Source of the DNA: Psychroflexus sediminis
GTDB taxonomy: Bacteria; Bacteroidota; Bacteroidia; Flavobacteriales; Flavobacteriaceae
Direction: 5' to 3'
DNA: 64,000 nt
Assembly: GCF_900099815.1 (NCBI RefSeq)
Contig: NZ_FNCW01000005.1
Coordinates: forward strand, 124,001 to 188,000
Of the stretch, positions 1 to 64,000 are shown piece after piece. The translations under genes and the position numbers were made by a program. The number at the start of each line of letters is the position of its first letter. Position 1 is the stretch's first letter. The notes under the pieces were generated by a model. That model was not told the origin of the DNA, ran no database searches, and worked only from the letters and a program-made list of their open reading frames with translations.

Positions 1-1
1 T

Positions 2-181
2 GCCAAAATGCATTTTGGCAAATACAAAGGCTTTTATCTTTCAGACATTCCAGAATATTATTTGATATGGTATAGGCGTAAAGGCTTTCCAGATAATAAG
101 CTGGGTCAACAGATGCAGGAAGTACTCGAACTGAAAGAAAATGGCCTGGAGTATCTCTTGAGAAAAATCAGGAAAAGCTAA
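2..181 (+). CDS. DUF3820 family protein, C-terminal part
   Basis: The reading frame is open from the window edge and ends at TAA. The visible 59 residues contain the HFGKYKG and LIWYRRKGFP-type segments and the LGQQMQEVLELKENGLEYLL helix that mark DUF3820 (a short bacterial family of unknown function, sometimes called putative quorum-sensing-regulated virulence factor). The codons AAA ATG at 5-10 could hold an internal start, but family members usually carry residues before the FGKYKG motif, so I read this as a gene cut by the window edge. The biochemical role is unknown. Confidence 0.75.
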   Translation, partial: AKMHFGKYKGFYLSDIPEYYLIWYRRKGFPDNKLGQQMQEVLELKENGLEYLLRKIRKS

Positions 182-192
182 AGGATTTTTGA

Positions 193-1875
<1,683 letters not shown>

Positions 1876-1981
1876 TCAGATCAATTCCTTAAATAATCTG
1901 AGAATAAGTTTATATAAATAAATTAAATGTTGATTTTTGCACAGATTTTGAAAAAATCATTATTCACAATAGTTATAGTCA

Positions 1982-3922
1982 ATGGAAGATAAAAAGACGT
2001 TTGATACAAACTCTATTATAGGATTTACGCTTATAGGTTTGATACTGATTTTATTCATGTACCTGAATCCGACTCAGGATGCAGCACCTGAGGAAAAGCC
2101 TGCAGAGCAAGTTGAACCCTCAGTTCAAAAAAATCCTGAAGTTGCCAACCCGCAAAGCTCACCTTCTCTTACTGAAACGACTGGAAGCAGTTTACAGGAC
2201 TCTGTCACTGCAGAACTCGCCAAGAGAGAATATGGTGCTTTTGCCTACTCTGCTGTAAAAGATTTTGCCAAGGATGATGCGGTTACGACTATTGAAAATG
2301 AAGTTTTAGAACTCAAAGTCAGCAATAAAGGCGGACAAATCGTTGAGGCTAAAATGAAAAAACATGATACCTATAAAGGTGATCCTGTTTATTTGATAAA
2401 AGATGGTAATGCTGATTTCAATATTTCTTTTGAAGCCAGCGATGGTCGCACCTACAATACCCGTGATCTTTACTTCGAGCCCAATCTAAGCACAGATAAT
2501 GGCAACCAGACTCTGAGCATGAGAGCAAAAGTTTCTGATATTGAGTTCCTGGAGTTTTATTATGAATTGGAACCTGGGGACTACATGATGAATTTCGGGA
2601 TTCGCTCTCAGGGCTTAAGCAATTTAATCTCTTCAGAAAACGCTAATTTGTCCTGGGAGGTGAAAGCGCTGCGAAAAGCGAAAAGCATCTCTTACGAAAA
2701 TAGATATACCGAAATTGTTTATCTCTACGAGGGTGACAAAGACGATTACACAGGACAGGGAGACGAAGCCATTGAAGAAGATGAACTTATAGAATGGATT
2801 GCCTTCAAGCAACACTTCTTTACCTCCATTTTACTCTCTGACCAGGCTTTCCCAAGTGCAAAAATGACGTCGAGAAATCTGGTTCAGGACGAACAGATCG
2901 ACACCTTATATACCAAAAATTTTCTGGCTGAGGTTCCTTTGAAATTGAATAATGGAGAATTTGCAGAGACGATGAATTGGTACCACGGTCCCTCAGATTT
3001 TGACATACTGAGTTCTTACGAACGCAAGCTGGACGAAATCGTTCCTCTGGGCTGGGGTCTTTTTGGATGGATCAACAGATACGTGTTCATTCCGTTCTTC
3101 GGGTTTTTGAGCAGTTCGCTTCCAAGTTATGGATTGGCGATTATTGTGATGACTATTGTGGTGAGAATTGTCCTTTCGCCTATTACTTACAAATCCTATT
3201 TATCCCAGGCCAAAATGAAAGTTTTGAAGCCGGAGATCAATGAGATCAATGAAAAGTACAAGGACAATGCGATGAAAAAGCAGCAGGAAACCATGAAATT
3301 GTACAGCAAAACCGGAGTGAGTCCGCTGGCAGGCTGTATACCGGCGCTTTTACAGATCCCTGTGTTTTACGCTCTTTTTCAATTTTTCCCAAGTGCCTTT
3401 GATTTAAGGCAAAAAGGATTCTTGTGGGCAGAGGATTTATCGAGTTATGATGTGATTTACGAATGGGATACCTACATACCTCTCGTATCCTGGGCTTATG
3501 GAAATCACGTGAGTTTATTCCCTATTCTAGCTTCTGTAGCTATCTTCTTTTATACGCAGATGACCGCAGGTCAGAACATGCAGCAAAGCTCGCAGCCGGG
3601 AATGCCAAACATGAAAGTTATCATGTACTTCGCTCCTCTGGTGATGCTTATCTTCTTCAACAATTACGCGAGTGGTTTATCACTGTATTACTTCATATCC
3701 AACTTGATTACCATCGGTATCATGTTAGTTATCAAACATGTGATTATCGATGAGAATAAAATCTTAGCGAAAATCGAAGAGAAAAAGAAAAAGCCTAAAA
3801 AGAAAGGTAGATTTGGTAAAAAATTCCAGGAAATCATGGAACAGGCTGCCGAACAACAAAAAAAGAAGCAAGGCGATAAAGAAGATCCTAAAAAGCTTGG
3901 TAATAAAAAAGATAAGAAATAA
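1982..3922 (+). CDS. yidC: Membrane protein insertase YidC
   Basis: YidC inserts and folds inner-membrane proteins, alone or with SecYEG. The 646-residue protein has an N-terminal membrane segment (about residues 14-30), a Pro/Glu-rich linker, a large periplasmic beta domain (about 90-350), and then the conserved C-terminal 60KD_IMP insertase core with five membrane segments from about residue 360 (SYGLAIIVMTIVVRIVLSPI and following). The conserved Arg of the hydrophilic groove is in the VVRIVLSP segment. The tail after residue 595 is strongly Lys-rich, as expected for ribosome contact. A strong terminator follows 20 nt after the stop. Confidence 0.97.
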   Translation: MEDKKTFDTNSIIGFTLIGLILILFMYLNPTQDAAPEEKPAEQVEPSVQKNPEVANPQSSPSLTETTGSSLQDSVTAELAKREYGAFAYSAVKDFAKDDAVTTIENEVLELKVSNKGGQIVEAKMKKHDTYKGDPVYLIKDGNADFNISFEASDGRTYNTRDLYFEPNLSTDNGNQTLSMRAKVSDIEFLEFYYELEPGDYMMNFGIRSQGLSNLISSENANLSWEVKALRKAKSISYENRYTEIVYLYEGDKDDYTGQGDEAIEEDELIEWIAFKQHFFTSILLSDQAFPSAKMTSRNLVQDEQIDTLYTKNFLAEVPLKLNNGEFAETMNWYHGPSDFDILSSYERKLDEIVPLGWGLFGWINRYVFIPFFGFLSSSLPSYGLAIIVMTIVVRIVLSPITYKSYLSQAKMKVLKPEINEINEKYKDNAMKKQQETMKLYSKTGVSPLAGCIPALLQIPVFYALFQFFPSAFDLRQKGFLWAEDLSSYDVIYEWDTYIPLVSWAYGNHVSLFPILASVAIFFYTQMTAGQNMQQSSQPGMPNMKVIMYFAPLVMLIFFNNYASGLSLYYFISNLITIGIMLVIKHVIIDENKILAKIEEKKKKPKKKGRFGKKFQEIMEQAAEQQKKKQGDKEDPKKLGNKKDKK

Positions 3923-3941
3923 TTCTTATCTAGGGTTAAGC

Positions 3942-3972
3942 AAAAAAGGAGTCCAGTTTGGACTCCTTTTTT
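3942..3972 (+). terminator. Rho-independent terminator after yidC
   Basis: A 13-bp perfect stem (AAAAAAGGAGTCC with GGACTCCTTTTTT) closes a 5-nt loop, AGTTT, and ends in a T run. It closes the pyrG-yidC unit. Confidence 0.9.
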
Positions 3973-4139
3973 ATTTAGATAAAATTCAAGTTCTGTTTTA
4001 GTTAACAGATAATCTCAGATTTATAAAAATCGCTACTTATGAATTAAGTCAAGTATTTATAAACGACTCAGCGTTAATGTACTCTTAAGTAGCTCTTACT
4101 TTATAAGTTTCTGTTTTAAATTTTAGTAAAAATTAAAAC

Positions 4140-5495
4140 ATGAAATCCGTTAACCCTTACAATCAAGAAACCGTATTTGAAATAGATGAGTTGTCTGATG
4201 AGCAAATCAATCAAGCAATTGAAAACGCCGATAACCGCTTTTCGTCCTGGCGCAAGACTTCTTTTTCGGAGCGAAGCAAACTCATGTTTGCTGCTGCAGA
4301 AGAACTGAAAAAAAACAAGAGAGAATATGCGGAAACAATGACTTTAGAAATGGGAAAACCCATAAAACAAGCCATTGCTGAAATCGAGAAATGTGCCTGG
4401 GTTTGTGAATACTATGCTGAAAATGCAGAAAATCACTTGTCGGATCGTCACATTGAAACAGATGCTGAACAGAGTTATGTAAGTTACGAACCTATTGGGG
4501 TTGTTTTGGCGGTGATGCCCTGGAACTATCCTTATTGGCAGGTATTTCGTTTTGCTGCTCCTGCACTCATGGCAGGAAATATCGGTATCCTAAAGCATGC
4601 CAGCAATGTAATGCACTGCGGAGAAAAAATTCAGCAAATTTTTGAAAGAGCTGGTTTTCCCGAATATTGTTTTCAGCATCTGCCATTAAACAGTGATAAA
4701 GTAGATGGCATTATTAAAAATAAGAAAGTAAAAGCCGTTACCTTAACCGGGAGTAAACCAGCAGGGAGCGCAGTGGCTTCTAAAGCTGGCTCAGAAATTA
4801 AAAAATCTGTTCTTGAATTGGGAGGAAGTAATGCTCTTGTTGTTTTTCCAGATTGCAACATGGAAGAAACTTTAAAAACTACAGTCCAAGCTCGATTTCA
4901 AAATACGGGACAAAGTTGTATTGCAGGAAAAAGATTACTCTTACATGAATCTATTGCGGAAGAATTTACAGAGAAATATGTGAGTGCTGTTCGTGATTTA
5001 AAAAGTGGAGACCCTATGAATGAGGATACTTACATAGGTACAGTTGCACGAGAGGATCTCGCAAAAGATCTCGAAGAACAGTTGCGTAAATCTGTTGATG
5101 CCGGGGCCAAAGTTTTAACAGGTGGCAAACGTGACAAAGCTTACTTTGAGCCTACAGTTGTGGATGGTGTTACAACAGATATGACCCTGTTCAATGAAGA
5201 AACCTTTGGTCCTGTCATCGGGATTACAAGATTTAAAACCGAAGAGGAAGCCCTAAACCTTGTCAACATCTCTGCTTTTGGTTTGGGTGTTTCTGTTTTT
5301 ACCCAAGATCTGGATCGCGCCAAAAAACTCATCCCAGAATTTGATGATGGTGCTGTATTCATAAATGAACTTGTAAAAAGCGACCCACGACTTCCTTTTG
5401 GAGGTACAAAAATCTCAGGTTATGGTCGCGAACTTTCTAAAGATGGAATTCGAGAATTTATGAACCTGAAAACGGTATATATCAACAAATACTAG
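4140..5495 (+). CDS. NAD(P)-dependent aldehyde dehydrogenase, succinate-semialdehyde type
   Basis: An aldehyde dehydrogenase of 451 residues, probably oxidising succinate semialdehyde to succinate (GabD/Sad-like). The catalytic Cys260 sits in GQSCIAGKR and the general base Glu226 in LELGGSNALVV; the PWNYPYWQ and FGGTKISGYGRE segments are typical of the SSADH branch. It stands alone between two terminators, so the neighbours do not help fix the substrate; other short aldehydes are possible. The start follows an AT-rich leader with no clear Shine-Dalgarno, normal for this phylum. Confidence 0.88.
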   Translation: MKSVNPYNQETVFEIDELSDEQINQAIENADNRFSSWRKTSFSERSKLMFAAAEELKKNKREYAETMTLEMGKPIKQAIAEIEKCAWVCEYYAENAENHLSDRHIETDAEQSYVSYEPIGVVLAVMPWNYPYWQVFRFAAPALMAGNIGILKHASNVMHCGEKIQQIFERAGFPEYCFQHLPLNSDKVDGIIKNKKVKAVTLTGSKPAGSAVASKAGSEIKKSVLELGGSNALVVFPDCNMEETLKTTVQARFQNTGQSCIAGKRLLLHESIAEEFTEKYVSAVRDLKSGDPMNEDTYIGTVAREDLAKDLEEQLRKSVDAGAKVLTGGKRDKAYFEPTVVDGVTTDMTLFNEETFGPVIGITRFKTEEEALNLVNISAFGLGVSVFTQDLDRAKKLIPEFDDGAVFINELVKSDPRLPFGGTKISGYGRELSKDGIREFMNLKTVYINKY

Positions 5496-5509
5496 GCTTA
5501 TATTTTTTT

Positions 5510-5560
5510 AAGAATTTATCTATTTTGGAATTGTAATTCCAAAATAGATAAATTCTTTTT
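5510..5560 (+). terminator. Long-stem terminator after the aldehyde dehydrogenase gene
   Basis: A perfect 23-bp inverted repeat (arms 5510-5532 and 5535-5557, separated only by GT) runs into TTTTT. In RNA the top must open to a wider loop. It lies 14 nt after the stop codon. The stem is unusually long and AT-rich for an intrinsic terminator. Confidence 0.75.
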
Positions 5561-5767
5561 CAAGTCTGGTATATTTCAATCTATAGTTTAGTTGTTATTC
5601 ACAACTAAAAAATCAATACCTTCTGTGAATGGTCTTTGTTCCTATGCCACTTTCTACAAAACATGGTAAATCTAAAAGACCTGTTATTTTAGATAAACAG
5701 CACATATGTTCTAAACTGTGAAATCCCTGAGCCTCCTCTGTTTTGAAACCGATCGTGACTGTAAACT
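5561..5767. other. Gene-free interval between two terminators
   Basis: About 200 nt between the terminators of two convergent genes. I see no open frame with coding character, no RNA gene and no repeat beyond a short hairpin (TTAGTTGT/ACAACTAA near 5587-5608). Confidence 0.5.
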
Positions 5768-5797
5768 AAAACAGGCGCTCTTTCGAGCGCCTGTTAA
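5768..5797 (-). terminator. Terminator of the fasciclin lipoprotein gene
   Basis: An 11-bp perfect stem (AACAGGCGCTC with GAGCGCCTGTT, 5770-5780 and 5785-5795) with loop TTTC lies 24 nt beyond the stop on the minus strand; a short T-rich run follows on that strand. Confidence 0.8.
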
Positions 5798-5820
5798 AAT
5801 CATAATTAAGGAATTCAGTA

Positions 5821-7599
5821 TTATTGTTGATTTGGCAATAACACCTTATCAATAGCATGAATTACTCCATTTCCAGCTTGAACATCTACAGCAATGATAT
5901 TTGAAATACGACCATTTAAATCAGTTATCGTCGTATTTTGAGCATCAATTATAATGTCATCTCCCAAAGTTGAGACTGTTCCACTAGCTAAAGTTGAAGA
6001 TGTTACATTAGTTCCTGGTATAACATGGGTATCCAGAGTAGCTTCTAAAGTTGCTGTAGGAATATCAGCTAGAGAATTTACATTTAATTCATCCAGTAAG
6101 TCAACAAAAGCTGCATTTGTAGGAGCAAATACTGTGAATGGAGCTGGTGAATCTGTAGATTGCAGCGTGCTCACGTAAGTAAAGCCTGGCTCTCGCGTTA
6201 GTGCAGCAACCAAAGTACTAAAATTAGGATCTGCTGTAGCAAATGTGGTTACATCCGGGATAGTAATCACCTCATCAACTACGTGCACTACACCATTATC
6301 AGCTTCTAAATCTGCTGTAGTAACACTAGAAATACCATTCAAACTTACACCGGAGTCTGTATTGATGTAAAGACTTAGATTATTGTCGTTACCTGTATTA
6401 GTCTCTACTGCTAAAGTATTCACATAAGTAGTTGATAAATCGGTTGATAAAAAGGTACCATCCACTACGTGATTCAGTAACACATTCGATACCTGAGCAG
6501 CTGATAAGCCAGAAATATCAATTAAACCGAACGCAGCATCCGTTGGAGCAAATACAGTATATTCTCCAGAATTTAAAGCATCTACTAAATTAGCATCGAT
6601 TAATGCTTGCTCTAAAACGGTATGGTCTGGGCTTTCCGAAATGATTTCAAAAGTGGTTTCTATAGCTGAATCTGGAAGTATAACTCTGTCTATGGCATGT
6701 ATGACACCATTTCCAGCTTGAACATCTGTAAGAATAATCTCTATTATTCTACCATTGCTATCCGTAATTGTAGCATTTTCAGCATCGATCGAAATATCAC
6801 CACCTAAGGTAGTTACTGTACCACTGCTTAACATTCCTGAGGTTACATTCGCTCCTGCAATGACATGAGAATTTAAAGTGGCTTCCAAAGTAGCCGCTGG
6901 TACATCTGCCAGAGACCCAATGCCAAGCTCATCTAATAATGCCGCAAAAGCTTCGTTGGTAGGTGCAAATACCGTGAAAGGTGCAGGTGCCTCAAAAGAG
7001 CTTAAAGTGCCCACAAAATCAGGCTGATCCTCTCTGGTTAGTGCTTGAACTAAAACTTCAAAAGTTGAATCTGCAGTTGCAAACGTAGTTACATTCGGAA
7101 TTGTAATCACTTCATCTACAATATGAACAACCCCATTGGTCGCTAAATTATCTGGACCAGTCACTGTTGAAATTCCATTTAATGTAATCTCACTTCCCAC
7201 ATTAACATACAAACTCAAGGGATTTTCATTACCGGAAATTTGTTCGGTAGCCAAAGTCGTCTGGTATGAAGTGATTAAATTTGAAGACATTGCTGCACCA
7301 ACAAGAACATGATTTAAAAGTAAATTTCTCGCCTGATCTGCAGAAAGAGAAGAAGTGTTTATATTGCCAAAGGCATCATCAGTAGGTGCAAAAATTGTAT
7401 AGACACCATCGTTAAGCGTCTGGCTTAAACCAGCATCGTCCAGCAATTGCTCTAAGATGGTATGATTAGGGCTATTTTGAATAATTTGTAAGGTAGTCAG
7501 ATCCTCACCAATTGGCCCTGAAGCATCATCATCGTCACTACAAGAAGTAACAAAGATTGCTATAAAAGCAATAATTAATGTTTTAAATTGAGTATTCAT
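5821..7599 (-). CDS. Surface lipoprotein with four fasciclin (FAS1) domains
   Basis: The 592-residue protein starts with a lipoprotein signal (lipobox FVTSC near residue 20) followed by SDDDD, which resembles the Bacteroidota lipoprotein export signal for display on the outer-membrane surface. Four FAS1 domains follow, each with the FTVFAPTxxAF or YTIFAPTDDAF core and a downstream NGVVHxxDxVI/NGVIHAIDRV box. Domains 1-2 and 3-4 are two copies of the same pair: the DNA repeats with an 840-bp period (for example near 6241 and 7081). FAS1 domains mediate adhesion to matrix proteins or polysaccharides; the ligand here cannot be told. It is monocistronic. Confidence 0.9.
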   Translation of the reverse strand: MNTQFKTLIIAFIAIFVTSCSDDDDASGPIGEDLTTLQIIQNSPNHTILEQLLDDAGLSQTLNDGVYTIFAPTDDAFGNINTSSLSADQARNLLLNHVLVGAAMSSNLITSYQTTLATEQISGNENPLSLYVNVGSEITLNGISTVTGPDNLATNGVVHIVDEVITIPNVTTFATADSTFEVLVQALTREDQPDFVGTLSSFEAPAPFTVFAPTNEAFAALLDELGIGSLADVPAATLEATLNSHVIAGANVTSGMLSSGTVTTLGGDISIDAENATITDSNGRIIEIILTDVQAGNGVIHAIDRVILPDSAIETTFEIISESPDHTVLEQALIDANLVDALNSGEYTVFAPTDAAFGLIDISGLSAAQVSNVLLNHVVDGTFLSTDLSTTYVNTLAVETNTGNDNNLSLYINTDSGVSLNGISSVTTADLEADNGVVHVVDEVITIPDVTTFATADPNFSTLVAALTREPGFTYVSTLQSTDSPAPFTVFAPTNAAFVDLLDELNVNSLADIPTATLEATLDTHVIPGTNVTSSTLASGTVSTLGDDIIIDAQNTTITDLNGRISNIIAVDVQAGNGVIHAIDKVLLPNQQ

Positions 7600-7736
7600 A
7601 GTTGTTTTTTTTAAATACCTTATAAATGTATAATAAGAAGCAGATATATACTGTTTAACTTTAGTTAATAGTTAATAAACATATGTTAAGTAAATAATTT
7701 AAGAGTTCTCTAATTCTAAAGCTTATTCTTTATCAT
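7600..7736. other. Divergent intergenic region, fasciclin gene / mnmA
   Basis: AT-rich, non-coding. It holds the start-side regions of both divergent genes; only the mnmA -7 box is recognisable. Confidence 0.4.
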
Positions 7737-7744
7737 TAATTTTG
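7737..7744 (+). promoter_or_regulatory. -7 promoter element before mnmA
   Basis: TAATTTTG followed by C is a perfect TAnnTTTG match, 18 nt before the ATG, implying a leader of about 14 nt. Confidence 0.6.
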
Positions 7745-7762
7745 CAAATCAATTAAATCAAT

Positions 7763-8959
7763 ATGAAAAAACGCGTTGTTGTTGGACTTAGTGGAGGGGT
7801 AGATTCAAGTGTTGCCGCATACCTGTGCAAAGATCAGGGCTATGAGGTGATAGGTCTATTCATGAAAAACTGGCACGATGATTCGGTAACGATTAGCGAT
7901 GAATGCCCCTGGCTGGAAGACAGCAATGACGCAATGCTGGTTGCAGAGAAGTTAGGAATTCCTTTTCAGACTGTAGATCTTAGCAAAGAATACAAAGAGC
8001 GCATCGTAGATTATATGTTTGCAGAATACGAAAAAGGAAGAACTCCAAACCCTGATGTACTTTGCAACAGAGAAATAAAATTTGATGTCTTTATGGACAT
8101 AGCCACTTCTTTAGGAGCGGATTATGTAGCCACTGGACATTACTGCAGAAAAGATAGTATAGAAAAGAACGGTCAAACGCTTTACAGATTACTAGCTGGA
8201 AAAGATCAAAACAAAGATCAGTCCTATTTTTTATGCCAGGTATCTCAACAGCAGTTGGCTAAAACGCTTTTCCCCGTCGGCGAGCTTCAAAAGACTGAAG
8301 TGAGGAAAATCGCTAAAGAGCAAAATTTAATAACCGCAGAAAAGAAAGATTCTCAGGGCCTTTGCTTTATTGGTAAAGTGAAACTTCCAGATTTTCTTCA
8401 GCAAAAACTTGAACCCAAAAAGGGTCAGGTCATTGAAATCGATTCTTCACACGAAGTTTTCGCCAGGATCAACGAAGCGGCAACAACTTCAGAATTGATA
8501 ACTCAGCTTAAAAAACAGAGCAAAAAACCCGAGTTAAAACCTGAGTTTGGAAAAGTGCTGGGCACACATGAAGGTGCTCATTTTTTTACCAAAGGACAGC
8601 GAAAAGGCCTGGCTATTGGGGGAACTAAAGAACCTCTTTTTGTCATCGATACCGATGTAGAAAAAAATATTTTATATACGGGTCAGGGCAAAAACCATCC
8701 AGGACTCCATAAAAAAGGACTCTGGGTGAACAACGATGAGGTGCATTGGATCAGAGCAGATTTGAAACTTAGTAGTGGTGAAACCATGGATGTGAAAGCA
8801 AGAATACGGTATAGACAACCTCTGGAACATGCCAAACTTTACCAAATGGAAAATGAACTTTATGTCATTTTTGAAAACGAACAAACCGCTATTTCGGAAG
8901 GCCAGTTTGTCGCTTGGTACCAAGATGACGAGCTTTTAGGCTCTGGAGTAATTGCTTAA
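7763..8959 (+). CDS. mnmA: tRNA-specific 2-thiouridylase MnmA
   Basis: MnmA puts sulfur on C2 of wobble uridine 34 in tRNA-Lys, -Glu and -Gln. The PP-loop SGGVDSS is at residues 9-15. Cys101 (in [12 protein letters not shown]) and Cys201 (in GLCFIGK) match the two catalytic cysteines of the family. The 398 residues are somewhat longer than the E. coli enzyme because of an insertion at about residues 235-265, typical of Bacteroidota versions. It is followed after 9 nt by a nitronate monooxygenase-like gene, so the two are probably co-transcribed. Confidence 0.96.
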
Positions 8960-8968
8960 AATAAAGTC

Positions 8969-9919
8969 ATGACTCAAAATAGAATTACAGAATTATTTGC
9001 TATAAAATATCCCATTATCCAGGCAGGCATGATTTGGGCAAGTGGCTGGAAATTGGCTAGCGAAGTTAGCGAAGCCGGAGGTCTTGGTATCATTGGCGCA
9101 GGATCTATGTATCCGGATATTTTACGAGAGCATATTCAAAAGTGCAAAAAAGCCACGTCAAATCCCTTTGCAGTCAACGTGCCCATGCTTTATCCAGATC
9201 TGGATAAAATCATGGAAATCATTATTGAAGAAAACGTACCCATTGTATTTACCTCGGCTGGAAACCCGAAAACCTGGACGTCTCATTTGAAATCTCACGA
9301 CATCAAAGTCGTACACGTAGTGAGCAGTGTAAAATTCGCTTTAAAATCTCAGGAAGCAGGAGTGGATGCCGTTGTTGCCGAAGGTTTTGAAGCAGGCGGT
9401 CACAATGGTCGTGAGGAAACTACTACCTTTACGCTCATCCCTATGGTAAAAAAGGAACTGGACATTCCCCTTATCGCCGCCGGTGGAATTGCTTCCGGTG
9501 CAGGCATTCTTGCTGCCATGATCCTAGGCGCAGACGCCGTACAGATAGGGACGCGTTTTGTCGCTAGTGAAGAAGCATCCTCGCATGTCAATTTTAAAAA
9601 CGAAGTGGTAAAAGCTCGAGAAGGAGATACTAAGCTTACTTTGAAGGAACTTGCTCCCGTGAGATTGCTTAAAAACAAATTTTATCAGGACATTGAAAAC
9701 CTCTATACTACTTCGCCCAGCAAGGAAAAACTTCAAGAATTGCTCGGAAGAGCAAGAGCCAAAAAAGGAATGTTTGAAGGCGACCTTGATGAAGGAGAAC
9801 TAGAGATTGGTCAAATTTCCGGACTGGTCGGAGATATTTTGCCAGCTAAAAAAATCGTGGCAAGGCTTATTTCCGAATTTGAAGCTGCTAGAATTGAAGC
9901 GAGCACATTCCGGTTTTAA
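8969..9919 (+). CDS. Nitronate monooxygenase / FMN-dependent 2-nitropropane dioxygenase family
   Basis: A TIM-barrel flavoprotein of 316 residues. The N-terminal KYPIIQAGM segment, the FEAGGHNG motif (about residues 140-147) and the AAGGIASGAGILAAMILGADAVQIGTRF phosphate-binding region define the NMO/enoyl-reductase-like FMN family. Members oxidise nitronates or reduce quinones and enoyl thioesters; the substrate here is open. It ends 19 nt from a convergent gene and no terminator hairpin is visible in the gap. Confidence 0.88.
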   Translation: MTQNRITELFAIKYPIIQAGMIWASGWKLASEVSEAGGLGIIGAGSMYPDILREHIQKCKKATSNPFAVNVPMLYPDLDKIMEIIIEENVPIVFTSAGNPKTWTSHLKSHDIKVVHVVSSVKFALKSQEAGVDAVVAEGFEAGGHNGREETTTFTLIPMVKKELDIPLIAAGGIASGAGILAAMILGADAVQIGTRFVASEEASSHVNFKNEVVKAREGDTKLTLKELAPVRLLKNKFYQDIENLYTTSPSKEKLQELLGRARAKKGMFEGDLDEGELEIGQISGLVGDILPAKKIVARLISEFEAARIEASTFRF

Positions 9920-9938
9920 ACCAACCTCATCATTCATT

Positions 9939-11864
9939 TTACTCAACGTCCAGAACAAGGAAATCAGCCAAATCTAAAGCTTTTACTTTCAAGCCTTTTT
10001 GGTACTGCAAAAGATAAATCGCATCGTTTTCATAGCCCAAAGAAAACTCTTTCTTCACATAATTGAACTTGTTTTCAGCATGCTCTGTAAAGCCTTCAAT
10101 TTCTGTGGAAGCCTGAAGGGTTTTAGCATAAGCAAGTCGCAAAATTAAATCCATCATCACATCAAATCCCCTCATCACGTAGCGACTGGGATAAACACCA
10201 TATTTTTGCTTAAACGTCTCAGTATACTTATCCTCTCCAGATAATAACTGTGTTTTTGAGATGGATGGAAATGTAAAATTAAGATTGCTTAAATAATAGT
10301 TAGAAATTTCATTATCATAAAAGGCATTTCTTTTGGATGTAAACAAACGGATATCAAAACCGTCTCTCCGAAAAGAATTAAGTAATCCCACTGCAGACTC
10401 AGCCAAACCCAGGTTTTGAGTTTCTAAAATAAACCAGTTGGTTCCCAGAGAATCCAGCTGGGGTCTCAGGTCTGATCTCTGCAAATAATCGGACTTAGCC
10501 TGATTTACCACTTTAAGATCGGGAAAAGTATAGCTATATTTTCTTTGGATAGGTTTTGAAATACTATCTGAAAGAATTACCAGGTTCTCATCCGTATGTG
10601 TTTTTTGCAAATAAGTAATTAGGACTTCCTGCATTTCCTCGTCTTTGGGAAGGGTATTGAAGAGGTTATTAAATTCAAAGTTGGGATTTACCAAAGGAGA
10701 AATTACAGGAACGCTATCAGTAGACAAATAACTGGCCACTACTTTTAAGCTTGGGTCCAAAAGTGGACCTACGACAGCCTGGTAGTTTTTGAAATCTTCA
10801 TTTAGTTGTTCCCTGACATAACTGGGATTATTCCTGGTGTCGAAAACATCCAGATTCACTCTTATCCCCTTATTTCGAGCAGAATCGATAGCCATCTGTA
10901 TACCTTCATAGAAGTCTAAAGAGATCCTCAACAAATTACTAGCTTTCAGTAAAGATGTCGGACTTATACTATCGATTTCTGTTCGCTCTAAATTTAGAGG
11001 GAGCATAAGTGCTATCTTTTTAGTATCAAAATATCGAAGTTTGTCTTCAAAAATGAACTGCTTATATTTTGAGTAATTTATTTTTTCGGCTTGTGGTATT
11101 TTCAAAACAAGGCCTACACTCATGCCTTCAAATTTCAGTGAAGGATTAGATTCAATAAGCTCCTCTTCAGTAACATCGTAGTTTTCTGAAATGCTTTGAA
11201 TGGAATTCTCAGAATTTACTTCAAGAAAAGCATAATTTTTATTTTTTAATCGCTTGGTTTCTGAAGTATCTGCCGGGCGCTCTATGTTCAAAAATTGACC
11301 TGGCTGAATTTCCTTTTCATCGATTCCAGGATTTAAGTCTTCTAACTGCTCAACTGTAAGTCCATATTTTCTAGAAATACCATACTTGGTTTCTTTTGGC
11401 AGAACCAAATGCATAAGTGAATTAAATTCAGAATTCTTTATACTTTGGTTGATGTCCAAATCCTTGTCCTTAAGTTCATAAGTTGGGATTCTCAAAACAT
11501 CATTGTAATTCAATTCTCTTTCGGTTAAGAAAGGATTGTAAATCTTAAGATCCTTTACCTTGAGGTTGTAAGCTTTAGAAATGCTATACAGTGTTTCTTT
11601 CGGACTTACATCATAAGCGATAAGCTGAACTCGCGGGTCCAAGCTATAATTAGGCTGGGTTGGCACTACCAACAGACTATTGGAAAGGTCACTTTCATTC
11701 AGAATGTTTGGGTTTAATCTTTTTAAAGTAGTCAAGTCGATCTGAAACTTAGAAGCAACATCTTCGAGTTCTTCATCTGCACCTGCTTCATAGGTTCTCA
11801 AGTCCTGAGCATTCAGGCTTAAAACTGAAAGCAGTAAAATTATACTTGTTAAAAAAGATTTCAT
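9939..11864 (-). CDS. Secreted LysM repeat protein with type 1 periplasmic-binding domain
   Basis: I choose the ATG at 11864, whose A is shared with the guaA stop codon (TAATG); it gives a clean signal peptide ([20 protein letters not shown]) that an earlier in-frame start would spoil. Four LysM-like units of about 45-50 residues lie between residues 20 and 255, followed by a PBP1-fold domain (from IALMLPLN, about residue 280, to the C-terminus). LysM units bind peptidoglycan; the PBP1 fold recalls amino-acid-binding proteins and the LpoA activator of penicillin-binding proteins. A periplasmic cell-wall role is an inference. It is translationally coupled to guaA. Confidence 0.85.
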   Translation of the reverse strand: MKSFLTSIILLLSVLSLNAQDLRTYEAGADEELEDVASKFQIDLTTLKRLNPNILNESDLSNSLLVVPTQPNYSLDPRVQLIAYDVSPKETLYSISKAYNLKVKDLKIYNPFLTERELNYNDVLRIPTYELKDKDLDINQSIKNSEFNSLMHLVLPKETKYGISRKYGLTVEQLEDLNPGIDEKEIQPGQFLNIERPADTSETKRLKNKNYAFLEVNSENSIQSISENYDVTEEELIESNPSLKFEGMSVGLVLKIPQAEKINYSKYKQFIFEDKLRYFDTKKIALMLPLNLERTEIDSISPTSLLKASNLLRISLDFYEGIQMAIDSARNKGIRVNLDVFDTRNNPSYVREQLNEDFKNYQAVVGPLLDPSLKVVASYLSTDSVPVISPLVNPNFEFNNLFNTLPKDEEMQEVLITYLQKTHTDENLVILSDSISKPIQRKYSYTFPDLKVVNQAKSDYLQRSDLRPQLDSLGTNWFILETQNLGLAESAVGLLNSFRRDGFDIRLFTSKRNAFYDNEISNYYLSNLNFTFPSISKTQLLSGEDKYTETFKQKYGVYPSRYVMRGFDVMMDLILRLAYAKTLQASTEIEGFTEHAENKFNYVKKEFSLGYENDAIYLLQYQKGLKVKALDLADFLVLDVE

Positions 11865-13393
11865 TATTCCCATTCTATTGTTGCTGGTGGTTTAGAACTG
11901 ATATCGTATACTACTCTATTAACGCCTTTTACACGATTTATTATTTGGTTGGAGACTTTTTGTAAAAAGTTATACGGTAAATCCACCCAATCTGCTGTCA
12001 TTCCATCTGTGGATTCAACAGCTCTCAAAGCTACAACTTTTTCATAGGTCCGCTCGTCACCCATAACCCCTACCGAATCTACAGGGAGAAGAATGGCTCC
12101 GGCCTGCCATACTTTGTCATAAAGATGCCATTCTCTGAGTCCGTCAATAAATATAGCATCGACTTCCTGTAAGATACGGACTTTTTCTTTGGTGATATCC
12201 CCAAGTATTCTAATGGCCAATCCAGGACCTGGAAACGGATGCCTCCCCAATAATTTAGAATCAATACCCATCTCTGCCCCTACACGTCTCACCTCATCTT
12301 TAAAAAGCATTCGCAAAGGCTCTACAACCTTCAGTTTCATAAACTCTGGAAGTCCTCCCACATTGTGATGAGATTTTATAGTAGCAGAGGGACCATTAAC
12401 GGATATAGACTCGATCACATCCGGATAAATAGTTCCCTGGGCTAAGAAGGTGGCATCTTCAACTAAGGAGGCTTCATCATCAAAAACTTCAATAAAGGAA
12501 TTTCCGATAGCTTTGCGCTTTTGCTCTGGATCTGAAATACCTTTTAAAGCATCCATAAACCTATCGGTGGCATCAACACCTTTTACATTAAGACCCATGT
12601 CCTTATACTGGTCTAGTACAGATTCAAATTCATTTTTCCTCAACAACCCATTATTGACAAAAATACAGTGCAGGTTCTTACCAATGGCTTTGTGGAGCAA
12701 GGTTGCGGCCACAGTGGAATCTACACCTCCACTAAGCCCAAGAATTACTTTATCGGCTCCAATTTTTTCTTTTAATTCTGATACCGTCATATCTACAAAG
12801 GCAGATGGCGTCCAGGACTGAGGAACTTTAGCTATTTTGACCAGGAAATTTTCCAGCAACTGAGCCCCGTCTGTAGAATGATAAACCTCGGGGTGGAATT
12901 GTATTCCATAAGTATCTTCGCCTTCAATTTTATAGGCTGCATTAAGAACATCAGTCGTACTTGCAATTCTCGTAAAGTGCTCGGGAATCGATTTGATGCT
13001 ATCACTGTGAGACATCCAGACTTGAGATTGCTCGAGGATATTTTCAAAAAGCATTTCTCCGTCTTTTATGAAGGATAAATTGGCCCTACCAAATTCACGT
13101 GTGTCTGAACTTGCGACTTCGCCACCATAATTATGAGCCATAAACTGGGCACCAAAACAAACACCTAAAAGCGGTACTTTACCTTTGATATTTGAAAGGT
13201 CAGGTTGTGGAGCTTCCGGATTTCTACAGGAGAATGGACTCCCAGAAAGAATCACTGCCTTAAAAACAGATAAATCCTCAGGCAGTTTGTTAAAAGGATG
13301 AATTTCACAATAGATGTTGAGTTCGCGAACACGCCTTGCGATGAGCTGGGTGTACTGCGATCCAAAGTCGAGAATAAGGACATTTTTTTGCAT
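11864..13393 (-). CDS. guaA: GMP synthase (glutamine-hydrolysing)
   Basis: GuaA converts XMP to GMP with ATP and glutamine. From the ATG at 13393 the protein has 509 residues; an upstream in-frame TTG lies inside the promoter box and is rejected. The class I glutaminase domain carries Cys in LLGVCFGAQ and the HPE pair in [10 protein letters not shown]; the ATP-pyrophosphatase domain shows the P-loop SGGVDST; the C-terminus ends in the conserved [12 protein letters not shown]. The gene overlaps the downstream LysM gene by one base. Confidence 0.97.
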
Positions 13394-13396
13394 AGG

Positions 13397-13404
13397 CAAA
13401 AGTA
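13397..13404 (-). promoter_or_regulatory. -7 promoter element abutting the guaA start
   Basis: On the minus strand TACTTTTG followed by C matches TAnnTTTG and ends only 3 nt before the guaA ATG. If transcription starts about 4 nt after this box, as usual in the phylum, the guaA mRNA would begin at or next to its start codon. Confidence 0.55.
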
Positions 13405-13412
13405 TAAATTTG
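13405..13412 (+). promoter_or_regulatory. Possible -7 element for the PNPOx-like gene
   Basis: TAAATTTG matches TAnnTTTG on the plus strand, 51 nt before the ATG at 13464. It is directly next to the guaA box on the other strand, so the two divergent promoters would be back to back. Confidence 0.35.
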
Positions 13413-13463
13413 AGATAAAACAGGCTTCGGTTTACCTCCTCTTTTTTTACATTTAAAACAAAA

Positions 13464-14003
13464 ATGCTAAATCAAATTTTAGAAGACTTAAAAAACGAAG
13501 TTAAATCCGGTTACCTCAAAAAGAAGCATCCCTTTCGCTATCCAAGCTTGGCTAGTATTGAAGACAACTCCCCTACTCAACGAACGGTTGTTTTAAGAGA
13601 TACTTCAGATGATTTTGAATTAATCATGTACACCGATGAACGAAGCGATAAAATAAGTCAATTTGAAAACAACCCAAACTCTAGCTTATTGTTTTATAAT
13701 CATAAGAAACTTCTTCAGGTCAAGATTGAAGGAAAAATGAAAATGATAAAGTCTGGTGAAGAATATAAAAAGTATTGGAGCAAAGTTCAGGGTAAATCTC
13801 AAAAAGATTTCATCACCCAGAAGCCACCAGGAACTCCTATTGAAAATCCGGATGAAATTGAATACAAAGAAGACGAACATCATTTTTGTTTGCTGAAATT
13901 GGTCCCGGAACGCATGGAATCCCTTCAGCTGAAAAGACCAAATCACATTCGCGCAGTATTCGAAAAATCCAATGACTGGGAAGGACAATTCTTAAACCCA
14001 TAA
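13464..14003 (+). CDS. Pyridoxamine 5'-phosphate oxidase-like flavin-binding protein
   Basis: The 179 residues show the split-barrel PNPOx-like fold: a [20 protein letters not shown] strand pair, the [16 protein letters not shown] segment and a C-terminal region with [14 protein letters not shown]. It lacks the features expected of a full PdxH, so it is better called a PNPOx-family protein of unknown substrate (FMN or F420-type flavin chemistry is possible). It is a single gene with its own terminator. Confidence 0.8.
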
Positions 14004-14004
14004 A

Positions 14005-14031
14005 AAAAGCGGCCTAATGGCCGCTTTTCAT
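14005..14031 (+). terminator. Terminator between the PNPOx-like and CHRD genes
   Basis: A 10-bp perfect stem AAAAGCGGCC/GGCCGCTTTT with loop TAAT immediately follows the stop. It is flanked by an A run and a T run and may serve both convergent genes. Confidence 0.85.
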
Positions 14032-14051
14032 TTATAATCGAATGGGTACGA

Positions 14052-15989
14052 TTAATCATTAGCACCTATATTGCCTTGAGCAACAATGGTGGCCAGATCA
14101 TTTGCGCTTAAATGAACGTTGACATATCCGTCAACAGTCAAGACATCGGAATATCCAAATGCAGTGCCATCATCTAAAGCTTCAACCTGAGATTGACTCA
14201 TTCCTGTAGTACCATCTACTGGCGTAAAGGTATAAACTATACCACCACCCTCAGCTGCAGAGTTTTCATGAATATGCGCAGGATGTGTGCCGCCATCAGG
14301 TGTTCCTGTGAGGCTAATTGTTGCTAAAGCTGCACCACCTACTCGTTCTTCGAAGACTACGCTTCCGCTTATCCCTGCTACATCTGCTTCAGCAAGGTTA
14401 TATGTAACCGAGTTTCCGGTCAATTCATTTATACCGATATCGCCTTGAGCAACAATAGTTCCTAAGTCTCCTGCACTTAGATGGACATTGACGTAACCGT
14501 CTTCGTCCAAGACGTCTGCATATCCAAACGCAGTTCCGTCATCTAATTCAGCTACATTGGACTGACTCATCCCTGTAGTTCCATTTACTGGTGTAAAGGT
14601 ATAGAGTATACCACCGCCTTCAACAGCAGAATTGGCATGGATGTGTGCGGGGTGTGTTCCGCCGTCAGGCGTTCCTGCAAGACTGATCGTTGCAAGTGCT
14701 TCACCGTTCACCCTTTCTTCAAAGAGTACTGAACCGTTTATACCAGGCACTGCTCTTTCTTCCAGACCATAACTTTTGGATTCGCCTGTCAACTCATTTT
14801 GACCAATGTCTCCCTGAGCAACAATAGTTCCTAAATCAGCTGCACTCAAATGAACATTGACATAACCGTCAACGACCTGTACATCTGAATAGCCGAAAGC
14901 AGTTCCGTCATCTAATTCAGCTACATTGGACTGGCTCATACCTGTTGTGCCGTTCACTGCGTTGAAAGTATAGATTATGCCTCCGCCTTCTACTGCCGTA
15001 TTCATATGTATATGTGCGGGGTGCACTCCACCGTCAGGCGTTCCATCCAGGCTGATTGTTGCTAAGGCTTCACCGTTTACTCTTTCTTCAAAGAGCACTG
15101 ATCCGTTTATGCCGGGCACTGCTCTTTCTTCCAGATTATAACTTTTGGATTCACCTGTCAACTCATTTTGACCGATATCTCCCTGAGCAACGATAGTTCC
15201 TAAATCGTCTGCACTCAAATGCACATTGACATAACCATCAACCGTCAGTACATCTGAGTAGCCAAAAGCAGTTCCGTCATCTAATTCAGCTACATTGGAT
15301 TGACTCATCCCTGTTGTGCCGCTCACCGCGTTAAAAGAATAGATTATGCCTCCGCCTTCTACTGCCGTATTCATATGTATATGTGCGGGGTGCACTCCGC
15401 CGTCAGGCGTTCCATCCAGGCTGATTGTTGCAAGTGCTTCGCCGTTTACTCTTTCTTCAAAAAGAATTGTTCCGCTGATACCTTCAACTGCTCTTTCTCC
15501 GAGATCATAACTTTTAGATTCACCTGTCAATACATTCTGACCGATGTCACCCTGAGCTACAATGGTGCCTAAGGCATCTGAACTCAAATGAACGTTGATA
15601 TAAGCATCCAGATTCGCGATGTCTCCAAAAGAAATGGGAGTACCATCATCTAAAGATGTAAATGTTGTAATACTCAAACCAGTAGCACCATCAACAGGTT
15701 CTAAAGAAACAATGATTCCGCCACCTTCAGCAGCTGAATTCATATGGATATGAGCAGGATGCGTATTTCCACTTGAAGTTCCCTGTACTTCTAAAATAAG
15801 TTGAACCGAACCGTCTTCCTGTTCATTAAATGTTGCGTCACCACTAACACCCGAATCTGATTTTTCATCCAAATCATACTCGACACTATTTAAGATAGGG
15901 CCGTTATAAGGTTCGAAATCATCATCGCTACAAGAGATAAAAAGTACTCCTATAAATAAGAGCAAACTTAAATTTTTTAATTTTTTCAT
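14052..15989 (-). CDS. Surface lipoprotein with five tandem CHRD domains
   Basis: The protein (645 residues) begins with a lipoprotein signal (LFISC) followed by DDFEP; CSDDFE matches the lipoprotein export signal described for flavobacteria, so surface exposure is likely. Five CHRD domains of 123 residues follow, each with the THPAHIHxNSAAEGGGI-type core, the SQSxVxxLDDGTxxGYxDV segment and the GYVNVHLSxxDLGTIVAQGDIG block. CHRD is named from chordin; bacterial functions are unknown. The DNA repeats with an exact 369-bp period and units 2-4 are nearly identical, suggesting recent duplication or gene conversion. Confidence 0.92.
   Translation of the reverse strand: MKKLKNLSLLLFIGVLFISCSDDDFEPYNGPILNSVEYDLDEKSDSGVSGDATFNEQEDGSVQLILEVQGTSSGNTHPAHIHMNSAAEGGGIIVSLEPVDGATGLSITTFTSLDDGTPISFGDIANLDAYINVHLSSDALGTIVAQGDIGQNVLTGESKSYDLGERAVEGISGTILFEERVNGEALATISLDGTPDGGVHPAHIHMNTAVEGGGIIYSFNAVSGTTGMSQSNVAELDDGTAFGYSDVLTVDGYVNVHLSADDLGTIVAQGDIGQNELTGESKSYNLEERAVPGINGSVLFEERVNGEALATISLDGTPDGGVHPAHIHMNTAVEGGGIIYTFNAVNGTTGMSQSNVAELDDGTAFGYSDVQVVDGYVNVHLSAADLGTIVAQGDIGQNELTGESKSYGLEERAVPGINGSVLFEERVNGEALATISLAGTPDGGTHPAHIHANSAVEGGGILYTFTPVNGTTGMSQSNVAELDDGTAFGYADVLDEDGYVNVHLSAGDLGTIVAQGDIGINELTGNSVTYNLAEADVAGISGSVVFEERVGGAALATISLTGTPDGGTHPAHIHENSAAEGGGIVYTFTPVDGTTGMSQSQVEALDDGTAFGYSDVLTVDGYVNVHLSANDLATIVAQGNIGAND
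14060..15900 (-). repeat. Five tandem 369-bp coding repeats (CHRD units)
   Basis: The same anchor (CAGTtCCgTCATCTAA and variants) recurs at 14162, 14531, 14900, 15269 and 15638, each exactly 369 bp apart. The middle units share long identical stretches; the outer two are more diverged. Confidence 0.9.
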
Positions 15990-16099
15990 GACTATATGTT
16001 TATTTATTACAACATAAGTACGATGAAAATTGAATAACGGTTTTAAAATTTATGTTATTAAATATTTTTTTAACATTTGCGTCGCAAACCAAATTGGAG

Positions 16100-16732
16100 T
16101 TAAGGGATATTAAGATATTTATGAGTCTGCAGAGAAATTCTCCATTTAGGATTTTTCATCACATACTCCACAATTTCAGGAATCATTTTTTCTCTTACAC
16201 TCCACTCGGGCTGAAGAAACAATTCACAGGTATCGTTTACTTTTTCAGCCTGCTCCTCAGCAAACTTAAAATCATGCTTGTTGTAGATAATGACTTTAAG
16301 CTCATCAACCCGCGCATAAATTTCAGGTTTCGGTAATTTTATTTTTTTTGGAGAAAGGCATATCCAGTCCCAAACGCCTGTCATATCATAAGCGCCGGAG
16401 GTTTCTATGTGAATCATCAATCCATTAGCTTTCAAACCCTCGGTGAGTGAGGTCATATCCCAGGTCAAGGGTTCTCCTCCGGTGATGACTATCGTATTGC
16501 TGTATTTTTTAGCATTTTCAATGATCGATCCAATCTGGGTTGGTGGATGTCTTTCCGGATCCCAGCTTTCTTTCACATCACACCAATGGCATCCCACGTC
16601 ACATCCTCCTATTCTTATAAAATAAGCAGCGGTTCCCGTATGGTAACCTTCACCTTGTATGGTATAAAACTCTTCCATCAAAGGAAGCATCACCCCTTTT
16701 TGTACAAGTTTTTCAATATTTGAATTTTGCAT
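16100..16732 (-). CDS. queE: 7-carboxy-7-deazaguanine synthase (radical SAM)
   Basis: QueE converts 6-carboxy-tetrahydropterin to 7-carboxy-7-deazaguanine in queuosine synthesis. The 210-residue protein has the EEFYTIQGEG start of the family and the 4Fe-4S motif CDVGCHWCD (CX3CX2C), then the VITGGEPL segment. Canonical QueE proteins begin close to the FYTIQGEG motif, so a start at Met15 (16690) is also possible; the annotated start lies 5 nt after a perfect -7 box. No other que gene is near. Confidence 0.92.
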   Translation of the reverse strand: MQNSNIEKLVQKGVMLPLMEEFYTIQGEGYHTGTAAYFIRIGGCDVGCHWCDVKESWDPERHPPTQIGSIIENAKKYSNTIVITGGEPLTWDMTSLTEGLKANGLMIHIETSGAYDMTGVWDWICLSPKKIKLPKPEIYARVDELKVIIYNKHDFKFAEEQAEKVNDTCELFLQPEWSVREKMIPEIVEYVMKNPKWRISLQTHKYLNIP

Positions 16733-16736
16733 GCTG

Positions 16737-16744
16737 CAAAGATA
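16737..16744 (-). promoter_or_regulatory. -7 promoter element abutting the queE start
   Basis: Minus-strand TATCTTTG followed by C matches TAnnTTTG and ends 4 nt before the ATG at 16732. This predicts either a leaderless queE mRNA or use of the internal start at 16690. Confidence 0.5.
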
Positions 16745-16822
16745 CTGAAAGCATTTTTTGAATTAAAACTTAAATCTCAACTTATAACATAGAAGTTAGC
16801 GCATATTGTTGATGACTTTATT

Positions 16823-16830
16823 TATTTTTG
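16823..16830 (+). promoter_or_regulatory. -7 promoter element before the small lipoprotein gene
   Basis: TATTTTTG matches TAnnTTTG and lies 16 nt before the ATG at 16847. Confidence 0.5.
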
Positions 16831-16846
16831 AAAAAAAATAATTTTG

Positions 16847-17404
16847 ATGAAACTTTTATCCTTATTCTTCCTTTCAGTAATTTTAATGGGGTGTAGCAAC
16901 TCCACCTCTGAAACATTAATAGCTAAAAACCAGTTAGGGCTGCTTAGACCAAGCACGCAAATCAATGAAATAAGTTCTATTTTGGAGAAAGATTCTATCG
17001 GTGAATTTAATCTGAAGTCTCGCATAAACACTACAAATGAGATAGAAGTTTTCACTAAAGAAGGTGAAGTATCCCTTATTATTGAACCCAATTATCAAGG
17101 TGATTCTCTGGTGACTATAAGTGAAATTCAAATTTTGGATCCCAAATATAAAACCAGAGAAGGATTAACGATTCAGAGTGATTTTAAAACTATTTATGAG
17201 AATTACAAAATCAACAATATTCAAAACACCATCAACAGTGTGATTTTAAGCATAGATGAAATAGGAGCCTACATTGTGATTGATAAAAAGCATTTACCAA
17301 GTAAGTTAAAATTTGATTCTGAAATCAAAATTGAAGCCAATCAAATCCCAGGTAAAGCGCCATTTAAATATTTTTGGTTGAGATTTGAGGAATCCACTCC
17401 GTAA
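16847..17404 (+). CDS. Small lipoprotein of unknown function
   Basis: From the ATG at 16847 (a TTG one codon earlier is not needed) the 185-residue protein has a lipoprotein signal ending in LMGC (Cys16). The mature part is a mixed alpha/beta sequence with no motif I recognise; it contains a TREGLTIQSDFKTIYENYKI stretch seen in several small Bacteroidota lipoproteins. It is followed after 35 nt by an alpha/beta hydrolase gene and may be co-transcribed with it. Confidence 0.8.
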   Translation: MKLLSLFFLSVILMGCSNSTSETLIAKNQLGLLRPSTQINEISSILEKDSIGEFNLKSRINTTNEIEVFTKEGEVSLIIEPNYQGDSLVTISEIQILDPKYKTREGLTIQSDFKTIYENYKINNIQNTINSVILSIDEIGAYIVIDKKHLPSKLKFDSEIKIEANQIPGKAPFKYFWLRFEESTP

Positions 17405-17439
17405 GCAACCTTATTTTTAACTGTTCCCATTTATTTTTT

Positions 17440-18288
17440 ATGAAAGCTTCAAAAAAACTGCTTAATAAATATTTACCGAAGATTATAGGATTAAGACTTA
17501 ATTCTTTATTTCTAATCAAACCGGAAAAAGCTGTTTACAAAGCTTATCTCTTATTTTCTTCACCCAGAAAAGGGGATGTAAAGCCAGAGCAAGAAAATTT
17601 TTTGAATAAGGCTAAAACAACATCTATAGAGTACGATTCCAAAAAAATACAGACCTACCATTGGAAAGGAGAGGGTAAAACAGTGATCCTTGTTCATGGC
17701 TGGGATAGCAACACGCACCGATGGAAAGATTTAGTCGAAGATTTACAAAAAGAAAAGTATAATATTATTGCTTTTGATGGTCCGGCGCATGGATATTCTG
17801 AAGGTAAGCTTTTAAATGTCCCCTTATATTCAAAATGCCTTGATCGCCTGCTCAAACTTTATCGACCAGAAGTCATCATTGGACATAGCGTTGGCGCAAT
17901 GACTATTGTTTATAATCAATATTTAAAGCAAAGTCCTTTTGTAGAGAAACTGGTCTTGCTCGGGGCTCCTTCAGAAATGAGCCTGATAATGAGTGATTAC
18001 AAACGCATACTAAATTTAACTGACAAATTTATGACGGCTCTGGAAACTTATTTTATAAAAAAATTCGATTACAGTTTTGATGAATTTTCAATTGCAAAAT
18101 TTGCAAAAAATGTTGAAAAACAGGCCTTAATTATCCATGATGAATTTGACAGAGTAGCTCCTGTAGAAGCGGCGAGAACCATTCATAGAAATCTTAAGCA
18201 CTCTAAACTTAAAATCACAGAGGGAGCGGGACACTCTTTAAATAAAGACGAAATTCGTCAAGAAATACTGCACTTTTTAAATCGATGA
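17440..18288 (+). CDS. Alpha/beta hydrolase
   Basis: A 282-residue serine hydrolase. The oxyanion-hole strand VILVHGWDSN is at about residues 83-92, the nucleophile elbow is GHSVG (about 148-152), the acid is likely the Asp in IIHDEFDRVAP, and the His is in EGAGHSLN near the C-terminus. The substrate is not evident; an ester or acyl-thioester is typical. Its stop overlaps the start of rluF (ATGA, 18285-18288), implying translational coupling. Confidence 0.9.
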   Translation: MKASKKLLNKYLPKIIGLRLNSLFLIKPEKAVYKAYLLFSSPRKGDVKPEQENFLNKAKTTSIEYDSKKIQTYHWKGEGKTVILVHGWDSNTHRWKDLVEDLQKEKYNIIAFDGPAHGYSEGKLLNVPLYSKCLDRLLKLYRPEVIIGHSVGAMTIVYNQYLKQSPFVEKLVLLGAPSEMSLIMSDYKRILNLTDKFMTALETYFIKKFDYSFDEFSIAKFAKNVEKQALIIHDEFDRVAPVEAARTIHRNLKHSKLKITEGAGHSLNKDEIRQEILHFLNR

Positions 18289-18992
18289 AAATGAGTCAAG
18301 ATGCTATTCGAATTAATAAATATTTGAGTCAAGCTGGATTTTGTTCTAGGCGAGAAGCCGATAAACTTCTTGAACAAGGCCGAGTCACTATAAATGGTGA
18401 ATTTATTGAAATGGGGACCAAAGTAAACCCAGGAGATCAGGTTTTTGTAGATGGTAATCTCGTAGAAAAGGAGACCGAAGAAAAAGTGTATTTGGCAGTC
18501 AACAAACCTAAAGGTGTTGTATGTACCACAAATTCGAAAGTCGAAAGAAACAATATCGTTGATTTTGTAAATTATCCTACTCGTATATTTCCCATCGGCA
18601 GATTGGACAAAATGAGTGAAGGACTTATTTTGATGACCAACGATGGTGAAATTGTGAATCATATACTAAGAGCTAGAAATTATCATGATAAGGAATATTT
18701 AGTGACCGTAGATAAAACCATTACCGATGAATTTATTCATAAAATGAGAAATGGTGTCCCTATTTTGGATACCATCTCCCGTAAATGTGAGGTCGAAAAG
18801 CTTGGTGACAGGAGTTTCAAAATTGTCTTGACGCAAGGCTTAAATCGTCAAATTCGAAGGATGTGTGAAGCTTTAGATTATAGAGTAAGAACTTTGAAGC
18901 GTACAAGGATAAAAAACATTAAATTAGACGTGGAAAAAGGTGAATATCGGCACCTAAGCCTCGAAGAAGTAAACGACTTATATCAAAATTAA
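18285..18992 (+). CDS. rluF: 23S rRNA pseudouridine synthase RluF
   Basis: An RsuA/RluB-family pseudouridine synthase with an N-terminal S4 RNA-binding domain (INKYLSQAGFCSRREADKLL, about residues 7-26) and the catalytic GRLDKMSEGLILMTNDG segment containing the active Asp. The IVDFVN, RVFPIGRLDK-like and QGLNRQIRRMCE blocks match RluF, which acts on 23S rRNA U2604, better than RluB/RluE. At 235 residues it lacks the basic C-terminal tail of the E. coli protein. Confidence 0.92.
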   Translation: MKMSQDAIRINKYLSQAGFCSRREADKLLEQGRVTINGEFIEMGTKVNPGDQVFVDGNLVEKETEEKVYLAVNKPKGVVCTTNSKVERNNIVDFVNYPTRIFPIGRLDKMSEGLILMTNDGEIVNHILRARNYHDKEYLVTVDKTITDEFIHKMRNGVPILDTISRKCEVEKLGDRSFKIVLTQGLNRQIRRMCEALDYRVRTLKRTRIKNIKLDVEKGEYRHLSLEEVNDLYQN

Positions 18993-19013
18993 TAACCAAA
19001 ACCCTTACAGCTT

Positions 19014-19439
19014 ATGGCTTCACTAAATCCCTTCCACCTCGCAGTTCCTGTCAATGATCTTGCAAAAGCCAGAAAATTTTATACCGATACTTTAAGTTTT
19101 AAAGAAGGAAGAAATGATATTCATTGGGTTGACTATGATTTCTTTGGCCATCAATTCGTGATACACGAGGACAAAAGTCATCAGCCAAATCCAGATGCGT
19201 TCAGTATGGTGGACGGGCATGAAGTCCCTGTTCCTCACTTTGGAGTAGTCCTGGAATGGAAAAGCTTTCATGAATTCGCGAAGCATCTTCAAGAAAAAAA
19301 CATTGAGTTTGTCATTGAACCATACATCAGGTTCGAGGGAAAGCCAGGTGAACAGGCGACCATGTTTTTCAAAGATCCCAGCGGGAATGCACTTGAGTTC
19401 AAAAGCTTTAAAGACATGAACCAAATCTTTGCAAAATAA
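19014..19439 (+). CDS. VOC (glyoxalase/dioxygenase) superfamily protein
   Basis: The 141 residues form two beta-alpha-beta-beta-beta modules: HLAVPVNDLAKARKFYTDTL at the start and FFKDPSGNALEFKSF at the end. His8-like, Glu and His residues could bind a metal. VOC proteins include lactoylglutathione lyases, ring-cleaving dioxygenases and resistance proteins; nothing here chooses between them. It ends 1 nt before the AI-2E family permease gene. Confidence 0.88.
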   Translation: MASLNPFHLAVPVNDLAKARKFYTDTLSFKEGRNDIHWVDYDFFGHQFVIHEDKSHQPNPDAFSMVDGHEVPVPHFGVVLEWKSFHEFAKHLQEKNIEFVIEPYIRFEGKPGEQATMFFKDPSGNALEFKSFKDMNQIFAK

Positions 19440-19440
19440 G

Positions 19441-20511
19441 ATGGAAAAGCTTTCACCCAGACTTGTAAGGCAACTCTTTATCTTATTGATTATATTATCT
19501 TTAGGAGGATTGATTTTTGCTGAAATCCTGCCTTACATTTCAGGAGTTTTAGGAGCGATTACGTTTTATGTACTGTTCAAAGGACTTATGCAAAAAATGC
19601 TTTCCAAAGGCTGGAATGCCAGCTTAAGCGTAAGTATTTTAATACTTGGATCTTTTATATTGATATTAGTTCCAGTACTGGGTATAATCCTGATGCTATC
19701 CTCTAAAGTAAGCAAGGCGATTAAAAATTCTGAAAAAGTTGTAGAAGCTACAAAAGCTCAGCTGGTACAATTAGAAGATCTGACGGGATTTAATATCAGT
19801 GAAAAAATAGACAGTTCAGCGGTTACAGACTGGTTATCTAGCAATCTCCAAGGTTTAGCAGGTGGCACTTTCGAAATTTTTATAGCGATAAGTATTATGT
19901 ACTTTTTATTATACTACATGCTATTAAATCAGAAAAAACTCACCATCTCCATGGAAACTTATATTCCTATAGATGTTGAAAACTTAAAGCTAATAGGATC
20001 AGAATCAGCAAAAAAAGTTAAAGCAAATGCTATTGGCATTCCCATGGTCGCTCTTTTTCAGGGAATCATTTCCTTGATTGGTTATTGGATATTTGGCGTC
20101 CCTGAAGCTATGTTTTGGTTTGTAATTACGACGATTGGCTCCATGATTCCATTTGTAGGAACCGCCATTGGATTTATTCCTGTCACTTTATTGATGTACT
20201 ACCAGGGAGATACGTTTGGAGCTATAGGGGTTTTAGCCTACGGCTTAATTGTCGTTGGCTCTTCTGATAATATTGTCAGACTTCTGGTATTAAAACAAAT
20301 GGCTAATGAACACCCATTGATTACTTTGATAGGCGTGATTATAGGAGTACCTCTATTTGGCTTTATTGGCCTGATTTTTGGACCCTTATTATTATCCTTA
20401 TTTTTATTAATCGTTATGATCTACAAAAAAGAATACGGAGAATTTGAATCTAATGCTGAAAAAAAATTAAATGAAAATCTTAGGAAAGAAGACGGAAAAG
20501 AAAGTGGATGA
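19441..20511 (+). CDS. AI-2E family (PerM-type) membrane permease
   Basis: From the ATG 1 nt after the previous stop the protein has 356 residues with about eight membrane segments (for example residues 12-45, 62-88, 145-170, 200-330) and the PFVGTAIGFIP and GxIFGPLLL segments of the family. Family members export small molecules or ions (TqsA, PerM, Na/H antiport claims); the substrate here is unknown. Its last 41 nt overlap the next gene in another frame. Confidence 0.88.
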   Translation: MEKLSPRLVRQLFILLIILSLGGLIFAEILPYISGVLGAITFYVLFKGLMQKMLSKGWNASLSVSILILGSFILILVPVLGIILMLSSKVSKAIKNSEKVVEATKAQLVQLEDLTGFNISEKIDSSAVTDWLSSNLQGLAGGTFEIFIAISIMYFLLYYMLLNQKKLTISMETYIPIDVENLKLIGSESAKKVKANAIGIPMVALFQGIISLIGYWIFGVPEAMFWFVITTIGSMIPFVGTAIGFIPVTLLMYYQGDTFGAIGVLAYGLIVVGSSDNIVRLLVLKQMANEHPLITLIGVIIGVPLFGFIGLIFGPLLLSLFLLIVMIYKKEYGEFESNAEKKLNENLRKEDGKESG

Positions 20512-20884
20512 AGATTTTGTAAAAGAAGGGATCGAAACGGTATCAAACACAGATTTTGAAACTGTATTTGATAAAAAAGATCAACTCTTTGCAAAAATAA
20601 ATCATCCTGACTGGAAAAAATACAAAGATAAAATCATTTTGATGTTTCAATTTCTGAAGGATGTAAAACAAAAAAAATATACAGACACACCCTGGAGAAC
20701 GCTGGCAGCAATGATTTTTACCGTGCTATACATCATTAATCCTCTAGACCTGGTCCCAGACTTCATACCTTTCGTAGGATATTTGGACGATCTAACCGTG
20801 TTTGGTTTTGTCTTAAAACTTATCGGCAAAGATTTAGAATCTTATGAGGAATGGAGATTGGAACAAAAGTCCACTGTAGAGTAA
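20471..20884 (+). CDS. DUF1232 (YkvA-like) membrane protein
   Basis: The 137-residue protein carries the DUF1232 core TPWRTLAAMIFTVLYIINPLDLVPDFIPFVGYLDDL (about residues 75-110) with the hallmark PxDLxPDxIPxxGxxDD. Function is unknown. The only ATG upstream of the core lies inside the permease gene, giving a 41-nt overlap; the next Met (residue 58) is possible but would lose a conserved-looking N-terminal region. Confidence 0.87.
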   Translation: MKILGKKTEKKVDEDFVKEGIETVSNTDFETVFDKKDQLFAKINHPDWKKYKDKIILMFQFLKDVKQKKYTDTPWRTLAAMIFTVLYIINPLDLVPDFIPFVGYLDDLTVFGFVLKLIGKDLESYEEWRLEQKSTVE

Positions 20885-20924
20885 TTTCTTTAAAAAAACG
20901 CGTCGAACTTGCAGATGAGCCTTC

Positions 20925-22253
20925 TTACTGAAGGTTTTTCATCATTTGCATCATTTTCTTACCCCCGCCACCTTGCATCATCTTCATCATTTTGCTCATT
21001 TGAGAAAACTGTTTTAGCAATTGGTTGACTTCTTGAACCGATGTTCCTGAGCCTTTACTTATTCTCTTCTTGCGACTGGCATTTATACTTGTTGGATTTT
21101 CTCTTTCGTGAGGGGTCATGGAGTGAATCATAGCTTCTATGTGCTTAAAAGCATCATCATCTATATCCATGTTTTTCATCATTTTTCCGGCACCAGGTAT
21201 CATTCCCATCAAATCCTTCATGCTGCCCATTTTTTTAACCTGCTGGATTTGCTTTAAGAAATCGTCAAATCCAAATTTATCTTTGGCAATTTTCTTTTGG
21301 ATTTTTCTAGCTTCCTCTTCATCATATTGCTCCTGAGCTCTTTCTACAAGGGAAACGACATCACCCATACCAAGAATACGGTCTGCCATTCTCGATGGAT
21401 AAAACACATCGATAGCATCCATTTTCTCTCCAGTACCTATGAATTTTATAGGCTTATGCACTACAGATTTGATGGAAATAGCGGCTCCACCACGTGTATC
21501 ACCGTCTAGTTTTGTAAGGATAACGCCGTCAAAATCAAGAACCTCATTAAAGGTTTTTGCTGTATTTACAGCATCTTGACCAGTCATGGCATCTACTACA
21601 AATAATATTTCTTCAGGCTGAATTGCTTTTTTGATGTCTGAAATTTCATTCATCATTACCTCATCTACCGCAAGACGACCAGCGGTATCCAAAATGACAA
21701 CATTGTGCCCATTTTGTTTGGCGTGGGCGATGGCTGCTTCTGCAATGGCAACTGGATTTTTTTCCTCTTTATTAGAAAAGACCTCGACATCAATCTGCTC
21801 TCCTACTACATGCAATTGATCGATAGCAGCTGGCCTGTAAACATCGCATGCCACAAGTAAAGGCTTTTTGGATTTTTTGGTCTTGAGAAAATTTGCCAGC
21901 TTACCCGAAAAAGTGGTCTTACCAGAACCTTGCAAACCAGACATCAAGATCACACTTGGATTTCCAGACAAATCGATACCTTCTGCATCTCCACCCATCA
22001 TCTCAGTTAATTCGTCTTTAACGATTTTAACCATCAATTGATTAGGCTTTAAACTCTTTAGTACATTTTGTCCTAAGGCTTTTTCCTTTACCGTATTGGT
22101 AAATTCTTTAGCGATTTTGAAGTTGACATCGGCATCTACCAGTGCTCTTCTCACCTCTTTAAGTGTCTCTGCTACATTTACCTCTGTTATTTGACCATGA
22201 CCTTTTAATACATGAAAGGCCTTATCTAACTTATCGCTTAAACTATCAAACAT
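20925..22253 (-). CDS. ffh: Signal recognition particle protein Ffh
   Basis: Ffh binds SRP RNA and signal peptides and, with FtsY, directs nascent membrane proteins to SecYEG. The N domain is followed by the SRP GTPase domain (P-loop GLQGSGKTT at about residues 104-112, DTAGR, TKLDGDTRGG) and the Met-rich M domain (about 300-442), ending in MMQGGGGKKMMQMMKN. Length is standard. It is monocistronic. Confidence 0.97.
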   Translation of the reverse strand: MFDSLSDKLDKAFHVLKGHGQITEVNVAETLKEVRRALVDADVNFKIAKEFTNTVKEKALGQNVLKSLKPNQLMVKIVKDELTEMMGGDAEGIDLSGNPSVILMSGLQGSGKTTFSGKLANFLKTKKSKKPLLVACDVYRPAAIDQLHVVGEQIDVEVFSNKEEKNPVAIAEAAIAHAKQNGHNVVILDTAGRLAVDEVMMNEISDIKKAIQPEEILFVVDAMTGQDAVNTAKTFNEVLDFDGVILTKLDGDTRGGAAISIKSVVHKPIKFIGTGEKMDAIDVFYPSRMADRILGMGDVVSLVERAQEQYDEEEARKIQKKIAKDKFGFDDFLKQIQQVKKMGSMKDLMGMIPGAGKMMKNMDIDDDAFKHIEAMIHSMTPHERENPTSINASRKKRISKGSGTSVQEVNQLLKQFSQMSKMMKMMQGGGGKKMMQMMKNLQ

Positions 22254-22272
22254 ATGTTCTATTGAATTTCAG

Positions 22273-22280
22273 CAAAAATA
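22273..22280 (-). promoter_or_regulatory. -7 promoter element before ffh
   Basis: Minus-strand TATTTTTG followed by C, a perfect TAnnTTTG match, 19 nt before the ATG. Confidence 0.55.
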
Positions 22281-22312
22281 AGAATTTGAAATCTATTAAT
22301 GAAGATTTTATA

Positions 22313-22342
22313 TACTAAAAAACCACCTCCAAGGAAGTGGTT
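22313..22342 (-). terminator. Terminator of ppa
   Basis: On the minus strand AACCACTTCC and GGAGGTGGTT pair with one mismatch around a TT loop and run into TTTTTT. It lies 30 nt beyond the ppa stop. Confidence 0.75.
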
Positions 22343-22371
22343 ATATTTTTATATATAATGCTGATCAACTT

Positions 22372-22878
22372 TTACAAACTAAAATTATGCGTAACTGTGT
22401 CGCTTTCTTTATAGCGCTCTATGGCTTTATTGACGAGATCTTTAGCTTCTTTCTCATCACCCCAGTTCCCTATATTCACCTCTTTATTTTCTAAATCTTT
22501 ATATGTCCTGAAGAAATGTTCGATCTCTTTGACCGTATGAGGATTAAGATCAGAGAATTTATAAACCTCGTCTCCCATAGGATCCGCCACAGGAACGCAT
22601 ATGATTTTCTCATCTGGACCTTTTTCGTCAGACATATTAAGAACACCAACCGGCCTAACCTCGGCAACGCAGCCTGGCATTACAGGATTGGTGAACAACA
22701 CAAGTACATCTATTGGATCATTGTCTAAGGCCAAAGTTTCTGGCACAAATCCATAATCTGCTGGGTAGATCATTGAGGTATGCAACATTCTATCAAAACG
22801 CATTTGTTTCAAATCAAAATCGTACTCATATTTATTTCTGCTTCCTCTAGGAATCTCTATCAACACATCAAATGTCAT
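22372..22878 (-). CDS. ppa: Inorganic pyrophosphatase, family I
   Basis: Ppa hydrolyses pyrophosphate and so pulls biosynthetic reactions forward. The 168 residues include the substrate-binding IEIPRGSRNKYEYD start, YPADYGFVP, and the metal-binding DNDPIDVLV block (DxDPxD). The length matches soluble family I enzymes. It has its own -7 box and terminator. Confidence 0.96.
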   Translation of the reverse strand: MTFDVLIEIPRGSRNKYEYDFDLKQMRFDRMLHTSMIYPADYGFVPETLALDNDPIDVLVLFTNPVMPGCVAEVRPVGVLNMSDEKGPDEKIICVPVADPMGDEVYKFSDLNPHTVKEIEHFFRTYKDLENKEVNIGNWGDEKEAKDLVNKAIERYKESDTVTHNFSL

Positions 22879-22909
22879 AATTGCTATTTTATATAAATTT
22901 CAAGGACGG

Positions 22910-22917
22910 CAAAAATA
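22910..22917 (-). promoter_or_regulatory. -7 promoter element before ppa
   Basis: Minus-strand TATTTTTG followed by C, 31 nt before the ATG, in a 5-gene-end gap that otherwise holds nothing. Confidence 0.55.
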
Positions 22918-22966
22918 AGAAAAACTTTGAGTTCTCTATCAACAATGTTTAAATAAAAAAAGTTAC

Positions 22967-23383
22967 CTAAATTTTGAGTTTTATCCTTTTCTTTTTTTGG
23001 TCGAATGTAAATTTCACATCTTCCCAGAAGGGAGCTGCGAATGGATTGGGATGTCCAGACATCGTCCAAGGCTCTAAAGGTATTCCATTGCTTTGCATAT
23101 CCATGCTTTGGTTAGCGTTCAAATCCTGGAATACCGAAATGGCATAGACTCCAAAATCGAGATTTTCAAATTCTACAGTATGCGTTGAGCCTTTCACTTC
23201 TATACTTTTTGCCAGAGTGGGTTTCTTAAGAAAATTTTCTTTTTCAAAAACTCCTACGTGAAGTGTGCCTGAAGTATTTTTTATACGTTCAAATTCTACA
23301 ATAAGCCTTGTTTTCTCTTGAGCTACAAAGCTTTGGTAACTCATCATAACCAGGATTAATGCTAATCTTACTAAATTTTTCAT
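22967..23383 (-). CDS. DUF2141 secreted protein
   Basis: The 138 residues start with a cleavable signal peptide (to about residue 21, SFVAQ). The remainder fits DUF2141: GTLHVGVFEKENFL, the FGVYAISVFQDLNANQSMD core, and the GIPLEPWTMSGHP...FWEDVKF end. The function is unknown; a periplasmic or surface beta-sandwich is likely. It lies 154 nt after the TonB receptor on the same strand but has a near-consensus promoter of its own. Confidence 0.88.
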   Translation of the reverse strand: MKNLVRLALILVMMSYQSFVAQEKTRLIVEFERIKNTSGTLHVGVFEKENFLKKPTLAKSIEVKGSTHTVEFENLDFGVYAISVFQDLNANQSMDMQSNGIPLEPWTMSGHPNPFAAPFWEDVKFTFDQKKKRIKLKI

Positions 23384-23407
23384 GACTTTAAGGTTTTAAG
23401 TTCATTT

Positions 23408-23441
23408 CAAAAGTAAGATGAGACTTCAGGTTTTTTCCAAA
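23408..23441 (-). promoter_or_regulatory. Promoter of the DUF2141 gene
   Basis: Minus-strand TTTG (23438-23441), 22-nt spacer, TACTTTTG (23408-23415): a near-consensus Bacteroidota housekeeping promoter, 24 nt before the ATG. This argues against strict dependence on the upstream receptor operon. Confidence 0.55.
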
Positions 23442-23537
23442 GTTATTGATGACCGGTAGAATATTCCGGATGAACAGTATTCAATCTGTCTGGGATTCCT
23501 GGAGACAGGATCAGAAGAAATCGAAGAGTCTCCGCCT

Positions 23538-26066
23538 CTAAAATTGAAATGAAATAAAAACATTAGGTGTAAACTCCAGGCTTTTTATCCTCACATTTTC
23601 TACAGAAGTATTGAAATCATTTAATCTAAAGAATTGCTGGGTGAGGTTAGTACTATTAAACAAATTCAAAATACTAAAACCAGTCCTTATAGATGAATGC
23701 TTTAGCTGAAACTGGTAACTGGCGGTCAAGTTGAGTTGGAAATAATCCTTAAGATTACTCGCGTTTGGACTAAGAAAATTAAGTTCCGGGTTAATATCAG
23801 GTGTTAAAATAGGGTTTTCTGTATCGATCTCTGTTGTGGGTCTTCCCGCAAAATAGCGTCCACCCAGAGACAAATTAATTTCATCAGCGGTATAATTAAT
23901 ACCAAAGGCAGAACTTTGAGTGATTTCAAAATTATTGGCAAATTGCTGAGGAGAAAAATTCTTGAAATCATAAGTATTGTCCATGAGTGAAAAATTGAAC
24001 CAGAAATTGAAATCGTCTATTTGCTTTTGAACTAAAAACTCTACCCCGATAACTTCGTAATCTCCATTGAGCTGAAGAAACTCTAATTGATTCTGAAAGC
24101 CCTGGCTACCTGTTGAAATTCCTTCTATAACTTTATGGTATACACTGCTTTGAACCAACCATCCCTTTTTGTTGAAATTGACACCTACTTCTATTTGCTG
24201 ACTATTAATAATGGGGAAATCTTCCTCATCGGCCAGTATCCAGCGCCGTTTTTCCACACCTAAAAAATCCTGCTGCTGGTCTATGACTTGCGTGAGCGTT
24301 TGGTTTTTAATTTCGCCCAGCACATTCCATCTCCAGTACCGATTGGCCTGATAACTCAAATTGAACCGGGGTTCAAGTCTAATATCTTCAAAATCTGAAT
24401 AAAGATTTCCACGTATTCCAAGCCGAGTCCTTAACTTTTTATTTCTGGAATTATACTCCAGTTCAGCAATTCCAGAATGTGTGGTGAGCACGCGCTTTTC
24501 TCTTAAAATAACCTCCGGAGAAGTCACTTCATTATCATTCCTCACCCCAACTTCATTGAACTGATAGCCCGTATCTAAATGCAGATACTCCGAAAGCTTA
24601 TAGGAATCTTTGAGACTGAATTTGAGGTCTAAGACCTGGTTGACCTGCAATACCTCCTGATTGGATAAAACCGATTGATTAAAGGCTTCAAGCCTGTAGA
24701 AGGAAGCATTAAAAGCTACAGCTGTCGAGTGCCTTTTATTCCATTTGGTTTTATAACTTAGGTTGGCAAGAAAGTTCCCCTGTTCGAAATCATTACGCTT
24801 TTGCTCTGATGTTGTTTCTAAAACTTCGTCGAAAGTAAGTTGATTTTGAATGGCTAAAACATCGAAATTCAATCTATTATCTGCATTGAATTCATAGGCA
24901 TATTGTAACGAGACGTCGAAGAATTTAAGCTCTTGCTGCGTTGTAATTCTATTATCATTTCCCAGCTGTAAATCTTGAATTTCTGTATTTTGAAACACTT
25001 TATCCGTATACCCTTTATAAGTTGGAGATTCAAAAACATCTGTTAAGGATTTTCTAGCCGCAATTTGAAGGTCGGAATTGTCATTCAATTCTAAAAAAAC
25101 AGCTGCATTTGCACTTAAAAAATCCAATTGAAAAATTCTTCTATAGTCCTGAGAATGTTCCCGCGAAGAAATATCAATGACAGAAGAAACTCCTTCATTG
25201 AAAAAAGCTGATCCTCCGTTTTTAATGACTTTGATTTGATGATTTATAAGAGGATTGATAGCTGAAATCATTCCAAAAAAATGGCCGGATTGGTACATTC
25301 GAGAACCGTTCCATAAGATGAGATTTTGATCGTGAGTTCCCCCTCTTACATTTATTTGAGCGATGGTTTCATTTGTGTTTACAATACCTGGGACATACTG
25401 TAAACTATGTAAAACATCGGCATTAATCAGACCTGGAAGCACACCAAACTCCTGAGGTATTATCTTTAAACTATGGTCTGAATTCAAATAAATACCCTTG
25501 GTTAAATATTCTTTTATGATGATTTCATCCAACTCGATTTCTGGATATAAATAAAAAATTTCACAGACCTCCGAAGTTGAAAATTCAAAGCTTCCATCAA
25601 CATTAAAGTAATTAGGATGTGAATAGTGAAGCTTACCGAGATCTACTGAATCCATAACGAAAACTTTACCAAAAGAATTGGAAAATCCTAAGGTCTGCTT
25701 GTTATATATCACTTGAACATCCGCAATCGATTTGCCAGAGGTCGCATCGAAAAAACTTAAGCATTTAAAGGAATGAAGGAAATTTACAGCAACACTTTGC
25801 TCTGATATAAAAGTAAAGCTTAGCGGTAATTGCTTCTTTATAAAACCTAAAGCTTCTTCTAAGGAATAAGACTCTCCAGGTGAGAAAACTTCAATATTTT
25901 TTAAATCTTCGTGTAAATAATTAAAACTGACTTCAAATTTATTCTCCAGACTAGTTAATAATACAACAAGCTCAATCTTTTTTTGAGATTGAGCTTGGAG
26001 ATTGTAGCCTGATAAAATCAGGATGGCTACAAAAAAAACTAGAGTACTTAACTTAGAGCTTGACAT
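23538..26066 (-). CDS. TonB-dependent receptor with N-terminal STN-like signalling domain
   Basis: I choose the ATG at 26066, which gives a normal signal peptide (MSSSKLSTL...NLQAQ); an ATG nine codons earlier is also possible. The 842-residue protein has an STN-like region (about residues 28-100), a carboxypeptidase-like regulatory segment (about 105-190), a plug domain (VLHSLQYVPGI, IRVGGTHDQNLILWNG-type segment, about 215-315) and a 22-strand barrel ending in the aromatic FISFQF. STN domains contact FecR proteins, so it probably senses its ligand and activates the adjacent sigma/anti-sigma pair. It is not SusC-like and has no SusD partner. Its start overlaps the fecR end. Confidence 0.9.
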   Translation of the reverse strand: MSSSKLSTLVFFVAILILSGYNLQAQSQKKIELVVLLTSLENKFEVSFNYLHEDLKNIEVFSPGESYSLEEALGFIKKQLPLSFTFISEQSVAVNFLHSFKCLSFFDATSGKSIADVQVIYNKQTLGFSNSFGKVFVMDSVDLGKLHYSHPNYFNVDGSFEFSTSEVCEIFYLYPEIELDEIIIKEYLTKGIYLNSDHSLKIIPQEFGVLPGLINADVLHSLQYVPGIVNTNETIAQINVRGGTHDQNLILWNGSRMYQSGHFFGMISAINPLINHQIKVIKNGGSAFFNEGVSSVIDISSREHSQDYRRIFQLDFLSANAAVFLELNDNSDLQIAARKSLTDVFESPTYKGYTDKVFQNTEIQDLQLGNDNRITTQQELKFFDVSLQYAYEFNADNRLNFDVLAIQNQLTFDEVLETTSEQKRNDFEQGNFLANLSYKTKWNKRHSTAVAFNASFYRLEAFNQSVLSNQEVLQVNQVLDLKFSLKDSYKLSEYLHLDTGYQFNEVGVRNDNEVTSPEVILREKRVLTTHSGIAELEYNSRNKKLRTRLGIRGNLYSDFEDIRLEPRFNLSYQANRYWRWNVLGEIKNQTLTQVIDQQQDFLGVEKRRWILADEEDFPIINSQQIEVGVNFNKKGWLVQSSVYHKVIEGISTGSQGFQNQLEFLQLNGDYEVIGVEFLVQKQIDDFNFWFNFSLMDNTYDFKNFSPQQFANNFEITQSSAFGINYTADEINLSLGGRYFAGRPTTEIDTENPILTPDINPELNFLSPNASNLKDYFQLNLTASYQFQLKHSSIRTGFSILNLFNSTNLTQQFFRLNDFNTSVENVRIKSLEFTPNVFISFQF

Positions 26067-26940
26067 TATCAACAAAAATAAATTTATTTTCATTGATAAT
26101 TGTATAATTCATTTGATAAGTTTTACTCAATATGTCCAAAGCCAGAGATAAACTATCTGAAGGCAGTGTTCCCGTAAAACGCTTATCCTCTGTCACGTTT
26201 GAAATATCTGTTCTGATTTGATATTCTTTTTCCAATTCATGCATCACTTCAGCAAGACTTACATTTACAAATTGATGTGTTTTTGAAATCCATGATGGCT
26301 TTTCACTGTAGACGTTACTTTGTTCAATTTTCACCCCGTTATTATAAGTGATAAACTGACCTTTGGTAAGAATAACCTCTTCTTTTTCATAAGTTACTCT
26401 TACGGAACCCTCATAGCAAATGACTTTGAAAAATGAATCCCTTGCTTCTACATCAAATCGAGTTCCCAGTACTTTTACGTTCCCAAGCTCAGTTTTGACT
26501 GTAAATGTTTTCCCCTTTGCCACTTCAAAGTAAGCTTGCCCATTAAGTCTTGTCGTTCTATCAAAACTCCAGAACCAATTGTTGAATTGAAATTTACTGG
26601 CTTCAGCAAGAAATACTTCAGACTCATCTGGTAATAAAACGGTTTGCTGTGAATTGATTTTCGAAGTAAAGTCCTTCACAGAAAACAAAAATGCTAAAGA
26701 AGAAAATCCTAAAATAAGTAAAATTGAAGCTGCAATAGACCAGTTAAATTTTCTTTTATGCGCTTTATTTTGCCTGCTTTTCAATTCTTGAAAAACAGGC
26801 TCTTTTCTGAATTCTGGTTTCTGTAACTGAGCAGAATAGAATTTGATTTTTTGTAGCGTTTCAAAACCTTCCGTATCCTTCAGGAGGTCATCGCTAATTT
26901 TATTATCAAGCCAATCGGCTAAATTGTAGTTTTCTTTCAT
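26053..26940 (-). CDS. FecR-family anti-sigma factor
   Basis: A 295-residue inner-membrane regulator: a short cytoplasmic domain, one membrane segment (about residues 66-88), a periplasmic FecR domain (SQQTVLLPDESEVFLAEASKF ... GQAYFEVAKGKTFTVKTELGNVKVLGTRFDV) and a C-terminal DUF4974 domain (FVNVSLAEVMHELEKEYQI ...). It should hold the adjacent ECF sigma factor until the TonB receptor signals. The start lies 43 nt after the sigma gene, and a predicted sigma-dependent promoter lies between the two. Its 3' end overlaps the receptor start. Confidence 0.94.
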   Translation of the reverse strand: MKENYNLADWLDNKISDDLLKDTEGFETLQKIKFYSAQLQKPEFRKEPVFQELKSRQNKAHKRKFNWSIAASILLILGFSSLAFLFSVKDFTSKINSQQTVLLPDESEVFLAEASKFQFNNWFWSFDRTTRLNGQAYFEVAKGKTFTVKTELGNVKVLGTRFDVEARDSFFKVICYEGSVRVTYEKEEVILTKGQFITYNNGVKIEQSNVYSEKPSWISKTHQFVNVSLAEVMHELEKEYQIRTDISNVTEDKRFTGTLPSDSLSLALDILSKTYQMNYTIINENKFIFVDNVKL

Positions 26941-26961
26941 CGGTTTAGATTCTATAACTGT

Positions 26962-26986
26962 AACACCTCAATCTTTAATTACCCTA
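26962..26986 (-). promoter_or_regulatory. Candidate ECF promoter before fecR
   Basis: On the minus strand TAGGGTA (26986-26980), 14 nt, TGTT (26965-26962). The TAGGGTA overlaps the stop codon of the sigma gene and lies 40-46 nt before the fecR ATG. Same bipartite element as before three other genes here. Confidence 0.6.
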
Positions 26987-27505
26987 CTTAAAGGCCTCTA
27001 TTTTTTCTCTCAGACTTTGCAAAGCTTTTTGCATTCGCTTCTCCACAGCTTTCACACTTATGTTTAGAATTTCTGCAATTTCTTTATACGATTTCTCATC
27101 TATGCGATGAAGCAGGAAGGCAGTTCGTTGCTTTTCAGACAGGTCCTGAATAGCTCTTTCCAGCTTGAGCTTGAATTCCTGCTCCTCCATTTTATAATCG
27201 GGACCCTGATTATTTTCGGTTTGCTGAGGAACGCTATTGGCGTATCTGAGGACCACTTTTTTATGCTTATATCTATTGAGTGAAAGATTATTTGCAACTG
27301 TATACAAATATGATTTTGCATTGCTAAGAGGCACCTTTCTACAATTCTCCCATAGTTTTATAAAGGCTTCCTGTACAGACTCTTCAGCCATTTCTCGATT
27401 GCCAAATTTGTAATAGAAATAATTATTAATACCTTCAGAATAGGTGTCATAAACGCGTTTATATATCTTTTCTTCGCAAACATTATCAATAAGCTCTTTT
27501 TCCAT
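26984..27505 (-). CDS. ECF RNA polymerase sigma factor (FecI-like)
   Basis: The 173-residue protein has sigma region 2 (about residues 22-88, with EESVQEAFIKLWEN) and region 4 (about 112-168, with the helix-turn-helix SYKEIAEILNISVKAVEKRMQKAL) and no region 1 or 3, as in extracytoplasmic-function sigma factors of the FecI-like Bacteroidota group. It is first in the sigma-fecR-TonB receptor operon. Its own upstream region carries the proposed target element, suggesting autoregulation. Confidence 0.95.
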   Translation of the reverse strand: MEKELIDNVCEEKIYKRVYDTYSEGINNYFYYKFGNREMAEESVQEAFIKLWENCRKVPLSNAKSYLYTVANNLSLNRYKHKKVVLRYANSVPQQTENNQGPDYKMEEQEFKLKLERAIQDLSEKQRTAFLLHRIDEKSYKEIAEILNISVKAVEKRMQKALQSLREKIEAFK

Positions 27506-27537
27506 AGACTAAATGTACATTGCTCTTTTACTTTTTA

Positions 27538-27562
27538 AACAATCAAATACAAACTTACCCTA
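27538..27562 (-). promoter_or_regulatory. Candidate ECF promoter before the sigma gene
   Basis: Minus-strand TAGGGTA (27562-27556), 14 nt, TGTT (27541-27538), 51-57 nt before the ATG. It partly forms a 7-bp inverted repeat (TTACCCT/AGGGTAA, 27555-27579) with the divergent copy serving the lipoprotein gene. Confidence 0.62.
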
Positions 27563-27571
27563 TCTTGAACT

Positions 27572-27596
27572 TAGGGTAAAATTAAATTTGATTGTT
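27572..27596 (+). promoter_or_regulatory. Candidate ECF promoter before the four-repeat lipoprotein gene
   Basis: TAGGGTA (27572-27578), 14 nt, TGTT (27593-27596), 53-59 nt before the ATG at 27631. The flank GAACTTAGGGTA is nearly the same as GAACCTAGGGTA before the acidic lipoprotein gene near 30.5 kb. Confidence 0.62.
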
Positions 27597-27630
27597 ATAT
27601 ATAAGAAGGTTTTTAATAAATTTACAAATG

Positions 27631-28671
27631 ATGAAATATTTTTACCTTTTTATTTTTAGCATCCTATTCACCAGCTGCCAAAATGAAGAATTCTTTGAGC
27701 AGGTTGAGGATAATACAAGTTTATCCAGCCAAAGCGAGTTGAGTGATCTCATATCCAGACTAACACAAAATCCTACAGCCTTTGATGATTTCATAGATAA
27801 ATCCAACAGCCTGAGTCTTGAATTTCCATTTGAAGTTACCATCAATTCCGAAACTTCTTTCAACATTAATAAATTTTCAGATTATGAACTTCTTATCTCT
27901 GAATTATCTACTCTCACAGAAGATTACTCTGTAAGTATAAGTTTTCCCGTGGAGGTATCTCTCCCTAATTATGAATTCATCACTTTGCAAAATCAATCTA
28001 AATTCAATGCATTGATTGCCAGCGTGGAAGGCAGTTCTGAAATCACATGCTTGACATATGATTTCCCAATTGAAATCAATATTTTTAAGACAGAAAACAG
28101 TGTTTCAACACGTCGCAGTATTCGAAATGAAGCTCAATTTTACAACCTGATTAAAAATCTAAAACAAAACAATGGTTTTTACGAAATCCTATACCCCATT
28201 TCAATTTCTATCGATGGAGAATCACAATCTATATCTTCAAACACAGACCTTAACACAGCCATTCAAAACCTTGATGAAGACTGTTTTAATCCATCATTCT
28301 TAACCAATAAATTTTCGAGATTAAATCGCTTTGTGGAATTTATTAACTCAGGTGAATTTAGAATCGCTAATTATATAACTGATACTGGTGAAAATGAAAC
28401 TTTAGATTATGAAGATTTTAGATTCACATTTAATCCAAATAACAGCATTTCAGTTGAAAACATAGCCACGGGAGAATCCTTTTCTGGTCATTGGGAAATA
28501 GAGATTGATGATGATGAGCTTGTTTTTGATTTGGATTTTGATGGAAATGATATTTTAGATAATTTAAATGATGACTGGATCATAGAAGGATTTGCTAACC
28601 CGATTAGAATTTTACTAAAAGATGATCATAATGCGGGAGAAAACACTACTTTAATTTTTGAAAAAATCTAA
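27631..28671 (+). CDS. Lipoprotein with four internal beta repeats
   Basis: From ATG 27631 (an adjacent ATG at 27628 is equivalent) the 346-residue protein has a lipoprotein signal ending in LFTSC (Cys16). Residues about 60-227 hold four degenerate repeats of 40-50 residues, each with a hydrophobic-x-Phe/Tyr-Pro-x-x-[VI] strand (LEFPFEVTI, ISFPVEVSL, YDFPIEINI, LYPISISI) followed by a helix with L-I/N-x-L spacing. The C-terminal part (about 230-346) is Asp/Glu-rich. I do not recognise the family. It is divergent from the ECF sigma gene and shares its promoter element, so it is probably a target of that sigma factor. Confidence 0.85.
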   Translation: MKYFYLFIFSILFTSCQNEEFFEQVEDNTSLSSQSELSDLISRLTQNPTAFDDFIDKSNSLSLEFPFEVTINSETSFNINKFSDYELLISELSTLTEDYSVSISFPVEVSLPNYEFITLQNQSKFNALIASVEGSSEITCLTYDFPIEINIFKTENSVSTRRSIRNEAQFYNLIKNLKQNNGFYEILYPISISIDGESQSISSNTDLNTAIQNLDEDCFNPSFLTNKFSRLNRFVEFINSGEFRIANYITDTGENETLDYEDFRFTFNPNNSISVENIATGESFSGHWEIEIDDDELVFDLDFDGNDILDNLNDDWIIEGFANPIRILLKDDHNAGENTTLIFEKI

Positions 28672-28683
28672 AGATCAGCTTTT

Positions 28684-28914
28684 ATGGATAATGAAAAACC
28701 TTCTCAGGACGATTTAAAATCAAAGTTGAAAACCATATCTATTATTTTCTATATTTTTTTAATCACTTGGCTAGTCTTTATTGGATTTATAATTTTTAAC
28801 CTGGTAAGCGGAAAAGAAACTACGAGTTTATTTATCGGCACAATCCCCATAGTAGCCATTCTTATTATTTTAAGTCAGATCAAATCTAAAATCAAGAAAG
28901 AAATTAATTACTAA
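28684..28914 (+). CDS. Small two-TM membrane protein
   Basis: A 76-residue protein with a charged N-terminus and two hydrophobic segments (about residues 20-43 and 50-68), ending in a Lys-rich tail. It starts 12 nt after the preceding lipoprotein stop and is followed by a terminator, so it is the second gene of that unit. No family is recognised; coding status rests on spacing, start and membrane pattern. Confidence 0.65.
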   Translation: MDNEKPSQDDLKSKLKTISIIFYIFLITWLVFIGFIIFNLVSGKETTSLFIGTIPIVAILIILSQIKSKIKKEINY

Positions 28915-28937
28915 ATACGTTGTACAACTGCTTAGTA

Positions 28938-28970
28938 AAAAACTTCCTAAGAGATTGAGAAGTTTTTTTT
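28938..28970 (+). terminator. Terminator after the small membrane protein gene
   Basis: AAAAACTTC and GAAGTTTTT pair around a 12-nt loop and run into T8, 23 nt after the stop. Confidence 0.7.
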
Positions 28971-29355
28971 ATGTCTAAAGATCAATTTAAATGCAGCTTA
29001 TTTTTGTATTATTTCTGACTTTAAAAAAACAGCTGAAGAGTAACTTTAAACTCATCTAACTTTGCCTGACTGTATCACTTTTTTAGCTCCCTGTTCTTCA
29101 GCAGTGCAGTAACTACTGACTAGGCTTACATCATTTAATTGGAGCCTTTTTCTTGATCTAGTCAAGCTTAGGTTTTATTTTCTAGCCATTCTGAATGCTG
29201 TCTTTAAACTTTACAGCTCTTGAACCTCAATTAAAATTCGGATCAAGCCTTCGCTTCAGGCTAAGAAGAAGCCTTAAGCAAACTGAGCTGATATTTAATT
29301 GTTCACTCCTAAAGCTGACTCTCTGACCAGGACAACAGATTCTGAAAAAATTTTA
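28971..29355. other. Gene-free interval of about 385 nt
   Basis: Lies between two facing terminators. There are stops in all frames, no RNA gene fold that I recognise and no repeat longer than a 15-nt imperfect palindrome (CTTGATCTAGTCAAG near 29152). It may be decayed sequence. Confidence 0.5.
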
Positions 29356-29391
29356 TAAAAAAATCCCTGACACGAGAGTGTCAGGGATTTT
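29356..29391 (-). terminator. Terminator of the acidic lipoprotein gene
   Basis: A 14-bp perfect stem (AAAATCCCTGACAC with GTGTCAGGGATTTT) around GAGA, with T-rich sequence after it on the minus strand. Confidence 0.85.
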
Positions 29392-29413
29392 AAAATTGAG
29401 ATCTAAACTTTAA

Positions 29414-30433
29414 TTAATCATCAGAAAGATCTACATAATCTTTGATGGCCTCTTTTATTCTATTGGCCAACTCCCTGTTACCATCATTGTCTTCCGGACT
29501 GATTTCTATTATTCCATTTCCATTATTATCCGTGGCATTTGAGAGGTCTACCAGATTGAAAACAGTAACTAAATCAAATTCGAAAACTACGGCATTATTG
29601 TTGTCTTCTGTGATGATGAGGTTTTGACCTGCATCTTCGTAATCTACTTCAAATTCTTCACTGAAGGTATGGAAAAATTCAAATGCTATACCGGAAACAG
29701 TTCCTCTCATCAAAATTGACTTTTGATAAAGATCGCTCATCGGATTTTCACTTCTATCCATTTCAAATTCTACTTCATCATATTCTCCTACCGGGATTTC
29801 TACTTCAATAACGTTTACTACGCCTGAGCTTAAATTGAGTTCGAATGGACCGGTCAATTCAAAATCGTCTTCGAAATCATATCTGTCATCATCCCCTTCA
29901 TTATCGTCATCATCTTCATTTTCACAGCCCTCATCATCGATTTCTGTAGCATAAACGCTAAAATCACTCCTGAAGTAAATTTCGGTGCCGCTCTGTAATT
30001 CAATTTCATATTTATAAGGATCATCCTCGTCATCCTCATCTTCTAATTCTCCCTGACAAAAAGCATCGTTTGGATAATTTTCTTCGAGGTAAGTTGTAAT
30101 TTCACTAGGCAGTTCATCAAAGTTAAGACTGTCATCCTCGTCATCTGAACTCGCTGAAGAATCCCCTGAAATTCCAAATCCTTCAGCAAATTCCAATTCA
30201 ATATTTCTAATATTGATAAAAAATTCTGAAATTTCAACATCTGAAGATGCTTTACCCAGACTCGCTGTACTAAGTTTGGCTTCACTTGCTGTAGTAGCAT
30301 CAGTGGTAGCTGTAGCTCTAATTTCTAAATTTGATTTTTGTACAAATTCCTCATCAGGATTTGAATCCTCTGTTGAACAGGAAAATAGCAGTGCCATTGC
30401 TAATATTCCTGCTACTGGTTTTAAAATTTTCAT
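29414..30433 (-). CDS. Acidic lipoprotein, DUF4382-like with PepSY-like insert
   Basis: The 339-residue protein has a lipoprotein signal (LLFSC, Cys19). Residues about 30-80 (DVEISEFFINIRNIELEF) and 190-290 (NLSSGVVNVIEVEIPVGEYDEVEFEMD ...) resemble DUF4382, while about 105-165 (LPSEITTYLEENYPND ... YEIELQSGTEIYFRSDFSVYATEID) resembles a PepSY-like/DUF2874 unit. Asp/Glu runs surround the insert, and DNNGNGIIEI near the C-terminus looks like a calcium-loop motif. Function unknown; a surface calcium- or cation-binding role is a guess. It carries the ECF-type promoter element, so it is probably in the same regulon as the sigma operon. Confidence 0.8.
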   Translation of the reverse strand: MKILKPVAGILAMALLFSCSTEDSNPDEEFVQKSNLEIRATATTDATTASEAKLSTASLGKASSDVEISEFFINIRNIELEFAEGFGISGDSSASSDDEDDSLNFDELPSEITTYLEENYPNDAFCQGELEDEDDEDDPYKYEIELQSGTEIYFRSDFSVYATEIDDEGCENEDDDDNEGDDDRYDFEDDFELTGPFELNLSSGVVNVIEVEIPVGEYDEVEFEMDRSENPMSDLYQKSILMRGTVSGIAFEFFHTFSEEFEVDYEDAGQNLIITEDNNNAVVFEFDLVTVFNLVDLSNATDNNGNGIIEISPEDNDGNRELANRIKEAIKDYVDLSDD

Positions 30434-30462
30434 AGCTTAAAGGTTTTATTGTTTTGCTATAA

Positions 30463-30487
30463 AACAACACTAAAGACCCCTACCCTA
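30463..30487 (-). promoter_or_regulatory. Candidate ECF promoter before the acidic lipoprotein gene
   Basis: Minus-strand TAGGGTA (30487-30481), 14 nt, TGTT (30466-30463), 48-54 nt before the ATG. The copy lies about 2.9 kb from the sigma gene, in a separate transcription unit. Confidence 0.6.
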
Positions 30488-30508
30488 GGTTCAGTTTATT
30501 TTTTTCTT

Positions 30509-33001
30509 CTAAAAACTAAATCCAAAACCTCCCGTTACGCCAAAATTTCTGGCTTCTGGCAAATCTTTATAATTTCCTCTAAAGTGAAAATCAATTCTTA
30601 AAATTCTGAATATATTGTCGATACCTAGGCTGTAAGACCAGTAGGGTTCTTTATCGGGTGCTCTCAAAACAGGAATGCTCGAAGAAGCATTAAGCAACTG
30701 ATTTTCTTCTGAAATACTTCCGGATACAGCTCTTACTGAAATCACCTCTCTTAAATCTAAATCTCTTAAAAGAGGAATTCTAGAGAAAAATCTTCCGTTA
30801 AAATTATGCTCAAAATTGACACTTAAATAGGTGTCTGTAACAAAATCGTAAAAATCTAATAGGGGAAAAGTTCCTTGAATCGTAAAAAGGGTTTGATTTC
30901 CAGGTACGATATCCAGTAAACTTAATGGAACTGCTCCAAAGGTTTTTCCTACTTCCACATTGGAAACAAATTCGCCAAAACCACCAATCTGTATAGGCTG
31001 CCTGTAATAAAATTGGATTTTCTCATAATCAAAATCAGACCTGGTGATATTTCCTAATCCTTTGGTATAATTGAGAAAAAACTCAGGATATTCGCCATCA
31101 TTAACTGTAATTCGCTCGACCCCATACCCTGTAGTTTTACGTCCAGGAGAAAATTGAATGATCGAAGATATTTCGACTTGCTCGGTTACAGCTTTGGTTT
31201 CCGTTCGCTGCGGATCGGTGTAATAGGCAAGACTAAACTGGTCTGATGCGGATTCTAATTTTTTGAAATTACCTTCAAATCTCAATATAAAATTCTGAAA
31301 AGCCTCAAAACTCAAGTTAAGGCTGGTAAGATTGATACTAGTCAGATTGGTATTGGAGCCCACTGTAAGGACAGAAGAAGAAGCTAAGTTTCTACCTAAT
31401 ACATCCGTAGTATTGGTTAGGCTAGCTCCCAGCTGCTCAACATCTCTCCGGTTTCCTGCCCCAATGATAAGTCTGATTATTGGATCTACCATCCATTTCC
31501 CTGATAAACCATATTTGAATTTATCATCTTTAAATCCATAGGCCAAAAACCCTTGTAATCTCCACATGTCGTTTTGTGAAAAGTAGGTCCTTCCTCCTGC
31601 TCTTAGCCGGACACCCTCTACGTCGTTATATCCAAAAGTGGAAAAGACTGGTCCAAAATCCCAACCTTTCTTTTCCCAATATCCTGTAGCCAGTATAGTC
31701 CCTATATTATAGATTCGCTTAAAAGCGTCTACCGTTTTTAGAGTGTCAAGCATTTTATAGACCTGTTGTTCATCTTTATTTAGGTCTTCCTGTCTGTTTT
31801 GAGCCCAAAAGTCATCATCTCTGTTATAGACTTTTTCATTAAAGACTTCTGGTTCATATTTGTAAAACGATTTTGCTTTAGGCTGATCGAACACATAATT
31901 ATCATAAAGCGTCGTCCGTTTACCGTAAACACCCCGCGAATCTTCCTCTTTGTTGAAGGAAAAATCTGTCATAAATAAGTCTTTGGTAATCAAGAAAACC
32001 GAATCGTTAAGGACATCAAATTCTTGTTCTATATACACATCCTTCACCCAATTGATGTTGGCCCCTTTAGCCATTGAAAGGTTGATTTTTTTTATAGCCC
32101 AAGTCGTATCATTTACCCAAAAATCACCTTTGAAGTTCAATTCGCCTTCTCTTCTGGGATAAAATACGATATTGTAAGACCATTTATCTCCAATAAAAGT
32201 ACTATCGGTCAATACATAGTTGTAATTATCTATTCCTGTTGTAGATAATGGACCCACGAAACTCTTATCGAAAAATTTGAGATAATTATCGTAGATATTA
32301 TATTCGGCATAAAGGTCTTTGATGAAAGCAATAAGGCTTTGATTGTTGCTAAATCCTGCATTTTTATTTCCTGTCAGTATTTCTTTTTCAACCCCTGAAT
32401 TGTTATTGCCATAGACTTTATACGTGGCCTCATTGAGAAAAATAGGCAGGTAGGTTTTACCTGTCACCGTATTGGTATCCAAATCATCAAAAATGAACTC
32501 CATACCGTTAAACACTCTGGAATTTATAAGAGAACTATCTATAGTATTCAAGTCAAATTCCAGCTTTTCGTACTTATCGTATTGGTAATGATCGAATTTT
32601 TTGATCCCGTTATCGCGCTTATTCTTCCATATTTTTCTAAGAATATCAATTGCAGGATTATTTTTTTTAGAAGTCTTTCCTGAATAGATCATGACCTCAC
32701 TTAATTCTGAGGAATTTTCCTCAAGCTCAACTTCAATATTATAGGTAGTTCTTCGGTCCAGAGGGTATGTTAAAGTTTCAAACCCCATAAAGGAAAACTC
32801 CAAAACGGAATAGTCATTTTCAGATTGCAGGTAAAATTTCCCGTTTTCATCAGAAATGGTTCCTTCAGAGGAATTTGAAAAATAGACGTTTACATACGGG
32901 ATCGGGTTTCCGTAAGTGTCTTTTACATAGCCACTTACTTTAGTCTGACCAAAAGAAACAAAAGATAGGAATAGTAATAAAAGGTTCAGTATGTGTTTCA
33001 T
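30509..33001 (-). CDS. DUF5686 outer-membrane protein with carboxypeptidase-like regulatory domain
   Basis: The 830-residue protein has a signal peptide (cleaved near SFGQ, residue 19), a CarboxypepD_reg-like domain (VSGYVKDTYGNPIPYVNVYFSN ... SFMGFETLTY, about residues 21-95) and the DUF5686 region with an outer-membrane beta barrel ending in FGVTGGFGFSF. The domain pair is common in Bacteroidota and of unknown function; the barrel suggests an outer-membrane site. It lies 64 nt after pdhB, and the pdhB terminator abuts its start. Confidence 0.88.
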   Translation of the reverse strand: MKHILNLLLLFLSFVSFGQTKVSGYVKDTYGNPIPYVNVYFSNSSEGTISDENGKFYLQSENDYSVLEFSFMGFETLTYPLDRRTTYNIEVELEENSSELSEVMIYSGKTSKKNNPAIDILRKIWKNKRDNGIKKFDHYQYDKYEKLEFDLNTIDSSLINSRVFNGMEFIFDDLDTNTVTGKTYLPIFLNEATYKVYGNNNSGVEKEILTGNKNAGFSNNQSLIAFIKDLYAEYNIYDNYLKFFDKSFVGPLSTTGIDNYNYVLTDSTFIGDKWSYNIVFYPRREGELNFKGDFWVNDTTWAIKKINLSMAKGANINWVKDVYIEQEFDVLNDSVFLITKDLFMTDFSFNKEEDSRGVYGKRTTLYDNYVFDQPKAKSFYKYEPEVFNEKVYNRDDDFWAQNRQEDLNKDEQQVYKMLDTLKTVDAFKRIYNIGTILATGYWEKKGWDFGPVFSTFGYNDVEGVRLRAGGRTYFSQNDMWRLQGFLAYGFKDDKFKYGLSGKWMVDPIIRLIIGAGNRRDVEQLGASLTNTTDVLGRNLASSSVLTVGSNTNLTSINLTSLNLSFEAFQNFILRFEGNFKKLESASDQFSLAYYTDPQRTETKAVTEQVEISSIIQFSPGRKTTGYGVERITVNDGEYPEFFLNYTKGLGNITRSDFDYEKIQFYYRQPIQIGGFGEFVSNVEVGKTFGAVPLSLLDIVPGNQTLFTIQGTFPLLDFYDFVTDTYLSVNFEHNFNGRFFSRIPLLRDLDLREVISVRAVSGSISEENQLLNASSSIPVLRAPDKEPYWSYSLGIDNIFRILRIDFHFRGNYKDLPEARNFGVTGGFGFSF

Positions 33002-33004
33002 TAA

Positions 33005-33045
33005 TCAAAAAAAGCTTCAAATGTAATTTTATACAAATGAAGCTT
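33005..33045 (-). terminator. pdhB terminator overlapping the DUF5686 promoter
   Basis: On the minus strand AAGCTTCA (33045-33038) and TGAAGCTT (33019-33012) pair, with further bases (TGTA/TACA) closing after a 3-nt mismatch, and run into T7. The T run ends 4-5 nt before the DUF5686 ATG. Confidence 0.7.
33018..33025 (-). promoter_or_regulatory. Possible -7 element for the DUF5686 gene
   Basis: Minus-strand TACATTTG matches TAnnTTTG, 17 nt before the ATG, and sits in the 3' arm of the pdhB terminator hairpin. Confidence 0.35.
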
Positions 33046-33065
33046 AATTTATAATTTGATTTATG

Positions 33066-34043
33066 TTAAATGTATAAAACTTTTTTAACTGCTTTTATAA
33101 CATCATCGCTATTAGGTAACCACTCTTTCAAAAGACCTGGTGAATAAGGTGCAGGAGTATCTGCTGTATTGAGTTTTATAATGGGAGCATCCAGATAATC
33201 GAAAGCTTCATTTTGAACTTTATAAGTAATTTCAGTTGCTACATTTCCGAAAGGCCAGGCTTCTTCTAAAATTACCAGTCTATTAGTTTTCTTTACTGAA
33301 TTTAAGATGGCCTCATAATCCATAGGCCTTACCGTTCTTAAATCAATAATCTCACAGGAGATATCCTCTTTTTCAAGTTCCTCTGCTGCTTTATAAGCTT
33401 CTTTTATAATCTTTCCAAAAGAAACTATAGTGACATCTGTGCCCTCTCTTTTAATATCGGCTTTCCCTAGAGGAATCGTGTATTCTTCTTCGGGAACTTC
33501 TCCTTTATCACCATACATTTGCTCGCTTTCCATAAAGATTACGGGGTCGTTATCCCTGATGGAGGATTTCAAAAGTCCCTTGGCATCATAAGGATTGGAA
33601 GGAATCACCACTTTCAGTCCCGGAGTATTTGCAAACCAGTTTTCGAAAGCCTGAGAATGCGTAGCTCCAAGCTGACCAGCAGACCCGGTAGGACCTCTAA
33701 ACACAATAGGAATATTGAACTGCCCACCAGACATCTGTCTCATTTTGGCGGCATTGTTAATGATTTGATCTATTCCAACCAATGAAAAGTTGAAGGTCAT
33801 AAATTCAATGATAGGACGGTTGCCATTCATCGCAGAACCAATACCTATTCCAGAAAAACCTAGTTCTGAAATGGGAGTATCGATAACTCTCTTTTCACCA
33901 AATTCATCCAGCATACCCTTGGATGCTTTATAAGCGCCATTATACTCTGCCACTTCCTCCCCCATCAGGTAGATGGATTCATCGGCACGCATCTCTTCAC
34001 TCATTGCTTCTACAATAGCTTCTCTAAACTGAATTGTCCTCAT
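33066..34043 (-). CDS. pdhB: Pyruvate dehydrogenase E1 component, beta subunit
   Basis: E1-beta binds thiamine diphosphate with E1-alpha and decarboxylates pyruvate for the lipoyl E2, feeding acetyl-CoA to the TCA cycle. The 325 residues show the MRTIQFREAIVEAMSEEMRADESIYLMGEEVAEYNGAYK-type start (shown here only as family likeness), the FRGPTGSAGQLGATHSQ loop and the EEAWPFGNVATEI C-terminal domain. No E1-alpha or E2 gene is adjacent; a branched-chain E1-beta is the alternative, but the fit to PdhB is better. Confidence 0.93.
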   Translation of the reverse strand: MRTIQFREAIVEAMSEEMRADESIYLMGEEVAEYNGAYKASKGMLDEFGEKRVIDTPISELGFSGIGIGSAMNGNRPIIEFMTFNFSLVGIDQIINNAAKMRQMSGGQFNIPIVFRGPTGSAGQLGATHSQAFENWFANTPGLKVVIPSNPYDAKGLLKSSIRDNDPVIFMESEQMYGDKGEVPEEEYTIPLGKADIKREGTDVTIVSFGKIIKEAYKAAEELEKEDISCEIIDLRTVRPMDYEAILNSVKKTNRLVILEEAWPFGNVATEITYKVQNEAFDYLDAPIIKLNTADTPAPYSPGLLKEWLPNSDDVIKAVKKVLYI

Positions 34044-34077
34044 TTATGTGTATTTACCTTTGTTAAAAAAAGAAAGA

Positions 34078-34085
34078 CAAAAATA
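34078..34085 (-). promoter_or_regulatory. -7 promoter element before pdhB
   Basis: Minus-strand TATTTTTG, a perfect TAnnTTTG match, 34 nt before the ATG. Confidence 0.5.
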
Positions 34086-34164
34086 GTAATTCAAATTTCT
34101 ATATCCCATAAGAATCTTATAAAAATTTTATTATGCATGCATAGTATTTTTGTCCTAAAACTAC

Positions 34165-34172
34165 TATATTTG
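34165..34172 (+). promoter_or_regulatory. -7 promoter element before etfB
   Basis: TATATTTG matches TAnnTTTG, 26 nt before the ATG of the etfB-etfA unit. Confidence 0.5.
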
Positions 34173-34198
34173 TCATATTCAAGAAAAAAATCAAAATA

Positions 34199-34945
34199 AT
34201 GAAAATATTAGTATGTATTAGCCATGTCCCTGATACGACTTCCAAAATCAATTTTGTTGAAAATGACACAAAATTCGACACCAGTGGAGTCCAGTATGTC
34301 ATCAATCCAAACGACGAATTTGGATTAACACGAGCTATGTGGTTTAAAGAAAAACAGGGTGCTACCGTAGATGTGGTAACCGTAGGCGGCAAAGATACCG
34401 AACCTACGATAAGAAAATCTTTAGCTATTGGAGCTGACACCGCTTACAGAGTGGATACCGAACCTTTAGATGGTTTTCAGGTTGCTAAAGAACTCGCAAA
34501 GGTTGCCAAAGATGGTGAATATGATTTAATCATTGCCGGAAGAGAATCTATCGACTACAACGGTGGGATGGTTCCGGGCATGCTGGCTAAATTAATAGGC
34601 GCTAACTTTATAAATACCTGTGTAAGTCTTGAAGTTGAAGGTGATACTGCCACTGCTATAAGAGAAATTGATGGCGGTAAGGAAACCCTCAAATCTTCTT
34701 TGCCATTGGTCATTGGAGGACAAAAAGGACTTGTAGAAGAAAGCGATCTTAAAATTCCTAACATGAGAGGAATCATGATGGCCCGAAAAAAGCCTCTGAA
34801 TGTCATTGAACCGGTTTCTGCAGAGGTTTTAACTGAATCTAAACACTTCAGAAAACCAGAACCAAAAGGGGAAGTTACCCTGATCGATCCGGATAACCTG
34901 GATAAATTAATCGACTTACTTCACAACGAAGCTAAAGCTATATAA
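34199..34945 (+). CDS. etfB: Electron transfer flavoprotein, beta subunit
   Basis: EtfB with EtfA carries electrons from acyl-CoA and related dehydrogenases to the quinone pool. The 248 residues have the MKILVCISHVPDTTSKI start, the VINPNDEFGL and GRESIDYNGGMVPGMLA blocks (AMP/FAD contact) and the IPNMRGIMMARKKPL C-terminal signature region. It is followed after 18 nt by etfA. Confidence 0.96.
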   Translation: MKILVCISHVPDTTSKINFVENDTKFDTSGVQYVINPNDEFGLTRAMWFKEKQGATVDVVTVGGKDTEPTIRKSLAIGADTAYRVDTEPLDGFQVAKELAKVAKDGEYDLIIAGRESIDYNGGMVPGMLAKLIGANFINTCVSLEVEGDTATAIREIDGGKETLKSSLPLVIGGQKGLVEESDLKIPNMRGIMMARKKPLNVIEPVSAEVLTESKHFRKPEPKGEVTLIDPDNLDKLIDLLHNEAKAI

Positions 34946-34963
34946 CTTTTAAAAACTAATAAA

Positions 34964-35932
34964 ATGTCAATTTTAGTATATACAGAATCAGAAAATGGCA
35001 AGCTTAAAAAAGCAGCTTTTGAAGTTGCTTCTTTTGCCAAAGGAATTGCAGACTTAATGAACACCAGTTTAACAGCGGTTACGATTAATGCTGAAAACGT
35101 TGATGAACTCAAAACCTATGGCGTTGAAAAAGTTTTAAAAGTCTCTAACGATAAACTTTCAAAATTTAATGCTGACGCTTATGCCGAAGTTATTTCTCAA
35201 GCATCTAAAAAAGAAGACTCCAAAATAGTTGTTGTTAGTCAGAGTGCAAATGCAAAATATTTAGCTCCCTTATTAGCTGTAAACCTCGAGGCTGGTTATG
35301 CTTCCAATGTTGTAGCTCTGCCAAAACTGGGCGAAGGTTTCGTAGTGGAACGAACAGCTTTCACCAACAAGGCCTTTAATATGACTTTTATTTCTACAGA
35401 TGTCAAGGTTTTAGGTTTATCTAGCAACTCCTTCGGGCTAAAGGAAAATGAAGCATCACTTTCAGAAGAAGATTTTTCACCAGAGTTATCTGATGATGAG
35501 TTTGGTATCGATGTAGTATCTGTAGATAAAAACAAAGATAAAGTAAGCATTGCTGATGCAGAGGTTGTCGTTTCCGCTGGACGTGGTATGAAGGGACCAG
35601 AAAACTGGGAAATGATAGAAGAGCTGGCAGATGTACTTAATGCAGCGACAGCCTGCTCCAAACCTGTGAGTGATATGGGCTGGAGACCTCATAGTGAACA
35701 CGTTGGACAAACCGGTAAACCTGTAGCGACCAATTTATATATTGCTATAGGAATCTCTGGAGCTATCCAGCATCTTGCAGGTATTAGTGCTTCCAAAAAT
35801 AAAGTCGTTATCAATACAGATCCAGAGGCTCCATTTTTTAAAGCAGCAGATTACGGTATCGTTGGTGACGCATTTGAAGTTGTTCCACAATTGATTGAAA
35901 AACTCAAGGAATTTAAGGCGAATAACTCATAA
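34964..35932 (+). CDS. etfA: Electron transfer flavoprotein, alpha subunit
   Basis: The FAD-binding partner of EtfB. The 322 residues include the VVSAGRGMKGPENW segment (about residues 204-217), the VGQTGKPVATNLYIAIGISGAIQHLAG FAD domain and INTDPEAPFFKAADYGIVGD near the end. The pair is closed by a terminator. Supports fatty-acid or amino-acid oxidation. Confidence 0.96.
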   Translation: MSILVYTESENGKLKKAAFEVASFAKGIADLMNTSLTAVTINAENVDELKTYGVEKVLKVSNDKLSKFNADAYAEVISQASKKEDSKIVVVSQSANAKYLAPLLAVNLEAGYASNVVALPKLGEGFVVERTAFTNKAFNMTFISTDVKVLGLSSNSFGLKENEASLSEEDFSPELSDDEFGIDVVSVDKNKDKVSIADAEVVVSAGRGMKGPENWEMIEELADVLNAATACSKPVSDMGWRPHSEHVGQTGKPVATNLYIAIGISGAIQHLAGISASKNKVVINTDPEAPFFKAADYGIVGDAFEVVPQLIEKLKEFKANNS

Positions 35933-35959
35933 ATTTTATAAATTGTGCCCCTTTAAAGG

Positions 35960-36004
35960 GCGGTCTAATTTTTAAGCAGTCCTTATAAATTAGACCGCTT
36001 TTTT
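35960..36004 (+). terminator. Terminator after etfA
   Basis: A 12-bp perfect stem (GCGGTCTAATTT with AAATTAGACCGC) around a 15-nt loop, followed by T6. Confidence 0.85.
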
Positions 36005-36023
36005 ATTCAATATATATTGTAGT

Positions 36024-36641
36024 ATGAGCTTAGCTAGACTTAGCATAAAAGGAATTTCTTATAGTCAAACTCAGAACGGAGCTTACGCTCTGCTTTTAAG
36101 TGACATGGACAGCAATAGGCAACTGCCGATAGTTATCGGCGCATTTGAAGCCCAATCTATCGCCATAGCCTTAGAAAAAGAGATAAAGCCTCCACGTCCA
36201 CTTACCCACGATTTATTTAAAACCTTTGCTGACAGATTTCAGGTTCTTGTCAAGCAGGTGATTATCCATAAGCTTGTAGATGGTATTTTTTATTCAAGTT
36301 TGGTGTGCGAAAGAGATGGCATTGAAGAAACCATAGATGCCAGAACAAGTGATGCTATTGCTCTTGCTTTAAGGTTTGACGCTCCTATTTACACTTATAA
36401 AAATATACTGGATAAAGCAGGCATCTTTCTTAGCGATAAAAATCAGGATACAGATATTTATAGTTCAGATCATATTCAACATACTGGTGACGTTGAGCAG
36501 GAAGAGAAAAAATCTTCCTTTAAGAGTGAATTTAGCCAGATGACTACCAAAAAACTCAACGAACTTTTAGAAAAAGCTGTGAATGATGAAGACTACGAAA
36601 GAGCAGCAAAAATTCGTGATGAAATTTCTAAACGAAGCTAA
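36024..36641 (+). CDS. Bifunctional nuclease (BFN, DUF151) with UVR motif
   Basis: The 205 residues contain the BFN domain (about residues 1-135: LPIVIGAFEAQSIAIALEK, ARTSDAIALALRFDAPIY) known for combined DNase and RNase activity, and a C-terminal UvrB/UvrC-type motif (KLNELLEKAVNDEDYERAAKIRDEI, about 175-203). The combination is standard in Bacteroidota. It lies 3 nt before the NupC gene and is probably co-transcribed with it. Confidence 0.9.
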   Translation: MSLARLSIKGISYSQTQNGAYALLLSDMDSNRQLPIVIGAFEAQSIAIALEKEIKPPRPLTHDLFKTFADRFQVLVKQVIIHKLVDGIFYSSLVCERDGIEETIDARTSDAIALALRFDAPIYTYKNILDKAGIFLSDKNQDTDIYSSDHIQHTGDVEQEEKKSSFKSEFSQMTTKKLNELLEKAVNDEDYERAAKIRDEISKRS

Positions 36642-36644
36642 AGA

Positions 36645-38336
36645 ATGAAAAACTTTACCTGGGCTTTTTTGATGTGCCTCCCTACACTGATTTTCGCTCA
36701 ATCTTTTCAAGGTGAATGGAACATCGAACTCCAAGAAGATCAAGATTCTACTTCTTATTTTAAAGATCAGCAGCGTATAACTTTCAATGATTCGGTGTTC
36801 AGCATAGTCCATGAACAAATGGATTTAATCTATAAAGGCCGTTTTGAAATCAGCCAGGATTCTTTAATCTTGACTCCATCCCTTAGGTCTTTTGAAGTTA
36901 TTCAGTTTGGCATTCAATCCACAACCGATTCTCTAATAAACCTCTCTTCTGACAGGTTTCGAGTTCAACTGAAAAAAGCATCCTCTACTCCGATACTTCA
37001 GGAGGAAATGGCAGCGAAAGTCATTACTCCCAATGGAGAATTCAGTTTTAATAGTTTATGGAGAGGTGTTCTTGGCATGTTGAGCCTTCTGCTTATCGCC
37101 TACCTTTTAAGTAAAAACAAAAAAGCAATCAATTGGAAAACGGTCGGTATTGGCTTACTTGCTCAGCTTATATTAGCCATTGGTGTATTGAAAATTCCGT
37201 TTATTCAATCAACGTTTGAATTTGTTGGAAATATTTTTGTGAAGATCTTAGATTTTACCGCAGCCGGAAGTGAGTTTCTTCTCGGGGATTTGATGGACAC
37301 CAGTACCTATGGGTATATCTTTTTATTTCAGATCTTACCGACGATTATTTTCTTTTCAGCACTTACCTCTATACTGTTTTACTTAGGAATAATTCAGAAA
37401 GTAGTTAAAGCCATGGCCTGGATCCTTACCAAACTGCTCGGTATTTCAGGAGCGGAAAGCCTGAGTGTAGCCGGTAATATTTTCCTGGGTCAGACCGAAG
37501 CCCCCTTAATGATTAAAGCTTATTTGGAACGCATGACCCGTTCTGAAATACTCCTGGTCATGATTGGCGGTATGGCCACCGTAGCAGGCGGCGTTCTGGC
37601 GGCCTATATTGGATTTCTTGGAGGAGATGATCCCATTATGCGTTTAGCCTTTGCAAAACATTTGCTGGCAGCCTCCGTCATGGCTGCTCCCGGTGCTATT
37701 GTAATTTCAAAAATTTTATACCCTCAACAGGCTGAAGTCAATACGGATGTGGAGGTGTCTTCAGAAAAAATAGGCTCCAATATTCTCGATGCGATAGCCA
37801 ACGGAACGACTGAAGGTCTCAAGCTTGCTGCCAATGTAGCGGCTATGCTTTTGGTTTTTGTCGCTTTAATCGCTTTTATCAATTATGGATTCGAAAAATT
37901 CGGTGAATTGACCAACCTCAACGCTTTAGTTGCAGAATATACACCCTATCCCAAATTTTCTCTGGAGGCCGTTTTAGGACTTATATTCTCTCCTTTGATG
38001 TGGCTGATTGGTGTTGCCAAAGAAGATGTGATGCTGATGGGACAACTGCTCGGTATCAAGCTGGTGGCCAGCGAATTCGTGGGCTACATCCAGCTTGCTG
38101 AACTTAAAAACACAGCCAATGCCCTGAGTTTGAATTTTGAGAAATCGGTTATCATGGCTACGTATATGCTATGTGGATTTGCCAACTTCGCTTCCATTGG
38201 TATACAAATTGGAGGAATTGGTTCTTTAGCTCCGGGACAGCGCAAAACGCTTTCCGAATTCGGTATCCGTGCTTTGATTGGAGGAACCCTGGCTTCACTG
38301 ATGTCTGCAACGATAGCAGGAATGATTATAGGCTAA
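36645..38336 (+). CDS. NupC-family nucleoside transporter with N-terminal secreted domain
   Basis: The C-terminal part (about residues 135-563) is a concentrative nucleoside transporter of the NupC/CNT type: GISGAESLSVAGNIFLGQTEAPLMIKAYLE, the FLGGDDP loop and FANFASIGIQIGGIG are family hallmarks. It imports nucleosides with Na+ or H+. Before it, residues 1-115 form a signal peptide (MKNFTWAFLMCLPTLIFAQ) and a lipocalin-like beta domain (FQGEWNIELQEDQD...), an addition absent from the usual ~400-residue NupC. The domain would lie in the periplasm. Confidence 0.92.
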   Translation: MKNFTWAFLMCLPTLIFAQSFQGEWNIELQEDQDSTSYFKDQQRITFNDSVFSIVHEQMDLIYKGRFEISQDSLILTPSLRSFEVIQFGIQSTTDSLINLSSDRFRVQLKKASSTPILQEEMAAKVITPNGEFSFNSLWRGVLGMLSLLLIAYLLSKNKKAINWKTVGIGLLAQLILAIGVLKIPFIQSTFEFVGNIFVKILDFTAAGSEFLLGDLMDTSTYGYIFLFQILPTIIFFSALTSILFYLGIIQKVVKAMAWILTKLLGISGAESLSVAGNIFLGQTEAPLMIKAYLERMTRSEILLVMIGGMATVAGGVLAAYIGFLGGDDPIMRLAFAKHLLAASVMAAPGAIVISKILYPQQAEVNTDVEVSSEKIGSNILDAIANGTTEGLKLAANVAAMLLVFVALIAFINYGFEKFGELTNLNALVAEYTPYPKFSLEAVLGLIFSPLMWLIGVAKEDVMLMGQLLGIKLVASEFVGYIQLAELKNTANALSLNFEKSVIMATYMLCGFANFASIGIQIGGIGSLAPGQRKTLSEFGIRALIGGTLASLMSATIAGMIIG

Positions 38337-38356
38337 ACAATATTTTTCGTGAAAAT

Positions 38357-38397
38357 AAGATTCATTTTTTTGTCAATTGAAATTTGAATCTTCTTTT
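38357..38397 (+). terminator. Possible terminator after the nupC-type gene
   Basis: AAGATTCA and TGAATCTT pair around a 20-nt loop and are followed by CTTTTATTT. The stem is short and AT-rich, so this is weak. Confidence 0.4.
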
Positions 38398-38860
38398 ATT
38401 TCAAATAGACAGAAATTTTTGAAAATTTCGGTTTATGCTTGATGAATTCTGGGCCTCTGAAAATGAAATAGATGCAGTGGTATTCCTTTTCCGTATTCAC
38501 CACCACAGAACACATAGTCTTGTAAACAGACCTTAATTTTCATTTTCTTTCTGCTTTAACCTGGAAGGAGAGAGACTCTGATCCTGAATCGTCGACTGAA
38601 GTAGTTAAGCTTAAGGCTCAATTTACGCATCCAGTAACCTAATCTTCGATTTTGTTTTGCACTTATCCATCGACCTGTAAAACTTTCCGGGCTAACCAAA
38701 TCATATTTTATTATTCCCGTCTGTCCCATTTTGGATTTTGCTGCTTCTACAGGTCCTGTATCCCCATTTGATGAAATCCAACTCTTATTCAGGCGCAGAA
38801 ATTAAAACCCAAGACGGAATGAAGTCACAAACATTGCCAGTATACTGTTCCCTCGATTCA
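38398..38860. other. Gene-free interval of about 460 nt
   Basis: Between two convergent genes. A 60-codon open frame here runs into the terminator at 38872 and has no coding character. I see no RNA gene, repeat or recognisable protein remnant. Confidence 0.5.
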
Positions 38861-38862
38861 TT

Positions 38863-38896
38863 TAAAAAAAACTCCCGGAGCATGACTCCAGGAGGA
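38863..38896 (-). terminator. Terminator of the galactan/galactose operon
   Basis: On the minus strand CTCCTGGAG and CTCCGGGAG pair (one G-U) around TCATG and run into T8, 27 nt beyond the symporter stop. Confidence 0.8.
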
Positions 38897-38921
38897 TTTT
38901 CTGTAAGTAATAATAAATAAA

Positions 38922-40583
38922 TTAATAAAAAACTGAATAAAGCACTGCCAAAATTATCATTACCGCAAAGGCGCTAATGTTGAATACAGGACCGGTTTTA
39001 AACGTGTCTTTCTTCAGTTCGATTCCTTTTTCATCATCCTGGCCCTTGTTCTGTAACCAACTGATAAACATAATGATTAACATAGTTACAATAGTAGTAT
39101 ACCCCATCTGGTTAAGGAAAGGCTGGATAGGAAAGTAAGGTTCCAAAGACGTATTCGCTACCCATCCTGTGGATCCAATTTTAAAAAACATAGCCACGGG
39201 TATAGAGATGATCGCTCCCCAAATCGCCGCTTTGTTGGTTGCTTTTTTCCAAAATAATCCCAATAAAAAAACTGCTAAAATTCCAGGACTCACCAGGCCA
39301 GTATATTCTTGAATGTACTGAAAGATCTGGTTTAAACTATCCAGTGCCGGTGCTACAAGCACACCTATACCAAGAGCTACAAAAGAAGTAATTCTACCTA
39401 CTTTCACGGTTTTCTTATCACTTGGATTTTTATTGATGTATTGCTTGTAGATATCCATTGTGAAAATGGTAGAAGTCGAATTCAGCATAGAAGCTAAAGA
39501 AGAAACGATTGCAGCCGATAAAGCCACGAAAGCAAGTCCTTTAAGTCCAGTTGGCAGAAATTGAATAAGCCAAGGATAGGATTTGTCAGCTTCTTCCAGA
39601 CTTGGAATATTGATAAGTCCCTCTGCCCCAAGTCGAGCTAACATTTCAGGATCATTAACAATTACATAAGCCGCAATACCAGGAATTACAATGATAAAAG
39701 GAAGTAATAATTTTAGAAAAGCAGCTAAAACGATTCCCTTCTGAGCCTCTCTTAGATTTTTTGCAGCTAGTGCACGTTGAATGATATACTGGTTAAAGCC
39801 CCAATAATAGAGATTTGCCACCCACAGGCCACCGATTAAAACACCGATTCCCGGTAAATTAACGTATTGGGGATTACTTTTATCCAAAATCATATCGAAT
39901 TTTTGAGGAGCTTTATCGTAAATAATACCAAGCCCTTCCCACATGCCATCACCTCCAGATACGGTATTCAGTGCCAAGTATGTCGTTGCAAGTCCTCCAA
40001 CGATGAGAAATACCACCTGTATAGAATCTGTCCAAGCAATAGAAGAAAGTCCGCCATAGATAGAATAGGCTGCTGCAAACATGGCAAGGCCAATGATAGC
40101 CCACGTCATATTAACACCCATCACCGTATTCATCGCCAAGGCTCCAAGGTAGAGAACTGAAGTGATATTGACGAAAATATAGAGCGCAATCCAGAAGACG
40201 GCAAGGATGGTTTTTAGGTTGGTTGAGAAACGCTTTTCAACAAATCCTGGTATGGTATATATCCCCTTTTCAATGAATATGGGTAAGAAGTATTTCCCTA
40301 CAATGAGCAAGGTAATTGCAGCCATCCACTCATATGAAGATATTGCTAAACCTACGGCAAAGCCAGACCCGGACATTCCTATAAACTGTTCTGCTGAAAT
40401 ATTTGCTGCAATAAGCGAGGTACCAATTGCCCACCACGGGAGCGATTTGCTTGCTAAAAAATAATCTTGTGCGTTTTTTTGATGCCCCTTTTTATCTCTG
40501 GACATCCAGAGCCCAATAAATAAAATAAGAATAGCATAAGCTATAAAAATGACGTAATCTAAGGTTTCAAATCCTGTGTTCAT
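38922..40583 (-). CDS. Sodium/sugar symporter (SSS/SGLT family)
   Basis: The 553-residue protein has about 14 membrane segments and SSS-family blocks: WMSRDKKGHQKNAQDYFLASKSLPWWAIGTSLIAANIS at the start region, GGLSSIAWTDSIQ, the NQYIIQRALAAKNLREAQKG segment, and LSSASMLNSTS-like LASMLNSTSTIFTMDIY. It is last in the gal operon, so galactose (or glucose) uptake across the inner membrane is the likely job. It is 11 nt after galT. Confidence 0.93.
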   Translation of the reverse strand: MNTGFETLDYVIFIAYAILILFIGLWMSRDKKGHQKNAQDYFLASKSLPWWAIGTSLIAANISAEQFIGMSGSGFAVGLAISSYEWMAAITLLIVGKYFLPIFIEKGIYTIPGFVEKRFSTNLKTILAVFWIALYIFVNITSVLYLGALAMNTVMGVNMTWAIIGLAMFAAAYSIYGGLSSIAWTDSIQVVFLIVGGLATTYLALNTVSGGDGMWEGLGIIYDKAPQKFDMILDKSNPQYVNLPGIGVLIGGLWVANLYYWGFNQYIIQRALAAKNLREAQKGIVLAAFLKLLLPFIIVIPGIAAYVIVNDPEMLARLGAEGLINIPSLEEADKSYPWLIQFLPTGLKGLAFVALSAAIVSSLASMLNSTSTIFTMDIYKQYINKNPSDKKTVKVGRITSFVALGIGVLVAPALDSLNQIFQYIQEYTGLVSPGILAVFLLGLFWKKATNKAAIWGAIISIPVAMFFKIGSTGWVANTSLEPYFPIQPFLNQMGYTTIVTMLIIMFISWLQNKGQDDEKGIELKKDTFKTGPVFNISAFAVMIILAVLYSVFY

Positions 40584-40594
40584 AAGTAATACCT

Positions 40595-41647
40595 TTAATT
40601 GGAAGATTTATAATGCGTAGTTGGTAGTTCTCTTAAAATTTTTGCGGCCTGTTCTGCAGAAATATCGCGCTGAGCCTCGCCGAGCATTTCGTATCCCACC
40701 ATAAATTTCTTTACAGTGGCACTTCTCAATAACGGCGGATAAAAATGCATATGAAAATGCCATTCCGGATGAGGCAGACCATCGGTTGGCGCTTGGTGAA
40801 TTCCAGAAGAATACGGAAAAGATGTTTTAAACAAATTATCATATTTCACAGTGATAACTTTCAACATATGCGCAAATGCTTTTTCTTCTTTCGGTTGTAA
40901 ATCTGCCAGACTTGCAAAATGTCTTTTACTGATAAGCATAGTTTCATAAGGCCAGATGGCCCAAAACGGTACCAAAGCTACGAAATGCTCATTCTCAGCT
41001 ATAATTCGCTCTTGATGAAGCAATTCTTCATCCAGGTAAACCTCAAGGAGACTCTTCCCGGTTTTCTGATAATAAGCGTTTAGATTATCCTGCGTTTTTT
41101 CTGCTTTCGAAGGAATTGAAGATTGAGACCAAATTTGACCGTGGGGATGGGGATTACTACACCCCATCACAGCGCCTTTGTTTTCAAAAATCTGAACGTA
41201 ATTTATAAATTCATAAGCTCCTAGTTCCAGATACTGTTGCTTCCAGGTTTTTACGATAGCTTCAATTTCCGATAATTCCATTTCTGGAATTGTTAAATTA
41301 TGCTTAGGTGAAAAACAAACCACTTTGTTGATACCACGCTCTGGTTTAGATTGCATTAAATTCGAGGTTGTATCTGCAGTTACTTCCAATTCCTCCTTTA
41401 ATAAGGATGGAAAATCATTTTCAAAGACATAACAAGCCTCGTAATCTGGGTTTTTGTTTCCGTTGGAACGTGTATTACCGGGACACAAATAACAGTCTTT
41501 ATCGTATTCAGGGCATTGCGCTATGTTTTGCTCCTCTTCCTGACCTTGCCATGGACGCTTTGTCCTTTGTGGAGAGACCAAAACCCATTCGTCTAACAAT
41601 GGATTATAGCGCCTGTGAGGATGTTTACTGGAATTAAATTTTTGCAT
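40595..41647 (-). CDS. galT: Galactose-1-phosphate uridylyltransferase
   Basis: GalT swaps UMP between UDP-glucose and galactose-1-phosphate in the Leloir pathway. The 350 residues contain the active-site HPHGQIW (His-Pro-His) near residue 165 and two metal-type Cys pairs: CYLCPGN near residue 52 for structural zinc. The end region has HQAPTDGLPHPEWHFHMHFYPPLLR. It sits between galK and the symporter. No galE is in the window. Confidence 0.96.
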   Translation of the reverse strand: MQKFNSSKHPHRRYNPLLDEWVLVSPQRTKRPWQGQEEEQNIAQCPEYDKDCYLCPGNTRSNGNKNPDYEACYVFENDFPSLLKEELEVTADTTSNLMQSKPERGINKVVCFSPKHNLTIPEMELSEIEAIVKTWKQQYLELGAYEFINYVQIFENKGAVMGCSNPHPHGQIWSQSSIPSKAEKTQDNLNAYYQKTGKSLLEVYLDEELLHQERIIAENEHFVALVPFWAIWPYETMLISKRHFASLADLQPKEEKAFAHMLKVITVKYDNLFKTSFPYSSGIHQAPTDGLPHPEWHFHMHFYPPLLRSATVKKFMVGYEMLGEAQRDISAEQAAKILRELPTTHYKSSN

Positions 41648-41659
41648 TAAAATTTATTT

Positions 41660-42829
41660 TTATTGGACTTGACAAAGTCCATCGCTTATGTGAATAGGAA
41701 ACACCCTTAAATTCACATTGAATTTTTCAATATACAAGCTTGATAGTTTTTCTATAAGCTCATCTTTCGATTCCTGATGGACCAGATTGATCGAACAGCC
41801 ACCAAACCCACCACCCATCATTCTTGCTCCTAAAACCCCAGGAATGTCCATAGCTTTTTCCACTAGAAAATCCAATTCTGTGCAGCTTACCTCATAATCT
41901 TTAGACAAACCCTGATGGGTCTCAAACATCAATGTCCCAAGTTTTTCAAAATTATTATTTTGAATTGAAAAAGCCGCCTCATTTACTCTTTGAATTTCTT
42001 TAACTACGAAACTACAACGTTTAAATAAATTTTCTCCTAGTTCTGTCCGAAGAGATTTCACTTGAGAAAAGGTGCAGGATCTAAAACTCATCACTTCTGG
42101 ATAATGAGATTTTATGATTTCCAATCCAGTTTCGACCTCTTCCCGTCTCACATTATAACCCGATGTAAGGTGCTCATGTTTTACATTACTATCGAGTAAT
42201 AAAAAGGAATAAGAATCCAAATCTGCATCGAAATAACTGTAATCCAATGTTGTACAATCCAATTTTATAGCTTTGTCTTTTTTACCAAAAACACATGCAA
42301 ACTGATCCATGATACCGCATTTAACTCCAACAAAAGTATGAGAGGTTTGTTGACCCATCAAGGCAATATCTTGCTTAGATATCCGTAATGAAAATAAATC
42401 ATTTATGGCGTAAATCAATCCGCACTCTAAAGCTGCCGATGAAGACAATCCTGCACCAATAGGAATTGTACTGCTAAAAACCAGCTGAAAACCTTTCATT
42501 TTAAATCCTTTTTGTTTAAGTTGATGCAAACCTCCAAGAATAAAATTAGCCCACATTTGCTTCACTGGCTTGAGATCATCGGTCAAATTAAAACTAAATT
42601 CCTCATCCAAATCTTTGGCCACCAGCACACACGCATCAGACTGTACTGGCGAGATCGCAAAACAAATATATTTGTCTATAGCGGCTGGCAGCACAAAACC
42701 ATCGTTGTAATCTACATGTTCGCCAATAATATTGATGCGTCCTGGCGATAGAAAAATTGATGTTGCCGGGGTGTTGAATCTTTCTGCAAAATGATTGCTG
42801 GTCTTTAGTATTAACTCCTCTTTCATCAC
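41660..42829 (-). CDS. galK: Galactokinase
   Basis: GalK phosphorylates alpha-galactose at C1. The GHMP-kinase signature blocks are all present: substrate-binding PGRINIIGEHVDYNDGFVLP (about residues 29-48), ATP-binding PIGAGLSSSAALE (about 123-135) and C-terminal GARMMGGGFGGCSI. Its ATG overlaps the stop of the GH2 gene (ATGA), so translation is coupled. 389 residues, usual length. Confidence 0.96.
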   Translation of the reverse strand: MMKEELILKTSNHFAERFNTPATSIFLSPGRINIIGEHVDYNDGFVLPAAIDKYICFAISPVQSDACVLVAKDLDEEFSFNLTDDLKPVKQMWANFILGGLHQLKQKGFKMKGFQLVFSSTIPIGAGLSSSAALECGLIYAINDLFSLRISKQDIALMGQQTSHTFVGVKCGIMDQFACVFGKKDKAIKLDCTTLDYSYFDADLDSYSFLLLDSNVKHEHLTSGYNVRREEVETGLEIIKSHYPEVMSFRSCTFSQVKSLRTELGENLFKRCSFVVKEIQRVNEAAFSIQNNNFEKLGTLMFETHQGLSKDYEVSCTELDFLVEKAMDIPGVLGARMMGGGFGGCSINLVHQESKDELIEKLSSLYIEKFNVNLRVFPIHISDGLCQVQ

Positions 42830-45162
42830 TTGAGCTCTTCTCTTAGTATTAAACGATCAGATTCTAAACCTTCCCCTTCAGCAAAGACTTCGACAGAATC
42901 TAAATCGCCTTTGGTTTTCAACAAAATACTGGCAATTCCAGCTTCAGCTTTTATTGGATTTTGACCAATAAGCTCTGCAGATTCGCTTTCAATACTAAAC
43001 CTGATCTTCCCATCAAAAGAGGGAACTAAAGTACCTTCCTTATCAGTGATTTCAGCATATAAAAAGACAACATCTTCCTGGTTTTTGCTTATCTCAACGC
43101 CAGAAGTGTCTATTTTCAATTTTATTTCTTTTGCTTCTGAAGGTGTTTTTATCTCATGTAAGGCAACTTCTTTTCCATCGATATAACCGACAGCCTTAAG
43201 CGTTCCAACTTCAAATTCAGATAACTCGAATTCAAAGGGGGGTTGTGGTAATTCACTTGAAAACTTATTTCGGGTTGGTTTTTGTTTAGATAGTAGTTTG
43301 TCGTTCAGATACAAAGCAACCTCATCGGTATTGCTAAATACCCGCACATTTAGCGGAGATGAGGGCGTCCAGAAATTAGCTATAAAAACCATAGGTCCAG
43401 ACTCTAAAGGTTCTGGATAGGAGATAGCTGAAGACCGCTGACTTTTATAAAAGTAATAGGTGAATTTAGGAATTCTAAAAATATCACTGATGCCGGAACT
43501 CTCAATATCAAAAGCATAGCCTCGATTATAATCAAACATCAGCCAGTTGGCTTGCCCTATGGTATGCTCACCTTTCAAATTGGAATTGAAAGCTTCCTGA
43601 AAATTCAAAGCTTGTTGGAGTAACCGCTTTTCTCCAGCGCCACGAAGTTGCCTACTGTTTCGTTCGGCTTCAGAAAGATCTGCAAATGCAGTTTGGTTGA
43701 AACCTGCATTTTGCGCATAATACTCCCAGTCCCCATATTCTGCAATGAAAATCTTTCTCGCATTCTCATCATAGTCGTTCCAATACCCCGGAGCTTTAGC
43801 ATGCTGCCTGGCCGGGATATAAAGATCGTAACTTGGATGATCTATCCACCCTGCCGAGTAAGTGTCCTTATAAGGTAACTCAGCCTTTAGAAGAAGATTG
43901 GCTTTGATCATAAACTCCTCCGTCATGGGACTTTCATTCAAAGAATTTTCCCAAAACACAATGCTGGGATGATGACGATCTCGCCTGGCAAAATCTTTAA
44001 TTTCTTGATACGCATTTTCTTGAAATTTTTCTCCTCCGAAAAATTGCCATCCTGAAATACAATTCATCACCAAAAGCCCAACTTCATCACATGCATCCAA
44101 AAAAGCTTCAGATTGCGGATAATGCGATAGTCTTACAAAATCAAAACCCGCATTCTTTATTTTTACAGCATCTCTATAATTGGCTTCATCGGAAATAGCA
44201 TAACCAATATAGGGGTATTCCTGATGACGATTGGTTCCATTAATAAATAAATTCTCACCGTTCAAGAAAAATCCATCTTCGCTGAGTTCAATAGCTCTTA
44301 TTCCTGTTGTCAGTTGTTTGATGTCTAAGGTCTTTTCACCTTCCATCAATTTCACACTAACACGGTATAATCTTGGAGAATGAATACCCCAGAGTTCAGG
44401 ATTTTCAATGTCAATTTCAGTTGAAAGGACTCGATCGCTATTTGAAGAAACTTCAACAGCTTCAGTCAGCTTTGATAGTATTTTCCCGGAAGGAGATTCA
44501 AATTCAATTTTTGCAGAGATGCTTTTGTCTTCAGCAGACTCATTTCTGAAATGAACCTTAACCTTGGCTATAGCTTTTTTATTTGAAATTGAATCAAAAT
44601 GAACTAAAATCCCACCGCTGTTTACTTTTCTGGCTGCAACAGGATCGGTTATGTAAACTGAATTGGTTTCAATTAAATTGACATTCCTGTAAATCCCAGC
44701 GTAGTAATTGAAGTCTAGTTGTTCTAAAAGCTTTCCAGGAGGAATGTCTGGATTATCTTCGTTATTCACTTTTATCACGATGGTGTTTTGAGCTTCCAAA
44801 ACATCGGTTAAATCTAGCGTAAAGGGCAGATACCCTCCCTGGTGATGCTTTAATAAATACCCGTTTACCCAGACCCAGGCTTCATGCATAACGCCTTCAA
44901 ATTCTAAAAAAGTTTTCTTGCTCTCTGGATTTTTTTTGAAGGTCTTTTTATACCAGGCATCGCCCTGCCACTGGTCATTGACCACTAAAGGCTCTATCTG
45001 TGGCGTGTGAGGAATATGAATGGAATCCCACTCCAGTGAGGCAGAATCTTTAGTGAAGGTCCAGTCTGAATTGAAACTTGTATTTATTCTCATAAAATGA
45101 TCGGTTTCCTGGCAAGAATAGAGAAATACGATAAAAGTCAAAAAAATAAATGATTTTTTCAT
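42826..45162 (-). CDS. Glycoside hydrolase family 2 beta-galactosidase, lipoprotein
   Basis: I start at ATG 45162, 2 nt after the GH53 stop; it gives a lipoprotein signal (FLYSC, Cys19). The 778 residues hold the GH2 sugar-binding, immunoglobulin-like and TIM-barrel domains, with predicted acid/base Glu410 (in NSLNESP) and nucleophile Glu475 (in AEYGDW), then extra beta domains. In this operon it should release galactose from beta-galacto-oligosaccharides made by the neighbouring endo-galactanase. Outer-membrane or surface location is inferred from the lipid anchor. Confidence 0.92.
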   Translation of the reverse strand: MKKSFIFLTFIVFLYSCQETDHFMRINTSFNSDWTFTKDSASLEWDSIHIPHTPQIEPLVVNDQWQGDAWYKKTFKKNPESKKTFLEFEGVMHEAWVWVNGYLLKHHQGGYLPFTLDLTDVLEAQNTIVIKVNNEDNPDIPPGKLLEQLDFNYYAGIYRNVNLIETNSVYITDPVAARKVNSGGILVHFDSISNKKAIAKVKVHFRNESAEDKSISAKIEFESPSGKILSKLTEAVEVSSNSDRVLSTEIDIENPELWGIHSPRLYRVSVKLMEGEKTLDIKQLTTGIRAIELSEDGFFLNGENLFINGTNRHQEYPYIGYAISDEANYRDAVKIKNAGFDFVRLSHYPQSEAFLDACDEVGLLVMNCISGWQFFGGEKFQENAYQEIKDFARRDRHHPSIVFWENSLNESPMTEEFMIKANLLLKAELPYKDTYSAGWIDHPSYDLYIPARQHAKAPGYWNDYDENARKIFIAEYGDWEYYAQNAGFNQTAFADLSEAERNSRQLRGAGEKRLLQQALNFQEAFNSNLKGEHTIGQANWLMFDYNRGYAFDIESSGISDIFRIPKFTYYFYKSQRSSAISYPEPLESGPMVFIANFWTPSSPLNVRVFSNTDEVALYLNDKLLSKQKPTRNKFSSELPQPPFEFELSEFEVGTLKAVGYIDGKEVALHEIKTPSEAKEIKLKIDTSGVEISKNQEDVVFLYAEITDKEGTLVPSFDGKIRFSIESESAELIGQNPIKAEAGIASILLKTKGDLDSVEVFAEGEGLESDRLILREELK

Positions 45163-45164
45163 GT

Positions 45165-46178
45165 TCAATTTTTAAAAGCATCTAATGCTGGTGAAGGTGT
45201 TCCATCTTCCTGCCATGCACTAAGGCTGTATCCACTCCATGACTTTTCGCCCTGGGGCTCCCAATACATAACGCCCAGACCTCGATTATCAGGCACATCT
45301 CTTACGGCTTTAATGGTAGCTTCAAGCAAATTTTTGGTGTTTTCAACCTGGTCGTAAAGCCCGCCTACTTCCACAATCATGACGTCTTTGTCATATCTTT
45401 TCACCATATCTTTAAGATTAAATGCAAGATTATCGATTGTTTCTGTATAATCCTTTTCTACCCAGTAAGGGTAGTAGGATAAACCAATAATATCGTATTT
45501 CACTTGTTGTTCGGAAGCATTATCATAAAAGTGGACAAATTTCTCATTATTATCTCCTTCGTCCACATGAATGATCACCTGAATATTGTCATCCACTGCT
45601 TTTGTAGCTTCATAGCCAGCATTCAAGAGCTGCCCCAATTGATCCCAATTATCTGTACTCCCTTCCGGCCATAGCATCCCACCAGGAATTTCATTACCTA
45701 CCTGCACCCATTTTGGTGTCACACCTCCTGCTTTTACTGCGGAAACTACCTCGAAGGTATGTTCATAAACTTTTTCTTTTAACTCCTTAAAGCTTAGGTC
45801 CTCCCAGGCTTCAGGTTTATGTTGTTTACCCGGATCTGCCCAAGAATCACTGTAATGAAAATTGATCATCACATCCATACCCATCTCTTTTGCTCTTAAA
45901 GCCAGGTCTACGGTTTCTTCTTGACTGCAGTGGCCACTTCTTGGATCGCTTGATGGATTTACAAACACCCGTAATCTTACTGAATTCATTCCCCGATCTT
46001 TTAAAAGCTGAAGCACATCTGCTTTATTGCCTTCTTCGTCTTTGAATTCATAACCCGTGGCTTCCATTTGTGGTAACCAGCTTACATCAGCCCCTTTGGC
46101 AAATTCAGCAGTAGCGGTTTCATCTGTGCAGGAAACAAAAAGCAAACTGATAATAAGAAATCTAAAATATTGTATCAT
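45165..46178 (-). CDS. Arabinogalactan endo-beta-1,4-galactanase (GH53), lipoprotein
   Basis: The 337-residue enzyme cuts beta-1,4-galactan, the side chain of pectin rhamnogalacturonan I. It has a lipoprotein signal (LFVSC, Cys17) and the GH53 blocks GADVSWLPQMEATG, NSVRLRVFVNP, NFHYSDSWADPGKQ, with predicted acid/base Glu163 (VGNEIPGG) and nucleophile Glu270 (IVEVGG). It sits between galM and the GH2 gene, spaced by 2 nt on each side. Confidence 0.94.
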   Translation of the reverse strand: MIQYFRFLIISLLFVSCTDETATAEFAKGADVSWLPQMEATGYEFKDEEGNKADVLQLLKDRGMNSVRLRVFVNPSSDPRSGHCSQEETVDLALRAKEMGMDVMINFHYSDSWADPGKQHKPEAWEDLSFKELKEKVYEHTFEVVSAVKAGGVTPKWVQVGNEIPGGMLWPEGSTDNWDQLGQLLNAGYEATKAVDDNIQVIIHVDEGDNNEKFVHFYDNASEQQVKYDIIGLSYYPYWVEKDYTETIDNLAFNLKDMVKRYDKDVMIVEVGGLYDQVENTKNLLEATIKAVRDVPDNRGLGVMYWEPQGEKSWSGYSLSAWQEDGTPSPALDAFKN

Positions 46179-46180
46179 AA

Positions 46181-47209
46181 TTAATTTTTTGTGTGTTCAC
46201 TCGATAAGTTCATAAATTGAAATTTTGTGTGTTGCTGGTAAACATCATCTTTTTTCAAAATAGCAGATGGAAAATCATCAAGGTTGGGAGCATCGGGAAA
46301 GGCCTGGGTTTCAAAACAAATCCCACTGGTCTTATGGTAGTTTATTTGGCCTTTTGATGTTAATTTGGAATCTATTTTTCCACCTACATAGACTTGCAGA
46401 CAAGGCTGATTGGTATAAACTTTCATGTGCAAATCGTTTTTTTTACTTTTTAGTTCTGCCGCTAAATCGTTTTCGAAATCCAGCACAAACGCATCGTCGA
46501 TCTGACTAGGAACCGGTTTGAATTTTGAGAAATTACAGGGGTGATTTTCTAGCGAAATCCGTTGACCCGTAGGTACATTTTCCTCATCTGTTTCTAAAAC
46601 TTTATCAGCCTTAATCTTCAGTTCCTGGTGGGTCACATCCCCTTGATGCCCGTCAAGATTAAAATAAGAATGTTGCGTTAGATTGACCAAAGTATCTTCC
46701 GAAGAAGTTGCCTGGTAGTGAATAACTAACTCGCCCTTTAAAGTCAATCTATACCTGACTTCAACTTTGAGCTCTCCTGGATAGTTTTGGTCCATATGAG
46801 GACTGGTTATTGCGAAGGTAATAGAAGGTTCATCTCCCACTGTTTGTGAACTAACAGACCATATTTTATTACTAAAGCCTTGTGTTCCTCCATGAAGGTG
46901 ATGATCCCCTAAATTCTTATCGAGTTGAATAATTCTACCGTTCAATTCAAATTCGGCATTTCTTATTCTCCCGGCAAAACGACCAACTACAGCTCCAAAA
47001 TAAGGAGCATGACCAAACTCAAAAGAATTTACATAATCTCCTGGTGAATTAAATCCTAAAACCACCTCAACAAGGCTGCGATTTTGAAGTGGGACTTTTA
47101 AAGAGCTTATGGTCGCTCCATAGTTAAGCACCCTCAACTGCATCCCTGTTTTGGAGGTGAGAACAAATTCCTGAATTGATGCTATTTGATTTTTAATTTC
47201 TATCGACAT
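46181..47209 (-). CDS. galM: Aldose 1-epimerase (galactose mutarotase)
   Basis: GalM converts beta- to alpha-galactose for galactokinase. The ATG at 47209 gives a 342-residue protein; a longer frame begins inside the operator region and is rejected. Family marks: NYGATISSLKVP, GRFAGRIRNAEFELNG, HLHGGTQGF, and the catalytic Glu in CFETQAFPDAPN with His in LTQHSYFNLDG. It is first in the six-gene operon, directly downstream of the shared regulatory region with the GntR gene. Confidence 0.94.
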   Translation of the reverse strand: MSIEIKNQIASIQEFVLTSKTGMQLRVLNYGATISSLKVPLQNRSLVEVVLGFNSPGDYVNSFEFGHAPYFGAVVGRFAGRIRNAEFELNGRIIQLDKNLGDHHLHGGTQGFSNKIWSVSSQTVGDEPSITFAITSPHMDQNYPGELKVEVRYRLTLKGELVIHYQATSSEDTLVNLTQHSYFNLDGHQGDVTHQELKIKADKVLETDEENVPTGQRISLENHPCNFSKFKPVPSQIDDAFVLDFENDLAAELKSKKNDLHMKVYTNQPCLQVYVGGKIDSKLTSKGQINYHKTSGICFETQAFPDAPNLDDFPSAILKKDDVYQQHTKFQFMNLSSEHTKN

Positions 47210-47217
47210 CGTTTTAG

Positions 47218-47226
47218 CAAAAATTA
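47218..47226 (-). promoter_or_regulatory. Possible -7 element of the galM operon
   Basis: Minus-strand TAATTTTTG followed by C resembles TAnnTTTG with one extra spacer base, 8 nt before the galM ATG. Confidence 0.35.
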
Positions 47227-47248
47227 GATTTATATTTGAATAATTCTT

Positions 47249-47286
47249 ACCAGTACCTACCAGTTTGAGTTGGAGTTCCAACCAGT
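47249..47286. promoter_or_regulatory. Operator-like ACCAGT triple repeat between galM and the GntR gene
   Basis: ACCAGT occurs at 47249, 47259 and 47281 in the same orientation, with start-to-start spacings of 10 and 22 nt (one and two helical turns). A palindrome TTGGA-GT-TCCAA (47270-47281) lies between the last two. The block sits in the 91-nt divergent region, where the adjacent GntR-type regulator would be expected to bind. Confidence 0.55.
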
Positions 47287-47300
47287 TTAATTCTCATGCT

Positions 47301-48299
47301 ATGACATCCATTTTTAAAAAACCCAATATCAACTCTCCTAAATATAGCTATATAATAAAATCTATAGAAGAAGCTATTTCTGAACGAGCACTAATCAAAG
47401 GAGACAAGCTACCTTCATTAAATAAGGTTTGTATGGAGCTCCAGGTTTCTAGAGATACTGTACTGATTGCTTATCATGAATTGAAAAAGAGAGGAATTGT
47501 CTATTCCATTCTGGGTAAGGGTTATTATATAAAAAGCAGTGACGTGAATTTTGAAAAGCGGTTTTTTCTGTTATTTGATGAACTCAACAGCTTTAAGGAA
47601 GACTTGTACACCTCACTACTTAAGGAGCTGGGAGATAAAGCAGAAGTGGATATTTACTTTCATCATTTCAATAGAAAAATGTTTAAAAAACTGGTAAATG
47701 ATAGCAAGGGTAATTATTCAAAATATATCATCATGCCTACAAAATTCGAGGATGCCAGGATCGATATTTCCAGCCTGCCTGTGGAGGATGTCTATATTTT
47801 GGACCAAACCCATTCATCATTGATGCAGTACCCCGGTGTATTTCAAAATTTCTCCAAAGACATATTTAAAGCGCTGATTAAAGGATTAGATAAGTTAAAA
47901 ACTTATCAGCATTTAAAATTGATTTATCCTGGCAATAAAGAACCAGAAGGTATGGTTTTAGGTTTTCAGCAGTTTGCAAAAGCCTACCGGTTTCCATATT
48001 CCATTCAAACTAATTTTTTTGAAGAAGAAATTAAACACCACACCGTTTACATCGTTCCAAGCGATAGAGATTTGGTGAGCATTATAGAGCAATCTAAGCG
48101 ACAAAACTTAAGTATTGGAAAAGATTTTGGTATCATCTCCTACAATGACACCGTTTTAAAAAAAGTGGTCGAAAACGGAATCACAACTATTTCTACAGAT
48201 TTTAAGGCAATGGGGAGCATTCTGGCACAAATGCTGCTCAATAATTCCAAGGAGCAGGTAGAAAATGAGTGTGAATTAATTTTGAGGAATTCTCTTTAA
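47301..48299 (+). CDS. GntR-family regulator with periplasmic-binding-protein-like sensor domain
   Basis: ATG 47301 gives 332 residues. The N-terminal winged helix of the GntR type (about residues 10-75: SIEEAISERALIKGDKLPSLNKVCMELQVSRDTVLIAYHELKKRGIV) is joined to a LacI/PBP1-like ligand domain (about 80-330), as in AraR-type regulators. Divergence from the galactan/galactose operon and the repeats in between suggest that it controls that operon in response to galactose or an oligosaccharide. Repressor or activator cannot be decided from sequence. Confidence 0.9.
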   Translation: MTSIFKKPNINSPKYSYIIKSIEEAISERALIKGDKLPSLNKVCMELQVSRDTVLIAYHELKKRGIVYSILGKGYYIKSSDVNFEKRFFLLFDELNSFKEDLYTSLLKELGDKAEVDIYFHHFNRKMFKKLVNDSKGNYSKYIIMPTKFEDARIDISSLPVEDVYILDQTHSSLMQYPGVFQNFSKDIFKALIKGLDKLKTYQHLKLIYPGNKEPEGMVLGFQQFAKAYRFPYSIQTNFFEEEIKHHTVYIVPSDRDLVSIIEQSKRQNLSIGKDFGIISYNDTVLKKVVENGITTISTDFKAMGSILAQMLLNNSKEQVENECELILRNSL

Positions 48300-48356
48300 A
48301 ATCTGAAAAGCTTAATCCAATAAAATTTCTATTTTTATCCACTCAAACTCTATTTT

Positions 48357-49181
48357 ATGAAACAGTATCACGATCTTATTTCTCATATTCTTGAAAACGG
48401 AGTCCAAAAAGGTGACAGAACAGGTACTGGAACTAAAAGTGTGTTTGGTTACCAAATGAGATTTGATCTAAGCGAGGGTTTCCCTTTGGTGACGACCAAA
48501 AAAATTCATCTCAAATCCATCATCTATGAACTCTTGTGGTTTCTAAAAGGAGATACCAACATTAAGTATTTACAAGACAATGGGGTGAAAATCTGGAATG
48601 AGTGGGCTGATGAAGATGGAGATTTAGGGCCTGTGTATGGTCATCAGTGGAGAAACTGGAATTCTGAAGATATCGACCAAATTAAAGAGTTGATTCATAC
48701 TTTAAAAACCAACCCTAATAGTCGCAGAATGATGGTTTCAGCTTGGAATCCAAGCGTGATGCCTGATACTTCAAAGTCTTTTGAAAACAATGTAGCTAAC
48801 GGAAAAGCTGCACTTCCGCCTTGCCATGCCTTTTTTCAATTTTACGTAGCAGACGGGAAATTATCCTGTCAATTATACCAAAGAAGTGCCGATGTTTTTT
48901 TGGGTGTTCCTTTCAATATTGCTTCTTACGCCTTATTTACGATGATGGTTGCGCAGGTTTGTGATTTGGAATTAGGTGATTTCATACATACTTTTGGTGA
49001 TGCTCACATTTATAACAATCATTTTGAACAGGTTGAACTTCAGCTTTCCAGAACGCCCAGAGCCTTACCAACAATGAAGTTAAATCCCGAGGTAGAGTCC
49101 ATTTTCGATTTTAAATTTGAAGACTTTACGCTTGAAAATTATGACCCTCACCCACATATCAAGGGTAAAGTCGCTATTTAA
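48357..49181 (+). CDS. thyA: Thymidylate synthase
   Basis: ThyA methylates dUMP to dTMP using methylene-tetrahydrofolate. The 274 residues show [27 protein letters not shown], catalytic Cys156 in [27 protein letters not shown] and DAHIYNNH. Dihydrofolate reductase, which regenerates its cofactor, lies about 4 kb downstream on the same strand. Confidence 0.97.
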
Positions 49182-49255
49182 ATTTTGGTTAATTGTTCAG
49201 TGTGAACTATATCAACTACAGACTTTTTTAGTAAATTCAAAAAATAACCTATTTC

Positions 49256-50398
49256 ATGATTCAGGAATTTATTGAAACAAGGGCATATTCAGAAAAACTC
49301 TGTAAACCTTTGCAAACCGAAGACTTTGTCATACAGCCTGTTGAATTTGTATCTCCTACTAAATGGCATTTGGCGCATACTACCTGGTTTTTTGAGGTAT
49401 TTATCTTAACTCAATTCAAAACAGATTATAAGCTTTACCATAAAGATTATCCTTACCTCTTCAACAGCTACTATGAAGCCAAAGGAGATCGAGTGTCCAG
49501 AGCTCATCGCGGAAACTTATCTCGCCCCACTGTAGACGAAATTTTCCAGTACAGAACCTATGTCACCAAAGCTTTGAAGGAACTACTTAGCTCTTCAGAA
49601 GAAAAAGAACTTTTAAACCTTGTTGAAATTGGTATTCACCATGAAAAACAACACCAGGAACTCCTTTTGATGGATATCAAGTATTGTTTTGGTCATCACC
49701 CCCTTCACCCTGTTTATGACAGCAATTTTGATGAAAAATCCTCTGAGGATGCTACACAAAACTGGCTGAGTATAAAAGAGGGACTTTACAAAATTGGTCA
49801 CCAGGGAGACGGGTTTTGCTATGATAATGAGACTGAAAGGCATCAGGTATTTTTACAGGATTTTGAAATAAGTAAGCGTTTGGTAAACAACGGGGAGTTC
49901 CTGCAGTTCATGGAAGACGGGGGCTATAAAGATCCCCTGCTATGGCATGCGGAGGCCTGGGACTGGCTTCAAAATGAAAACATAGAACATCCGCTCTATT
50001 GGCATAAATCCGAAGGAACCTGGAAAGAATTTAAATTAAGTGGTCTAAACCCGCTTGATCTGAAGGAGAACCTGAGTCACGTCTCTTATTATGAAGCGGC
50101 TGCTTTTGCCCAATGGAAAGGCTGCAGACTTCCAACAGAATTTGAGTGGGAAGTTGCTCAGGTTCAGTTTTCCTGGGGAAAACGCTGGGAATGGACCGAA
50201 AGCGCCTATCTCCCTTATCCCAACTATAAAAAAGCGCCTGGAGCCCTTGGAGAATACAATGGTAAATTTATGGTCAACCAAAAAGTACTCCGGGGAGGTT
50301 CGGCATTCACCTCAAACAACCACACCAGAAAAACATATAGAAATTTTTTTCATCCCTATATGAGATGGCAACAAAATGGTGTAAGACTAGCTAAATAA
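49256..50398 (+). CDS. egtB: EgtB-like iron-dependent sulfoxide synthase (ergothioneine type)
   Basis: EgtB joins trimethylhistidine (hercynine) to a Cys or gamma-Glu-Cys thiol with O2 at a non-haem iron. The 380 residues have an N-terminal DinB-like domain with the iron ligands His41-like (KWHLAH) and the HxxxH pair His129/His133 (HHEKQHQ), and a C-terminal formylglycine-generating-like domain (GDGFCYDNETERHQVF, CRLPTEFEWEVA, VLRGGSAFTSNNHTRKTYRNFF). It is short compared with some EgtB proteins. egtD follows after 15 nt. Thiol donor not determinable; the ovothiol branch (OvoA) is the alternative but lacks the C-terminal methyltransferase here. Confidence 0.9.
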   Translation: MIQEFIETRAYSEKLCKPLQTEDFVIQPVEFVSPTKWHLAHTTWFFEVFILTQFKTDYKLYHKDYPYLFNSYYEAKGDRVSRAHRGNLSRPTVDEIFQYRTYVTKALKELLSSSEEKELLNLVEIGIHHEKQHQELLLMDIKYCFGHHPLHPVYDSNFDEKSSEDATQNWLSIKEGLYKIGHQGDGFCYDNETERHQVFLQDFEISKRLVNNGEFLQFMEDGGYKDPLLWHAEAWDWLQNENIEHPLYWHKSEGTWKEFKLSGLNPLDLKENLSHVSYYEAAAFAQWKGCRLPTEFEWEVAQVQFSWGKRWEWTESAYLPYPNYKKAPGALGEYNGKFMVNQKVLRGGSAFTSNNHTRKTYRNFFHPYMRWQQNGVRLAK

Positions 50399-50413
50399 TT
50401 CGACAAAAACTAC

Positions 50414-51382
50414 ATGGAATCTACGAGAAAACCAACCACCCTTACCGCATTTGAAAAAGATGTCATCTCAGGACTTAATGATTATCCGAAGCACCTGTCC
50501 TCCAGATTTATTTATGATCAAAATGGAGACAAATTATTTCAGGAAATCATGGCTATGCCAGAATACTATTTGACTGAATGTGAATACAATATACTAAAAA
50601 ATCAGTCGGATTTAATTGCTGAAAAATTCAATCTAAAAAGCGGCTTCGATCTCATAGAACTGGGCGCCGGGGATGGAAAAAAAACAAAATTACTTTTAAG
50701 CCATTTATCTGAAATTGACGCAAACTTCACTTATCTGCCCGTAGATATAAGTCAGAATGCACTGGATGAACTTGGAACTGCCCTGGAAAGAGAACTTCCA
50801 AAAGTGAATTTTGAACTCTTGCAGGGAAGCTACTTTGACGTCTTAAATCAGTTATCCAGTTACAATAAAAGACAAAAGATCGTTTTGGTATTGGGCTCAA
50901 ACATTGGAAACCTGATGCATAGTGATGCCATTGATTTTCTGAAAAAGATTCAGAAAAACATGTCTTCTGAAGATTTGCTTTTTATGGGGTTTGACCAGAA
51001 AAAGCATCCACAGATTGTACTGGATGCCTACAATGACTCCAAAGGCATCACTGAGGCCTTTAATAAAAATTTACTGGTAAGAATTAACCGCGAATTAGAT
51101 GCAGATTTCAACCTTGAAGCTTTCTTTCACTGGGAAACCTACGATCCGGAAACTGGCACAGCCAAGAGTTTCCTGGTAAGCAAAGCAGATCAGGACGTGA
51201 GAATCGCCAATCTGGACCTTGATGTCCACTTTAAGGCCTGGGAAACAATACATACAGAAATATCTCAAAAATATGATGATGATACGGTAGAATGGCTGGC
51301 TTCTAAAGCCAGTCTGAATATTGACAAGATTTTTGAGAGCGAGAATGGGTTTTACAAAAATTATACCTTTAAAAAAATATAA
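50414..51382 (+). CDS. egtD: L-histidine N-alpha-methyltransferase
   Basis: EgtD makes hercynine by methylating the alpha-amino group of histidine three times with S-adenosylmethionine. The 322 residues start with the family's FEKDVISGLNDYPKHLSSRFIYDQNGDKLFQEI-like segment, the SAM motif ELGAGDG (residues 82-88), and VLVLGSNIGNL; the FLVSK..D region and EN-GFYKNYTF end match the family. It lies 2 nt before the DUF427 gene. Confidence 0.93.
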   Translation: MESTRKPTTLTAFEKDVISGLNDYPKHLSSRFIYDQNGDKLFQEIMAMPEYYLTECEYNILKNQSDLIAEKFNLKSGFDLIELGAGDGKKTKLLLSHLSEIDANFTYLPVDISQNALDELGTALERELPKVNFELLQGSYFDVLNQLSSYNKRQKIVLVLGSNIGNLMHSDAIDFLKKIQKNMSSEDLLFMGFDQKKHPQIVLDAYNDSKGITEAFNKNLLVRINRELDADFNLEAFFHWETYDPETGTAKSFLVSKADQDVRIANLDLDVHFKAWETIHTEISQKYDDDTVEWLASKASLNIDKIFESENGFYKNYTFKKI

Positions 51383-51384
51383 GT

Positions 51385-51666
51385 ATGAAAGCGATTTGGA
51401 ATGGAGAAATCATAGCAGAAAGCGAAGATACCATCGTTATTGAAGGAAATCATTACTTTCCGCCTCAAAGCATCAATACCTCTTATTTTGAAGCATCAGA
51501 TTACCACACCCATTGTCCCTGGAAAGGAAAAGCATCATATTATACAATTTCGGTAGGTGGTAAGAAAAACGAAAATGCAGCCTGGTATTACCCGGACCCA
51601 AAACCGTCAGCAGAGGAAATTAAAGATTACGTGGCCTTTTGGAAAGGTGTCGAAGTTAATGATTAA
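51385..51666 (+). CDS. DUF427 family protein
   Basis: The 93 residues carry the DUF427 core: AIWNGEIIAES, VVIEGNHYFP-like, FEASDYHTHCPWKGKASYYTISVGG and AWYYPDPKPSAEEIKDYVAFWKGVEV. The fold is a small Met-x-x-Trp-type beta domain; function unknown. It ends the egtB-egtD unit, 2 nt after egtD, so a link to that pathway is possible by context. Confidence 0.9.
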   Translation: MKAIWNGEIIAESEDTIVIEGNHYFPPQSINTSYFEASDYHTHCPWKGKASYYTISVGGKKNENAAWYYPDPKPSAEEIKDYVAFWKGVEVND

Positions 51667-51671
51667 TCAAA

Positions 51672-52757
51672 TCAACTGAGTTCCTTTAAAGCTTTAAGCA
51701 AAGTCTCCAGGTCTTTATCAGTATTGAAATATTGAAAACCAACCCGGATTCTTCCGCCTCTAAAAGCTGATAGAATTCCTTTGTCTTTCAGTTTATCGAT
51801 ATGGGATTCTTCTCCCTTTAAGCTAAATATATTTTGATGAGCCTGCTTATCAATTATTTCCATGTCTAATAGATTTCGATTTATAAATTCTGCTTTTGCA
51901 AGTATAGAAAGCGCTTTGATTCTCGACTCTATAAAATCTATTCCAAGCGTTTTATAATGAAATTCCAAGGCAAATTTTAAGCTTGCCACAGCAATCACAT
52001 CATGATGACCAGGCTCTAAGAATCCCATAACTCTGGGCTTGCCATCTGGTTTAATGCTTAACGAGTTACTGCCAATTGTTCTGAACTCGTACCTTTCTAA
52101 AAAACTGCTTTTGAATAAGAAAAAAGCATTGCCAAGTCCGGCGTTTAACCACTTATAGCCACTGGAACCAAAGACGTCGAACGGGGAATTGCCGAAATCG
52201 AAGGCTTCACTTCCACAGTACTGGGTCGCATCGGCAATAAAACTGATGTCTGGAAATTCATCCTTTAATTCTTTTAAAGCTTTTACATCGAGTTGTAAGC
52301 CACTTATATATTGCGTCATGCTGAATATGAAGAAATCAGGCTTAACTTCCGCAAACGCTTGCCTTAAGTTTTCATAAAGCTTGAGATCGATATCAACTTC
52401 AAAAACCTCAAAATTTCTGGATTTCACCGGTAAATTGACCGAGGGATAATCCTGAGCTAGCAAGACTACCTTGGACTGTTCGGGAAGATCATTCAATATA
52501 AAATTAAGTCCGGTTGAAAAGTTATTTAAAAGGCCAACAGCATCTTTTTTAGCATTATAAATTTCAGCAATGAGTTGTTTAGTATCCTCGACCAAAGACT
52601 CTTCATATTCATTACTAAAAAGACTCCCACGCAATCTGAAATCTTCTTCCAGTTCATGTATTTTAGACTGAACACTTGAAGACAGAATCCCGGTAAAAGG
52701 AGTATTGAGATAGGTGTAAGAAGATATGATCGGAAATTCTTTTTTTAAATTTGTCAT
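51672..52757 (-). CDS. Class V aminotransferase-fold PLP enzyme, possible EgtE-like lyase
   Basis: The 361-residue protein is a PLP-dependent enzyme of the class V (cysteine desulfurase/kynureninase) fold, with the aldimine region DATQYCG (about residues 203-209) and the PLP lysine in GSSGYKWLNAG (about residue 222). Its gene faces the egtB-egtD-DUF427 unit with a 5-nt gap. In ergothioneine synthesis EgtE, a PLP beta-lyase of this type, performs the last C-S cleavage. Its location makes that role plausible, but convergent orientation and sequence alone do not settle it; a selenocysteine lyase/cysteine desulfurase-like role is the alternative. Confidence 0.8.
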   Translation of the reverse strand: MTNLKKEFPIISSYTYLNTPFTGILSSSVQSKIHELEEDFRLRGSLFSNEYEESLVEDTKQLIAEIYNAKKDAVGLLNNFSTGLNFILNDLPEQSKVVLLAQDYPSVNLPVKSRNFEVFEVDIDLKLYENLRQAFAEVKPDFFIFSMTQYISGLQLDVKALKELKDEFPDISFIADATQYCGSEAFDFGNSPFDVFGSSGYKWLNAGLGNAFFLFKSSFLERYEFRTIGSNSLSIKPDGKPRVMGFLEPGHHDVIAVASLKFALEFHYKTLGIDFIESRIKALSILAKAEFINRNLLDMEIIDKQAHQNIFSLKGEESHIDKLKDKGILSAFRGGRIRVGFQYFNTDKDLETLLKALKELS

Positions 52758-52779
52758 GGGTAAGTAAACAAAGTATTAG

Positions 52780-52787
52780 TAAATTTG
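52780..52787 (+). promoter_or_regulatory. -7 promoter element before the 2TM gene
   Basis: TAAATTTG matches TAnnTTTG, 20 nt before the ATG at 52808. Confidence 0.5.
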
Positions 52788-52807
52788 AACTTCTAATATA
52801 CTTTAAA

Positions 52808-53203
52808 ATGGACTCGAAAAAAACGATTGACCCAGAGATTAAAGAACTTTACGAAAATGCGCATCAGCGTGTTAAGCAAAAGAAAAAATTAATGACCCAT
52901 GTGGTGATTTTCATTGCTGGGGCTGTTATTTTCATCGTTTTAAATGTTCTAATAGGCTACAAATCTGACTTTAGACCACTTGGTATGGATTGGTTTGTAA
53001 CTGCCATACTCATCTGGCTATTCTTCCTTATCATTCATGCCATAAACGTTTTTATGGTCAACAAATTAATGGGTAAAGAATGGGAAGAGAAGCAAATGAA
53101 TAGACTTGTAGAAAAACAACTTGAAAAAGTAAGCAAACTTCAAAAAAAGGTAGACAAAAAACATCCCATAGAAACAGAAAAAACCAAAAAGGAAGCAGAA
53201 TAA
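52808..53203 (+). CDS. 2TM domain-containing membrane protein
   Basis: ATG 52808 gives 131 residues; a longer frame upstream overlaps the divergent gene and is rejected. The protein matches the 2TM family: an N-terminal helix (EIKELYENAHQRVKQKKKLMTHVVIF), two membrane segments (about residues 29-50 and 66-90) and a basic coiled-coil-like C-terminus (QLEKVSKLQKKVDKK). Function unknown; some family members sit beside histidine kinases. It lies 7 nt before dfrA. Confidence 0.85.
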   Translation: MDSKKTIDPEIKELYENAHQRVKQKKKLMTHVVIFIAGAVIFIVLNVLIGYKSDFRPLGMDWFVTAILIWLFFLIIHAINVFMVNKLMGKEWEEKQMNRLVEKQLEKVSKLQKKVDKKHPIETEKTKKEAE

Positions 53204-53210
53204 AGAATAT

Positions 53211-53732
53211 ATGAAAATAACGATGGTTGCTGCAGCAGCAGAAAATAATGCCTTAGGCAAAGACAATGAATTGGTGTGGCATCTTCCAGACGACTTTAAG
53301 CGTTTTAAGGCCATTACTTCTCACCACCATATCATTATGGGTCGCAAAACTTTTGAAAGCTTTCCAAAATTATTACCCAACAGAAAACACATCGTTATTA
53401 CGCGCCAAAAAGATTATGAAAAAGAAGGGGCGGAGGTTGTACATAGTCTCGAAGAAGCCTTGAAATTTAGCTCTGATCAGGATGAAGTGTTTATCATAGG
53501 TGGCGGTGAAATATACAAACAGGCTTTACCTTATGCGGATAAAATTGAGCTTACCCGAGTTCATGACACCTTTGAGGCTGATGCTTATTTTCCTGAAATT
53601 GATGAGTCCAACTGGAAACTTATTCACTCTGAATACCATGGAAAAGACGAGCTTCATAAGCACGACTTTACTTATTTAACCTATATAAAATCCAAAAATC
53701 AACCCCAGCCTATCTCGACTATTCAAAATTAA
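53211..53732 (+). CDS. dfrA: Dihydrofolate reductase
   Basis: Reduces dihydrofolate to tetrahydrofolate with NADPH. The 173 residues show AAAENNALGKDNELVWHLPDDFKRFKAIT, IMGRKTFESFPKLLPNRKHIVITR and EVFIIGGGEIYKQALPYAD; the acidic active-site residue is the Asp in LPDDF. A short Gln/Pro-rich tail extends the usual length. With thyA upstream it forms the thymidylate cycle. Confidence 0.95.
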   Translation: MKITMVAAAAENNALGKDNELVWHLPDDFKRFKAITSHHHIIMGRKTFESFPKLLPNRKHIVITRQKDYEKEGAEVVHSLEEALKFSSDQDEVFIIGGGEIYKQALPYADKIELTRVHDTFEADAYFPEIDESNWKLIHSEYHGKDELHKHDFTYLTYIKSKNQPQPISTIQN

Positions 53733-53798
53733 ATATTAAAATACCTCTAAAACCTGTTAAGAAGTTTTTATAAGTTTCGTCTTAAAACATTAAAAAAT

Positions 53799-53806
53799 TA
53801 GTTTTG
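53799..53806 (+). promoter_or_regulatory. -7 promoter element before the BamA-like gene
   Basis: TAGTTTTG matches TAnnTTTG, 17 nt before the ATG; a near -33 element TTTC lies 20 nt upstream. Confidence 0.5.
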
Positions 53807-53823
53807 ACGAATATTTCTAACTT

Positions 53824-54996
53824 ATGAAAAAAACTTACGTATTTCTCATATTCTTAGCTTTCACCTTCAATATAAACGCAATTGCTCAAGATGAAGAGCC
53901 TGACAAGGGCACTTTTCAATTCCTGAAAGATTATGTCAATAGAATTGTAAACGATACCGTTTCACAAGAAAAATCTCAATTTTTCTTGTATCCAGTGGTT
54001 GGTTATAGACCAGAAACCGGAGTAGAGTTTGGAGTTACTTCACTCTATGTGTACTATGCTAAAGAAGATACAAGTAATCGCTTAAGTGAAATCAATGCTT
54101 ATGGATTCTTCACATTAAAATCTCAGTTCGGATTACGTGCTGATCATGCCATATATTCACATAAAGATAAGTGGTTTTTTTTAGGTGATCTTAATTTTGA
54201 GAAGTTTCCCATAAAATATTACGGTATTGGTAACAATGTCCCCGAAGATAACATTGCTCTGGTAGATGCCACGCAAATAAAAATAAGAGAACGCGTTTTA
54301 AGAAGACTCTTCAAAGATTTCTATATTGGTTTGGAAACAGATTTTGTAAGCCTTCGCAATGTCAAATTTGAGGACCCGGACGATAATAGTCAAACTGTCG
54401 ATTTTTCACTTCCATTTGGTGCGGAAGGAACTACAAACTTCGGAATAGGTGCCGGGCTTGTTTATGATGAGAGAAGAAATGTCCTAAATGAAAGAAATGC
54501 CTTTTTTAGTGAAGTTGCTTATTTAAATTACAACACGTTTTGGGAAAGCGAAGTAGAGTACAATAGCATTATTTCGGATACACGATTTTTTAAATCGATG
54601 AACAAAAGAGATGTTTTAGCCATGCAACTTTTGGGTGAATTCAATTTTGGAGGTAAAGTTCCCTTCAATCAGCTTTCGAAGATGGGGGGGCAATATATGA
54701 TGCGCGGCTATTTTCGCGGAAGATTTCGCGATGAAAATCAGATTGCTGCTCAGGTAGAGTATCGATTTCTACCTCTAGATCTTAGTTTTTCCAATCGATT
54801 AGGGGCAACTGTTTTTGCAGGAGTCGGAGAGGTATTTTCAGAATGGAATGAACTCCAGGTAAAGGATATCAAATGGTCTGCCGGGGTTGGAGCTAGGTTT
54901 TTACTCTTCCAGCAAAAAGATGTATACTTAAGAGTTGATTACGCTATTACACCCGATGAAAACGGATTTTATATTGGCGTTGGTGAGGCTTTCTAG
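53824..54996 (+). CDS. BamA/TamA-type outer-membrane beta-barrel protein
   Basis: The 390-residue protein has a signal peptide (cleaved near NAIAQ, residue 22), a short linker and a D15/Omp85-like barrel (from about residue 55, ending ...DENGFYIGVGEAF with a terminal Phe). The GGQYMMRGYFRGRFRD block is the family's L6-type loop with the conserved RGY-R motif. POTRA domains are missing, as in the short surface-antigen-like relatives. The substrate or partner is unknown. Confidence 0.85.
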   Translation: MKKTYVFLIFLAFTFNINAIAQDEEPDKGTFQFLKDYVNRIVNDTVSQEKSQFFLYPVVGYRPETGVEFGVTSLYVYYAKEDTSNRLSEINAYGFFTLKSQFGLRADHAIYSHKDKWFFLGDLNFEKFPIKYYGIGNNVPEDNIALVDATQIKIRERVLRRLFKDFYIGLETDFVSLRNVKFEDPDDNSQTVDFSLPFGAEGTTNFGIGAGLVYDERRNVLNERNAFFSEVAYLNYNTFWESEVEYNSIISDTRFFKSMNKRDVLAMQLLGEFNFGGKVPFNQLSKMGGQYMMRGYFRGRFRDENQIAAQVEYRFLPLDLSFSNRLGATVFAGVGEVFSEWNELQVKDIKWSAGVGARFLLFQQKDVYLRVDYAITPDENGFYIGVGEAF

Positions 54997-55003
54997 AAAA
55001 CCT

Positions 55004-55492
55004 TTAGTCTTTGCCTTCTATCCAGTCGGTGATTTCCTGATCCAGGGGCGAAGTTTGTGGTGAAATCATTTTTTCTAACTCACCGCTTTCATTAAGCAGA
55101 TATTTTTGGAAGTTCCACTCCACCTGGCTGTCCATTTTTTGATTCCAGGATTTATCAGTCAAAAACTGATAAACATCGTGCTTGTCTTCTCCTTTGACTT
55201 TGATTTTACCCATCATTTGAAAAGAAACCCCATAATTATCTACACAAAATCTTGAAATTTCTTCATTGCTTCCAGGCTCCTGAGCCATAAAGTCATTACT
55301 GGGAAAGCCGATGATCTTAAAGTTAGTATCTTTAAAAGTATCGTAAAGCTTTTGCAAATCCTCATATTGTGGTGTAAGGCCACATTTAGATGCCGTATTA
55401 ACAATCATAACTTTATTTCCTTTTAAAGTTGAGAAATCCAAGGTTTCTCCTTTTATGTCTGTAGCGACAAGCTGGTGTATGCTGTTATTCAT
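55004..55492 (-). CDS. Glutathione/thioredoxin peroxidase family
   Basis: The 162 residues reduce peroxides with a thiol donor. The active Cys37 is in NTASKCGLT, and the WNFQKYLL Trp/Asn pair is present. The usual FPCNQF resolving-Cys block reads FPSNDFMAQEPG, so no resolving Cys at that place; the catalytic Gln position is Asp-adjacent. It ends 7 nt from the convergent BamA-like gene. Confidence 0.92.
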   Translation of the reverse strand: MNNSIHQLVATDIKGETLDFSTLKGNKVMIVNTASKCGLTPQYEDLQKLYDTFKDTNFKIIGFPSNDFMAQEPGSNEEISRFCVDNYGVSFQMMGKIKVKGEDKHDVYQFLTDKSWNQKMDSQVEWNFQKYLLNESGELEKMISPQTSPLDQEITDWIEGKD

Positions 55493-55539
55493 GTTTTTTT
55501 ATTCAAATGTAGAATAATCTAGCAACCTCAGTCAAGTGT

Positions 55540-56109
55540 TTACTTTAATTTATCAATTGTAGCTCGAACTGTTTTGCTGTACCAGTTGGCAGCACCTGTT
55601 TTTTTTATGATGATTTCACCTTCAGCATCAATTAGAAAAGTGGTTGGCAAACTCGAACTTTTCAGCACATCCGGCGGACTCGACAAAAAATAATAAACAG
55701 GCAAATCGTATTCATTTTTTTTTAAAAAAGAGGTGACGACTTCAGGTTTTTCTGAAGTAATAAAGTAAAAATCGACCTCATCTTTATAATCTGTGTAGAG
55801 TTTTTGAAGATCCGGCATTTCTGCAATGCAGGGCGCGCACCAGGTTGCCCAGTAATTGATTAAAACTGGCTTTCCCTTGGATTGTACCAAATTTACAGTG
55901 TTGAGGTTTTGGTTTTTGAAATACCAGTCATAATTTTTTAGCTTTTCACGATCCGATTCATCGATTTCGGTAGGACTAAAAGCGATTATTCGATTGAGAA
56001 ACACCTGTATGGGCTGACGCGTCTGAGGTATGATGATCAATACAATCAGTATCCCAAACAGGATATTGCTCCAGTGTTTCTGTAAAAAATTCTTTTTCTT
56101 CTCTGGCAT
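55540..56109 (-). CDS. TlpA-like thioredoxin-fold disulfide reductase
   Basis: The 189-residue protein has one N-terminal membrane anchor (about residues 14-32) and a periplasmic thioredoxin domain with the WCAPC motif (about residue 92). The cis-Pro segment SLPTTFLIDAEGEI is present. TlpA/ResA proteins keep periplasmic thiols reduced, for example in cytochrome c assembly. It is 47 nt upstream of the peroxidase gene, same strand. Confidence 0.9.
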   Translation of the reverse strand: MPEKKKNFLQKHWSNILFGILIVLIIIPQTRQPIQVFLNRIIAFSPTEIDESDREKLKNYDWYFKNQNLNTVNLVQSKGKPVLINYWATWCAPCIAEMPDLQKLYTDYKDEVDFYFITSEKPEVVTSFLKKNEYDLPVYYFLSSPPDVLKSSSLPTTFLIDAEGEIIIKKTGAANWYSKTVRATIDKLK

Positions 56110-56121
56110 AAGTGGAATAAA

Positions 56122-56151
56122 TAAAAAGGGTCATCTTAAACAGATGACCCT
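56122..56151 (-). terminator. Terminator of the aconitase gene
   Basis: A 10-bp perfect stem (AGGGTCATCT with AGATGACCCT) around TAAAC, followed on the minus strand by TTTTTAT. Confidence 0.85.
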
Positions 56152-56176
56152 AATAAATATAGTGAAAACTTGGGTA

Positions 56177-58444
56177 TTAAGCCTTGTTTTGCTTTTTAAT
56201 CATATTTAAGGCAGAACCTTCTCTGAACCAGCCAATCTGAGTAGCGTTGTACGTATGATTCGCTTTGATGCTATCTTTAGACCCGTCAGCGTGAACAATT
56301 TCGATTGTCAATGGTTTACCATCTGCGAAATTTTCCAGATCTACAAAGTTGAATGTATCATCTTCCTGAATAAGATCGTAATCGCTCTCGTTATCGAATG
56401 TGATTCCTAACATTCCCTGCTTTTTGAGGTTGGTTTCGTGAATTCTGGCAAAGGATTTCACCAGTACCACTTTTACACCAAGATGTCTTGGCTCCATAGC
56501 TGCATGCTCTCTGGAAGAACCTTCGCCGTAGTTATGATCACCAACTACTACTGTAGGAATGCCTTTAGCTTTATAAGCCCGTTGCGTTTTTGGCACGGCA
56601 TCATATTTTCCATCCAGCTGACTTTTTACAAAGTTAGTTTTCATATTAAAGGCATTGACGGCTCCAATCAAACAGTTATCTGAAATATTATCCAGGTGAC
56701 CTCTGTACTTCAACCAGGGTCCGGCCATAGAAATATGGTCTGTTGTACATTTTCCATGGGCTTTGATAAGCAACTTCGCACCCATCAAATTATCGCCTTT
56801 CCAGGGATCAAATGGATCCAGTAATTGGATTCTGTTTGAATTTGGATCTACTTTTACACTGATAGTGCTACCATCTTCCTTAGGAGCTAAAAATCCGTTG
56901 TCTTCCACGTCAAAACCAAGCTCTGGTAATTCAATGCCTTGTGGAGCGTCTAGCTTGACTTCTTCTCCGTCTTCGTTGATCAAAGTATCATTCATAGGAT
57001 CGAAATCCAATCGGCCTGCAATAGCAATAGCGGCGACCATCTCTGGCGAACCTACGAAAGCATGGGTGTTTGGGTTTCCATCGGCACGCTTAGAAAAGTT
57101 TCTGTTGAAAGAATGAACGATGGTATTTTTCTCATCGCCTTTTCTATCACTTCTATCCCATTGTCCAATACATGGTCCACAGGCATTGGTGAATATGGTT
57201 GCTCCTAAATCTTCAAAAACTTTCAGAAGGCCATCGCGTTCTGCAGTAAATCTAATCTGCTCAGAACCTGGATTGATACCGAAATCTGATTTGGGTATTA
57301 ATTTTTTATCAACGGCCTGTTGAGCAATAGATGCTGCTCGGGTCAAATCTTCATAAGAAGAGTTGGTACAGGACCCGATGAGTCCCCAGTCTACTTTGAT
57401 TGGCCAGTCGTTCTTCTTCGCTTTTTCTCCTAATTCTCCAACTGGTGTTGCCAAATCAGGCGTAAATGGACCATTAAGATGCGGTCTTAGTGTACTTAAA
57501 TCTATTTCAATCACCTGATCGAAATAGTCTTCCGGGTGATCATAGACCTCCTGATCCCCGGTAAGATGTTCTCTTATTTTATTGGCTTCATCTGCTATTT
57601 CATTTCTATCTGTTGCTCTCAGAAAACGCTCCATAGAATCATCATAACCAAAAGTAGAGGTTGTCGCTCCTATTTCTGCTCCCATATTACAAATGGTACC
57701 TTTACCAGTACAGGATAGGTTTTTAGCACCTTCACCAAAATACTCTACAATACATCCTGTACCACCTTTAACGGTAAGAATTTCAGCAACTTTTAAGATG
57801 ACATCTTTAGCTGCAGTCCATCCTTGCGGAGCTCCTGTTAACTTCACACCAATCAGTTTTGGAAATTTAAGCTCCCAGGGCATTCCCGCCATCACATCCA
57901 CGGCATCCGCTCCACCAACACCAATGGCTAACATTCCCAGTCCACCAGCATTCACAGTATGAGAATCCGTACCGATCATCATTCCTCCAGGAAAGGCATA
58001 GTTTTCTAAAACCACCTGATGAATAATTCCAGCACCTGGCTTCCAAAATCCGATACCATATTTGCTGGAAACTGATTCTAAAAAGTCAAAAACCTCGTTA
58101 CTCGTTTCGTTCGCTCTCTTCAAATCTTTAACTGCTCCCTGTTTTGCCTGAATCAAGTGATCACAATGCACCGTTGTAGGTACAGCTACATTTTCTTTAC
58201 CCGCCTGCATAAATTGCAACAAGGCCATCTGTGCGGTGGCATCCTGGCAAGCGATCCGGTCCGGAGCAAAATCAACATAGTCTTTACCTCTGGTAAATTT
58301 TTGGTCAGGTTTGTTTTCCCACAAATGAGAATAAAGAATTTTTTCTGAAAGTGTAAGTGGTTTGCCAACAACTTCACGAGCTTTATCAACGCGTTCAGAC
58401 ATTTGGCTATACACTTTCTTTATCATATCGATATCAAAAGCCAT
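56177..58444 (-). CDS. acnA: Aconitate hydratase
   Basis: Isomerises citrate to isocitrate in the TCA cycle. The 755 residues belong to the mitochondrial-like aconitase group, with the 4Fe-4S Cys ligands in [10 protein letters not shown] and [12 protein letters not shown], the substrate-binding [13 protein letters not shown] segment, and the C-terminal swivel domain ([17 protein letters not shown]). Assignment to AcnA-type versus a separate AcnM name is a naming matter. It is monocistronic. Confidence 0.96.
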
Positions 58445-58464
58445 AGTATATATATTTTAGAGTG

Positions 58465-58472
58465 CAAAAATA
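58465..58472 (-). promoter_or_regulatory. -7 promoter element before the aconitase gene
   Basis: Minus-strand TATTTTTG followed by C, perfect TAnnTTTG, 20 nt before the ATG. Confidence 0.55.
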
Positions 58473-58673
58473 AGGTTTTTGCTCGAGTTTGGAAAATATG
58501 TAAGATTAAAGCGAAATTTCTAACAATTTTTCATATCTCTGTCATTTTAAATAAACATAATTATCATATTTATATTTTTTTTAAAGCAAAGTTGATGAAA
58601 TGATAAAAACAGATGCGAAGTAAGACTGCGTAAAAGATTCAGATCAGTAATTTAGACTGAATATCAATAATCA

Positions 58674-59627
58674 TTACATTAACTTTTTGATAATATCTTC
58701 GATGGAAATATGCTCAGCCTCAGCTTTGTAATTTCTTACCACCCGGTGCCTTAAAATAGCGATGGCAACCGCCTGGATATCTTCTATATCTGGGGAATAT
58801 TTCCCTCGGGAAGCAGCATGGGTCTTGGCCGCTAAAACAAGATTTTGTGAAGCCCTGGGTCCAGCACCCCAGTCGACATAGGTATTTATGAATTCTGAGC
58901 TTTGTTCTGAATTGGGTCTTGATTTACCGACCAATTTCACAGCATATTCTATCACGTTATCTGCAATAGGCATTTTCCTGATCAGTTTTTGAAGTTGAAT
59001 GATTTCTGAGGCCGAAAATAAAGCTTCAATGTTTACCTCCCGGTTTTGAGTGGTAGCTTTTACAACCTCTACTTCTTCCTGAAAACTAGGGTAAGTCAAA
59101 TTCACTTCAAACATAAACCGATCCAATTGAGCTTCCGGCAAGGGATAAGTTCCCTCCTGCTCTATCGGATTCTGTGTAGCAAGAACAAAATAGGGATTGG
59201 AAAGCAAATAATTCTTTCCACCAACAGTCACCGCTTTTTCCTGCATGGCTTCCAAAAGTGCCGCTTGGGTTTTGGGTGGAGTCCTGTTGATTTCATCTGC
59301 CAGTAAAATATTGGTAAACACAGGACCTTTTAAAAATTTAAAGGCTCTGTTTTCATCCAAAATTTCAGAGCCGATAATATCGCTAGGCATAAGGTCTGGC
59401 GTAAACTGAACTCGCTTGAAGTCTAAGCCTAAAGCCTGAGATATAGTATTTACCATTAAGGTTTTAGCGAGTCCCGGCACACCCACTAATAATGAATGTC
59501 CCCCGGAAAATATTGATAACAACAAGGTATCCACGACCTTGTCCTGACCTACTATAATTTTAGCAATTTCAGATTTTAAAACTTTGTATTTCTTAACAAA
59601 TTTATCTAAATCAGCTACATCAGACAT
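58674..59627 (-). CDS. MoxR family AAA+ ATPase
   Basis: The 317-residue ATPase has Walker A GVPGLAKT (about residues 38-45), Walker B LLADEINR (about 100-107), the sensor ATQNPIEQEGTYPLPEAQLDRF and the C-terminal lid. MoxR proteins act as chaperones, often with von Willebrand (VWA) proteins; none is in the window. It starts 1 nt after the SurA-like gene, so it is the end of the chaperone operon. Confidence 0.94.
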   Translation of the reverse strand: MSDVADLDKFVKKYKVLKSEIAKIIVGQDKVVDTLLLSIFSGGHSLLVGVPGLAKTLMVNTISQALGLDFKRVQFTPDLMPSDIIGSEILDENRAFKFLKGPVFTNILLADEINRTPPKTQAALLEAMQEKAVTVGGKNYLLSNPYFVLATQNPIEQEGTYPLPEAQLDRFMFEVNLTYPSFQEEVEVVKATTQNREVNIEALFSASEIIQLQKLIRKMPIADNVIEYAVKLVGKSRPNSEQSSEFINTYVDWGAGPRASQNLVLAAKTHAASRGKYSPDIEDIQAVAIAILRHRVVRNYKAEAEHISIEDIIKKLM

Positions 59628-59628
59628 A

Positions 59629-61065
59629 TTATTGTTTTATCCAAGACTTAGCAAATTCACAAGCCTTGTAGTCTCCATTTACTTTGATATACGTGTCTTC
59701 CGCGTTTTCTGCTTTCCACGCATTGATTTCTTTTAACTTTTTTTGCTGAAGAGCCAACTCGCGAATACGTGTATAATCTTTACTAAATTCAGCTACATGC
59801 TCTGGTATTTTTTTAGTGACAGTTATCACTTTAAAAAAGACTTTTGCAGTTCTTGGCTCCGTATCTTTAATAACTGGAGATACTTCATTTTCTTTCAAAT
59901 CTACAACTTGACCGTAAATTGCAGGATCTATTTTTGTCAGTTCAAATCTTCTATCGCCAGTTGCTGAGTTGATGAGCTGACCCCCGCTTTCTTTGGTTTC
60001 TTTCTCGTCGGATACTTCTCTGGCCGCATCTTTAAAACTCACTTCCCCATTCACAATCTTCTCGCGAACTATTTCGATTTCTTTTCTTGCTTTTTCAATA
60101 GCTTCTGAACTGATCTCAGGGTAAAGCAGGATATGTCTTACATCCACCTGCTGACCTCTAATCTTATCTACCGTAAGAATATGCCATCCAAATTCAGTTT
60201 CAAAAGGCTTACTGATCTCACCTTCTCTTAAGCTAAAGGCTGCATCTTTAAATTCTTTGACATACGGATCTTCTCTGGTAAGTGTAATCTTACCGCCGGA
60301 ACTTCTTGAACCTCTGTCTTCAGAGTATAATACAGCTTTTGTTGCAAAACTCCCTCCGGCTAAGACATCATCTCTAAAAGAATTCAGCTTATCCACAACG
60401 GCTTGTCTTTCCTTTTCTCCAACTTCCGGCTTTACAATAATTTGAGCTAATTCAACCTCATCATTTATCAAAGGGATTTCATCCTCAGGAATAGATTCAA
60501 AAAAGTCTCGTGTTTCTTCTGGAGTAATTTCAACCTCATCCACGATAGCCCCCTGCATTTCTTCTGCTAGCATACGTTGAGTATTGATTTCGTTGAGTTG
60601 CTCTCTAAGCTCATCTTCAGTATCAATTTTATAAAAGCTAAGCAGCTTGTCCATACTTCCTACCTGACTCACAAATTGATTGATTTGCTGGTCTGTAAAG
60701 CTTGCAACGCGTTCTGGATTAAAGGGCAAACTGTCTAGTTTGGCATGATGAGCAAACAACTTATTTTCCATAATCGTTTCTGCAACATCACAATAGGTAA
60801 TTTCACCTATTTGCTGATTTCTCATATCCAAATAAGCCTTGGAAATATCGCTTTCCAAAATCAAATAATCTCCGACGACTGCCGCCACACCGTCAATTTT
60901 AACCCGACCATCTTTGGTCACTTTGGTAGCCGCTAAAATCTCCGGACTAAATTCAGACTCTTTTAAAAGGTTATCCTTTTCATCGATGGTAACCTGCGCT
61001 GAAGTCATGATACTCATGAATAAAACACTTGATAAAATACTTAGGTTAATAGACTTCAAATTCAT
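59629..61065 (-). CDS. SurA-like periplasmic peptidyl-prolyl isomerase, two parvulin domains
   Basis: ATG 61065 gives 478 residues with a signal peptide (MNLKSINLSILSSVLFMSIMTSAQ); earlier in-frame starts lie deeper inside the neighbour. A SurA N-terminal helical domain (about residues 45-175) precedes two parvulin domains (about 185-285, with FGWHILTVDKIRG, and 290-400). SurA chaperones unfolded outer-membrane proteins in the periplasm. The first 20 nt overlap the preceding gene. With the two upstream genes it forms an outer-membrane-protein folding operon. Confidence 0.9.
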   Translation of the reverse strand: MNLKSINLSILSSVLFMSIMTSAQVTIDEKDNLLKESEFSPEILAATKVTKDGRVKIDGVAAVVGDYLILESDISKAYLDMRNQQIGEITYCDVAETIMENKLFAHHAKLDSLPFNPERVASFTDQQINQFVSQVGSMDKLLSFYKIDTEDELREQLNEINTQRMLAEEMQGAIVDEVEITPEETRDFFESIPEDEIPLINDEVELAQIIVKPEVGEKERQAVVDKLNSFRDDVLAGGSFATKAVLYSEDRGSRSSGGKITLTREDPYVKEFKDAAFSLREGEISKPFETEFGWHILTVDKIRGQQVDVRHILLYPEISSEAIEKARKEIEIVREKIVNGEVSFKDAAREVSDEKETKESGGQLINSATGDRRFELTKIDPAIYGQVVDLKENEVSPVIKDTEPRTAKVFFKVITVTKKIPEHVAEFSKDYTRIRELALQQKKLKEINAWKAENAEDTYIKVNGDYKACEFAKSWIKQ

Positions 61066-61912
61066 TATTTTTTGTAGCATCTTTTGTAATCTCTTTTTCA
61101 ATTTTCTTAGAAATATTTGTCTTTTTTCTGTTGAGCAAAATTTGCTCAATCGTAGGCCTCACATAGCTTAAAGGCGCTTCTTCATTGCGTTTTAATATCG
61201 AATTTATATAGATAAAATAAATATCATTTCCATCCTCACTTTCAAACTCCAGAAAGTTCCTTTCCTTCAATAACTCAGACTTTTCTAGCTCTATATTTTT
61301 GTTTTCTTTGAATTCTGTCATTACGTCTGAAATGCGAACCCAAATAGAATCTTTCAAAGATAAGGATTTGAATTCCAAAGATTTCTCCTGCAATGATAGC
61401 ATATCTTCAGGATTAAAACGTAAAAATTGGCGTTTTATGTCGCGCAAAGATTTCATTTTCTTATCAAGTTGCAAATAACGCAATTGGACTAAGTCTTCGT
61501 TCAATTTAAAATTAGCACTATTGTTTCGATAATACGCTAAAACGCTTGCCGAATCAATCTCCTTGGTCAATTCCCTTCTAATTAGAGCATCTTTATAGGC
61601 CTTTTTAAACAACTGCTCCTCGTACCGCTTGGATAATTCTCTGAAATCATTTTGCTGATCTTCTGGCAAATTCAGCTTTGCTCTATCGAGCAAAAGCTTA
61701 TCTGTAGCCCAGTTTTGAATATAGCTCTTGGCGGTTATAGCACTATCTTCATAAGAAAGATTGTTTGAAATATGATTTCCTAATTCTTCAAACGTCAAAT
61801 AATGATCATTAACTCTAGCCACATAGTTCGTGTTTTCTTTTTCAGAGAAAAAAGAACACGAAGTGAAAGCCACGGATATTAAAATCAGGATTAAAAAATT
61901 TTTAGTTTTCAA
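61046..61912 (-). CDS. SurA-N-like lipoprotein without parvulin domain
   Basis: The 288-residue protein has a lipoprotein signal (VAFTSC, Cys19) and a helical region resembling the SurA N-terminal chaperone domain (VARVNDHYLTFEELGNHI ... ), but no parvulin motif. The start is TTG: the in-frame stop at 61922 leaves no ATG before the signal peptide. It overlaps the upstream gene by 11 nt and the downstream SurA-like gene by 20 nt. Function is inferred from context: assistance of outer-membrane protein folding. Confidence 0.8.
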   Translation of the reverse strand: MKTKNFLILILISVAFTSCSFFSEKENTNYVARVNDHYLTFEELGNHISNNLSYEDSAITAKSYIQNWATDKLLLDRAKLNLPEDQQNDFRELSKRYEEQLFKKAYKDALIRRELTKEIDSASVLAYYRNNSANFKLNEDLVQLRYLQLDKKMKSLRDIKRQFLRFNPEDMLSLQEKSLEFKSLSLKDSIWVRISDVMTEFKENKNIELEKSELLKERNFLEFESEDGNDIYFIYINSILKRNEEAPLSYVRPTIEQILLNRKKTNISKKIEKEITKDATKNNEFEVY

Positions 61913-63830
61913 GTTTATCTTTTAATATTTTTAAAACGTCATTATTGATAATAACAGTGTAATTTTTTCTCAATTCTGAAATCAATTGTCGTTCCTTTTT
62001 TTCTTGTAGAATACTTATAATTTCCCCACTTACTTGATCAAATTCAGGAATTTTAGCCTTTTCAACTTCATTAACCTGCATCATCAAAAACTGATCCGAA
62101 TGTTTGTAAATTTTACTCAAGCCTTCTTCAAACTTAAAATTTTCAGGAAGTTTTAAAGAAGATTTCTCTAAAAGTACTTCTTCTGAAATAATTTCCTCTG
62201 GCAATTGAAATAAACTGTCATTAGTACTTCTGCTTTGTAATTCGGACGCTAAAGATTCTAAGGTTTTTTTGCTTTTCGAAGTATAGAGCTGACCTCTCAC
62301 TTTTTGTGGAATCTTAAAATCCGACGCATTGGCAGAATAATACTTTTTTTGCAGAAGTGTATCCTCTGCCACAGGTTCCCAGATTTTTTCTTTCATGTAA
62401 TCAAAAATCAAAACGCCATTTTTATAGCCTTCAATTCGGTCTCCAAACTCTTTGTCAGTTTCTGGTAACCTTGTTTTGTGATAAGCCAAAAGCTCGCTAT
62501 ACACCAAATCGTCAATAGCATTTTCAACAACTACTTTAAAAGCTGGCAAATCTGAAAAGCTACGCTGCTGTCTTTCTAAATAAGCTCCAAAAGTCGCATA
62601 ATCCACAGTTCTGTCCTCGACTTTTATAATGTACCTGGAAGCTGATTTTTTCTGAGGCTCATATGTCCATTTACCCTGGGTAAAACTGGAATCGATTAAA
62701 CTCAAGAAATGATCCTTAGCATCTTCATTTATTTCGACCTCATACAAGCTCTCCAGGTCTTCTTTAATCTTAGTAATCAAATATTTAGATCGTGAAGAAC
62801 TTTTTAACCTTTTCTTGTAGTCTTCCTTTACCTCATCATAAGGTTTTAAGGGAATGCTTTCAATTAATTTGACAATATGCCATCCAAATCGGGTTTTGAA
62901 AGGCTTCGTATAATCACCCTCCTTTTCCAAATCATAAGCCTTGTTTTCATATACTTTTGAATTTAATCCCCCTAAACTAAAAACCGGAACATAACCTCCA
63001 TCACCAGCCGTATTAGGATCTTGACTGTATTGCTTAGCAAGCTCATGAAAATCATCACCTTCTTCTAGCCGCTTATAAATTTTTTGAATTCTCACCTCGG
63101 CATCTTGAAGCGAATCACTGGCTAATACCATAATATGAGCCGTTTTGAGCTGACCTTTAGAGAGGCGCTCCCCGGTCTTCTTTATGATATGATAGCCAAA
63201 ATCTGTTCTTACTGGATTTGAAATTTCACCAACGTCAAGCTTATAAGCCGTATCTTCAAATTCATAAACCATTTTAAATGCATTGAACCAGTTCATATCA
63301 CCAGCATTGGATTGAACAGAAGGATCATCGGAATACTGTTTGGCTAAAGTTTCAAAATCCTCTCCATTCTCCATGCGTTTCCTTATCATCAATGCCTTCT
63401 GATAGACTTCAGTAGTATCTTCTTCATACTTAGGCAAATTCAGTAAAATATGACTTGCTCTAACTTCGGTTTTAGTCCTGTCATAGGTCTCTTTAACCAT
63501 AGCTTCAGTAACTTCACCATTGGAAATATAACTGTCTGCAATTTGTTTATAATATCTTCCAAATTCCTTTTTGAAAGACGAAAGCGTATCTAATTGAATA
63601 GCGTAAGCCGACTTTAATTTTAAATGGAAATTGACATATCGCTCCAGATGTTTTTCGACAGACTCAGAAGAAGCAGAGACGATATCAGAATTCTTTTGGT
63701 AGGATGTAATAAACTCATCCACCTTATATTCTTGCCCATCGATTTGGAAAAGAGTTTGGCCCTCAATTTGGGCATTTGCTGCAAAACCAATACATAATGC
63801 GCTTAGGCAAAAACTTAAAAGGGACTTCAT
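61902..63830 (-). CDS. PpiC-type peptidyl-prolyl isomerase, two parvulin domains
   Basis: The 642-residue protein starts with a signal peptide (cleaved near AANAQ, residue 21). Two parvulin domains follow (about residues 125-222, ending DFGYHIIKKTGER, and 225-325, ending RFGWHIVKLIES), then a long helical C-terminal part (about 340-642). It is first in a four-gene minus-strand unit (PpiC-type, SurA-N-like lipoprotein, SurA-like, MoxR). The role is periplasmic folding of secreted or outer-membrane proteins. Confidence 0.92.
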   Translation of the reverse strand: MKSLLSFCLSALCIGFAANAQIEGQTLFQIDGQEYKVDEFITSYQKNSDIVSASSESVEKHLERYVNFHLKLKSAYAIQLDTLSSFKKEFGRYYKQIADSYISNGEVTEAMVKETYDRTKTEVRASHILLNLPKYEEDTTEVYQKALMIRKRMENGEDFETLAKQYSDDPSVQSNAGDMNWFNAFKMVYEFEDTAYKLDVGEISNPVRTDFGYHIIKKTGERLSKGQLKTAHIMVLASDSLQDAEVRIQKIYKRLEEGDDFHELAKQYSQDPNTAGDGGYVPVFSLGGLNSKVYENKAYDLEKEGDYTKPFKTRFGWHIVKLIESIPLKPYDEVKEDYKKRLKSSSRSKYLITKIKEDLESLYEVEINEDAKDHFLSLIDSSFTQGKWTYEPQKKSASRYIIKVEDRTVDYATFGAYLERQQRSFSDLPAFKVVVENAIDDLVYSELLAYHKTRLPETDKEFGDRIEGYKNGVLIFDYMKEKIWEPVAEDTLLQKKYYSANASDFKIPQKVRGQLYTSKSKKTLESLASELQSRSTNDSLFQLPEEIISEEVLLEKSSLKLPENFKFEEGLSKIYKHSDQFLMMQVNEVEKAKIPEFDQVSGEIISILQEKKERQLISELRKNYTVIINNDVLKILKDKLEN

Positions 63831-63846
63831 TTTTTTATTTTGAACG

Positions 63847-63854
63847 CAAAAGTA
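63847..63854 (-). promoter_or_regulatory. -7 promoter element of the chaperone operon
   Basis: Minus-strand TACTTTTG followed by C, perfect TAnnTTTG, 16 nt before the ATG. Confidence 0.55.
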
Positions 63855-63910
63855 AGAAAAATGCTACTGCTCACAACGTTTAAGTTTTGTTTAAAAGATT
63901 GAGTTCTTGT

Positions 63911-63940
63911 TTTGTACTTTTCAGATTAAGATTAAACTTG
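63911..63940 (+). promoter_or_regulatory. Possible promoter of the gene at the window end
   Basis: TTTG (63911-63914), 18-nt spacer, TAAACTTG (63933-63940, one mismatch to TAnnTTTG), 4 nt before the ATG. Confidence 0.35.
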
Positions 63941-63944
63941 TAGC

Positions 63945-64000
63945 ATGACATACACGACCGAAATTATCATCGATAGGCCCAGAGAAGAAATCATCAAAGT
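63945..64000 (+). CDS. Start of an SRPBCC-like protein (partial)
   Basis: An ATG opens a frame that runs out of the window. The 18 visible residues (MTYTTEIIIDRPREEIIK) look like the first beta strand and helix of a polyketide-cyclase/SRPBCC domain (xTxEIxIxxPxEEVxx). This is a weak call from a short fragment. Confidence 0.45.
   Translation, partial: MTYTTEIIIDRPREEIIK

Follow-up and report, generated by a model that had tools for sequence, protein, structure and literature searches.

Introduction

In the Escherichia coli fec system, an ECF sigma factor (FecI), a FecR-type regulator and a TonB-dependent receptor (FecA) are co-encoded and the target promoter lies ahead of the receptor operon; as that account presents it, fecIR is sigma70/Fur-driven rather than autoregulated, and FecI controls a single promoter (PMC9249621). 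ECF promoters in general consist of two short boxes at rigid spacing that are read by regions 4 and 2, and AAC at −35 with CGT at −10 was a hallmark of the first studied ECFs, the defining features later being narrowed to the sigma2 and sigma4 domains (PMC8103513). Target prediction is said there to depend on known pairs and on autoregulated ECFs, and FecI-like ECFs are named as exceptions to autoregulation, so autoregulation-based promoter prediction does not readily reach them. An ECF-type motif has been described within the Flavobacteriaceae in the SM6 promoters of Flavobacterium psychrophilum (PMC9723704), and in the Dma/Das ECF21 system of Bacteroides thetaiotaomicron, also from the Bacteroidota, the ECF sigma is governed by an anti-sigma of the membrane (PMC13088901).

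The locus described here lies in a 64,000-nucleotide stretch of the Psychroflexus sediminis genome (the window) and resembles fec in its gene content. It differs in that a shared element precedes the fecR-receptor operon, several lipoprotein genes and, within this genus, the sigma gene, and in a −35 box of TAGGGT. Two boxes at rigid spacing recall general ECF promoters, but TAGGGT and TGTT stand in place of the AAC and CGT hallmark. SM6 has CGT at −10 and precedes type IX secretion genes among others, and the main text of its description contains no word beginning with GGGTA (PMC9723704). The anti-sigma of Dma/Das is described as spanning from the outer membrane to the cytosol, the system controls vesiculation, and no word beginning with FecR occurs in the main text (PMC13088901). 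In the literature searched, no published promoter consensus was found for this flavobacterial FecI-like group.

Results

The FecI-like sigma factor (173 aa; 26984..27505, minus strand) matches TIGR02985, Sigma70_r2 and Sigma70_r4_2 above cutoff, comprises regions 2 and 4 only by Pfam and NCBIfam matches above cutoff, and has the recognition helix EKRMQKAL. Beside it lies the gene for a FecR-type anti-sigma factor (295 aa; 26053..26940, minus; PF04773 FecR and PF16344 FecR_C above cutoff), overlapped by the ORF of a TonB-dependent receptor with a Plug domain (851 aa; 23538..26093, minus) that is without its own element. A profile search gave no STN hit at the N-terminus of the window receptor. 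This N-terminus matches FecR_C weakly (E 0.1 or better) in five of six scanned orthologs, with an above-cutoff match only in L160, where STN gave 0.076. The divergent gene lp1 (27628..28671, plus) encodes a repeat lipoprotein for which alignment and a structure model (pLDDT 82, pTM 0.54) predict beta repeats and a lipocalin-like C-terminal domain; a fold search, run for lp1 only, returned mainly lipocalin-like matches, with 5byp, potempin E and 4zgf matching weakly. lp2 (29414..30433, minus) encodes an acidic lipoprotein that resembles DUF4382 and contains a PepSY-like insert, DUF4382 and PepSY_like both scoring below cutoff; a relative in L166 passes DUF4382.

Exact scanning of the window for TAGGGTA-N14-TGTT gave four matches and no others, each facing a gene as a proposed ECF promoter. 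They precede the fecR-receptor operon (26962..26986, minus; −35 at 26980-26986, −10 at 26962-26965; ATG 46 nt downstream), the sigma gene (27538..27562, minus; −35 TAGGGT(A) at 27556-27562, −10 TGTT at 27538-27541; ATG 57 nt downstream), lp1 (27572..27596, plus; −35 at 27572-27578, −10 at 27593-27596; 56 nt to the ATG at 27628) and lp2 (30463..30487, minus; −35 at 30481-30487, −10 at 30463-30466; 54 nt to the ATG). Positions, common spacing, orientation and the absence of a further copy in the window agree with the original prediction, which had put the distance to the start codon at 46–59 nt. The sole other TAGGGTA of the window (59087-59093) falls within the moxR ORF (58674-59627), as had been noted. 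The TAG of the fecR element is the sigma stop codon. A window scan allowing two mismatches was dropped, since its 17 matches against 15.8 expected were about the same as for shuffled sequence.

It had also been claimed that the spacers are unlike and the element thus no duplication. This holds in part: the sigma and lp1 copies, which together form the inverted repeat TACCCTA-N9-TAGGGTA, share the last 11 spacer bases (ATTTGATTGTT); in relatives the spacers differ, so recent copying cannot account for the element. The final A of TAGGGTA, originally counted in the core, is ruled out as a core base by relatives that show A, T, G or C after TAGGGT. Judged from these sequences, the conserved core is TAGGGT-N15-TGTT with the last A optional.

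Conservation was followed in 97 loci picked by similarity of the sigma protein and not by the element (L092, L100, L102 and L105 were excluded as coming from the same genomes as L117, L116, L118 and L135). Those that were named, 80 in number, are the best of 544 confirmed loci; of the two peptide patterns employed, one spans the EKRM helix and so favours sigmas of the EKRM type. The exact core precedes fecR in 79/94 loci and the divergent gene in 80/97; it is absent in 15 and 17 cases respectively, seven of each being of the Y159 type described below. A spacing of 15 accounts for 160 matches, every other spacing from 1 to 30 for three at most, and permuted motifs (n=60) gave a mean of 0.07 and a maximum of 4. 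Two boxes at a fixed spacing facing the gene is the arrangement of an ECF promoter. Among 21 loci, of which 18 belong to the genus and three to the family (a 21% sigma hit in L078 was set aside as spurious), none has a copy in the 130 nt before the TonB receptor gene (≤2 mismatches, spacing 13–15). The lp1 element is exact or has one mismatch in 19/20 lp1 loci, one lying far upstream at −130, and the lp2 element has at most one mismatch in 14/14 lp2 genes from sigma-chosen loci; three more lp2 homologues, in G011, G014 and G020, were found via the pattern away from the sigma locus. Orthologues of fecR, of the divergent lipoprotein gene and of the acidic lipoprotein gene thus keep the element upstream, contrary to what was named beforehand as grounds for refutation. 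Its start lies mostly 42–62 nt before the start codon (exceptions at −81 and −130) and it always faces the gene. Both halves are kept in orthologous promoters of the genus while the spacers diverge. Copies also precede unrelated genes, examples being a 7TM-transglutaminase gene in Aquimarina and, in G014, a gene for a secreted T9SS-tailed protein.

The 2.97 Mb genome of P. sediminis holds six exact TAGGGTA-N14-TGTT copies, four of them in the window, against one for the reversed control. TAGGGT-Nk-TGTT peaks at k=15 with 11 copies against a mean of 2.7 over 29 other spacings (Poisson p 1.3e-4). Seven of these 11 precede a same-strand gene, the fecR copy overlapping the sigma stop codon, and four lie within other ORFs and are regarded as chance rather than as targets; an equal frequency in coding DNA, the other refuting outcome foreseen, is therefore not what was found. 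L006, with a spacing of 13, was rejected as a target as no gene faces it. The regulon was originally drawn as autoregulated and comprising sigma, FecR-TonB receptor and two lipoproteins. The element precedes the sigma gene, the fecR-receptor operon and both lipoprotein genes, but the predicted regulon is larger, with two lipoprotein genes outside the window as predicted members and a DUF4304 gene possibly a further one; where lp2, lp3 and DUF4304 sites lie apart from the sigma locus, it was the pattern search that revealed them. The extended form GTAGGGT-N15-TGTTNTA has no match in this genome, a point against the promoter reading. In 14 genomes from other families, exact TAGGGTA-N14-TGTT has 19 copies and the reversed control a similar 16, so isolated, unplaced copies mean little.

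Across 100 genomes of the family, the extended element is present in 38/66 with the sigma family and in 1/34 without it (p 1.6e-8); the reversed control is present in 13/66 and 3/34 (p 0.25). For the distance count in this comparison, 42 of 112 sigma positions were entered. G020 keeps the element before lp2 though it is without such a sigma, which counts against the promoter reading; the sigma search in this single-contig genome, given as 99% complete, found no hit at 1e-15 and only hits of 22–30% identity.

Changes in the −35 half go together with changes in the recognition helix of sigma region 4.2. Sigmas with His, Ser, Gln, Met or Thr at residue 159 have TAGGGT at 220/222 scored sites, whereas a sister subfamily with Tyr159 has another −35, mostly TAGGA, at 97/98, and in the 15 genomes with both types 62/63 scored promoters match the adjacent sigma. 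These counts come from 197 loci (207 before duplicate removal; the sigma row G033:C6 was left out), 74/394 promoter searches falling under a score threshold set at the maximum of 300 random sequences. The site matrix was derived from TAGGGT sites in the 97 loci above, with −35 positions 5 and 6 zeroed, and its design therefore presupposes TAGG and TGTT in part. All Y159 sigmas fall on one side of a single branch, which makes the switch of helix and promoter a single event; the other clade-linked columns 43 and 38 equal or nearly equal residue 159 in information. Residue 158 (Met to Ile) was rejected as the specificity residue: sigmas that combine Ile158 with His159 or Ser159 still have TAGGGT at 7/7 scored sites, with five more under threshold. 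We regard as evenly balanced the proposal that three sister flavobacterial FecI-like subfamilies share a −10 of TGTTnTA and the spacing and use mutually exclusive −35 boxes, TAGGGT for EKR(M/I)(H/S/Q), TAGGA(A/G) for EKRIY and mostly CAGGA(G/A) for E(Y/H)RIY. Residues 156 and 159 would then set the choice, giving natural insulated circuits in one cell.

Whether the sigma gene belongs to its own regulon calls for separate weighing. The element precedes it in the window and in 15/97 loci overall. As far as the compared loci tell, it is here a feature of the genus, the core being found in 15/18 genus loci and 0/79 outside. TAnnTTTG is the housekeeping promoter box of the Bacteroidota. A box of this kind, TAAGTTTG at −52, overlaps the spacer of the sigma-gene element in the window, and outside the genus TAnnTTTG lies within 100 nt upstream of sigma in 53/79 loci, 42 of the 53 at 20–35 nt before the start, against 7% in shuffled sequence and 0/94 fecR upstream regions. 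A housekeeping promoter could on this evidence make the sigma factor, leaving only fecR, lp1 and lp2 as true targets. We consider this improbable though worth keeping in view, as the sigma-gene element is exact or has one mismatch in 15 of the 21 loci (the L103 copy, missed there by choice of start codon, is found in the 97-locus count) and five of six loci with a sigma-fecR gap of 12–56 nt and no element before fecR carry it before sigma.

Discussion

Our results point with high confidence to the element being a bipartite promoter for the polymerase holoenzyme that contains the ECF sigma factor encoded at 26984-27505. This part of the original prediction is supported by comparative evidence; at the level of sequence the case draws on the element itself, its rigid geometry, conservation before the same genes, association with the sigma family and co-variation with the helix. 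Region 4.2 would read the −35 TAGGGT and region 2 the −10 TGTT across a spacer fixed at 15 bases. Transcription would start at the element, FecR would restrain the sigma factor and the receptor would be the source of the signal, in a cell-surface-signalling chain running from TonB-dependent receptor through FecR to sigma. This chain would activate the operon of fecR and the receptor together with a group of surface lipoproteins and, within the genus, the sigma gene too.

An alternative reading makes the element the operator of a separate DNA-binding regulator whose gene lies elsewhere, with the palindrome TACCCTA-N9-TAGGGTA that separates sigma from lp1 as a dimer site; there the divergent copies stand back to back with a nine-base gap, as they do in several relatives. 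The operator reading is very unlikely, given that the fecR and lp2 elements of the window each stand alone, without an inverted partner in the examined flanks, that the gap between divergent copies is three bases in G012, and that the element always faces its gene, mostly from a similar distance, and has a −35 half tied to the sigma helix. Still less credible is conservation by descent, or a repeat family, in place of promoter function. The loci are homologous and two window copies have 11 bases in common, as such an origin would have it, yet conservation is mainly confined to the two boxes, with spacers and flanks diverging, and this box-only pattern already contradicts it; a single spacing and the copies before unrelated genes tell against it as well.

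Read as an ECF promoter, the element provides a consensus with strong comparative support from which regulons of flavobacterial FecI-like sigmas could be predicted genome by genome. The natural paralogs with different −35 boxes suit a test of the recognition code. The consensus would also connect a TonB-receptor signalling chain with surface lipoproteins of unknown function.

Results

Pattern scanning confirmed the four copies of TAGGGTA-N14-TGTT that the original prediction had placed around an ECF sigma gene (26984..27505, minus), each oriented toward its gene: 26986-26962 before fecR (26053..26940, minus), 27562-27538 before sigma, 27572-27596 before the divergent repeat lipoprotein gene lp1 (27628..28671, plus) and 30487-30463 before the acidic lipoprotein gene lp2 (29414..30433, minus). 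They start 46, 57, 56 and 54 nt from the respective ATG, within the 46-59 nt expected. The Psychroflexus sediminis genome (2,973,500 bases) holds six such copies, four inside the window (contig C23:124001-188000). In the whole-genome scan that had been proposed, TAGGGT-Nk-TGTT peaks at k = 15, with 11 matches against a mean of 2.7 over 29 other spacings; seven of these precede a same-strand gene and four lie inside other ORFs.

The sigma factor is of the Bacteroidota FecI-like kind (TIGR02985 match), and its gene is followed by fecR and then a TonB-dependent receptor gene (23538..26093, minus) whose ORF overlaps fecR. Modelling predicts that lp1 encodes a lipoprotein built of beta repeats and ending in a lipocalin-like domain. 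The lp2 product resembles DUF4382 and carries a PepSY-like insert, both domain matches being below cutoff in the window protein. Directly 3' of lp1 a small hydrophobic ORF (28684-28914, plus), read by eye, perhaps shares its transcript. Elsewhere in the window, ORF sequences resemble a galactose or galactan use cluster (38922-47281; transporter, GalT, GalK, glycoside hydrolases and mutarotase), a divergent GntR-like regulator (47265-48299) and two ORFs, next to each other, like EgtB and EgtD of ergothioneine synthesis (49256-51382).

The element recurs at orthologous loci. Among 21 near-relative loci (18 from the genus, three from the family; at most one mismatch, 14-base spacing) it precedes lp1 in 19/20, lp2 in 14/14 (excluding three extra genes that came from pattern search), sigma in 15/21 and fecR in 13/21, with both halves at spacing 13 in one further fecR locus; it is upstream of the receptor gene in none of the 21. 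Six loci have 12-56 nt between sigma and fecR and no match before fecR, and five of these carry the element before sigma, the pattern expected if the two genes are cotranscribed there. Across 97 sigma-chosen loci (the best 80 of 544 by sigma protein similarity plus 17 near-relative loci, window included), the core lies upstream of fecR in 79/94 and of the divergent gene in 80/97, with 160 core matches at spacing 15 and three or fewer at every other spacing; 60 permuted motifs average 0.07 matches. The extended family consensus, GTAGGGT-N15-TGTT-N-TA, has no match anywhere in the P. sediminis genome. At four loci (L151, L155, L156 and L172; three Aquimarina) the element is kept before a divergent 525-aa gene that is not lp1, and is a 7TM-transglutaminase in L151, the one scanned for families. 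The same four have a second element before the next gene, ATP-grasp-like by eye.

The presence of the element is associated with that of the sigma factor. We took 100 genomes from the family and called the sigma family at profile E 1e-40 or better. The extended form has 100 matches in these genomes, 38 of which lie no more than 400 nt from a listed sigma gene; it occurs in 38/66 genomes with the sigma family versus 1/34 without (Fisher p 1.6e-8), and a reversed control in 13/66 versus 3/34 (p 0.25). Within the genus, 15 genomes encode a sigma ortholog (identity 55% or higher) and hold 1-6 exact copies each (56 in total; reversed control 19), and eight without an ortholog have 0-2 each (Mann-Whitney p 1.4e-4), sigma-locus copies being included and two of the eight only 80% and 52% complete. 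Exact-form matches in 14 genomes of other families are background (19 versus 16 for the reversed control). Counting against the sigma link, one relative without such a sigma (G020) retains the full element before lp2, which would be either an orphan target or served by another sigma.

A link between the recognition helix of the sigma factor and the element is also seen in covariation. At 197 distinct loci we scanned the DNA that follows sigma and the DNA divergently upstream of it, using a site matrix giving -35 bases 5 and 6 zero weight. Where residue 159, in the numbering of the window protein (helix EKRM-Q159-KAL), is His, Ser, Gln, Met or Thr, 220/222 scored sites have TAGGGT; with Tyr159, 97/98 have another box, mostly with A at base 5. 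In 15 genomes with both types, the adjacent sigma's type fits 62/63 scored promoters. Position 158 alone was ruled out as the determinant, as Ile158 with His or Ser159 has TAGGGT in 7/7. A third subgroup (L286-L310, family genomes; helix E(Y/H)RIY, with Y or H replacing K156) has C as first -35 base in 13/19 scored sites; -35-like boxes such as CAGGAG or AAGGAA occur with an unchanged TGTT on both the downstream and the divergent side of sigma. In ECF structures, the corresponding face of the last helix contacts the -35 box. Profile alignment to SigW (5wuq) places 155-158 (EKRM) on KTRI of its last helix and 159 on the following His. Tyr159 has its origin on one branch (SH-aLRT 99) and sigma columns 43 and 38 are similarly informative on -35 type, so the identity of the causal residue is an inference.

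Discussion

The arrangement expected for autoregulation, part of the original prediction, is seen within the genus (element before sigma in 15/18 loci) and not outside it (0/79 in the same 97 loci, best 80 of 544 plus 17). The sigma promoter appears swapped (L116-L195): outside the genus the housekeeping TAnnTTTG lies within 100 nt upstream of sigma in 53/79 loci, 42 of the 53 at 20-35 nt, versus the ECF element inside. TAnnTTTG precedes sigma in 6/18 genus loci, at -47 to -86, and fecR in 0/94; its background in shuffled sigma upstream regions is 7%. As TAAGTTTG overlaps the spacer of the sigma-gene copy in the window, double control of this gene is possible.

Passages of PMC9249621 describe E. 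coli fecIR as without autoregulation, FecI serving one promoter; PMC8103513 gives AAC and CGT as classical ECF promoter boxes and names FecI-like factors as an exception to autoregulation, and PMC9723704 gives CGT in F. psychrophilum SM6 promoters. Literature searches for TAGGGTA with sigma factor gave Clostridioides papers, and for GTAGGG or TAGGGT with flavobacterial ECF terms both motif words were absent among the matches listed; an earlier prediction in the large ECF reclassification is possible.

The predicted regulon extends beyond the window to a lipoprotein gene (C31:246723; TAGGGTA form ending 43 nt before the ATG), a DUF4382 lipoprotein gene (C23:82778; TAGGGTC form ending about 52 nt upstream; DUF4382 E 3e-29) and a DUF4304 gene (C26:294944; L112:2308-2826), where the element lies at an unusual 118 nt. 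Relatives met through the pattern itself have the element 115-117 nt before the DUF4304 gene, with different spacers (L073, L081), and upstream of the C31 lipoprotein (G004). Cluster-adjoining lipoproteins of G001 and G018 that resemble the DUF4382 lipoprotein (of the two, the G001 protein was scanned for families) have the element, and 26 of the 35 remaining core copies in 1.47 Mb of sigma-chosen loci lie, by eye, upstream of lipoprotein- or secreted-like gene starts.

Most likely, ligand binding at the TonB receptor would signal to FecR and set sigma free; this chain is drawn from homology to FecI-FecR-FecA, and the signalling domain of the receptor is detected weakly. Sequence comparison gives good support to the promoter step: once freed, sigma would transcribe the fecR-receptor operon and surface lipoprotein genes from TAGGGT-N15-TGTT and, in Psychroflexus, its own gene as well.
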